This document shows, one piece after another, positions 1 to 31,481 of a DNA stretch of 31,481 bases. Below the pieces are notes generated by a model, which saw nothing but the letters and a program-made list of their open reading frames with translations, searched no databases and was not told where the DNA came from. The DNA is taken from positions 1 through 31,481 of IMG/VR virus record IMGVR_UViG_3300047548_000154. The stretch is one strand, 5' to 3'. Origin of the DNA: a virus. Each line of letters begins with the position of its first letter. Position 1 is the stretch's first letter. Made by a program: the position numbers and the translations under genes.

Positions 1-7
1 TTTTATA

Positions 8-12
8 CTCCT
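8..12 (-). promoter_or_regulatory. Ribosome binding site of a gene just outside the window
   Basis: Read on the minus strand, AGGAG is followed by seven A/T-rich bases up to the window edge. That places a start codon immediately outside the window. In T7-like gene order the gene after the scaffold is the major capsid protein, so a capsid gene is expected there. This is inference from position only. Confidence 0.55.
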
Positions 13-27
13 ATAACTTGAAAAAGA

Positions 28-825
28 TTATTTCACACGATTCTCCGCATATGCAGCCATAATTTCAGGTTGTAAGGCTTCATAGCGGGAAGGATCAGTC
101 ATTTTAAGACGGATTAAATCCGCACGACGATATACTTTCTTAGAACTCTCACCAGAACCACCGACATCCACAGCAGCGGCCTTAAGAGCTTGTGCTTGCT
201 GTTTCTTACCAGTTTCTTGGACTTCAGTTGAACGAGTATTGGATTTCACCTGCTTAAGCTCTTTGTAAGTGCTTAAAAGTTCATCAGCAGCATCAAAGTC
301 AAACTCTGCATCTGCCTTAGCATACAAATCAAGACGGAACTTACTAGCCTTCACCCAGTCTTGGAAGCCCGCATCTTGTGCGATCTGTCCAAAGTCAGGA
401 TGCTTACTAGCCAGTTGCTGTGCTGTCTTCATACGCTTGAGTTCCAGAGCAGCCTGCTTTGCAGCTACAATGTCAGGATTCTTCTCAATTGCACGTTGCA
501 CTGCGCTTTGAGGATTTTCAAAGAAATCAACTTCGGGCGCATTCGTATCAACCTCTGGTTCAGACTTATTAGTTTCGAGTTGCCGCTTGAGTAACTGATC
601 CGCTAAAGACCGTACCTCATGAACCTCTTGCGCTTGACGACCAATCATCTTCTCAGCTTCTTGGTGCATCTTCACAATGTCTTCTAAGGACTTGCCTTTA
701 TACTTGTCTGGCAGCACGCTAATGCTCTCTTGAGGTTCCTCCCGTTGCTCAGGAGCCTCTTGAGTAATATCACTAGTCTGCTGTTCCTCTTCGTTATTAT
801 CAAACGATTCTTCAATAAGTGCCAT
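28..825 (-). CDS. Capsid scaffolding (assembly) protein
   Basis: Putative scaffolding protein that would guide capsid protein into procapsids and then leave. The 265-residue product has a very acidic N-terminus rich in Glu, Gln and Asp (about residues 5-35). A motif around residues 39-60 (PDKYKGKSLEDIVKMHQEAE) recurs in scaffolding proteins of podoviruses. Charged, helix-prone sequence follows, with a Lys/Arg-rich C-terminus. That acidic, helical composition with a basic end is typical of scaffolds. The start ATG at 825 has AGGAGAAC upstream. The gene comes after portal and fibre genes and directly before what should be the capsid gene, which is where T7-like phages carry it. The call rests on motif memory, composition and position; no catalytic motif exists to confirm it. 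Confidence 0.75.
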   Translation of the reverse strand: MALIEESFDNNEEEQQTSDITQEAPEQREEPQESISVLPDKYKGKSLEDIVKMHQEAEKMIGRQAQEVHEVRSLADQLLKRQLETNKSEPEVDTNAPEVDFFENPQSAVQRAIEKNPDIVAAKQAALELKRMKTAQQLASKHPDFGQIAQDAGFQDWVKASKFRLDLYAKADAEFDFDAADELLSTYKELKQVKSNTRSTEVQETGKKQQAQALKAAAVDVGGSGESSKKVYRRADLIRLKMTDPSRYEALQPEIMAAYAENRVK

Positions 826-894
826 ATTGTTGTTCTCCTGTCTCTCTATGAGATTATAGGACTATAAAATGTGAATGCTTAGCATTACCCTAGT

Positions 895-1125
895 TCAAGA
901 GTTCTGTTTCTTCTCGATTGCGAGTTTCTCAGCCCTCTTACGTTCCCACGCATCATACGCAGTTGGAAAAGCTCCAGTGAACCCTTCTAACTTCATCTGA
1001 GGCGCAGCAACTAAACGATGAGCATCCTTGTTACATACTTCACAGCTAATAACTCGGATGTCGTCATCAATCAAACGCTCTGTTACATGTCCTTCTTCAC
1101 ATTTGAAATCAAACATTCTCTTCAT
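895..1125 (-). CDS. Small zinc-ribbon-like protein
   Basis: A 76-residue protein with an N-terminal CxxxH pair (Cys9, His13) and a CxxC pair (around Cys28 and Cys31). This resembles the small FmdB-like zinc ribbons found in many phages. The C-terminal half is charged (Arg/Lys/Glu-rich) and probably helical. Its start overlaps the end of the upstream 81-residue gene by 17 bp, so the two are probably translated together under the promoter at 1388-1416. A role in head morphogenesis is possible from position next to the scaffold, but the sequence does not show it. Confidence 0.6.
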   Translation of the reverse strand: MKRMFDFKCEEGHVTERLIDDDIRVISCEVCNKDAHRLVAAPQMKLEGFTGAFPTAYDAWERKRAEKLAIEKKQNS

Positions 1126-1354
1126 CAGTGTTTAACTCCTCATATGCTGCTTCAAACATGCTCTTACGCTTAAGGATCAAGTCAATGATGTCAAGCTGAC
1201 CTTTACGGAAAAATAAATCTTGTGTGTCCGTTGTCAATGTTACATCGTTGATTGAATCTTTAATCTTTGCAAAGTCCTCTAACAAATACTTCCAACCATC
1301 AGTTGAGAACATATCGAAAGAGGACTCATAATACTCTTGTAGCTCAGGGGCCAT
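1109..1354 (-). CDS. Hypothetical protein, first gene of the scaffold/capsid transcription unit
   Basis: An 81-residue acidic protein without cysteines or membrane segments, probably mostly helical. I do not recognise a family with certainty, though small proteins of this kind sit near the portal and scaffold in related podoviruses. AAAGGA lies about nine bases before the ATG at 1354. It is the first gene after a consensus minus-strand promoter, with a leader of only about 25 nt. It overlaps the following zinc-ribbon gene by 17 bp. Confidence 0.6.
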   Translation of the reverse strand: MAPELQEYYESSFDMFSTDGWKYLLEDFAKIKDSINDVTLTTDTQDLFFRKGQLDIIDLILKRKSMFEAAYEELNTDEENV

Positions 1355-1387
1355 GATAGCTTATCCTTTAAAGTTACTAATGAGTAT

Positions 1388-1416
1388 ATTATACCATATT
1401 TTTATGGTTTTGTCAA
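1388..1416 (-). promoter_or_regulatory. Consensus sigma70-type promoter for the scaffold/capsid genes
   Basis: On the minus strand TTGACA (1416-1411) is followed by a 17-bp spacer and TATAAT (1393-1388), a perfect match to the bacterial sigma70 consensus. The -10 box is followed by ATAC, as at the other leftward promoter at 9599-9627. Most of the spacer is an inverted repeat, ACCATA and TATGGT around AAAA. It is placed to give extra transcription of the scaffold and the expected capsid gene. Confidence 0.85.
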
Positions 1417-1422
1417 GTGTTT

Positions 1423-1752
1423 TTAGATAGAATCTGCATTTAAGTCAAGAGTAACGCCTGTTCCAGATGCTTCGGGGAAGATAACAAAAGTGTCATCAAT
1501 CACCGGAGGCTCAGCAGCAGGCTTTTGCGATACCTTAACAGTGTAGACTTTACCGTCTTCAATGTAAGGATCACAAGGCTCTAAGAACTCAGTTGCATGG
1601 TCATAGGGCTTGAACACACTAACTTCCATGAGATTATTCTCACTATAGAAGCTAGGATGCACGCCTTGAGCAGAAAAGCTAGTGTTAGGAAACATAGCTC
1701 GGTAATCAGCAACCTCAATAACTTGGTTATTAACCACTTTAGCAACTAACAT
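1423..1752 (-). CDS. Hypothetical protein downstream of the tail adhesins
   Basis: A 109-residue acidic protein starting MLVAKVVNNQVIEVADYRAM, with a middle section rich in Phe, Tyr and Pro and an Asp-rich C-terminus. Short proteins with a 'K-V-x-N-x-x-V' opening often follow tail fibre genes and some act in fibre assembly or as fibre tips. I cannot assign this one firmly. It starts 14 bp after the LamG gene on the same strand and is the last gene before the promoter at 1388-1416, so it probably belongs to the adhesin transcription unit. Confidence 0.55.
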   Translation of the reverse strand: MLVAKVVNNQVIEVADYRAMFPNTSFSAQGVHPSFYSENNLMEVSVFKPYDHATEFLEPCDPYIEDGKVYTVKVSQKPAAEPPVIDDTFVIFPEASGTGVTLDLNADSI

Positions 1753-1766
1753 ATTAGCCTTTCTTG

Positions 1767-3140
1767 TTATTGGTCAGGGAATGCCGCAGTCGGCGGTGTG
1801 AAGTTGGCCGTGTAGCGGGCATAGCCCTTGGTGATCCGAAGATCATCAATATAACCGTTCAAGGCACTACCGCCTGTTCTGTCTGCTCCCACATACATGA
1901 CACCAGTCTGGTTAAAATTGCTTGCAGATGTTCCAGTAGCAGAGCTTACGCCATCAATATAAATAACTGTCTGGTTTGTACCTGTTCCTGAGCGCACAAC
2001 CGCAACGTGATACCAAGTATTTGCCATAAGTGCGGTTGTGGTTGTTATTGCTGTAGTTGCGTCAGTAAATACAACCTGATTCAACGAATTGACAGATAAC
2101 GACCAGCCAGTAGTGGAAGTGCCCTTTGAAACCAGACCACGTGCACTACCGAGTAATGCCAAATTAACCCATCCCTCAACCGTAAACGAACCACTGCCAA
2201 GTTGTAGGTTTGTGTTATCAGGAACAAGCAGCCAGTCCCCAGTCCCATCAAACGCAATAGACCCGGTGCCGTACTTCTTCACGCCGGTGCTGATCTGCGC
2301 GTTGCCAACAGTCTCCAGATCGTTCTCGGCAGCGTTGTCGAAGATGCCAGCGTTGGTGAAGTTGAGCAGCAGCGAAGTGCCGCTGATGGCGGTCAGGGGT
2401 GCAGTCGGGGGCGTAAACGTGGCCGTGTACACAGCAGTGCTCGTAACGCGCACGTTGCTGATGTAACCATTCAAGTATTCGATGTTGTCGTTTGTGTACG
2501 CACGACCGATTACTGCTTGGGTTGAAGAATATGTTTTGTTGAACGTTCCTGTGCTGGTCTGTAGAACTCCATTCACATAAATCTTTGCATTCCCAGCTCC
2601 GCTTCCGTTGCGAACACCTGCAACATGCGTCCATGTGTTCAAGGGCACCGTAGCTGTTGAAAGCACTTGATTAGCGCCCCAAGTCTCAGCAAACGAAATT
2701 CGCCCATCGTCCAAAACTCGGAAAAACCAACCGTCAGGAGAATTGGCTGTGTTTGTTGTTGAAACAATGCCTCCAGACCCACCCGTTGCTGGATAAGCCC
2801 TCAGATACACCCAGGCCTCAACAGTAAATGTGGAACCTGTAGCAGCCGACAGCGTAAGGCTCAGCCAGTCCCCATTCCCATCAAAGTACCCACTGCCACC
2901 GTTTGTGCTTGTACTATAAATTCCTGTAAGAGTAAAAGGAGAAAACGATCCCTGCGTGGTGTTGCCGTTGCGCGTGATGGTGAAGTTGTTGGCACTGCTG
3001 TCCACGAACGTGTTGTTTTGCGAGCCGTTGGTGCCATCACCATGCAGCAGCATCGACACGTAGTTGAACTGCGGGTCAGTATTCGCAGGTGCCGGGGCTT
3101 GATAGCCCGCAGCAGCCCGTAACATTTTATGTAAACTCAT
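1767..3140 (-). CDS. Tail adhesin with two LamG/concanavalin-like domains
   Basis: Probable receptor-binding or decoration protein of the virion. Two homologous jelly-roll units follow a short N-terminal linker. Each begins with a hydrophobic 'F(S/T)VE(A/G)W' strand, contains 'W(T/Y)HVA.VR' and an 'IY(V/I)(N/D)GV' strand, and ends with a similar tail (YTATFTPPTAP and YTANFTPPTAA). This is the LamG-like layout seen in phage side-fibre and capsid-decoration proteins, and such domains commonly bind sugars. I chose ATG 3140 rather than an upstream start because it forms an ATGA overlap with the stop of the fibre gene before it. The resulting product is 457 residues. DNA composition is patchy: segments near 2270-2480 and 2940-3110 are clearly more GC-rich than the rest, which suggests mosaic origin. 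The exact virion location is unknown. Confidence 0.75.
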   Translation of the reverse strand: MSLHKMLRAAAGYQAPAPANTDPQFNYVSMLLHGDGTNGSQNNTFVDSSANNFTITRNGNTTQGSFSPFTLTGIYSTSTNGGSGYFDGNGDWLSLTLSAATGSTFTVEAWVYLRAYPATGGSGGIVSTTNTANSPDGWFFRVLDDGRISFAETWGANQVLSTATVPLNTWTHVAGVRNGSGAGNAKIYVNGVLQTSTGTFNKTYSSTQAVIGRAYTNDNIEYLNGYISNVRVTSTAVYTATFTPPTAPLTAISGTSLLLNFTNAGIFDNAAENDLETVGNAQISTGVKKYGTGSIAFDGTGDWLLVPDNTNLQLGSGSFTVEGWVNLALLGSARGLVSKGTSTTGWSLSVNSLNQVVFTDATTAITTTTALMANTWYHVAVVRSGTGTNQTVIYIDGVSSATGTSASNFNQTGVMYVGADRTGGSALNGYIDDLRITKGYARYTANFTPPTAAFPDQ

Positions 3141-4252
3141 GCAACAGCTCCGACATAAGCGCCATAGACGGTAGAGCCTACCTTCCAAAGTTCAATGACA
3201 CCGTAGCCAGAGGTAGGAAGCGTAGGAGCAGTACCGCCAATCCAAACAACACCAATAGTGCTCCAAGTAACAGCATATGCAGTACCGTCAGCGATCATCA
3301 AAGTAACGCTGTGGCCCGCAGCAAAGTTAGTAGCTGTGGGAGTTCTATTGGCCCCTAAAGTCCACACTTGAATGGTTCCGTTGGCAGGATCAATGTCAAC
3401 AGAAGCACCATCAGTAATTGTGAAGACAGTTTCTTTGTAGCCCGTAAGGGTCTTGTTAGTCAGCGTCTGAGTATCAGTAGTGCCAACGATAGCGCCCGTA
3501 GGAGCCGTGACAGTGCTGAATCCAGAGCCGTTACCAACAATAACCCCATTTAAGGAAGTAGTAACAGCAAGAGTGCCGTTAGTGGTGATGGGAGAGCCGC
3601 TGACAGAGAAGCCAGAGGGCATAGACAGAGCAACCGAAGTAACTGTACCGCCGCCACCACTCACAGGAATCCACTCAACATCCGAGGCAGAACCATTAAC
3701 AGCTAACACCTTACCAGCATTAGTAGCAAGGCTAGGAAGCAGGTTAACACGAGCACCAGAGGCCGTAGAAGCCCCTGTACCGCCATCAGCGATAGCCAGA
3801 TCAGTGATGCCAGAGATGTTACCACCTGTAATGCTCACGTTATTAGCATTCTGAGAAGCAATGCTTCCGAGGCTGCTAGTAGTAGCATACGTGTTAGTGT
3901 CTAACGTCCAAGTATCAACTGCTGTCTTCTTCAAGAAACCAGAGGTGCCAGCCAAGCCTGCAATGGCAGTCAAGTCACCATCCAGCGGCTGCTTAGCATC
4001 CAGAGCAGTCTGAGTAGCTGTGCTGATAGGCTTGTTCAGATCACTGGTGTTGTCAACGTTACCGAGGCCAACATCACCTTTAACAAGCGTAACAGTGCCT
4101 GTCTTGCCAGCAACACTCTGCACAGGAGCTTTAGCGGCTAAATCAGCCACCGTAGTCTGCGAAGTGGCTCCCGATTGCACAATAGGCACTAACTCAGTCC
4201 CTGCTAAGGGCGTAGTAGCTGCCGGAAGTGCTGAAATTTTTACATCTGCCAT
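3137..4252 (-). CDS. Tail fibre-like protein
   Basis: A 371-residue protein built from repetitive Gly/Thr/Ser/Ala-rich segments. It includes motifs common to phage fibres: 'SALPAATTPLAGTELVPIVQ' near the N-terminus, 'VQSVAGKTGTVTL' with 'GLGNVDNTSD' around residues 50-75, and 'TDTQTLTNKTL' past the middle. The C-terminal part, about 110 residues of beta-rich sequence ending YGAYVGAVA, probably forms the tip. It starts five bp after the collagen-like gene and shares an ATGA overlap with the LamG gene, so three adhesin-type proteins are made in series. It is likely a trimeric host-recognition fibre. There is no sign of an enzymatic depolymerase domain or a chaperone domain. Confidence 0.8.
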   Translation of the reverse strand: MADVKISALPAATTPLAGTELVPIVQSGATSQTTVADLAAKAPVQSVAGKTGTVTLVKGDVGLGNVDNTSDLNKPISTATQTALDAKQPLDGDLTAIAGLAGTSGFLKKTAVDTWTLDTNTYATTSSLGSIASQNANNVSITGGNISGITDLAIADGGTGASTASGARVNLLPSLATNAGKVLAVNGSASDVEWIPVSGGGGTVTSVALSMPSGFSVSGSPITTNGTLAVTTSLNGVIVGNGSGFSTVTAPTGAIVGTTDTQTLTNKTLTGYKETVFTITDGASVDIDPANGTIQVWTLGANRTPTATNFAAGHSVTLMIADGTAYAVTWSTIGVVWIGGTAPTLPTSGYGVIELWKVGSTVYGAYVGAVA

Positions 4253-4257
4253 GTTAA

Positions 4258-4842
4258 TTATTCCCCAATTAAGTAAGAGCCATCTTCGGCAACAAGGAAG
4301 TCCCCACCTTCCGTCAGAATCTTAGTAGAAGTGCCAACAGTGCCCACCCAAGAGGTGAATTGACTCCATGTAGCACGCACCCAAGTTCCATTCTGCTTAA
4401 CAATCACCTCTGTAGGCTTAGGATTGTTAACAGCAGCAGGTAATGAGTTAGGATCAAACAGTTGCGACGATTGGGCAATGAGTTTTTCAGCTACTTTATC
4501 GTATTCTAAGTAGCCTGCATTGATTTCAGTGTCGTCAGAGAGCTTAAGAACCAGAGATTTATCAAAATCAATGTAAGCATCTACGACACTGACACCATTT
4601 ACGCCATCATTGCCATCTTTACCGTCTTTACCGTCACGTCCGTTAAGGCCATTGGCTCCCGGAAGACCATCTTTACCGTCCTTGCCGGGAAGTCCGGGTG
4701 CTCCTGCGTCACCCTTGTCTCCTTTATCGCCCTTATCGCCTTTGTCGCCTTTGTCGCCCTTAGGCATCTGGAGAACTCGTTTAACTTCATCCCGAAGTTT
4801 CTTGAATTCCCTCGCAAGAACAAGTAAATTAGTCTCAGCCAT
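4258..4842 (-). CDS. Collagen-like phage fibre protein
   Basis: A 194-residue protein with three regions. Residues 1-27 are a charged helix-prone head. Residues 28-83 are an unbroken Gly-X-Y collagen-like tract, first GDK repeats and then GAP/GLP/GKD/GRD/GND triplets. Residues 84-194 are a non-repetitive tail containing 'VSVVDAYIDFDKSLVLKLSD'. Collagen-like stretches in phage proteins form triple helices and act as rigid spacers in fibres and head decorations. The start overlaps the end of the portal gene by 8 bp. Together with the next two genes it forms the adhesin set. It may be an adaptor linking fibre to virion, but that is inference. Confidence 0.8.
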   Translation of the reverse strand: MAETNLLVLAREFKKLRDEVKRVLQMPKGDKGDKGDKGDKGDKGDAGAPGLPGKDGKDGLPGANGLNGRDGKDGKDGNDGVNGVSVVDAYIDFDKSLVLKLSDDTEINAGYLEYDKVAEKLIAQSSQLFDPNSLPAAVNNPKPTEVIVKQNGTWVRATWSQFTSWVGTVGTSTKILTEGGDFLVAEDGSYLIGE

Positions 4843-6868
4843 TAGCTGTATCCTTCATTAAATCTTGAAAAACAGCATTCTCACCCTGCTTTTGTTGGTT
4901 TTGAAGTTCAACAACCCTTAAGTTACTGTCAATTTCCTTCTCTTTCAAGGCCAATTCAGCTAACTTAACACGCCGTTCAAAGTCCTTAGCCTCGTTATTC
5001 TCATCCAAGTTGTTACTCAGAGCAGCAATAACCTTAGCTTTAGCCTCTTCAGGGGCAATCTGAGCCTCAACAGCAGCCTTCTGAGCCTCCGCAGTCTGCT
5101 TAGCAGCCTTGGATTGAAGCTCCTGCACCTGTGCCTGCACCAGAGCCATCTGAGCCTGCTGCTGCATCATGGCAGCCTGCTGAGCTTCAGGGTTAGGTTG
5201 GCTCATCTGATCCAGAGCAGAGATAAGCTCTAAGCGGTTAGACAGAGAACTATTACCAATGATACCCTTGAGAATCAGGGGCAGCACCGGAGTGTCAGGG
5301 CCGAGGGTCTGTAAGAGTGCAATAAACTGTTGCTGTTCAAACTCCCGAGCCAGAATACCAAGAGTAGCAGTGGGAATAAACGTAACATCAGCACTCGGAT
5401 AACGCTCAGCATCAAACTGCATGTATCGCCAAGCAGCCTTGTTGATGAACGGGATAAGGAAATCTTCTTGGAAGTTCGTCAGAGTACGTTTGTACTTCTT
5501 GATGATACCTGCCATAGCCATCGACATACCACCAGCGCCTGCATCACGAGGAGCAGCAGTGGGCATACCAGCAGCGTCAACAGTACCAGTAGCTTGCAGC
5601 AGTAATCGCTCAAAGTTCTGTGCAGTCTGAATCGACACAGGATCAGTCTGACCGAACTTCAGAGGCATCATGATCTGGTTAGGATCACCGTTGGTCAAGA
5701 ATTGAGCACCTGCACGCACTTGGAACTTAGCACCACGAGGCAGGCGAGTAGCATCCATAGCCATCATAGGAGCCGCTGTCAGAGCAACAGAGTCCATATG
5801 AGCACGCAGTTGACCGTCAATGGCCTTCTGCATGTTATAGGCCTTCTCAGCAGTGCCACGACCAAAGAAGCGCCCTGGAACAGTATCATCCTGATAAGCC
5901 ATCACAGGACGATCCTTCATCATGTAAGGATTCTCTTCAGCCTTGAGCAGTTTTGTGCCGTTAGCGATAACAACAATAGCTTCCACGAGGTCAGCATAGT
6001 CATCGGCAACAGAATCTTCAGGGAACAGGTCAACAACATCCTGACCTTCATTCTCTAACTGCTTCAGATACTCACGAGGCACTAAGCCGTAATACGTGAG
6101 CAGGCGAACCTTACCATCTTGATAAGTCGTAAGATCATCAGTAGGCTCAAGGTCATCATCAGGCATATCAGTGCCAATATCAACCTTACGATAGATACCT
6201 CGCTCAATACCTTCGACGACCTTGTGAATCGACACAAACTTTTCAATAGCACAACCAAGTGCATCATCAAGTGATGTAGCATTCGGGTCGATCAGGAAGT
6301 TCTTGGGGTTGACGGGCATGAGCTTGACAGCAACACGATCCATCTCTTTAACGCCAATAGCAGCTTGACCAATGACACCCGGAATAGGCTGAGTCGCAGG
6401 AACATACTCTTTCTCAGTCTTAACAATAATTTCACCGATGCCTGTACCGTAGATTTCAGCCATCAACTCAATCTGGTCAATAGACTTCTTGATCTTGTCC
6501 CGAGCAAAGTCCTCCATCAGCTTGAGCTTAATCTCTTCAACATCCAAGGGATTGCCATTCACATCGGCAATGTCATCCTTGATGTCAAAGAACTCACCCT
6601 GACCGAAGATAGCTTCCATGATCTCAGCGTGTCGAGTCTCAATAGCCTGCTGCGTAGCAGGGGAGACAATGCGACTACGCTCCGACTCTCGTGTACGATC
6701 TTCAGCAGCCCACTGACCACGGAAGATACGCTCAAACTCAAGCCAGTTGTCGAGGAAGTTAGTGTCCCGCCAATCACGCCACGAGTCTGTACGGGCAACA
6801 ACCCAAGAGACTAACTCTTTGTCAGACTCTGTAGGTTCAGCAAATTCGTTCTGTTCAAATTTTTCCAT
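4835..6868 (-). CDS. Portal (head-tail connector) protein
   Basis: Portal protein of the unique capsid vertex, through which DNA enters and leaves. The 677-residue length exceeds the roughly 536 residues of T7 gp8 and is close to larger podovirus portals. The N-terminal third has the acidic and aromatic pattern of this family ('DSWRDWRDTNFLDNWLEFE'). The central region has 'PRDAGAGGMSMAMAG', and residues from about 570 onward form a long Gln/Ala/Glu-rich coiled coil, as in portal crown or barrel helices. I chose ATG 6868, two bases after the stop of the HNH gene; an in-frame GTG at 6877 is the alternative. It lies downstream of the terminase genes, as expected. The insertion of the HNH gene just upstream may affect its translational coupling. 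Confidence 0.85.
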   Translation of the reverse strand: MEKFEQNEFAEPTESDKELVSWVVARTDSWRDWRDTNFLDNWLEFERIFRGQWAAEDRTRESERSRIVSPATQQAIETRHAEIMEAIFGQGEFFDIKDDIADVNGNPLDVEEIKLKLMEDFARDKIKKSIDQIELMAEIYGTGIGEIIVKTEKEYVPATQPIPGVIGQAAIGVKEMDRVAVKLMPVNPKNFLIDPNATSLDDALGCAIEKFVSIHKVVEGIERGIYRKVDIGTDMPDDDLEPTDDLTTYQDGKVRLLTYYGLVPREYLKQLENEGQDVVDLFPEDSVADDYADLVEAIVVIANGTKLLKAEENPYMMKDRPVMAYQDDTVPGRFFGRGTAEKAYNMQKAIDGQLRAHMDSVALTAAPMMAMDATRLPRGAKFQVRAGAQFLTNGDPNQIMMPLKFGQTDPVSIQTAQNFERLLLQATGTVDAAGMPTAAPRDAGAGGMSMAMAGIIKKYKRTLTNFQEDFLIPFINKAAWRYMQFDAERYPSADVTFIPTATLGILAREFEQQQFIALLQTLGPDTPVLPLILKGIIGNSSLSNRLELISALDQMSQPNPEAQQAAMMQQQAQMALVQAQVQELQSKAAKQTAEAQKAAVEAQIAPEEAKAKVIAALSNNLDENNEAKDFERRVKLAELALKEKEIDSNLRVVELQNQQKQGENAVFQDLMKDTANG

Positions 6869-6870
6869 AG

Positions 6871-7335
6871 TCACCACTTAACTTTGTTGGCTATTGCTTT
6901 ACACATCTCAATAAAATAGTCTTGAGAGTATTGTTGTTTAGCCATGTTTACGTCTTTGTGAAGCAACTGGATGTTACTTTTTAAGTAACCTTCGCTAGAA
7001 TCAATACGATCTATTGAAACAGTCGCTGTCAAGCCTTTTTCTGCCCAGCCAATATCCCAACCAGTCAAAGCACATTTTCTGTCTTGTTGGTTGTATAGAT
7101 CAATAATGTCTTGAGGCAATAAGTCCCAAGACAACCCTCTATGAATTCCGCCTTTACGCTTTGTTTCAAACCACGTATAAGGCATTGGGCCAAGGCGCCC
7201 CTTAAAATTATTGGAAGAATTAGAACAAGATTTACATTTCCAATCACCTAAAACAGCGGCTTTATAGTGATCCGCTCGTCCATAAGACTGCTCCGCACCG
7301 CATCCGCTACAGTTTTTGTAAAATCTCTTGTACAT
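6871..7335 (-). CDS. HNH homing endonuclease inserted between two structural genes
   Basis: A free-standing mobile endonuclease. The 154-residue protein has an N-terminal CxxC ... CxxC zinc-finger pair (Cys9/Cys12 and Cys35/Cys38). Its HNH core at about residues 85-135 contains 'CALTGWDI', 'VSIDRIDSSEGY' and 'NIQLLHKDVNMAKQ'. This is the layout of HNH endonucleases that invade phage genomes. It sits between the conserved 88-residue gene and the portal gene, which normally adjoin. Its last six residues (ANKVKW) nearly match the last six of the upstream gene (ASKVKW). Both stops are followed directly by the next ATG, as if the insertion copied or carried the 3' end of its target gene. Mobility is inferred, not shown. 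Confidence 0.8.
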   Translation of the reverse strand: MYKRFYKNCSGCGAEQSYGRADHYKAAVLGDWKCKSCSNSSNNFKGRLGPMPYTWFETKRKGGIHRGLSWDLLPQDIIDLYNQQDRKCALTGWDIGWAEKGLTATVSIDRIDSSEGYLKSNIQLLHKDVNMAKQQYSQDYFIEMCKAIANKVKW

Positions 7336-7336
7336 A

Positions 7337-7603
7337 TCACCATTTCACTTTTGAGGCCCACCAAGCCGCAGACATCTTGCCTTTGGCGATATTCTTTGCA
7401 TGACGATCTTTAAAGGCCTCATTGCGGGCAGTGCCATCAGGAGAGCCTTTAACGCCTTGCTGACCAAACCGAATAGTCTTGATCTTGTCGCCCTCTTTGG
7501 CAACAACAACGTGACTCTTGGTTGGATGGTCAGGGGTAGCTTTAGGTTTGTTATAGCCGCTTACGCCAGCCTTCTCAAGCCTAGAATCTTTCTTAGTTGC
7601 CAT
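7337..7603 (-). CDS. Conserved small phage protein between terminase and portal
   Basis: An 88-residue, very basic protein starting MATKKDSRLEKAGVSGYNKP. It is rich in Lys, Gly and His and ends SAAWWASKVKW. Proteins with this opening, a 'TKSHVVVAKEGDKIKTIRFG' core and this ending lie next to terminase or portal genes in many podoviruses. I recognise the family but no function is established. The start chosen is the ATG at 7603, one base after the terminase stop; a longer in-frame start at 7648 would overlap terminase. High basicity and position suggest a DNA-contacting or head-related role, which is inference. Confidence 0.75.
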   Translation of the reverse strand: MATKKDSRLEKAGVSGYNKPKATPDHPTKSHVVVAKEGDKIKTIRFGQQGVKGSPDGTARNEAFKDRHAKNIAKGKMSAAWWASKVKW

Positions 7604-7604
7604 A

Positions 7605-8861
7605 TTAGTATCCCGAGATAGGGTCAAATACTTCATACTCTTCTTCATCGTAATCAGGCATGAATGAAGAGATAGCTAATTGTTCAATGTAAGCCAGAGC
7701 ATCAACCAAGTCATCATGCACACCCTTAGTAGGGAACATAATCAGTTGATCCTCAAACTCAGCCCAGTCCTCATCCTCATTCAAGATTACTTTACCGTGT
7801 TCAAATCGCCCTTGTAAGGCCCAGATGACACGATCTGTTTTCTTCTTGTTACCGTGAGTGAGTGTCTGAATATGAGCAAAGGTGTTGTACTGCCGCATCA
7901 TGTCTTGTAATACGGTCATTACAGCATTCTTAGCAGTGCCTCGCTCAATACCTATTTGGATAGGTTCATATTCTTTAATGACCTTAAGAATCCTGAAGCA
8001 GGTATCCTTAATGTCCCATCGTCCATGCTGAATCTCTTTGACGAACCAGTCACCGTTGTCAGCAACCTTTACAATTGCAATGGCTGTCTCGTCTAACCTC
8101 TTCTTGTTCTGCGATCCTGCTGCGATGTCTTCAAAGCCTGCTAAGTCAATGGCAATCACGTAAGAACCATTGCTGGGTTCAGAGCCTTTCTTGACCCATT
8201 CCTGCTTGAACACATCTGCACCAGCGGTATCGAAGCTAGACAAATACTCCTGCTTGAATGCAAAAGAGCTTAGGCTACGCTTAGCAGCTTCAATTTCTTT
8301 AGGGTCGATAGTCTCGTTATCAGCAGTGGTAAAGTGCCAGGACTTCCACTCTTCATCTGTGTCTTCCTGCCCCAGCTTAAAGATATCGTAGAACCAGTTA
8401 CGGCCACTAGGTGTAGAAATGAACAGTGCTCTGCCTTTTTTGTCAGACAAAGAAGCTCGTAGAATCTTTTGCCATACTTCATCTTTAATGAACGCAACTT
8501 CGTCCATGACAAGATACACTAACGAGACACCCCGTAAGCTGTCAGGGTTGTCAGCACCGCGCACTAGAATCTTACGACCATTGATAAGGGTAATCTCTAG
8601 GTTATTCACATGGCTAGACTTGATAACAGGTCTGCCAAGGTCATGTAACAAGTCCCAGATAATGCTACGGGCCTGTCCAAGCGTAGGAGCCACATACATG
8701 ACGCTAGAGCCTTCAGGACAGTTCAGAGCCTCAATCAGCAGTGTAACAGCAGACAATCTGGACTTACCACATCGACGGCCAGCAGCAACAACTTTGAAGC
8801 GATGAGGGTCTTTGAAGACCTCTTGCTGCCACTTTAACAGTTGGAAATTAAGGCTTGTCAT
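7605..8861 (-). CDS. terL: Terminase large subunit
   Basis: The packaging motor ATPase and nuclease. The 418 residues show a Walker A motif GRRCGKS (28-34), Walker B LVYLVMDE (114-121) and a coupling motif STPSG (149-153). A C-terminal RNase H-like nuclease has acidic residues at Asp239 (VIAIDLAG), Glu306 (IGIERG) and the HDDLVDA cluster (382-388). This is the full two-domain terminase set. It starts 8 bp after the stop of the small-subunit candidate and is followed within two bases by the conserved 88-residue gene. It probably works with the portal encoded downstream to pump DNA into the procapsid. Whether packaging is headful or site-specific cannot be read from this sequence. Confidence 0.95.
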   Translation of the reverse strand: MTSLNFQLLKWQQEVFKDPHRFKVVAAGRRCGKSRLSAVTLLIEALNCPEGSSVMYVAPTLGQARSIIWDLLHDLGRPVIKSSHVNNLEITLINGRKILVRGADNPDSLRGVSLVYLVMDEVAFIKDEVWQKILRASLSDKKGRALFISTPSGRNWFYDIFKLGQEDTDEEWKSWHFTTADNETIDPKEIEAAKRSLSSFAFKQEYLSSFDTAGADVFKQEWVKKGSEPSNGSYVIAIDLAGFEDIAAGSQNKKRLDETAIAIVKVADNGDWFVKEIQHGRWDIKDTCFRILKVIKEYEPIQIGIERGTAKNAVMTVLQDMMRQYNTFAHIQTLTHGNKKKTDRVIWALQGRFEHGKVILNEDEDWAEFEDQLIMFPTKGVHDDLVDALAYIEQLAISSFMPDYDEEEYEVFDPISGY

Positions 8862-8869
8862 ATGCTCCC

Positions 8870-9277
8870 TTACTCGTCATAAGCATCCTTAAAAGAGTCT
8901 TTAATATCGACATCAGTCACATCAACATCAAACACTTCATCAGTGGAGACAGAAGGACTGTTCAAGCCACTAATGTTGATACTAATCTGAGGTGTGCTAC
9001 CACCAGACTTAGCTGTCTCAAAGGCAGACAAAGGAGCAATACGATCGACAATCAGCTTCCATGCTGCTGCTTGATTCTTATGATCATCATTAAGTGCAGC
9101 ATCAAAGATAGATTCTAAGACCCTAGCTGACTTAGGTGAGTTAAGCATACGTAGCTTATACTCATTGATAATAGCAGCTTCACCTTTGGGACGTCCTACT
9201 GTACGCTTCTCCTTGATTTCTGCTATGTCAGCTTTCTTTGGTCTTCCAACCTTGTTACCAGATTTAGGTGTTGCCAT
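8870..9277 (-). CDS. terS: Probable terminase small subunit
   Basis: A 135-residue protein directly upstream of the large terminase. The N-terminal 35 residues are basic with two AT-hook-like Gly-Arg-Pro motifs (VGRPKK and VGRPKG), which suit minor-groove DNA contact. The middle (about 35-80) is helical, with 'KLRMLNSPKSARVLESIFD' followed by a second helix. The C-terminal 40 residues are acidic (DEVFDVDVTDVDIKD). A DNA-binding N-terminus plus oligomerising helices matches small terminases that recognise the packaging site. The identification rests on gene order and architecture, since small terminases diverge strongly. It is the first gene of the leftward operon, about 315 nt after the promoter. 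Confidence 0.7.
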   Translation of the reverse strand: MATPKSGNKVGRPKKADIAEIKEKRTVGRPKGEAAIINEYKLRMLNSPKSARVLESIFDAALNDDHKNQAAAWKLIVDRIAPLSAFETAKSGGSTPQISINISGLNSPSVSTDEVFDVDVTDVDIKDSFKDAYDE

Positions 9278-9598
9278 GTTGATGTCTTTGTCCTATAGTA
9301 CTCTAGAGGGAGACAGAGTATAACTGTTAAAGAGACATAGTATAAATACTTTTATAAATATATTTAATATATTCTGTTAAAGTACTTCTATACTAACGTG
9401 AAATACAACTTATATGTAGCAGAATCTAAGATGAACATATACTTATAAGTTCGCTTTCCAAGCTGTACATGTTCGATCCTATGATGTCTACTACTTAGTT
9501 TATTAGATTGCATCTTAGAAGTTGCCGAGGCTTCTATGAAACATCCTAGTTCATCCTGAGTTCTGCAAAGTTAAGTCGTTAATTTAACTTATACGTAT

Positions 9599-9627
9599 AT
9601 TATACCATACTTTTCAAGATTTGTCAA
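9599..9627 (-). promoter_or_regulatory. Main leftward promoter for packaging and structural genes
   Basis: On the minus strand TTGACA (9627-9622), a 17-bp spacer and TATAAT (9604-9599) form a perfect sigma70-type promoter. The bases around the -10 (ATGGTATAATATAC) match those of the promoter at 1388-1416. Two TGTTACA copies lie 7 bp upstream of the -35 box. The predicted transcript begins near 9592, immediately before a small 5' hairpin, and has a leader of about 315 nt before the first gene. Confidence 0.85.
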
Positions 9628-9933
9628 GTACTTTGTAACATCTGTAACAACTTTTACAAACTTTACACAACTGTAAGGTTGTTAACATCACAATCTTGCC
9701 TGCATTTATGCCAATAGTCTAGGATTGTCTAGCCTACTATCACGTTTATTACTTTTAATTATACCAGTCCTGATCTTTATAGTACTATGGTTGCTTAAAT
9801 TATAGGCACTTCTTAGTTTTCTTCTCTGTCTGATCTGTCCCTAATTAATCCTAATTTAGCTTTTTTGTGTGCTCCAGAGGCTCCCGCAAAAGTAACACAA
9901 CAGTCCACCCCCTCCCCCCCATAGTCATAATTA

Positions 9934-10067
9934 TACTAGACTGTTCAGTCACTTACTAGACTGTTCAGTCACTTACTGACCAGGCAGTCATTAACGATAC
10001 TGTTCAGTAATTAACCAGTTGGTACATTTACTGCCTAGACTGTCTAGTCACAATCTAGTCTGTACAG
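9934..10067. repeat. Array of about seven dyads spaced roughly 20 bp
   Basis: Short inverted repeats follow one another: GACTG/CAGTC twice (9939-9950, 9959-9970), TGAC/GTCA (9977-9990), ACTG/CAGT (9999-10008), ACCA/TGGT (10014-10023), CTAGAC/GTCTAG (10035-10047) and CTGTACAG (10060-10067). Their centres are about 20, 19, 20, 15, 22 and 22 bp apart, close to two helical turns. The first two belong to a 20-bp direct repeat of which 24 bases are identical. A repressor array or replication initiator sites are plausible. Confidence 0.65.
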
Positions 10068-10090
10068 TGTGAGGGATGATGTAGGTGCCT

Positions 10091-10150
10091 ACAAAGCACA
10101 CTACAAAGCACACTACGAAGCACACTATCGAGTCACCTATCAAGTGCTCA
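10091..10150 (+). repeat. 12-bp tandem repeat array, five units
   Basis: Units of ACAAAGCACACT: two perfect copies (10091-10114), one with a single change (10115-10126) and two degenerate copies (10127-10150). The array begins 23 bp after the dyad array and lies just before the promoter candidate at 10158-10186. Iteron-like repeats beside dyads are common at replication origins and at cooperative operator sites. No coding explanation is available here. Confidence 0.7.
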
Positions 10151-10157
10151 TCATCCA

Positions 10158-10186
10158 TAGTCAAAGGCTATCCAGGTTATTATAAT
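10158..10186 (+). promoter_or_regulatory. Rightward promoter candidate overlapped by operators
   Basis: TAGTCA, a 17-bp spacer and a perfect TATAAT (10181-10186). The -35 box is weak (four of six consensus bases), so an activator may be needed or the site may be fortuitous. Its predicted start point falls inside the first of two 14-bp palindromes, which would let a bound repressor block it. Confidence 0.4.
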
Positions 10187-10187
10187 G

Positions 10188-10231
10188 GTATGTATACATA
10201 CGAATCTGGCCAACTCTGTATGTATGCATAC
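10188..10231. promoter_or_regulatory. Twin palindromic operator candidates, centres 30 bp apart
   Basis: GTATGTATACATAC (10188-10201) is a perfect 14-bp palindrome. GTATGTATGCATAC (10218-10231) differs from it at one base. Their centres lie 30 bp apart, close to three helical turns, so two dimers would sit on one face of the helix. They lie directly downstream of a -10 box. The regulator is unknown and no obvious repressor gene is in this window. Confidence 0.6.
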
Positions 10232-10280
10232 TAATATCGGGTATCTGTTACACACTGTTACAACTACATGTCACAGGGGC

Positions 10281-10311
10281 TTGCAAAACACTATGAATCT
10301 GTGTTTATAAT
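10281..10311 (+). promoter_or_regulatory. Rightward early promoter candidate
   Basis: TTGCAA, a 19-bp spacer and TATAAT (10306-10311), about 50 bp before the first early gene. The spacer is longer than ideal. Two copies of CTGTTACA (10245-10252 and 10255-10262, period 10) lie upstream of the -35 box, like the inverted TGTAACA pair upstream of the leftward promoter. Confidence 0.5.
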
Positions 10312-10364
10312 GCCTTACCGCAGGCAATAAAGCACTGCGGAACAAACACACACAGGAACACAAA

Positions 10365-10568
10365 ATGACAGCACGTTACACAGACCGGACAATGCGTACA
10401 GACAGCGCATGGGTGAAAATCACAAGGGATAACAAAGCACGTACATTCACCTTTGCCAAAGGGTACACAGGCGAATACACAGCCAGCCAGATCGAAACCC
10501 TGTCTTTTAAGTGGGTCGCCAACTGGACAGAAGCGATCACACGTGCATCCGGGATGATGCAGTACTAA
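10365..10568 (+). CDS. Hypothetical early protein
   Basis: First gene of the rightward early region. The 67-residue product is basic (several Arg, Lys and Thr) with two Trp near the middle and end. No motif or membrane segment is seen, and I do not recognise its family. The start is well supported by AGGA seven bases before the ATG. It is placed to be transcribed at once from the promoter candidates at 10158-10311. Small basic proteins at this position in lytic phages often act on host enzymes, but nothing in the sequence shows that here. Confidence 0.65.
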   Translation: MTARYTDRTMRTDSAWVKITRDNKARTFTFAKGYTGEYTASQIETLSFKWVANWTEAITRASGMMQY

Positions 10569-10613
10569 TAAAACAAGGGCAAGACTCACAACACCACGCC
10601 AGGACACCACACC

Positions 10614-10700
10614 ATGAACAAGTATGGAACCATTCTCGATGCCATCATCGCCTTTGCAGTCTTCGCCGGTATCGGCATTCTGTTGGCCTTGGGTGTATAA
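10614..10700 (+). CDS. 28-residue single-span membrane peptide
   Basis: A tiny open frame, MNKYGTILDAIIAFAVFAGI followed by GILLALGV. Almost all of residues 7-28 is hydrophobic and would form one membrane helix. AGGA lies nine bases before the ATG, the same arrangement as the gene before it, and the frame fills an otherwise empty 160-bp gap. Small membrane peptides are frequent among early phage genes. Function is unknown, and its small size makes it less certain than its neighbours. Confidence 0.5.
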   Translation: MNKYGTILDAIIAFAVFAGIGILLALGV

Positions 10701-10732
10701 TCAATCTTTGCAAACACTTTGAAGGATCAATC

Positions 10733-10951
10733 ATGATTCACTTGACCGAAACAGGATATAACGCAGGGCGACTGTTCTGCCTGTCTCAAATGGGCGCCGA
10801 TGACACCAAAGTGCATGGGGCTTATGCGCCTCTACATTTGGCAAGCTTCCGCGACAAGTGCTGTCAATCATGCCTTAAGGTTTGGGCGGATGAGGCGTAC
10901 GATGCGGATGATGATATGCCCGAATGGGTTTCTAAAATGCGCTCAGTGTAA
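10733..10951 (+). CDS. Small cysteine-containing early protein
   Basis: A 72-residue protein, MIHLTETGYNAGRLFC at its start, with Cys16, a Cys-Cys-x-x-Cys group near residues 43-47 and a terminal acidic stretch DEAYDADDDMPEW. The cysteines could bind zinc. Similar small proteins with this opening occur in phages of proteobacteria as far as I recall, without known function. AAGGA lies seven bases before the ATG at 10733, so this start is preferred over longer readings of the frame. Confidence 0.65.
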   Translation: MIHLTETGYNAGRLFCLSQMGADDTKVHGAYAPLHLASFRDKCCQSCLKVWADEAYDADDDMPEWVSKMRSV

Positions 10952-10971
10952 CATAAGTGACAGCGCACCAC

Positions 10972-10995
10972 GAAAGACATGCTACAGTGTCTTTC
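10972..10995 (+). other. Intergenic RNA hairpin
   Basis: GAAAGACA and TGTCTTTC form a perfect 8-bp stem with an 8-nt loop in the 115-bp gap between two early genes. It lacks the T-run of an intrinsic terminator. It may be a processing or stability element, or a Rho-related or attenuating structure. A second, shorter dyad (GACATGTC) follows about 20 bp further on. Confidence 0.5.
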
Positions 10996-11066
10996 CTAGT
11001 GTTCTGACATGTCGTCAACACTTAACCTTGGCAGGGTTCCTGTCGCACAATTGAGGATTTTCAATC

Positions 11067-11336
11067 ATGGCTAAATTTTTCTTCGTTGAAGTGACCGACA
11101 CTTTTGGCGGTGAAGCGAACTATTCTTGGGTTACCCGTCACAAGGTCAAAGCCTCCACCATTCGAGGCGCTGTGATCCGATTGAATCGTGATAGTGGGCT
11201 TGGCTTCCACAAGGCTATCGACATGGGCGACACTGTGCGATATGATAGTAGCTCTGGCGCTGCCTGTGCTTTCATTGAAGAATGGGACAATGAACAACAC
11301 AGCAAGCTTGGCCGAATCAACACCGCATTGTCTTAA
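11067..11336 (+). CDS. Hypothetical early protein
   Basis: An 89-residue soluble protein starting MAKFFFVEVTDTFGGEANYS. It is a mix of short strands and helices with no cysteine cluster beyond one Cys and no membrane span. No family recognised. GAGGATTTTCAATC precedes the ATG, and nearly the same leader occurs before the gene at 11370. The opening 'FFVEVTDT.GGE.NYSWV' with a later 'R(G/A)A' helix resembles small phage proteins annotated as hypothetical; the resemblance is from memory. It is probably expressed early with its neighbours. Confidence 0.65.
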   Translation: MAKFFFVEVTDTFGGEANYSWVTRHKVKASTIRGAVIRLNRDSGLGFHKAIDMGDTVRYDSSSGAACAFIEEWDNEQHSKLGRINTALS

Positions 11337-11369
11337 ACCCTGTCAATCAACAATTGGAGATTTTCAATC

Positions 11370-11657
11370 ATGAATTCTAATCCGATCACGTTTACGCGCA
11401 TTCGTAATGATGTCAACGGCAATCCTCGATATGTCTGCCACTTCCTGACCTTGGATGTCCAGGGTTATCAATCTAACATTGGAGTGTCTGGCCGATATGC
11501 TATTGCCTGTAAGCTTGCAAATGTCATTGGTGGGCGCAAATACCATACAAAAGCCTATGGTGGTGGCGTTGTGTTTCAATCATACAGTCTCGGTGAATTG
11601 GTGTCTGCCATCAATCGTGTGACCAATAAAGGCTTTACAGGCTTTTATGTCGAATAA
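11370..11657 (+). CDS. Hypothetical early protein
   Basis: A 95-residue protein with predicted beta strands in the first half (FTRIRNDVNGNPRYVCHFL) and Gly/Tyr-rich sequence in the second (YGGGVVFQSYSLGEL). No catalytic motif or membrane span is visible. It begins after GGAGATTTTCAATC, the same leader type as the gene before it. The upstream 33 bp of the two genes are visibly related, which suggests that this part of the early region grew by addition of gene cassettes with their ribosome binding sites. Confidence 0.65.
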   Translation: MNSNPITFTRIRNDVNGNPRYVCHFLTLDVQGYQSNIGVSGRYAIACKLANVIGGRKYHTKAYGGGVVFQSYSLGELVSAINRVTNKGFTGFYVE

Positions 11658-11670
11658 AGGATTGTCTATC

Positions 11671-11841
11671 ATGTATCAAGTCCAATTCATTTCAACGGGC
11701 ATTGTAGCCTACAGTGCCAGCAATCGCGCACTGGCACGCCATTGGTACGAGTGCAACAATTTTGATGTCGACACTGGCGAATGTCTGTATCTGTTCAAGC
11801 TCGTTAAGGTCAAACACGATGGAATCAATCAAGGAACCTAA
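11671..11841 (+). CDS. Hypothetical early protein
   Basis: A 56-residue protein, MYQVQFISTGIVAYSASNRA onward, with a central Cys and a basic C-terminus. The ATG at 11671 is chosen because AAGGATTGTCTATC directly precedes it, and this resembles the leaders of the neighbouring early genes. An upstream in-frame ATG at 11647 has no good binding site and would overlap the preceding gene. No family or function recognised. Confidence 0.6.
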   Translation: MYQVQFISTGIVAYSASNRALARHWYECNNFDVDTGECLYLFKLVKVKHDGINQGT

Positions 11842-11998
11842 AGAATGTCCTAAGGGATGGCCCTTCAGAGCCTTTAATGGGCATCAGACGCTCGAATCTA
11901 AAGCTCTTGAGGGGCTACCCTTACCTAAGCCATTAAAAGGGCTTAAAAAGGCTTTTAACACTTTCAACGATGATGAGGATAAAGAGGCTTTACTATGA
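11819..11998 (+). CDS. Hypothetical Lys/Pro-rich early protein
   Basis: A 59-residue protein overlapping the preceding gene by 23 bp and the following one by an ATGA. It is rich in Lys, Pro and Leu (CPKGWPFRAF, GLPLPKPLKGLKKAFNTF) and ends acidic. The underlying DNA is repetitive around the word GGGCTTAAAAAGGCTTTTAA and its variants. It is probably unstructured or a short peptide. The tight coupling to the hexapeptide-repeat gene after it suggests co-expression. No function can be given. Confidence 0.5.
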   Translation: MESIKEPKECPKGWPFRAFNGHQTLESKALEGLPLPKPLKGLKKAFNTFNDDEDKEALL

Positions 11999-12597
11999 TT
12001 TACAATGTCAAAGGAAAACACATTTTAGATGATGCACAAGTGTACGGTGATGCACAAGTGTCCGGTGATGCACAAGTGTACGGTAATGCACAAGTGTACG
12101 GTAATGCACGGGTGTCCGGTGATGCACGGGTGTCCGGTGATGCACAAGTGTACGGTAATGCACGGGTGTACGGTAATGCACGGGTGTACGGTAATGCACA
12201 AGTGTACGGTAATGCACGGGTGTCCGGTGATGCACAAGTGTACGGTAATGCACGGGTGTACGGTAATGCACGGGTGTACGGTAATGCACAAGTGTACGGT
12301 AATGCACGGGTGTCCGGTGATGCACAAGTGTCCGGTGATGCACAAGTGTACGGTAATGCTATAATTCAAAAAACAGCCGACTATCTAGTTATTGGCCCTG
12401 CTAAATCTTCTGGGAGATTTACAACTGCACATAAAGACAGTCAAATTGGAGTTCGTGTAAACTGCGGATGTTTTAGTGGCTCTATAAAGGAATTTTCAGA
12501 AGCTATTGAAGAAACTCATAAGAATAATAAAGAAGCATTAGAGCAATATAGACTTTTTTGTCAGCTTATCGCTTTTAACTTTGGAGTAACAGAATGA
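11995..12597 (+). CDS. Hexapeptide-repeat (left-handed beta-helix) protein, copy 1
   Basis: A 200-residue protein. Residues 1-13 are a short head and residues 14-121 are 18 consecutive hexapeptides of the form A-(Q/R)-V-(Y/S)-G-(N/D), which would wind into about six turns of left-handed parallel beta-helix. The remaining 79 residues form a separate C-terminal domain with 'VIGPAKSSGR', 'TTAHKD' and 'GCFSGSIKEF'. Hexapeptide helices occur in acyltransferases and in non-enzymatic scaffolds. No catalytic His typical of LbH acetyltransferases is visible, so an enzyme role is not supported. The C-terminal domain recurs in related bacterial and phage hexapeptide proteins as I recall. It overlaps both neighbours by ATGA. 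A paralog follows at 12828. Function unknown. Confidence 0.8.
   Translation: MIYNVKGKHILDDAQVYGDAQVSGDAQVYGNAQVYGNARVSGDARVSGDAQVYGNARVYGNARVYGNAQVYGNARVSGDAQVYGNARVYGNARVYGNAQVYGNARVSGDAQVSGDAQVYGNAIIQKTADYLVIGPAKSSGRFTTAHKDSQIGVRVNCGCFSGSIKEFSEAIEETHKNNKEALEQYRLFCQLIAFNFGVTE
12034..12357 (+). repeat. 18-bp coding tandem repeat, 18 units (copy 1)
   Basis: Eighteen units of 18 bp such as GCACAAGTGTACGGTAAT. Almost all variation is at three sites: CAA or CGG, TAC or TCC, and AAT or GAT. TAC goes with AAT and TCC with GAT in all but the first unit. A five-unit block (90 bp) is itself duplicated in tandem. Any gain or loss of whole units keeps the frame. Confidence 0.9.
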
Positions 12598-12815
12598 AAA
12601 CTCTCAAACAATTTGCATATACACTCAAAGGATTTGACTTCTACGGTATCTGTGAGATTCAGACTGTAGAGTGTCTGCCTGTAATGGTAACTTGCACTGA
12701 TCTATACATTGAAGGATTGGGCGATGATAACCCGCCAGATGTAAAGGACATTGTAGATTATCAATTGATCCTGGACATTGAAGACATGGTACGCATCGAA
12801 TGGACTAACCAATAA
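12594..12815 (+). CDS. Hypothetical protein between the two hexapeptide genes
   Basis: A 73-residue acidic protein. Strand-rich opening MKTLKQFAYTLKGFDFYGIC, two further Cys around residues 28 and 34, and an acidic second half ending VRIEWTNQ. It shares an ATGA overlap with copy 1 of the hexapeptide gene and lies 12 bp before copy 2, so all three are probably made from one message. No family recognised. Its position between two paralogs suggests either that the pair arose by a duplication that left it in between, or that it belongs functionally to them. Confidence 0.65.
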   Translation: MKTLKQFAYTLKGFDFYGICEIQTVECLPVMVTCTDLYIEGLGDDNPPDVKDIVDYQLILDIEDMVRIEWTNQ

Positions 12816-12827
12816 GGTTAATTGAAT

Positions 12828-13304
12828 ATGAAACAAGCACAAATTCTTGATAAGGCACAGGTGTACGGTAATGCACAAGTGTACGGTAATGCACGGGTGT
12901 CCGGTGATGCACAAGTGTACGGTAATGCACGGGTGTACGGTAATGCACGGGTGTACGGTAATGCGTGGGTGTCTGATAATGCGCGAATGTATGATAATGC
13001 ACAAGTGTCTGGCGATGCGTGGGTGTATGATAATGCACAGGTGTCTGGTAATGCACAAGTGTCTGGTGATGCACTGATAGGAAATACAGCCGATTATGTC
13101 GTTATTGGCCCTGCTAAATCATCTGGAAGATACACCACAGCACATAAAGATTGGTATCTAGGTGTCCGAGTAAACACTGGGTGTTTTTCCGGGAGCATAA
13201 AAGAATTTGAAGCGGCCATAAATAAAACACATGCGGGTGACGATGAATTTAAACGTCAATACCTTATGTTTGTGTCCTTAATCAAGGATCATTTTAATTT
13301 GTAA
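12828..13304 (+). CDS. Hexapeptide-repeat (left-handed beta-helix) protein, copy 2
   Basis: A 158-residue paralog of the product of 11995-12597. After a 9-residue head come 12 hexapeptides and a C-terminal domain related to that of copy 1 (VIGPAKSSGR, TTAHKD, GCFSGSIKEF are shared). The first six repeats match copy 1 almost base for base, whereas the last six are diverged and include Trp, Met and Asp variants (AWVSDN, ARMYDN). The start is ATG 12828, with AAGG ten bases upstream. A six-residue repeat with a varying number of coils suggests a rod-like spacer. No catalytic residues are seen. Function unknown. Confidence 0.8.
   Translation: MKQAQILDKAQVYGNAQVYGNARVSGDAQVYGNARVYGNARVYGNAWVSDNARMYDNAQVSGDAWVYDNAQVSGNAQVSGDALIGNTADYVVIGPAKSSGRYTTAHKDWYLGVRVNTGCFSGSIKEFEAAINKTHAGDDEFKRQYLMFVSLIKDHFNL
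12855..13070 (+). repeat. 18-bp coding tandem repeat, 12 units (copy 2)
   Basis: Units 1-6 (12855-12962) are almost identical in DNA to units of copy 1, while units 7-12 (12963-13070) are diverged. The abrupt change within one array suggests recent exchange with, or copying from, copy 1 over the first half only. Confidence 0.85.
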
Positions 13305-13316
13305 GGGTTCCACACC

Positions 13317-13463
13317 ATGAAACAATCACACTTCACCACACCGCGCACAATTGAAGAGTGCTATTTTGACCTGCGAGGCGAGGCTATCGAACCCATGCCT
13401 ATGCGCCACCGTAGCATCCTGCAATGGTTCATCAGCCTATTCATGCCCAGCAAGGGCCTTTAA
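13317..13463 (+). CDS. Small conserved phage protein
   Basis: A 48-residue frame, MKQSHFTTPRTIEECYFDLR at its start, ending in an amphipathic or membrane-associating segment 'SILQWFISLFMPSKGL'. AAGGG lies about ten bases before the ATG. The opening 'HFTTPRT.EEC' is one I recall from small proteins of phages of proteobacteria, with no function known. The C-terminal hydrophobic stretch with positive residues before it may anchor it to the inner membrane. It fills the gap between the second hexapeptide gene and the next gene. Confidence 0.6.
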   Translation: MKQSHFTTPRTIEECYFDLRGEAIEPMPMRHRSILQWFISLFMPSKGL

Positions 13464-13500
13464 ACGGCCTACAACGAACAATTACACAAAAGGTAATCTC

Positions 13501-13734
13501 GTGACAACTCCGGACACTGAAAAGCCATCACAGGACAGCATCGAACACACTCTGAAACAGGTCATCTACTTGACCGTATCAGAGACATTGAAACAGATGC
13601 TGGAAGAGATCAAGACCATGACAGACTTTAACCCCCAAGATAGATGGGAGGCTGGCTTTGATGAGGCCATTGCCGCTGTGGTTACACGTATGCAAGAAAA
13701 AATTGACGCTATTAAAAAGCATGAGGGGAAATAA
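13501..13734 (+). CDS. Hypothetical helical protein with GTG start
   Basis: A 77-residue protein, helical and charged (LKQMLEEIKTMTDF, AAVVTRMQEKIDAIKKHEG), that may form a coiled coil. The GTG at 13501 is preferred because AAAGG lies eight bases upstream. Earlier in-frame sequence overlaps the 48-residue gene in another frame and looks non-coding. The stop lies directly before the ATG of the zinc-binding gene (TAAATG), so the two are coupled. No family recognised. Confidence 0.6.
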   Translation: MTTPDTEKPSQDSIEHTLKQVIYLTVSETLKQMLEEIKTMTDFNPQDRWEAGFDEAIAAVVTRMQEKIDAIKKHEGK

Positions 13735-13980
13735 ATGAAGTGCATTTGCTGTGATAAGAAACTGTCAGACTTTGAAGCAACACGTAAGCACGCCGTGACA
13801 GGTGCATACTTGGACATGTGCAACAGGTGCTTGCAAGGCCTAGACATCCCTACCAAAGACCGCATCGACCTGCTAACAGAGGCTGATTGTGGTGAAAATA
13901 CAACGGATTCAGATGAAGAAACACTTGACAAATCCGGAGAAGTTGTGTATAATAATAACTATATAGACACTGAAGAGTGA
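13735..13980 (+). CDS. Small zinc-binding protein
   Basis: An 81-residue protein whose first 38 residues carry Cys3, Cys5-Cys6 and a Cys29-x-x-Cys32 pair. These form a zinc-finger-like fold (MKCICCDKKLSDFEATRKHA). Similar small proteins with 'CICCDK.L.DFEATR' and 'MCN.C' are common in the early or replication region of T7-like phages. Their function is unknown to me. The C-terminal 30 residues are acidic and disordered. The DNA encoding this tail also contains the consensus promoter at 13925-13953, so this part of the gene has a double role. Confidence 0.75.
   Translation: MKCICCDKKLSDFEATRKHAVTGAYLDMCNRCLQGLDIPTKDRIDLLTEADCGENTTDSDEETLDKSGEVVYNNNYIDTEE
13925..13953 (+). promoter_or_regulatory. 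Perfect sigma70-type promoter for the replication operon
   Basis: TTGACA (13925-13930), a 17-bp spacer and TATAAT (13948-13953) lie inside the 3' end of the zinc-binding gene. The predicted start near 13960 would give a leader that contains the long hairpin at 13991-14053. It is placed to drive the replication genes from 14089 onward. Confidence 0.85.
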
Positions 13981-13990
13981 CTAGGATGTC

Positions 13991-14053
13991 TCTTCTATGG
14001 AATATATACACACTATATACAGATATATATAGACTTATATGTTTCATAGAAGA
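13991..14053 (+). other. Long RNA hairpin in the leader of the replication operon
   Basis: TCTTCTATG (13991-13999) and CATAGAAGA (14045-14053) form the base of an 18-bp stem that continues with A-U and two G-U pairs to 14008/14036. A small internal loop follows, then a further 7-bp stem (14013-14019 with 14026-14032) and a 6-nt loop. The whole element lies between promoter and first gene. It could be a processing site such as an RNase III substrate, a stabiliser or an attenuator. It has no T-run. Confidence 0.75.
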
Positions 14054-14088
14054 TCATTGTGAACAGACAAAACTTGAAGGAACAGACA

Positions 14089-14262
14089 ATGGATGATTTT
14101 GAATACGTACAGGAAGCTGATGACTTTGAACTTATCAAGTTTGAATGCTTCTATCATTCTGTCATTGATGATGTCGCACAGCTAATTGTTACAAACGGTT
14201 ACAACAATGTCATGAAGGATATCATTGATGCTGTTGACAGGATCACAGACAAACAGGTATAA
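14089..14262 (+). CDS. Small acidic protein at the head of the replication operon
   Basis: A 57-residue acidic protein, MDDFEYVQEADDFELIKFEC, that may fold as two helices (IDDVAQLIVTN and MKDIIDAVDRIT). AAGGA lies eight bases before ATG 14089, which is preferred over an in-frame GTG at 14059 with no good binding site. Its 3' end contains a second consensus promoter. No family recognised. The next gene product (14322) is similar in size and acidity, so both could be related small helical proteins. That is only suggestive. Confidence 0.65.
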   Translation: MDDFEYVQEADDFELIKFECFYHSVIDDVAQLIVTNGYNNVMKDIIDAVDRITDKQV

Positions 14263-14263
14263 T
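14234..14263 (+). promoter_or_regulatory. Consensus sigma70-type promoter before the primase-helicase gene
   Basis: TTGACA (14234-14239), an 18-bp spacer and TATAAT (14258-14263), followed by ATATGC. The -10 and following bases (TATAATATAT) match other promoters of this phage. It overlaps the end of the 57-residue gene and would start transcription near 14270, about 50 bp before the next gene. Together with the promoter at 13925 it gives stacked input into the replication genes. Confidence 0.75.
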
Positions 14264-14321
14264 ATATGCTCTTGTTGTCTATCATTGTTGGATGTCTCAC
14301 ACTTTTAAAGGTTGCACTCAA

Positions 14322-14543
14322 ATGAACTTCAAAGAGCTATTGGATTGGGCTGAAGAATGTCATATGTCCCATGTCAACGAAAGCGATTTAGCTATCTTCG
14401 TTGAAGGGATCATTCATGAGGTTATTGATGCCGCTTACAATCTGGATGTCTCAGAGTATGTTCGCTGGTCAGATGTTGAAGATGCTCAAGAATCTCTAGG
14501 TAAACAGATGCGTCAATGGGCAAAGAACAATGGCTTATACTAA
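14322..14543 (+). CDS. Hypothetical acidic helical protein before primase-helicase
   Basis: A 73-residue protein, MNFKELLDWAEECHMSHVNE, mostly acidic and helical. ATG 14322 is preferred, with AAAGG ten bases upstream; an in-frame ATG at 14292 lacks a good site. It overlaps the start of the primase-helicase gene by 14 bp, which implies coupled translation. No family or function recognised. Confidence 0.65.
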   Translation: MNFKELLDWAEECHMSHVNESDLAIFVEGIIHEVIDAAYNLDVSEYVRWSDVEDAQESLGKQMRQWAKNNGLY

Positions 14544-16146
14544 AACTGAAAGTAAGTTTGTAAAGCACCTGCCCTGTGACCATTGCGGTAGCTCAGATGC
14601 TAACGCACTGTACGACGATGGCCACACACACTGCTTTAATTGTGGCGTAACCGAGCGTGAAGGCGCTCACGATGAAAGAACTGTAATGCTTGAGGCTATG
14701 AGCAAAAAGCGTGTATACGAGGCTGTAACGCTTCCTGGGGCATACAAGGCCATCACTGACCGCTGTATCACTCAGCAGACATGCGAGAAGTATGGGGTCA
14801 CGCAAGAGCCTGGGATGCACCATTATCCCTACTACGATGCTGATGGCGTGCTGTGTGCGTCTAAGACTCGCAGTGTCAAGGATAAGAAGTTCTCGATCAA
14901 GGGGACTTTTAACAATGCTACGCTCTTCGGACAGCATCTATTTCACGCTGGCGGCAAGTATGTTTCCGTCTATGAGGGTGAGTTGGATGCTCTCGCCGGA
15001 TACCAGATGACAGGTTCACAGTGGCCTAGCGTCAGTATTCGCAACGGAGCACAGGCGGCACTAAAAGATTGTAAAAGTCAATATGAATGGCTTAACAGCT
15101 TTGAAAATGTAGTCATCTGTTTTGATGCTGATGAGCCGGGAAAGAAGGCCGCTAAGGAAGTTGCTGAATTGTTTGGCAACAAAGCCAAGATTGTCCAGCA
15201 CAAAGTAGGCTACAAGGATGCTTGTGAGTATCTTCAGAGCAACGCGACAAAGGAATTTGTTAACGAGTGGTGGCGGGCACAGCCCTATGTCCCTGACGGT
15301 ATTGTCAATGCGGCTGATCTCTGGGAAGAGGTGCTAAAGCCTGAGCAACCAGCAGAGGCTATGTATCCCTGGCAGGGCTTGAACAAGCTCTTGTATGGGC
15401 TTCGCAAGGCTGAGTTGATTACTGTCACAGCAGGATCAGGCTTGGGTAAGAGTCAATTCCTACGGGAGATTCTTTACTCACTTCTGAAGACTACTGACTG
15501 GAACGTAGGTGGACTATTCCTTGAGGAATCAACTCGGAAGACTGCCCGTAGTATCATGTCTTTGCACGCTAACAAGCTGTTGCATCTACCAGATACACCA
15601 GTGACTGAGAAGGAATTGAAGGAGGCTTTCGATGCTACTCTTGGCACAAATAGGGTATATCTGTTTGACCACTTTGGGAGCAGTGACGTTGATAATATCG
15701 CCAATCGGATTCGGTATATGGCGAAAGCTTGTGATTGTCGCGTCATTTTCTTGGATCATATCTCTATTGTCGTATCTGGGTTGGACAACGGTGACGAACG
15801 TAAAGCTATTGACAACATGATGACGAAGCTGCGTACACTGGTGCAGGAACTTGAAGTGACCTTGATCTGTGTATCGCATCTGCGTAGGCCACAGGGCAAC
15901 GCAGGACATGAGGATGGTCAAGCTGTTAGTCTGTCCCAGTTGCGAGGCAGTGGCGCTATTGCTCAACTGTCCGATGCTGTGATTACACTGGAGCGTAACA
16001 GCATGGCAGAGGATGAAAATGAGCGTCACCGCACTCGTGTGGCTGTGGCAAAGAATCGGTACAATGGTTTTACTGGCCCTGCTTGTGAATTGCAGTATGT
16101 CAAGGAAACAGGCAGGATGATTGAAGTTCAAGAGGAATCACTATGA
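14530..16146 (+). CDS. T7 gp4-like primase-helicase
   Basis: Bifunctional replication protein that would synthesise primers and unwind DNA at the fork. Of 538 residues (T7 gp4 has 566), the N-terminus has a zinc-binding domain (Cys16, Cys19, Cys35, Cys38). A TOPRIM catalytic core carries Glu149 in VYEGELDALAG and Asp199/Asp201 in FDADEPGKKA. The helicase half shows Walker A AGSGLGKS (301-308), Walker B VIFLDH (405-410) and a sensor-type SHLRRP (449-454). Both halves therefore look intact. It overlaps the preceding gene by 14 bp and shares an ATGA with the HNH gene that follows. It should act with DNA polymerase (17645), SSB (19628) and exonuclease (20068). Confidence 0.95.
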   Translation: MAYTKTESKFVKHLPCDHCGSSDANALYDDGHTHCFNCGVTEREGAHDERTVMLEAMSKKRVYEAVTLPGAYKAITDRCITQQTCEKYGVTQEPGMHHYPYYDADGVLCASKTRSVKDKKFSIKGTFNNATLFGQHLFHAGGKYVSVYEGELDALAGYQMTGSQWPSVSIRNGAQAALKDCKSQYEWLNSFENVVICFDADEPGKKAAKEVAELFGNKAKIVQHKVGYKDACEYLQSNATKEFVNEWWRAQPYVPDGIVNAADLWEEVLKPEQPAEAMYPWQGLNKLLYGLRKAELITVTAGSGLGKSQFLREILYSLLKTTDWNVGGLFLEESTRKTARSIMSLHANKLLHLPDTPVTEKELKEAFDATLGTNRVYLFDHFGSSDVDNIANRIRYMAKACDCRVIFLDHISIVVSGLDNGDERKAIDNMMTKLRTLVQELEVTLICVSHLRRPQGNAGHEDGQAVSLSQLRGSGAIAQLSDAVITLERNSMAEDENERHRTRVAVAKNRYNGFTGPACELQYVKETGRMIEVQEESL

Positions 16147-16616
16147 CACAATGGCTAACACAAGCACTCTTGAGAGAACGTTATGGATATGAAAATGGTT
16201 TTCTTTTTAAAGGAGTAAACAAGGTTGGAATTTTTCCGGACAAAAATGGATATGGTAAACTGACAATTAAGCTCAACGGAAAGAATTTGTATGTTAGAAC
16301 ACACCGAGCTATCTTCTTATACCATCACGGATATCTCCCAGAAATTGTAGATCATATTAATGGGGACGTAACGGATAACCGAATTGAAAACTTAAGAGCA
16401 GCGACAAAGAGCCAAAACCAATGGAACCGGAAAAACAGCATTAAAAGTGCATCTGGCCGCCGAGGTGTTGTTCTTAAAGGTAAAAAGTATTGTGCGGTGT
16501 GTAAAGTAAATAATAAAAGATACCATCTTGGCTCATTCAATACGTTAGAAGAAGCAGAAAAGGAAGTTATGTCTTTTCGTGAAGAACATCACAAGGAGTT
16601 CGTAAACAATGACTAA
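16143..16616 (+). CDS. HNH homing endonuclease with AP2-like DNA-binding domain
   Basis: A 157-residue mobile endonuclease of the HNH type. The nuclease core at about residues 55-98 contains 'HRAIFLYHHGYLPEIVDHIN' followed by GDVTDNRIENLR, with the conserved HxNG and Asn residues. The C-terminal domain (about 105-145) has GRRGVVLKGKKYCAVCKVNN followed by the YHLGSF turn, which matches the small AP2-like DNA-binding domains of such enzymes. It shares ATGA with the primase-helicase stop and overlaps the next gene by 8 bp, so it sits seamlessly in the operon. No intron or intein is evident in the helicase. It is AT-richer than its neighbours, consistent with independent acquisition. Confidence 0.88.
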   Translation: MTQWLTQALLRERYGYENGFLFKGVNKVGIFPDKNGYGKLTIKLNGKNLYVRTHRAIFLYHHGYLPEIVDHINGDVTDNRIENLRAATKSQNQWNRKNSIKSASGRRGVVLKGKKYCAVCKVNNKRYHLGSFNTLEEAEKEVMSFREEHHKEFVNND

Positions 16617-16944
16617 GTATAGTGAAGCAGGTAAAGGCTCTACACAGCGTCCAAAGAGCATTGCCGATGAAGAGTATGCACAGCGTTGGGATGCGATCTT
16701 TGGTAAGGATCAGCCTGAGAACAAGGAACAGCCTACACAAGAAGATAACTATGTGTATGTCTGCTTTGAATGTAATCTGACACCATATGAGGGAGCTGAA
16801 ACTGTATTAGCTATCTTTGATAACGACAAAGATTCTAAGGATTATGCGACTGAGATGGAAAAGATGTATGGTAGTGAATACTTTTCATACTCATACGAGA
16901 AGATGCCTTTGAATAAGCCAAGGTGGTACGGGAATGACTCTTGA
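16609..16944 (+). CDS. Hypothetical conserved phage protein
   Basis: A 111-residue acidic protein whose opening MTKYSEAGKGSTQRP and 'QRWDAIFGKD' resemble small proteins of T7-like phages lying near replication genes. There is a Pro/Gln/Glu-rich linker (residues 36-46) and a second folded part with 'YVYVCFECNLTPYEGAETVL' containing one CxxC-like pair (Phe-Glu between the Cys). It overlaps the HNH gene at its start and the next small membrane gene by 11 bp. Its function is unknown. Confidence 0.7.
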   Translation: MTKYSEAGKGSTQRPKSIADEEYAQRWDAIFGKDQPENKEQPTQEDNYVYVCFECNLTPYEGAETVLAIFDNDKDSKDYATEMEKMYGSEYFSYSYEKMPLNKPRWYGNDS

Positions 16945-17083
16945 ACATCTTATCGTAGGTGCTACAGGTGTAGGATACCTAATCGTAGGTGTGCTACAGT
17001 GGAGCAAGGGTGAGCTATCTAATGGCATGATCTGGACTGGTTATGCCTTTGCTCAGGTTGGGCTTTGGATGAACATTAAATGA
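16934..17083 (+). CDS. Small membrane protein
   Basis: A 49-residue protein, MTLEHLIVGATGVGYLIVGV followed by LQWSKGELSNGMIWTGYAFA and so on. It has two hydrophobic segments (about residues 5-21 and 31-46) joined by a charged turn, so it would form a helical hairpin in the inner membrane. I recall conserved proteins of this type in other phages with the same 'KGELSNG.IW.GYAF.QVGLW' second half. Function is unknown. It overlaps the gene before it by 11 bp and lies within a coupled chain. Confidence 0.65.
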   Translation: MTLEHLIVGATGVGYLIVGVLQWSKGELSNGMIWTGYAFAQVGLWMNIK

Positions 17084-17092
17084 GGTTGAAGA

Positions 17093-17530
17093 ATGACAGA
17101 CCTTGAGAAAGCAGCACGCATGGCGCTGGAGGCGCTGGGGTATTACGAAGTAGCAGGACTTGCAACGACCAGAGTTGCTAAGTCCATCACCGCCCTGCGT
17201 CAAGCGCTCAGCAATAGCGTGGAGCAGCCAGCGAAGCAACGGCACATTGCCTACGTCTGCCCTCAGTGCTATTGGACGCTTGAAGAGCAGCCAGCACAGC
17301 AAAGCGCGGAGCGCGGGGAGCCGGTGGACTGGGAAGCAGTCGCAGCCGACCAAGCCATGACCATCGCCATGATGAAGTCTCAGCGCAAGCCGTGGGTGGG
17401 ACTGACGGATGAGGAGATTGCCCGAGTTGTCAGCCTTGCCGGTTTTGCGCCCGATTGGGCAGAGGCAAACATCGCAACTCAGATTGTCCGTGTTTGCCAA
17501 GACATGCTGAAGGAGAAGAACACTAAATGA
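17093..17530 (+). CDS. Hypothetical protein in a GC-rich insertion
   Basis: A 145-residue protein. The N-terminal 40 residues have the 'ALEALGYYE ... ITALRQALS' pattern common in hypothetical proteins of phages of Burkholderiales and related bacteria. A CPQC pair lies near residue 55. A second half has 'EEIARVVSLAGFAPDWAEA' and a Pro/Gln/Ala-rich linker. The DNA here is visibly more GC-rich than on either side, with runs such as GCGCTGGAGGCGCTGGGG, which suggests recent transfer of this gene alone. It overlaps the next gene by ATGA. Function unknown. Confidence 0.65.
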   Translation: MTDLEKAARMALEALGYYEVAGLATTRVAKSITALRQALSNSVEQPAKQRHIAYVCPQCYWTLEEQPAQQSAERGEPVDWEAVAADQAMTIAMMKSQRKPWVGLTDEEIARVVSLAGFAPDWAEANIATQIVRVCQDMLKEKNTK

Positions 17531-17712
17531 CATGGACACTTGACAGCATCGTAGCTCGTGTGTTAGAATTAGAGGAAGCCTATTTTGATTTGCAGGATAG
17601 GTATCAGCTTCTAATTCACCAGTATGAGCAATTGAAAGAACTCTATGAGAGTAGCGGTAGACATCGAAACGAACCTGAGTCACAACAAGATTTGGGTAGT
17701 AACGACCACTGA
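17527..17712 (+). CDS. Small helical protein overlapping the DNA polymerase gene
   Basis: A 61-residue protein, Glu/Gln/Leu/Tyr-rich (IVARVLELEEAYFDLQDRY), which may form a coiled coil over residues 6-45. It shares ATGA with the GC-rich gene before it and overlaps the DNA polymerase gene by 68 bp in another frame. It also contains a promoter-like sequence at 17540-17569. The long overlap makes its C-terminal part less certain. No family recognised. Confidence 0.5.
   Translation: MTWTLDSIVARVLELEEAYFDLQDRYQLLIHQYEQLKELYESSGRHRNEPESQQDLGSNDH
17540..17569 (+). promoter_or_regulatory. Promoter candidate upstream of DNA polymerase
   Basis: TTGACA (17540-17545), an 18-bp spacer and TAGAAT (17564-17569), 11 of 12 consensus bases. 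It lies inside the 61-residue gene, about 75 bp before the DNA polymerase start. Internal promoters of this quality could raise polymerase expression, but it may be fortuitous. Confidence 0.5.
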
Positions 17713-19369
17713 CATTGATACCTTTGAGACTAAAGTATGGAACGAAGCAGAGCACTTTCGGGACTTTATAAAGGACGCTACATTGATAGTAGCTCACAAC
17801 GGAGTAGGATTCGACTTTCCGACCTTGAACAGGCTCTGGAAGACGAAGATTACATTGAAGAAGGTTTCAGATACTCTACTGCTGTCAAGGCTTCTCGATC
17901 CATCGAGGGTTCAGGGGCACAGTCTCGACGCTTGGGGAAAAACTCTAGGGTTCAAGAAGACTGACTATCGTAGGGTATACTGGAGACTGCAAGGTATCAG
18001 GGACATGCGCTTGGTCAAGGACAGGAAAGATGAGTGGGAAAGCCCTCACATGCCTTTGATGACCAAGTATTGTGCTAAGGACTCAATCATCTGTGCTAAG
18101 CTGTATCACAGGCTCGTGAAAGAGCTTGCAGATAAAGAGTTTAGTCAAGAGTCTATTGATCTTGAGCACAAGGTAGCTGCTATCATTGCAGAGCAGGAAC
18201 GTAACGGATTTAAACTGGACTTGCCATATGCAACTGTGTTACTTGCTGACATCAAGACAAGAATGGGAGAGATATATGAGCAAATGCAAGAGCGTTGGCC
18301 TCCCTACGAAGTTGCCAGAGTCTCAGAAAAGACAGGAAAGCAACTCAAGCCATTGCTGGTTACTTTCAACCCAGGCTCAAGAAAGCAGATCGGTGAAAAG
18401 CTAATTGAACTTGGGTGGAAGCCTAAGGTGTTTACTGAGACAGGACAGGCACAGGTGGATGAGTCTGTACTGTCCAAGGTAGACATCCCTGAAGCTAAGA
18501 TGATTGCTGAGTATCTGATGTTACAAAAACGTGTGGCTCAGATAACATCATGGATCGACGCTGTAGAAAATGATGGTAGAGTACATGGTCACGTAATTAC
18601 CAACGGTGCTGTGACAGGCCGCATGACGCACTCAAGCCCTAACATGGCTCAGATTCCCAATGCTGGGTCTGTCTATGGGCATGAGTGTCGTGAATGCTGG
18701 ACTGTTGAAGAGGGCAATGTCTTGGTAGGCTGTGATGCCTCTGGTCTGGAGCTACGCATGTTAGCTCACTACATGAAGGATGAAGGATATGTCAGAACGG
18801 TTACAGAAGGAAGCTCTAAAGATGGTACAGACGTACATACAGTCAACCAACGAGCTGCTGGACTATCTACCCGAGATAGCGCCAAGACATTCATCTATGC
18901 CTTTCTCTACGGAGCTGGCGATGCAAAGATTGGAAGCATCATTGGAGGAACTTCTAAAGATGGTGCAAAGCTTAAAGAAAAGTTCCTCAAGCAAACACCA
19001 GCACTTGCAAAGCTCATTCAACGAGTCAGCAAGCAAGCCGCTAAAGGATGGGTGCCAGGACTCGATGGCAGACGTATTTGGGTTCGATCTGAACACGCTG
19101 CTCTCAATTCGCTCTTACAAGGAGCAGGCGCCATTGTGATGAAGAAGGCCTTGTGCATCTTCTATGACAAGATTGTGGCTAATAAGTGGAAGGTCAAGCT
19201 AGTGGCAAATGTTCACGATGAAATTCAATTTGAATGTCCTCCTGACATTGCTGAACAGGCCGGAAAAGCTGCTAGAATGTCCATCATTGAAGCAGGAGAG
19301 CACTTCAAGCTGAGGTGTCCTCTTGATGGGGAGTATAAAATTGGAAAATCTTGGAAAGAAACTCACTAA
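17645..19369 (+). CDS. DNA polymerase A family (T7-like) with 3'-5' exonuclease
   Basis: Replicative DNA polymerase of 574 residues (T7 has 704). The N-terminal proofreading domain shows Exo I VDIETN (5-10, Asp6/Glu8), Exo II HNGVGFDF (51-58) and Exo III YCAKD (142-146). The polymerase domain shows motif A VGCDASGLELR (about 361-371), motif B RDSAKTFIYAFLYGAG (about 409-424) and motif C VANVHDEIQFE (about 520-530). All catalytic acidic residues are present, so both activities should work. It is shorter than T7 polymerase between the exonuclease and palm domains. It starts within the preceding small gene, and its stop precedes the tRNA promoter by a few bases. Confidence 0.96.
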   Translation: MRVAVDIETNLSHNKIWVVTTTDIDTFETKVWNEAEHFRDFIKDATLIVAHNGVGFDFPTLNRLWKTKITLKKVSDTLLLSRLLDPSRVQGHSLDAWGKTLGFKKTDYRRVYWRLQGIRDMRLVKDRKDEWESPHMPLMTKYCAKDSIICAKLYHRLVKELADKEFSQESIDLEHKVAAIIAEQERNGFKLDLPYATVLLADIKTRMGEIYEQMQERWPPYEVARVSEKTGKQLKPLLVTFNPGSRKQIGEKLIELGWKPKVFTETGQAQVDESVLSKVDIPEAKMIAEYLMLQKRVAQITSWIDAVENDGRVHGHVITNGAVTGRMTHSSPNMAQIPNAGSVYGHECRECWTVEEGNVLVGCDASGLELRMLAHYMKDEGYVRTVTEGSSKDGTDVHTVNQRAAGLSTRDSAKTFIYAFLYGAGDAKIGSIIGGTSKDGAKLKEKFLKQTPALAKLIQRVSKQAAKGWVPGLDGRRIWVRSEHAALNSLLQGAGAIVMKKALCIFYDKIVANKWKVKLVANVHDEIQFECPPDIAEQAGKAARMSIIEAGEHFKLRCPLDGEYKIGKSWKETH

Positions 19370-19373
19370 GTTG

Positions 19374-19401
19374 TTGACTTCTGAGATTTCCATGCTATAA
19401 T
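19374..19401 (+). promoter_or_regulatory. Promoter for tRNAs and the SSB-exonuclease genes
   Basis: TTGACT (19374-19379), a 16-bp spacer and TATAAT (19396-19401) with an extended -10 TGC at 19393-19395. This is one mismatch from consensus, followed by ATATG. It begins 5 bp after the DNA polymerase stop and would start near 19408, directly at the 5' end of the first tRNA. Confidence 0.85.
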
Positions 19402-19410
19402 ATATGTGTA

Positions 19411-19495
19411 GCAAGTGTGGTGGAATAGGTAGACACAGCAGACTTAAAATCTGCCGCAGTAATGCGTAAGGGTTCGAGTCCCTTCTCTTGCACCA
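19411..19495 (+). tRNA. tRNA-Leu (anticodon UAA)
   Basis: An 85-nt class II tRNA. The anticodon stem GCAGA/TCTGC encloses a loop with TAA at 19445-19447. A variable arm CGCA-GTAA-TGCG is typical of tRNA-Leu, the T-arm contains GGTTCGAGTCC, and the CCA end is encoded. The acceptor stem has one T-T mismatch. It reads UUA (and perhaps UUG) codons, which are common in AT-rich phage genes. Confidence 0.93.
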
Positions 19496-19499
19496 TTTA

Positions 19500-19574
19500 G
19501 CCGCCTTAGCTCAGCGGTAGAGCAACCGCCTTGTAAGCGGTAGGTCATCTGTTCGATACAGATAGGCGGCACCA
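19500..19574 (+). tRNA. tRNA-Thr (anticodon UGU)
   Basis: A 75-nt tRNA starting four bases after the first one. The acceptor stem GCCGCCT pairs perfectly with AGGCGGC. The anticodon stem ACCGC/GCGGT encloses TGT at 19532-19534. The T-loop contains TTCGATA and the CCA end is encoded. It reads ACA codons. It is probably co-transcribed with tRNA-Leu from the promoter at 19374. Confidence 0.93.
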
Positions 19575-19627
19575 GTTTATGACAGATTGTGTTAGTGTGT
19601 GTGTGTGTTCTTTGAAAGGAAAATGAA

Positions 19628-20071
19628 ATGAGTAGTGCAGAAATGAAGCCCCTGAAGATTGCTGGTCAACTGTTCTGGGCAAATTGGATGAAGGAATTCA
19701 ATACCAAGTTCAACGATGACAACACCAAGTATGAATGTACGCTTGGTATGTTGTCGGACAAGGCCGCTAGTGCTCTTGATGACATTGGCGTGAAGGTCAA
19801 AGAGAAGGACATTATGGGCAAGTTCATTGTCGGTAAGTCCAAGTTTGTCTTTGAGCCTGTCTTTGAAGACGGTACTCCTGTGCCTATTGAGAAGATTGGC
19901 AATGGCACTAAGGTGTATGCGCTGGTGAGCAGCTATCGACATAAGATGTCTGCTAAGTTTGGTGCTGCTCCTTCGATTCGTAAGATCGTCGTCACTGAGT
20001 TGGTTGAGTATGACAACAATGATGATGGTGTTGACGTTGAGAGCATGGAAGAAGAGGATATTCCGTTTTGA
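19628..20071 (+). CDS. Single-stranded DNA-binding protein
   Basis: A 147-residue protein of OB-fold size and composition, rich in Lys and aromatic residues in its first 120 residues. It ends in an acidic tail finishing EEEDIPF, the C-terminal tip known from bacterial SSB (DDDIPF), which binds partner proteins. It lies before exonuclease and endonuclease I, matching the T7 order of gp2.5, gp3 and gp6 in broad terms. It would coat single strands at the fork and recruit polymerase and primase-helicase. AAAGGA lies shortly before the ATG at 19628, and a (GT)7 tract sits 20 bp further upstream. The OB-fold itself is inferred, not visible as a motif. Confidence 0.82.
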   Translation: MSSAEMKPLKIAGQLFWANWMKEFNTKFNDDNTKYECTLGMLSDKAASALDDIGVKVKEKDIMGKFIVGKSKFVFEPVFEDGTPVPIEKIGNGTKVYALVSSYRHKMSAKFGAAPSIRKIVVTELVEYDNNDDGVDVESMEEEDIPF

Positions 20072-20778
20072 CAGACCCTCAGCATCCTATCAAGTTAGCT
20101 CTGATAGATGCTGATGTGATGGTATACAGGATAGGCTTTACCACTCAGGAAGAGCCTGTCCATGTAGCTAAGTCACGGCTTACCGAGTGGCTTGAAGACT
20201 TTGTTTACCTGGGCTTGAAAGTGGATGACTATGAGGCTTACTTGACAGGTAAAGGGAACTTCAGGGACGAAGTAGCCGTGACTGTTCCATATAAGGGCAA
20301 CCGAGACAATCTACAAAGGCCAGTTCACTATCAGGCTTTGAGAGAGCACTTGGTTAAACGACATGGAGCTATCGTCACAGAAGGCTATGAAGCTGATGAT
20401 GCTGTTGCTATGCGGTCTACTGAGTTGCTGGACAACTGTTGGATTGTCCATGTAGACAAAGATTTGGATCAACTGCAAGGACATCACTACAACCCTGTTA
20501 AGAATGAGAAATACTATGTGGATGAGTTCACTGGATTGACGAACTTCTACAAGCAAATCTTGACAGGTGATAGGGTTGACAACATCATTGGCTTGCATGG
20601 CATTGGGCCTGTAAAGGCTTCCAAGGCATTGAAAGAGTGCAAAACAGAGAAAGAACTATACGAGGCAGTATGCGAACTTTACGAGAAACATGGAGAACCT
20701 TTAAGTCGGGTGATCGAGAACGGGAACCTGTTATGGCTCAGACGGACAAAGGATCAGCAATGGATGCCTCCTTCGTAA
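20068..20778 (+). CDS. 5'-3' exonuclease (FEN/T7 gp6-like)
   Basis: A 236-residue flap-type nuclease. Acidic metal-binding residues occur in LALIDADVMVY (Asp14, Asp16), EGYEADDAVA (Glu108, Asp110, Asp111) and VDKDLDQ (Asp130, Asp132). A helix-three-turn-helix follows (GDRVDNIIGLHGIGPVKA, 167-184), and YKGNRD near residue 75 is typical. It is shorter than T7 gp6 (about 300 residues), but the core motifs are present. The start is a TTG at 20068 that overlaps the SSB stop as TTGA, with AGAGGA about nine bases upstream. No later Met leaves the first Asp motif intact. It would remove RNA primers and degrade host DNA. Confidence 0.88.
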   Translation: MTDPQHPIKLALIDADVMVYRIGFTTQEEPVHVAKSRLTEWLEDFVYLGLKVDDYEAYLTGKGNFRDEVAVTVPYKGNRDNLQRPVHYQALREHLVKRHGAIVTEGYEADDAVAMRSTELLDNCWIVHVDKDLDQLQGHHYNPVKNEKYYVDEFTGLTNFYKQILTGDRVDNIIGLHGIGPVKASKALKECKTEKELYEAVCELYEKHGEPLSRVIENGNLLWLRRTKDQQWMPPS

Positions 20779-21065
20779 GTTCTTTTGAATTGGCAGGCTG
20801 TGAATGGCTTGTTCAGATGTCCAATGACATCACTGAGTATGGGCACTGCAACATTGACCAGCATGTGATTCGATTGCGGTCAGGTATGTCCGATCAGCTA
20901 CAGTCATTGACGTTCTACCATGAGCTTGTTCATGCAATCCTTATGACAATGGGAAAGATGGATCACAGTGAAGAATTTGTTGAAAACTTTGGTAATTTAC
21001 TGTATCAGTTTATGAAGACAGTAAAGAACATTGAATATGGCTACGAAGAAGACACTCACAGCTAA
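20760..21065 (+). CDS. Zincin-like metallopeptidase candidate
   Basis: A 101-residue protein with the zinc-binding motif FYHELVHAIL (HExxH) in one helix and a Glu-rich 'HSEEFVENFGNLLYQF' about 12 residues later that could supply a third ligand. The first half is mostly short strands. This is the small zincin-like fold found in phages, with no established target. ATG 20760 is chosen because AAAGGA lies six bases upstream. It overlaps the exonuclease end by 19 bp and the endonuclease I start by 29 bp. Its target may be host or phage protein, which the sequence cannot tell. Confidence 0.7.
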   Translation: MDASFVSSFELAGCEWLVQMSNDITEYGHCNIDQHVIRLRSGMSDQLQSLTFYHELVHAILMTMGKMDHSEEFVENFGNLLYQFMKTVKNIEYGYEEDTHS

Positions 21066-21456
21066 ACAAGTAGCTGCTAAGTATGGCTTCAGGAGTGGCT
21101 TAGAAGAGCGTATTGCTGAGTGGTTGACTAAGAAGGGTGTTCCTTTTAAGTATGAAGAACTGGTGATTAAATATACAAAGCCAGTTACATACCATAAATA
21201 CACACCTGACTTTCAACTACCCAACGGTATCATTGTAGAGACAAAGGGAAGGTTCTTGCAGGCAGACAGAATGAAACATCTGCTTGTTAAGGAGCAACAT
21301 CCTGAATTGGATATTCGCTTTGTCTTTTCAAACTCTAATGCTAGAATCAGTAAGGCATCAAGGACAACGTATGCTGCTTGGTGTCTTAAGCATGGCTTTA
21401 AATTCGCTGACAAGTGTATACCGGAGGAATGGTTAAATGAGAACAACTGTGTATAA
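21037..21456 (+). CDS. Endonuclease I, Holliday-junction resolvase (T7 gp3-like)
   Basis: A 139-residue protein (T7 gp3 has 149). The catalytic pattern fits: LEER with Glu23/24 near the N-terminus, Glu40, then YTPDFQLPNGIIVETKGRF with Asp58, Glu68 and Lys70. In T7 this enzyme cuts branched DNA, resolves junctions before packaging and helps break down host DNA. ATG 21037 gives the best start; an in-frame TTG at 21031 is less likely. It overlaps its upstream neighbour by 29 bp and the downstream small gene by 20 bp. Confidence 0.93.
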   Translation: MATKKTLTAKQVAAKYGFRSGLEERIAEWLTKKGVPFKYEELVIKYTKPVTYHKYTPDFQLPNGIIVETKGRFLQADRMKHLLVKEQHPELDIRFVFSNSNARISKASRTTYAAWCLKHGFKFADKCIPEEWLNENNCV

Positions 21457-21616
21457 TCGTCAAATTTTCTATGATTTTGAGCATCAAGAAGTGGCTTTTT
21501 TACGATCTATTGGGGCCTGGGAAACAATTAAAAAGAACCTTCAACCCCATGAATCAATCACCATTGAAGGTTACGAAAGAATTGAGACAGACGGAGAAGA
21601 AGCAAATGAACGTTGA
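21437..21616 (+). CDS. Small hypothetical protein
   Basis: A 59-residue protein, MRTTVYNRQIFYDFEHQEVA onward, acidic and slightly aromatic, with no membrane span or cysteine. GGAGG lies about ten bases before the ATG, which is a strong site. It overlaps the endonuclease I end by 20 bp and the next small gene by 11 bp. A competing frame runs through this stretch from 21471 but lacks a binding site of similar quality, so this frame is preferred. Function unknown. Confidence 0.6.
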   Translation: MRTTVYNRQIFYDFEHQEVAFLRSIGAWETIKKNLQPHESITIEGYERIETDGEEANER

Positions 21617-21773
21617 AATGATTGAAGAAGATGAAACAGGGGCTACCTACCGATTCTATCTTAGCGCACAAGAAATTGATGAGTTTGTGACGCTGGGAAT
21701 CATTACAGCACTGAAGCAAGCGGCGGCAGAGGCTAATAAATTTCTTGAAGCAAAGGAAGCAAATGAAGGTTAA
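21606..21773 (+). CDS. Small acidic helical protein
   Basis: A 55-residue protein, MNVEMIEEDETGATYRFYLS, with a C-terminal Ala/Glu/Lys-rich helix (ALKQAAAEANKFLEAKEANE). ATG 21606 follows a GGAG at about nine bases and overlaps the preceding gene by 11 bp and the ThyX gene by 11 bp. Longer readings of this frame start at 21471 and overlap the 59-residue gene without a good start site. No family recognised. Confidence 0.55.
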   Translation: MNVEMIEEDETGATYRFYLSAQEIDEFVTLGIITALKQAAAEANKFLEAKEANEG

Positions 21774-22392
21774 TCTTGTATGGGCTACTCCTGATGCAGA
21801 GAATGCTATTGCATACTGCGCTCGTGTGAGTAACCCCAGCAACCAAAGTAACGTGGAGACTGCGCCTAAGCTTCTCAAGTATCTGATGCGTAACAAGCAT
21901 TGGAGTCCTTTTGAAATGGCTAATGTCTGTATGGAGATTGAGTGTACACGAGACATTGCTCGGCAGATTCTGCGTCATCGTAGCTTCAGCTTCCAAGAGT
22001 ACTCTCAACGATACGCTGAGGTCAATGACTTTGAATACTCTTCTGTGCGCCTACAGGACGATAAGAACCGTCAGAATAGTCTTGAGACTGAAGATAAGTA
22101 TCTGAAGACTTGGTGGGCTGCTGCTCAGCTTCGTGCTGAATCTGACTGTACATCTTTGTATCGTCAGGCTCTTGCGAGAGGTATTGCAAAGGAACAGGCT
22201 CGTAAGCTACTCCCAGAAGGGCTTACAATGTCTAGGATGTACATGAACGGCACAGTGCGTAGCTGGCTTCATTACATCGAAGTTCGCACCGACAAGAGCA
22301 CTCAGAAGGAACATCGTGATGTTGCAGAGGCTTGTAAAAAGGTACTTACTGATGTGTGTCCAAGCTTGATTGAAGTGTACAAGGAGCTTTAA
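21763..22392 (+). CDS. thyX: FAD-dependent thymidylate synthase (ThyX)
   Basis: Makes dTMP from dUMP using methylene-tetrahydrofolate and reduced flavin. The 209-residue product contains the ThyX signature RHRSFSFQEYSQRY (71-84), matching RHRxxS...SxRY. HWSPFE (46-51) is the typical upstream helix and LTMSRMYMNG the later conserved part. The ATG at 21763 with AAGGA upstream and an 11-bp overlap is preferred to an in-frame start at 21745. It belongs with class II ribonucleotide reductase, glutaredoxin and the MazG-like protein to a dNTP-supply group. Many phages use ThyX when the host thymidylate pool is limiting. Confidence 0.95.
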   Translation: MKVNLVWATPDAENAIAYCARVSNPSNQSNVETAPKLLKYLMRNKHWSPFEMANVCMEIECTRDIARQILRHRSFSFQEYSQRYAEVNDFEYSSVRLQDDKNRQNSLETEDKYLKTWWAAAQLRAESDCTSLYRQALARGIAKEQARKLLPEGLTMSRMYMNGTVRSWLHYIEVRTDKSTQKEHRDVAEACKKVLTDVCPSLIEVYKEL

Positions 22393-22569
22393 ATGAAAGT
22401 AGGTGTTATTGGCTTGCTTGGTATTCTGTTTGTTGCTCTGAAGCTTCTAGGATACATCACATGGTCGTGGTGGCTGGTTCTTCTGCCTTTCTATGGTGGT
22501 TTAGCTGTTGTTGCTTTCATTGGTCTGGTCTTTTTTACCCTTCACTATTTTTTGGGGGACAGTAAATGA
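22393..22569 (+). CDS. Small two-span membrane protein
   Basis: A 58-residue protein, MKVGVIGLLGILFVALKLLG onward, with two hydrophobic segments (about 5-20 and 27-50) and very few charges. Small proteins with a central 'TWSWWLVLLP' core are widely annotated in phages as transmembrane proteins of unknown function. It starts directly after the ThyX stop and shares ATGA with the MazG-like gene. It may lie in the inner membrane; a membrane anchoring role for nearby enzymes is speculation. Confidence 0.65.
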   Translation: MKVGVIGLLGILFVALKLLGYITWSWWLVLLPFYGGLAVVAFIGLVFFTLHYFLGDSK

Positions 22570-22892
22570 ACTTGAATAAGTATCAGGAACTTGCTTGGGA
22601 ATATGCACTTCCCCAGGCCAAGACAGTTCCTTACATGACCTTTGGTATGGGCGGTGAGGTTGGTGAGTTGATGTCTAAGTATGCTAAGTACTTCCGAGGG
22701 GATGACAAGTATACTGAAATGGTCAACTTCAAAGAGGAAGTGATGAAAGAGATTGGCGATGTGTTGTGGTTCGTGGCAGGCCTATGCTCTGTCTACAACA
22801 CTAGTCTTGAAGCAGTGGCACAGCAGAACTTGGATAAGCTTGAGGATCGACGCAAGCGCAACAAGATTCAAGGCGATGGCGACAACCGTTAA
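22566..22892 (+). CDS. MazG-like nucleotide pyrophosphohydrolase
   Basis: A 108-residue all-helical protein with the MazG/all-alpha NTP pyrophosphohydrolase motif: GGEVGEL (29-35, Glu31 and Glu34) and KEIGDVLWFVAG (61-72, Glu62 and Asp65). These residues bind Mg2+ in this family. It would hydrolyse a nucleoside triphosphate to monophosphate plus pyrophosphate, clearing modified or surplus nucleotides or alarmones. Substrate cannot be read from sequence. It shares ATGA with the membrane gene upstream and lies 9 bp before the next gene. Confidence 0.85.
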   Translation: MNLNKYQELAWEYALPQAKTVPYMTFGMGGEVGELMSKYAKYFRGDDKYTEMVNFKEEVMKEIGDVLWFVAGLCSVYNTSLEAVAQQNLDKLEDRRKRNKIQGDGDNR

Positions 22893-22901
22893 GGAACAAA
22901 C

Positions 22902-23267
22902 ATGCAAGAAATTAAACATGACATCTACTCGTTCAGCTACACTGACAGTGATGGCGTAAAGCGTAGCCATATCATTGAAAGCCAAGACTTTACTTGGACT
23001 ATGCTACTCAATGAGTATGTTCGCTTCCTTGAGGGTATCTTCCAGTATGAGATCATGGATAAGATTTCCATTGAAGCTGCTGAGTGGCATAAGAACTGTA
23101 GTGAGTTTGAAATTCCTATGCTGTCGGGCTGGTGGGGTAAGTTCCATCCTGCTGAGGACTCAGAGGATGACTATATTCATGATTCTTACTGGGAAGAGTA
23201 TATTGATGAGTCCTTTGGCGGCACCAATGACGAGCAAGACACCGATGCGGATACTCGTAATCCCTGA
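22902..23267 (+). CDS. Hypothetical acidic protein
   Basis: A 121-residue acidic protein of strand-plus-helix type, MQEIKHDIYSFSYTDSDGVK. Several Trp occur in the second half (SGWWGKFHP) and the C-terminus is Asp/Glu-rich. AAGGA lies seven bases before the ATG. It overlaps the metallophosphoesterase gene by 41 bp in another frame, so its last residues carry double-coding constraint. Proteins of this size occur next to phosphoesterases in related phages, with no known function. Confidence 0.65.
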   Translation: MQEIKHDIYSFSYTDSDGVKRSHIIESQDFTWTMLLNEYVRFLEGIFQYEIMDKISIEAAEWHKNCSEFEIPMLSGWWGKFHPAEDSEDDYIHDSYWEEYIDESFGGTNDEQDTDADTRNP

Positions 23268-24018
23268 TTGTCAGGTTAAAGAGGGTGTTCCTTTGGAGCA
23301 CCTTTCTTGGGCGGGGCAGGCTATCTGTGACTACCGTCCCGATGTTGTTGTTAACATTGGTGACTTTGCAGATATGCCTAGCCTCTCGACACATGACCTT
23401 AAAGGCTCTAAGTACTTTGAGGGATTGCGCTACAAGAAGGACATTGAAGTGGCTAAAATGGCTATGAAGAAGCTGTTGAAGCCCTTACGTGACCTTCAGG
23501 CAAAGCAACGTAAGAACAAAGAGAAGGTGTATAAGCCTCGTATGCTTCTTACCCTTGGCAATCATGAGAACAGAATTGACCGAGCAATCAATAACAACCC
23601 TACTCTTGATGGGTTGATTAGTGTGGAGGATTTGGAGTATGCTAAAGATTGGGAAGTTTATCCTTTTCTGCATCCTGTATTCGTTAATGGCGTTGGCTTC
23701 AATCATTACTGGCCTGTGGGTGCCATGGGCAGGCCTGCTGGGAGTGCTGCTGCTATTATCAACAAGCTTCACATGTCTTGTGTGGCTGGTCATCAACAAG
23801 GAAAGCAAGTCGCATATGGGAAACGAGCAGATGGGAAGCCTATTTGTGCTATCATTGCTGGTTCTTTCTATCTGCATGATGAGTCTTATATGGACAGGCT
23901 GAGCAACAGACATTGGCGGGGATTGCTGGTCATGAATGAGGTCAATGATGGTCACTTCGATGAGCTATTCCTGAGCATTGAATACCTTGAAAGGAAGTAT
24001 GGACATGAGCAGCCATAA
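23227..24018 (+). CDS. Calcineurin-like metallophosphoesterase
   Basis: A 263-residue phosphoesterase. It shows the metal-binding pattern VIPDCQVKEG (Asp14, Gln16), NIGDFAD (Asp46), LTLGNHENR (the catalytic GNHE) and a later AGHQQGKQ. The first Asp-x-His motif is Asp-x-Gln here, as occurs in some phage members. It may act on nucleic acid or small phosphates, and Mre11-like nuclease function is not excluded. ATG 23227 is the earliest start consistent with the motif; ATG 23245 is an alternative. It overlaps the acidic gene before it by 41 bp and the DUF3310 gene after it by 14 bp. Confidence 0.85.
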   Translation: MTSKTPMRILVIPDCQVKEGVPLEHLSWAGQAICDYRPDVVVNIGDFADMPSLSTHDLKGSKYFEGLRYKKDIEVAKMAMKKLLKPLRDLQAKQRKNKEKVYKPRMLLTLGNHENRIDRAINNNPTLDGLISVEDLEYAKDWEVYPFLHPVFVNGVGFNHYWPVGAMGRPAGSAAAIINKLHMSCVAGHQQGKQVAYGKRADGKPICAIIAGSFYLHDESYMDRLSNRHWRGLLVMNEVNDGHFDELFLSIEYLERKYGHEQP

Positions 24019-24439
24019 GTGCAATACGTGCTTCTACAAGAACATGGATCGAGACTCTTGGCCTTGTATGGGATGTAACAACTACTCACGTTATGTCAAC
24101 TACATGGCCTTTAACGAGCATCCTCATGGTTCCCAGTGGAAGGAACTTGATAAGGTGATTGTCTCTTGGAAAGACAGTGTGAACGGAATTACAGGTGAAG
24201 ACTTGAGCAAAGCAACTGAACATGATGCAGTTAATCATCCTAAGCACTACACAGAGCATCCCTCTGGTGTTGAGTGTATTCAGGTGACAGAACATATGGG
24301 ATTTAACTTAGGTAATGCTGTCAAGTATATTTGGCGGTGTGACCTTAAACGGGATGCCATTGAAGACTTGAAAAAGGCTAAGTGGTACATTGAAAGGGAG
24401 ATTAGCAAGCGTGAGCAATCTAACCTTCATGGAACTTAA
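24005..24439 (+). CDS. Zinc finger plus DUF3310 protein
   Basis: A 144-residue protein in two parts. The N-terminal 40 residues have CNTC (about 6-9) and CMGC (about 21-24) pairs that would bind zinc. The C-terminal 65 residues form the DUF3310 domain (VNHPKHYTEHPSGVECIQV, then GFNLGNAVKYIWRC and KDLKKAKWY-like helices). The DUF3310 family includes T7 gp1.7, reported to be a nucleotide kinase, so a role in nucleotide supply is possible. ATG 24005, nine bases after AAGGA, is preferred over ATG 23999. It overlaps both neighbours. Confidence 0.8.
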   Translation: MSSHKCNTCFYKNMDRDSWPCMGCNNYSRYVNYMAFNEHPHGSQWKELDKVIVSWKDSVNGITGEDLSKATEHDAVNHPKHYTEHPSGVECIQVTEHMGFNLGNAVKYIWRCDLKRDAIEDLKKAKWYIEREISKREQSNLHGT

Positions 24440-24575
24440 AGAGAAGCTGTCAATGCTTGATGAAGTATCTTTGCTGGAGATTCTGAATATCTCTAGCCAA
24501 GAGCTTGTTGATCGCTTTGAAGACATTATTGAAGAAAAACAGGACAAACTAGAAAGGGATTTCAATGACTTTTAA
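24411..24575 (+). CDS. Small helical protein with GTG start
   Basis: A 54-residue protein, (M)SNLTFMELKEKLSMLDEVSL, all helical and acidic. I recall related short proteins with 'LTFMELKE.L...DE.SLLE.L.I.SE..VDRFED.IEE' in podoviruses, of unknown function. The GTG at 24411 with GGGAG ten bases upstream gives the family's usual N-terminus; ATG 24429 is the alternative. It overlaps both the DUF3310 gene and the ribonucleotide reductase gene. Confidence 0.65.
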   Translation: MSNLTFMELKEKLSMLDEVSLLEILNISSQELVDRFEDIIEEKQDKLERDFNDF

Positions 24576-26472
24576 AATGAATGCTTATAACGAATACATT
24601 GCCAAGAGCCGCTACAGCCGATTCTTGGACAAAGAGGGTCGTCGTGAGCATTGGAATGAAACTGTGGCACGTTACTTTGACTTCATGACTAAGCACTTGA
24701 AGGACAAACATAACTACATCCTCACTGATGAACTGCGTAGCGAACTGGAGGGTGCTGTTGCCAATCTGGAGGTGATGCCTTCGATGCGTGCTATCATGAC
24801 TGCGGGGGAAGCACTTGAACGTCAAAACATTGCAGGATATAACTGCTCTTATCTGCCTATTGATGATGCTAAGGCTTTTGACGAGGCAATGTATATCCTT
24901 CTGTGTGGCACAGGCGTGGGATTTAGCGTTGAGCAAAAGTATGTCAGCAAACTTCCTGAGATTCCATGCAAGCTGTATGATTCTGAAACTGTGGTTGTCG
25001 TTAAAGACTCCAAGGAAGGATGGGCAAAGTCCTTGCGACAGGTTATCGCCTTGCTATATGCAGGTGAAGTACCAAAGTGGGATGTATCTGGTGTGCGTGC
25101 TGCAGGAACACGGCTTAAGACTTTTGGCGGTCGTGCCAGTGGCCCAGAGCCGTTGGTCGAACTGTTCAAATATGTTGTTTCCAAGTTCAAAGGAGCAGCT
25201 GGTCGAAAGCTTACGAGCCTTGAGGCCCACGATATTCTCTGCAAAATCGGAGAAGTTGTGGTTGTTGGAGGTGTACGTCGATCCGCGATGATTAGCTTGT
25301 CTGATCTTGGTGATGATCGTATGGCTCATGCCAAGGCAGGTAGCTGGTGGGATGGCAATGGTCAACGTGCTCTGGCTAACAACAGTGCGGTGTATGATGT
25401 CAAGCCTGATGTTGGTCAATTCATGCGTGAATGGAGTAGCATTTATGAGAGTCATTCGGGAGAGCGCGGAATCTTTAATCGCTATGCTTCGGAATTGCAG
25501 GCAGCAAAGAACGGTCGGCGGGCACTTGATAAGGAATGGGGTACTAACCCTTGCTCAGAGATTATTCTTCGTCCTTACCAATTCTGTAATCTTTCTAGCG
25601 TTATTGTTCGTAGCGACGATACTCTGGATCGACTTCGCGATAAGGTACGTATTGCAACGATCCTGGGAACGTTCCAATCTACGATGACACACTTCCCGTA
25701 TCTGCGGAAGGTGTGGCAGACAAACACTGAAGAGGAACGCCTCTTGGGTGTCTCGATGACAGGTATTCTCGATAATGCCTTGCTCAATAATCCTGATGAT
25801 AAGTCTCTTCCTGAACGCTTGGAGTACTTGAAAGATGTGGCTGTCAATACTAATGCTGAATTTGCCGCTGTTCTTAACATTCCTGTTAGTGCGGCTATCA
25901 CCTGTGTCAAACCTGAAGGAACTGTCTCTCAGCTTACTGGCACTGCTTCTGGTATTCATCCTCAGCATGCTCAGTATTACATTCGTCGGGTTCGATCAGA
26001 CAATAAAGACCCTATTACTGACTTTCTTAAGTCCCAAGGGTTCCCCGCTGAGCCTTGCTTTATGAAGCCTGACAGCACCACTGTCTTTAACTTCCCGATG
26101 AAGGTTGGTGATGGTGCTGTGCTGCGAGATGATATTGATGCTATTACACACTTGAAGCTCTGGCTTGCATTCCAGCGCTACTGGTGTGAACACAAACCCT
26201 CGGTCACTATCTCTGTTAAGGAGCATGAGTGGCCTACGGTTGGTGCATGGGTGTGGGAACACTTTGATGAAATCACTGGTGTTTCTTTCCTGCCCTACGA
26301 TGGTGGTACGTATCGACAGGCTCCTTATGAGACTATTGATGCTGCTACTTATGAGGAACTGTTCAAGAAGATGCCAGTAGGTATTGATTGGGACTTGTTC
26401 CGAGAAGGTACTGATAACGTTGAAGGCGCTCAGATGCTTAACTGCACTGCCGCTGGAGGTTGTGAAATCTGA
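24565..26472 (+). CDS. Class II (B12-dependent) ribonucleoside-triphosphate reductase
   Basis: Reduces ribonucleotides to deoxyribonucleotides with an adenosylcobalamin radical. The 635 residues resemble monomeric class II enzymes (Lactobacillus type, about 740 residues). The first active Cys is in GYNCSYLP (Cys94), the radical-site region is NPCSEIILRPYQFCNLSS (about 327-345), and the C-terminal redox pair is Cys627/Cys633 in NCTAAGGCEI. There is no second subunit gene, as expected for class II. B12 must come from host or medium. The stop TGA overlaps the ATG of the glutaredoxin gene, which presumably re-reduces the enzyme. It fits the dNTP supply of the replication operon. Confidence 0.92.
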   Translation: MTFKMNAYNEYIAKSRYSRFLDKEGRREHWNETVARYFDFMTKHLKDKHNYILTDELRSELEGAVANLEVMPSMRAIMTAGEALERQNIAGYNCSYLPIDDAKAFDEAMYILLCGTGVGFSVEQKYVSKLPEIPCKLYDSETVVVVKDSKEGWAKSLRQVIALLYAGEVPKWDVSGVRAAGTRLKTFGGRASGPEPLVELFKYVVSKFKGAAGRKLTSLEAHDILCKIGEVVVVGGVRRSAMISLSDLGDDRMAHAKAGSWWDGNGQRALANNSAVYDVKPDVGQFMREWSSIYESHSGERGIFNRYASELQAAKNGRRALDKEWGTNPCSEIILRPYQFCNLSSVIVRSDDTLDRLRDKVRIATILGTFQSTMTHFPYLRKVWQTNTEEERLLGVSMTGILDNALLNNPDDKSLPERLEYLKDVAVNTNAEFAAVLNIPVSAAITCVKPEGTVSQLTGTASGIHPQHAQYYIRRVRSDNKDPITDFLKSQGFPAEPCFMKPDSTTVFNFPMKVGDGAVLRDDIDAITHLKLWLAFQRYWCEHKPSVTISVKEHEWPTVGAWVWEHFDEITGVSFLPYDGGTYRQAPYETIDAATYEELFKKMPVGIDWDLFREGTDNVEGAQMLNCTAAGGCEI

Positions 26473-26657
26473 TGAAGACAGTCTACACAAAGGATAATTG
26501 TCCTGCCTGTGTGACTCTGAAGGCTTCCCTGGCTAAGGCTGGGGAGGCCTTTCAAGAGGTCAAGATTGGTAGAGACATCACTCGTGAAGAGTTCATGGAT
26601 AAGTTCCCCACTGTGCGAACTGTTCCATATGTGGTAGAGGATAACCAAGGAGCATAA
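26472..26657 (+). CDS. Glutaredoxin/NrdH-like redoxin
   Basis: A 61-residue thioredoxin-fold protein with the active-site pair Cys10-Pro-Ala-Cys13 and the cis-Pro motif TVPYV (50-54). It is shorter than typical NrdH (about 75 residues) but both key motifs are intact. Its ATG overlaps the RNR stop by one base, so it is almost certainly the electron donor that reduces the RNR C-terminal cysteines. Which host reductase would recharge it is unknown. Confidence 0.9.
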   Translation: MKTVYTKDNCPACVTLKASLAKAGEAFQEVKIGRDITREEFMDKFPTVRTVPYVVEDNQGA

Positions 26658-27385
26658 TGAGTACGATTCCTGCCAAGAAAGAGACAGCTAAGGAAAAGCA
26701 GTCCAACAGTTTGAGGTTGAAGCTGGATGACATGGCAGTTATCCGTCCCAAGACAGACAAACAAAAGGAGTTCTTTGAGGCTTATCAGCGTGGTGATTAC
26801 TTCATGGCCCTGCATGGTGTTGCAGGCACAGGTAAGACCTACATTGCACTGTATAAGGCCTTGGAAGAGGTCATGGATCGCTCTAATCCATTCCATAAGG
26901 TGACTATCATCCGGAGTGCTGTGCAGAGTCGTGATATGGGATTCTTACCCGGTGACATTGATGAGAAGATGGACGTATACATACAACCCTATCGACAAAT
27001 CTGTAGTGATCTGTTCAAGCGTAAAGATGCTTGGGATCGCTTAGAAGAGCAAGGGCATGTAGAGTTTGTCTCTACCAGTTTCATCCGAGGAACTACTTTT
27101 ACGCATAGCATCCTGATTGTTGATGAAATGCAGAACATGAACTTTGAAGAACTTGATACCATCATTACTCGTGTTGGTGATAAATCAAAGATCATCTTCT
27201 GTGGTGACTATCGACAGACAGACCTACGCAAGAAAGATGATAAGTCTGGAATCTTGAAGTTCATGGACATTGCTAAGCGTATGTCTGAGTTCTCTAGGTT
27301 TGAGTTTACCATTGAAGATATTGTTCGTAGCTCTCTGGTTAAGAACTATATCGTTGCCAAGACCCACTATGAGGATGCACAATGA
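26657..27385 (+). CDS. PhoH-like ATPase
   Basis: A 242-residue P-loop protein. Walker A GVAGTGKT (54-61), a Walker B-like SILIVDEMQNM (151-161) and a later GDYRQTDLRKKDDKSG match the PhoH family, which is common in phages of marine and soil bacteria. Function in phages is unresolved; RNA-related or helicase activity has been suggested. It begins at the last base of the glutaredoxin stop and shares ATGA with the next gene. The first 30 residues are basic and probably disordered. Confidence 0.9.
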   Translation: MSTIPAKKETAKEKQSNSLRLKLDDMAVIRPKTDKQKEFFEAYQRGDYFMALHGVAGTGKTYIALYKALEEVMDRSNPFHKVTIIRSAVQSRDMGFLPGDIDEKMDVYIQPYRQICSDLFKRKDAWDRLEEQGHVEFVSTSFIRGTTFTHSILIVDEMQNMNFEELDTIITRVGDKSKIIFCGDYRQTDLRKKDDKSGILKFMDIAKRMSEFSRFEFTIEDIVRSSLVKNYIVAKTHYEDAQ

Positions 27386-27576
27386 ACAAATACATTGTAA
27401 AGTATGTTCTTCCGCAATATCTGGAAGACAGGCGATATCTTACAGATGAAAAAGATGTACCAAGCCTTATTGTAAAGCTCTTAGGCCTTGCCAGGGAAGA
27501 GCACAATATAGAAATGGACGAGCGAGGATATGTTGAGATTCGTCCTACCACAATGCAACATTGGGATGCACAATGA
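27382..27576 (+). CDS. Hypothetical protein
   Basis: A 64-residue protein, MNKYIVKYVLPQYLEDRRYL, mixed strand and helix, slightly acidic. No cysteine or membrane span. It shares ATGA with PhoH before it and with the last gene of the operon after it, which fixes the start well. No family recognised. Confidence 0.65.
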   Translation: MNKYIVKYVLPQYLEDRRYLTDEKDVPSLIVKLLGLAREEHNIEMDERGYVEIRPTTMQHWDAQ

Positions 27577-27725
27577 TTACACAGTTTAGCTGGTCAAATG
27601 GACTTGTGCTAGGGATTACTAGCAACACTGCCTATACCTTCAATGATAAAGGTGATGTGTTGGGAGAGGTTCCTAGTGTGATTCTTTACCTTGGATTCTT
27701 TCAACTAGCTCTCGTGTTCACGTAA
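27573..27725 (+). CDS. Last gene of the rightward operon, small protein with hydrophobic C-terminus
   Basis: A 50-residue protein, MITQFSWSNGLVLGITSNTA at its start, ending in a hydrophobic segment 'SVILYLGFFQLALVFT' that could span the membrane. Similar short proteins with 'FSWSNGL.LGI' and a final hydrophobic helix occur in podoviruses, function unknown. It shares ATGA with the gene before it, and its stop lies 9 bp before the terminator stem, so it is clearly the end of the operon. Confidence 0.65.
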   Translation: MITQFSWSNGLVLGITSNTAYTFNDKGDVLGEVPSVILYLGFFQLALVFT

Positions 27726-27733
27726 GCAACAAA

Positions 27734-27767
27734 AAAGCCCCGATGGAGGTGACTCCAAAGGGGCTTT
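27734..27767. terminator. Bidirectional intrinsic terminator
   Basis: AAAGCCCC (27734-27741) and GGGGCTTT (27760-27767) form an 8-bp stem. An inner stem GGAG/CTCC closes on a GTGA tetraloop. Rightward transcripts end in TTTATTATTT, and leftward transcripts end in TTTTTTG, so it stops both converging operons. It lies between the last plus-strand gene and the spanin gene. Confidence 0.92.
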
Positions 27768-27772
27768 ATTAT

Positions 27773-28216
27773 TTATTGTTCTAATTGTTTTCTACAGCTC
27801 ATCAAGGCTTGTCTGAGGATGTCTGCTTTGGCAGCTTCCCCGATAAGAAATTCAGCATCCTGTCGGTATAGTTGTTCTCCAGTGCTTCCTGTTCCTGTGC
27901 TGATAGGGGCAGGATTACTTTCTTTGGAGGGTTCAGGGGCTGTGGTAGGTCTTTGGGGACGCTGCTGCAACCCTGCAACAATACTAGCATGACGCCTGTT
28001 AAGAGTACGTATCGCATCTTCCTTGTCCTTTTGTATCTTCACTACTGCTGCTTTGTGAGCCTCATCTTTGTCCTGAGCATTCTTCTCAATCTGTGCTTTA
28101 TACAGGACTAGCTTCTTATTCTCTTTGTCAGCACTATATTGGTAGACAAACACCAGAGATACTATCCATGCAACTGCAATGGCTAGATACTTAATCTTGT
28201 CCAATACACTTAGCAT
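27773..28216 (-). CDS. Inner-membrane spanin (Rz-like)
   Basis: A 147-residue protein with a single N-terminal membrane helix (about 9-25, LAIAVAWIVSLVFVYQY) followed by a long Lys/Glu/Ala-rich coiled coil (about 28-80) and a Pro-rich periplasmic tail. This is the layout of Rz-type inner-membrane spanins. Inside it, in another frame, lies the outer-membrane spanin gene, which is typical of Rz/Rz1 pairs. It overlaps the endolysin end by 26 bp. The pair fuses inner and outer membranes in the last step of lysis and implies a Gram-negative host. Confidence 0.9.
   Translation of the reverse strand: MLSVLDKIKYLAIAVAWIVSLVFVYQYSADKENKKLVLYKAQIEKNAQDKDEAHKAAVVKIQKDKEDAIRTLNRRHASIVAGLQQRPQRPTTAPEPSKESNPAPISTGTGSTGEQLYRQDAEFLIGEAAKADILRQALMSCRKQLEQ
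27802..28017 (-). CDS. Outer-membrane spanin lipoprotein (Rz1-like), nested in Rz
   Basis: A 71-residue lipoprotein fully inside the inner spanin gene in a different frame. The signal peptide MRYVLLTGVMLVLLQGC ends in the lipobox LQGC at Cys17, which would be lipidated and sent to the outer membrane. The mature part is Pro-rich (LPQPLNPPKK), as usual for Rz1. Complete nesting is the classic Rz/Rz1 arrangement, which supports both calls. Confidence 0.88.
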   Translation of the reverse strand: MRYVLLTGVMLVLLQGCSSVPKDLPQPLNPPKKVILPLSAQEQEALENNYTDRMLNFLSGKLPKQTSSDKP

Positions 28217-28649
28217 ATTCTCTCTCCCTTCGGTTAGTCAGTCCCTTTAATGGCTTACCTTTAAACTTATCCCACTTCAGAATCTCTTTACAAGCTCCTT
28301 CGTAGTCATAAGCGTTGAGCTTCTTAGCCAAGGTAGACTTACAGAAGGCTCCCTCACCAATGTTGTATGTGAGAGACACATAAGCATCAAACTCATACTG
28401 GTGCATTGGCACAGGAGCACATCTTTTGACTGCTGCTGCGAACTTATCTGTATCCTTCAACAGCCTCACTAAAGCCCTCTCAGGTGTGATGGTGTCCCCC
28501 ATCTTAACTCCCTCAGTGGTGCCAAAGCCTATTGTAGGAACATCCCCAGGCACAGGGATCATTGCTTTAGGAGTGAAGTGTTCCTCCAGTGCAATACCTA
28601 CTAAGACACTAGCTGAGAGGTATAGTGAAGCTATTGATAGGCGATTCAT
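28191..28649 (-). CDS. SAR-type endolysin (GH24 lysozyme-like)
   Basis: A 152-residue muramidase-type endolysin. The N-terminus (about 4-21, LSIASLYLSASVLVGIAL) is a weakly hydrophobic Ser/Ala-rich segment, as in signal-anchor-release endolysins. A Glu pair (Glu22/23) follows directly as the likely catalytic Glu, then PVPGDVPTIGFGTT with the typical lysozyme core. The catalytic Asp assignment is uncertain because spacing differs slightly from the textbook E-D-T triad. Other core parts (YVSLTYNIGEGAF) are present. It would be exported by the host Sec system and cleave peptidoglycan once the holin depolarises the membrane. It ends 26 bp inside the spanin gene. Confidence 0.88.
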   Translation of the reverse strand: MNRLSIASLYLSASVLVGIALEEHFTPKAMIPVPGDVPTIGFGTTEGVKMGDTITPERALVRLLKDTDKFAAAVKRCAPVPMHQYEFDAYVSLTYNIGEGAFCKSTLAKKLNAYDYEGACKEILKWDKFKGKPLKGLTNRREREYAKCIGQD

Positions 28650-28651
28650 AG

Positions 28652-28852
28652 TCAGTCCTTACCTGCTACATCCTTATAGATAGTATACAGTTTATGTGCA
28701 ATCATTAACACAGTGTAAATCAGGGTAGCCCATAAAAGAATCTCAGATACTTGATACCCCGCTACAGTTGCTAGAGAGACTGTCACAGGAGCAGCAGACT
28801 TAGCTGCCATAGCTCCCATTGTCTCAGAAGTTGTCTGCATTGTTCCTGACAT
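28652..28852 (-). CDS. Holin
   Basis: A 66-residue protein with one clear membrane helix (about 37-57, ILLWATLIYTVLMIAHKL) and a weaker hydrophobic stretch before it (about 22-33). The size, short charged C-terminus and lack of charged residues in the first part resemble the T7 gp17.5 type. Its start overlaps the stop of the 701-residue gene by one base (TAATG), and it ends just before the endolysin start, which gives a classic holin-endolysin-spanin order. A second Met at residue 5 might give a dual start. Confidence 0.82.
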   Translation of the reverse strand: MSGTMQTTSETMGAMAAKSAAPVTVSLATVAGYQVSEILLWATLIYTVLMIAHKLYTIYKDVAGKD

Positions 28853-30957
28853 TATTGAATCTCCACACCCATCATCTTAAGTTGCTGTAACGCCTCTTCA
28901 GGCGTAATCTGCGGAGCTTGCATATCCTGCTGTGTCGTATCTGTAGGCTGAGTAGTATCAACCATAGGGCCAACACGAGGCGCAAACTTAGCAGCAGAGT
29001 CACCCAAGCGAGTGACAACATTAGTCAGTTTCTTGACTGTTGGTGTCTTCTGAGCTTCTGCCATGGCTTTAACTGTGTCCTTATTGAAGATGACATCAGC
29101 AAAAGCATTAGGAGTGGCAACAATGTCACGAGACAGAGTAAACACTTCCTTTAACAGGTTAGCAAGCTGAGACTGAGCACCAATACCGCGAGTGCCTGCA
29201 TAGACATCACTGCCTGTAATGCCGCCACCGGTCTTAGCAGACTCACTCTTGACAACCTTACGCATGTACGTAAGAGCAGCCAAAGCATCTGCCTTGTCTT
29301 GTGCGTTTGTGAACAAGAAATCAAAGTCCCCCTTCTTCTTGCTCAACTCAGTCAGTGCTGTTTGAATAGTAAACTCAGGAGCACCCTCAGCAGCACCAGC
29401 AGCCTTTTCAGAAGCCTTCTGCAGAATCTTATTGAACTGATATCTACGAACAGTATCAAAGATAGCAGCACCATCGGGACTGTTCTGGAGCACTTGAGCC
29501 AAGAATAAACGCTCACTGGGCTTAGCAGCAGACAGTTTAGCAACGACATTCTCAGGTGTCAGTGCAGATGCTGTTTCAACATCAAAATACTTAGTCAAAG
29601 GACGATTAGAATACTCTTCGATCTGAGCTAAGTTATTTTTGAAGTTGTCTCGTGCAGCCTTGAGCTTTTCTGCTCCAGGAACACCTTGACTGATGGCATC
29701 ATCAAGAGCCTGTCGAAAGCCGTTTAAGACACTGATTGCAACACCCTTTGCCTGACCAGGAGCAACACCTTCAAAGATATTGCCCTTACCAAAGTCAGCC
29801 TTACCAGAGTAAACTGCTTCACTCCAAGCAGATAAGTTCTTCTGTAACCGATCAATATCAATATCACGGACACCAGCAGGAACAGCAGGAGTAATAGATA
29901 CAGCGGCAGGCTGTCCTGTCGGGCCTAAGATCGTAGAAGGAGTGACCTTGGCAGGAGTAGCTGGAATCTCATACTCATCCTTAATCTTAGAGATAGCAGA
30001 CTTGAGAGATTCAAAGCCAGGAGTCTCAGGAGGAATGCGACTAAGCCAGCTATCAACAGCAGACAGAACAGGAGTAGTGTCTACACGACCACCAGAGGCC
30101 TTAGCAGCTTTGAAGTCCCTATTAGCATCACTGCGGAGCTTGTTAGACAGAACCTTACCATAGTTGGAGAAGGCTGTGAAAGCAGACTGAGCAGCTTGAG
30201 TAGGATCAACAGCTTGGCTAGAGGCTCGATTAAAGAGCTTGGATAAGAAGGACTCAGTATCCAGTGCCTGTCCCCTGCGGAACTCTTCGCCACGTGCCTC
30301 AATAGCAGGACTAGCCTCTACACGAGCCTCAGTGGTTAATTGACGACGACTACCAGTAGCTTCACCAGGAGTCATTCGGCCAATACGCAAGAGTTCATCA
30401 ACAGAAGGCTCAACAGTGCCAACAGGACGAGTAATAGCCCCTCGCGCAGCAGTAAAGCCTGCTTTAGCACCATAAGGAAGAGACTGGAGAGCAAACTGAG
30501 CCAGAGGACTATCGGGAGCAACCTGCTGAGCAGCAACGTTAGTGCCTCCAGCAACTCCGAACTCACCAGCAATGCCTAAAGGAGTACGAGAGAACAAACC
30601 CGGAAGGCCAGCAGCAGTCATCAGAGCAGCAGGAGCGCCAGCTTGTCCAACATCGTAGGCACCTCGATAGCCACTAATCTGTTGCAGGTCAGGGCCACCT
30701 AAGTCTCGGATTCCTTTCATGATGCCTGCCGAAGAGAACGCTGAAGGATCAGGATTCTTCTTCAGGTAGTCATACAGGTTACCCCAACCACCGAGGATGT
30801 CTACAATGCCTTTGGCAGAGCCTTTGAACAGGCTTTCAGCACCCTTCTTGAATTCCTCAAAAGTGGTGCCTTTATCTTCAAGCACAGATTCAGAAGACAC
30901 GGTAATGCCCCGCTTCTTCAGTTCCTCCAGTGCTTGTTGTTGCGAAATATCTGCCAT
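28852..30957 (-). CDS. Large probable virion protein (internal/ejection protein candidate)
   Basis: A 701-residue protein of the late operon. The first 150 residues are helical with Gly/Ala-rich hydrophobic patches (AALMTAAGLPGLFSRTPLGI). The rest is long alternating helices rich in Ala, Lys and Ser, with no enzymatic motif that I can see. Both ends carry a similar short motif, QALEELKKRGITV near the N-terminus and EALQQLKMMGVEI at the C-terminus. Its size, helical composition and position beside the lysis genes resemble internal virion proteins ejected with the genome. That is inference. It starts 9 bp after the partial gene upstream. Confidence 0.6.
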   Translation of the reverse strand: MADISQQQALEELKKRGITVSSESVLEDKGTTFEEFKKGAESLFKGSAKGIVDILGGWGNLYDYLKKNPDPSAFSSAGIMKGIRDLGGPDLQQISGYRGAYDVGQAGAPAALMTAAGLPGLFSRTPLGIAGEFGVAGGTNVAAQQVAPDSPLAQFALQSLPYGAKAGFTAARGAITRPVGTVEPSVDELLRIGRMTPGEATGSRRQLTTEARVEASPAIEARGEEFRRGQALDTESFLSKLFNRASSQAVDPTQAAQSAFTAFSNYGKVLSNKLRSDANRDFKAAKASGGRVDTTPVLSAVDSWLSRIPPETPGFESLKSAISKIKDEYEIPATPAKVTPSTILGPTGQPAAVSITPAVPAGVRDIDIDRLQKNLSAWSEAVYSGKADFGKGNIFEGVAPGQAKGVAISVLNGFRQALDDAISQGVPGAEKLKAARDNFKNNLAQIEEYSNRPLTKYFDVETASALTPENVVAKLSAAKPSERLFLAQVLQNSPDGAAIFDTVRRYQFNKILQKASEKAAGAAEGAPEFTIQTALTELSKKKGDFDFLFTNAQDKADALAALTYMRKVVKSESAKTGGGITGSDVYAGTRGIGAQSQLANLLKEVFTLSRDIVATPNAFADVIFNKDTVKAMAEAQKTPTVKKLTNVVTRLGDSAAKFAPRVGPMVDTTQPTDTTQQDMQAPQITPEEALQQLKMMGVEIQ

Positions 30958-30966
30958 ATTCTTTCC

Positions 30967-31481
30967 TTACTTAGCGTTAGGCACAAACTTACCATTAACG
31001 ATGCGGCCACCAGCAGCCTTAGCAAGCTCATCTGCGGACATCTGAGCAGCAGGAGCAGGAGACACAATCGGTAACTTCGCTTTGAATCCGCCTAACCCAT
31101 TGTTCTTACGGGCATAATCTTCAAGTCGTTGCGCCTCATTAAAGATTTCAGTGTTCTTCTTAGCCATGAAATCAATGAGCTGACGACGAGCAGTGGGGCT
31201 GTTTTCAAGCTGCGGAACAAGACCTTGAATAAACTTACGGTCATCGTTAGAGAAGCCCGCGCCGAGCTTACCGCCAAGAGTGCCAAGGATAACATCACCA
31301 GCAGTCTTCTGATAGTTCTCAGAAGCAGCCAATTTAGCAGCATCAGCAGGAGAGGCCAATCCAAGTGTATTGAGAAGGTTTGTAGCTCCAACACGACCTG
31401 TAGCAAATGTGCCGCTGATAAGGCCTTGGTCATTCAGAGCACTCAGACGAGACAGCGAATTCAGAGTAGTAGCAGCATTAT
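30967..31481 (-). CDS. Partial late gene running off the window edge
   Basis: The C-terminal 170 or so residues of a longer protein. The frame stays open to the last base of the window, so the true start lies outside. The visible part is Ala/Gly/Lys-rich and helical (KLAASENYQKTAGDVILGTL, then EIFNEAQRLEDYARKNNG) and ends NGKFVPNAK. A TTG at 31359 could mimic a start but the upstream codons are also in frame without a stop. Its composition resembles the 701-residue neighbour, so it is probably another virion protein. No enzyme motif is seen. Confidence 0.65.
   Translation of the reverse strand, partial: NAATTLNSLSRLSALNDQGLISGTFATGRVGATNLLNTLGLASPADAAKLAASENYQKTAGDVILGTLGGKLGAGFSNDDRKFIQGLVPQLENSPTARRQLIDFMAKKNTEIFNEAQRLEDYARKNNGLGGFKAKLPIVSPAPAAQMSADELAKAAGGRIVNGKFVPNAK

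Follow-up and report, generated by a model that had tools for sequence, protein, structure and literature searches.

It is known that phages use proteins to disable regulators of their hosts. Among systems built from DNA sites, the pSK41-type parC centromere consists of contiguous 20-bp tandem repeats that lie on one face of the helix and are bound by ParR, and iteron-type origins of plasmids and theta-replicating phages contain tandem units of about 20 bp in helical phase, with DnaA boxes nearby and a skew minimum. Clusters of sites with a proposed role in diverting a regulator from its targets are represented by datA of Escherichia coli, a chromosomal locus of DnaA titration, and by synthetic transcription-factor decoys (PMC7826281). 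Host repressor sites occur in the intergenic regions of LexA-controlled phages such as GIL01, and the NrdR operators of bacterial nrd promoters comprise paired 16-bp boxes with a 16-bp spacer (PMC12051234).

The locus described here lies in a stretch of 31,481 nucleotides (hereafter, the window; IMG/VR record IMGVR_UViG_3300047548_000154) and resembles each of these systems in part. Like datA and the synthetic decoys, it presents clustered sites, but those of the phage locus are exchangeable and serve six or more unrelated regulators, and for the phage titration is only a proposal. It shares with iteron-type origins the tandem units in helical phase, the skew minimum, and, in relatives, the nearby DnaA boxes, whereas its units are palindromic, are replaced by sites of unrelated proteins in sister phages, and are accompanied by no recognised initiator. 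Contiguous 20-bp repeats on one face also recall pSK41-type parC, but the phage is not a plasmid and no parM- or parR-like genes were seen in it. In contrast to GIL01-type operators, sites for several regulators occur together, away from promoters, and no lysogeny genes were seen; unlike those of bacterial nrd operators, the NrdR sites do not precede an nrd gene, the ribonucleotide reductase gene of the phage lying about 14 kb away. Each site type is known in its own right, and their gathering as swappable modules in a single phage frame would, to our knowledge, be new: literature text searches, mostly of papers outside subscription, returned neither a published precedent for such a phage module nor, in agreement with the preliminary description of the window, a named phage system with this pattern. 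A text search for TAGACTG/CAGTCTA operators gave only an unrelated P. aeruginosa fabA probe.

Genome context and relatives

The window is part of the genome of an uncultured phage in which the portal, terminase, and tail genes (28–9277) are read leftward, whereas the rightward genes encode a primase-helicase, DNA polymerase, exonuclease, thymidylate synthase, ribonucleotide reductase, MazG, and PhoH. Relatives are plentiful in IMG/VR (236 stretches), with TerL identities of 76% to 86% in the best 80 of the 236. The TerL of the closest isolate phages is only about 30% identical, which places the group at a distance from all isolates, and no DNA match to the window was found among phage isolates or plasmids, resources that pointed to no host either. 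Six relatives of 36.9 to 39.6 kb carry direct end overlaps of 55 to 127 bp and, because these fall at arbitrary places, look like closed assemblies. A T7-type RNA polymerase (PF00940) was matched in none of ten records, including nine near-complete relatives, in a search whose controls were silent, being without that family; promoters of the T7 type were dropped from the analysis on this ground. With no phage RNA polymerase found in the nine near-complete relatives, host transcription proteins are expected to be important throughout.

A phased array of 20-bp dyads

The array occupies positions 9936–10074 and is built of 20-bp units, one of them of 19 bp, with the core ACTgnncAGT; it is supported by direct repeats, by phase, and by unit-wise 20-bp insertions and deletions relative to the nearest relative, L270. 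The preliminary description had claimed seven dyads at intervals of roughly 20 bp. The interval is borne out by direct repeats at 9916–10068, whose successive spacings are 20, 20, 19, 20, 20, and 20 bp, and six of the sites are credible: four units have a perfect core, ACTn4AGT, in phase (at 9940, 9960, 9999, and 10039), and two have one core mismatch each (9979, ACCAGGCAGT; 10059, TCTGTACAGT). The remaining one, near 10018, does not hold up as named, since the fifth unit (approximately 10019) is degenerate and doubtful and the dyad proposed there, CCAGTTGG, is about 5 bp out of phase.

Comparison with shuffled sequence gave a divided answer. The best self-match over 120 bp at a lag of 19 to 21 was 0.558, a value reached by none of 1,000 dinucleotide shuffles of positions 9601–10300 (mean, 0.367; maximum, 0.45), whereas a generic count of imperfect palindromes spaced 18 to 23 bp apart was not significant, 51 of 1,000 shuffles reaching the observed value. 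The strength of the array lies in the relatedness of its units, their phase, and their recurrence in relatives rather than in palindromy by itself, and on these grounds the array is confirmed as real. It lies, as previously noted, between divergent promoters: a leftward sigma-70 promoter with a complete consensus match (9599–9627, minus strand; TTGACA-17-TATAAT with TG; 12/12) ahead of the terminase and structural genes, and a weaker promoter-like site reading rightward (10158–10186, plus strand; TAGTCA-17-TATAAT; 10/12). Cooperative binding on one face of the DNA, suggested earlier from spacings near two helical turns, gains support, because spacing in multiples of 20 bp and the gain and loss of whole units in relatives would fit a dimeric protein.

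In 81 related regions that bear these dyads, dyad-to-dyad distances were 20 bp in 59 pairs, 40 in 21, 60 in 25, 80 in 21, 100 in 17, and 120 in 13, other distances being few, with minor neighbors such as 19, 39, and 101. The consensus in relatives is ACT(G)nn(C)AGT, with 1.8 to 1.9 bits at the core positions and almost none at the two central bases; ACTGnnCAGT occurs 65 times in 136 regions versus 9 times elsewhere on the same contigs. Divergence between alignable pairs was 9% in the dyad core, 25% in the linkers, and 45% in the center, a ranking that favors the core partly because dyads were defined by it.

Both flanks of L270 are nearly identical to those of the window, yet its array lacks the first two units, carries an additional unit, exactly 20 bp long, and retains the last unit's half-sites only in part. 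Comparison of L221 with L286 likewise revealed an exact 20-bp deletion immediately right of the frame described below, so that exact unit changes were seen at both L270 and L286; in the comparison of L286 with L295, a stretch is exchanged for one bearing parS and a LexA-like site. The array thus evolves in phase and by whole units. Loss of dyads beside conserved flanks had been named beforehand as grounds for rejecting the array. Such loss does occur, while spacing in multiples of 20 bp recurs; because the loss takes the form of whole 20-bp modules or of replacement by other regulator sites, it alters the earlier interpretation and leaves the feature itself standing.

A similar row of dyads is present on a 104-kb contig without the frame (L277), and also on L291. 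That such contigs carry a similar array suggests a common cellular target behind the arrays of different phages. In approximately 85,000 species genomes, the strict tandem pattern had a single match, in a Clostridia MAG, with about 0.2 expected by chance; this rarity would exclude tandem operators in host genomes but not single ones (TAGACTGnnCAGTCTA), and would fit a phage-encoded binder equally well. On another phage contig of 32 kb (L280, 340–540), tandem ATACCC-TACT-GGGTAT palindromes stand beside two ACTGnnCAGT dyads; this palindrome array presumably resembles CsoR-type metal-sensor operators.

A conserved frame with variable contents

The array of the window fills a frame that is common to the relatives and consists of a sigma-70 promoter that reads leftward, a C-run, an interior of variable sequence, and then GAGGGnnGATGTAGG. 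Between the two arms of the frame the interior measures 85 to 260 bp and is hypervariable. The left arm (9860–9887, minus strand) reads GCGGGAGCCTCTGGAGCACACAAAAAAG outward and is kept in relatives as TGnAGGAGCCTCTnACGCnCAC; the right arm, or anchor (10067–10101, plus strand; GTGTGAGGGATGATGTAGGTGCCTACAAAGCACAC), has the consensus GTGTGAGGGGCGATGTAGGnGCCTACAACGTACAC in relatives, at least 22 of whose 35 positions were matched in 71 of 137 regions. Judged by eye from alignments, the two arms are alike in inverted orientation. The C-run (CACCCCCTCCCCCCC, 9906–9920) forms the left border of the interior; in relatives it reads CCCCTCCCCCC, and of 51 distinct loci, 44 have the form CCCCTCCCCC inside the region, whereas none has it outside. 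Consensus leftward promoters gather 250 to 300 bp left of the C-run (57 calls in 137 regions), and the rightward promoters of relatives follow the anchor after about 125 to 225 bp.

The zone right of the anchor holds DnaA boxes and parS in relatives and neither in the window, where a repeat search returned three tandem 12-bp repeats of (C/A)CTACAAAGCACA (10088–10127, plus strand). Beyond the promoter-like site lies a pair of dyads 30 bp apart (10188–10231), GTATGTATACATAC and GTATGTATGCATAC (GTATG-n4-CATAC), whose half-sites are kept in L270 with different centers. A direct repeat, TGTTACA-n3-TGTTACA, is also found near the rightward promoter (10246–10262); 19 further regions contain it as well, and outside the regions the contigs have 16 more copies.

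Host-regulator sites in sister phages

Sites were counted in 136 distinct 500-bp regions and in 1.12 Mb of the same contigs, i.e., in 16 times more DNA. The DnaA box TTATCCACA occurred 163 times inside versus 8 times outside, perfect boxes being present in 59 of the 136 regions and absent from the other 77 and from the window. The NrdR box ACACTAn4TAGTGT was found 20 times, in 13 regions, versus never outside, with gap controls at zero; the LexA site CTGTAn6TACAG, 17 times versus none (wrong gaps, 2 inside and 11 outside); the Fur site GAGAATnATTCTC, 13 times versus none; and parS with at most 1 mismatch, 8 times versus none. A SlmA-like pattern, GTGAGnnCTCAC, had 9 occurrences inside versus 1 outside, with wrong-gap controls in relatives at background; it was picked after inspection of the data, only its half-sites being independently published (GTGAG/CTCAC, within the SBS consensus GTGAGCGCTCAC / AGTGAGCGCTCACT; PMC4423959). 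Patterns for CRP, FNR, ArgR, PurR, and MatP showed no enrichment in the 136 regions over the same contigs, and LuxR was a further site class considered. Shuffles of the same regions gave approximately zero for every site class and wrong-spacing controls were near zero; the enrichment of consensus sites is strong and specific to the place.

The pairing of the NrdR sites agrees with functional requirements. All seven adjacent box pairs in relatives are 32 bp apart, i.e., two 16-bp palindromes separated by a 16-bp spacer; NrdR requires a spacer of 14 to 17 bp, or one helical turn more, and other spacers weaken binding about a hundredfold (PMC12051234). Across 2.9 million viral contigs, the pair pattern was recovered on 24, of which 21 have it in this frame (in two cases with a single changed base in the C-run); neither chance nor general palindromy is an explanation for the pairing. 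Four NrdR-like boxes in a row were also observed on a contig without the frame (L329, 11916–12020), suggesting that arrays of NrdR sites occur in other phages too.

The classes are distributed unevenly within the locus. Inside the frame lie all placed Fur (9/9), NrdR (19/19), and SlmA-like (18/18) sites and 52 of 57 20-bp dyads, whereas 61 of 78 DnaA boxes and all 5 parS sites lie right of the anchor. In relatives, sites keep clear of the core promoters, at distances of at least about 125 bp from the rightward and about 250 bp from the leftward one. Dyad array and named sites often share a frame, for example in the combinations FSA5, NA3, and DA4. The window itself holds none of the named host sites (DnaA, NrdR, LexA, Fur, parS, SlmA-like), and 37 of the 136 regions hold no recognised site class. 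Exact single palindromes in related regions include TGTTTCACGTGAAACA, AATGAGAATGATTCTCATT, and TACTGTATAGATATACAGTA. Several recurrent palindromes without a known binder are strongly enriched, among them TACGTAn4TACGTA, GTTAGTn4ACTAAC, and GTCTTATATAAGAC (e.g., in L034, L035, L166, L195, L002, and L052).

Possible functions of the frame and its array

We tentatively propose, as the best explanation of these patterns, that the frame is a modular landing pad for regulators of the host chromosome, placed between the divergent halves of a phage genome of about 39 kb and most likely acting as a decoy. The window would belong to this class by virtue of its frame and of array-bearing relatives with named sites. 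Its array would be a module for one dimeric protein, probably host-encoded: several host proteins of known identity have sites in the frame, in many cases alongside the array, and a host binder is for this reason judged likelier than a phage protein. The preliminary description was right about spacing, location, and, as far as the pattern indicates, cooperativity, but overlooked that the array is one of several swappable fillings of a conserved frame.

The most serious competitor, though a doubtful one, is a replication origin located at the GC-skew minimum, where an initiation complex would form on DnaA boxes and 20-bp iterons and the other sites would be accessory. In eight complete or near-complete relatives of about 39 kb, no more than about 1.7 kb separates the array from the skew minimum, the maximum falling roughly opposite on the genome, and the minimum of the window itself is at or near the array; this fits an origin, but the change in gene direction would explain it just as well. 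The phase of the array is iteron-like and DnaA boxes are strongly concentrated in the region, mostly right of the anchor, yet the window and more than half of the regions lack a perfect box, origins do not include NrdR, Fur, or LexA sites, and an initiator was not recognised in the phage. The origin reading may hold in part alongside a landing pad, since DnaA boxes and parS occupy a zone of their own. Somewhat less probable, and unlikely overall, is what the preliminary description had implied, namely an operator array whose dyads are bound cooperatively by a regulator or initiator of the phage. Strict phase and the near absence of tandem dyads from host genomes speak for such an arrangement, as does a family of early genes encoding 64 to 71 aa (window 11647–11841) that is present in 7 of 7 array-bearing versus 27 of 75 other regions, an association not significant after correction for the many families. 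Pfam searches of ten small ORFs surrounding the array (nine on the early side), however, recovered no helix-turn-helix or other DNA-binding family and hence no cognate repressor; moreover, sister phages exchange the array for sites of known host proteins, a different phage bears a similar array, and the sites do not overlap promoters.

Two further readings are far less credible. LexA, NrdR, and Fur bound at a distance could hold back phage transcription for as long as the host is free of stress, a notion to which we give little weight. These classes are repressors, the region lies between divergent promoters, and phages under LexA control are known; against this stand the distances from the core promoters given above, the lack of any integrase or repressor, and with it of any sign of lysogeny, among the ORFs searched, and the presence of DnaA, ParB, and SlmA sites, which do not fit. 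A packaging (pac) site for the small terminase is the least probable of all, and we regard it as hardly tenable: the array lies 0.65 kb upstream of a putative terS (8870–9277, placed by its position beside terL), but a packaging site should be constant, and most relatives in which terS and terL are conserved have no dyad array, among them many with 76% to 86% TerL identity.

Returning to the landing pad, its array in the window would present a same-face row on which one dimeric repressor, probably encoded by the host, binds cooperatively. With less certainty, multiplying phage genomes might supply dozens to hundreds of copies of the sites and pull the regulator off the host chromosome. Capture of NrdR, LexA, and Fur would free the ribonucleotide reductase, SOS, and iron genes; that of DnaA would restrain initiation of host replication; and that of ParB and SlmA would disturb segregation and division, while replication of the phage itself may also draw on the DnaA boxes and parS of the right-hand zone. 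Fur is normally abundant, so that one site per genome would make a weak sponge. The broader proposal, which we likewise put forward tentatively, is that a swappable cassette of high-affinity sites allows lytic-type phages to sequester DnaA, NrdR, LexA, Fur, ParB, SlmA, and the dyad protein at once, takeover being exerted by DNA decoys and not by protein inhibitors. If true, a DNA module of interchangeable sites for regulators of replication, segregation, division, SOS, iron, and dNTP supply would constitute a different and cheap route to takeover. It would also form a natural catalogue, in which the unexplained palindromes of the frame, including the 20-bp dyads of the window, point to further host regulators worth capturing. 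The idea is testable in a laboratory strain.

Other features of the window

A leftward gene at 28852–30957 encodes a 701-aa protein without a PHROG match. Rfam gave two tRNAs only, and an RNA element in the window was dropped from consideration; adjoining phage tRNA genes, Leu(TAA) and Thr(TGT), lie at 19411–19574. A small early protein (11370–11657) matches Pfam Phage_TreK (PF24229, E 5e-22), a family named after terminal-repeat genes of Staphylococcus phages, and the gene at 11995–13304, which shows an 18-bp periodicity, encodes a beta-solenoid protein of YdcK-like repeats (phrog_5070) that has very many relatives in other phages.
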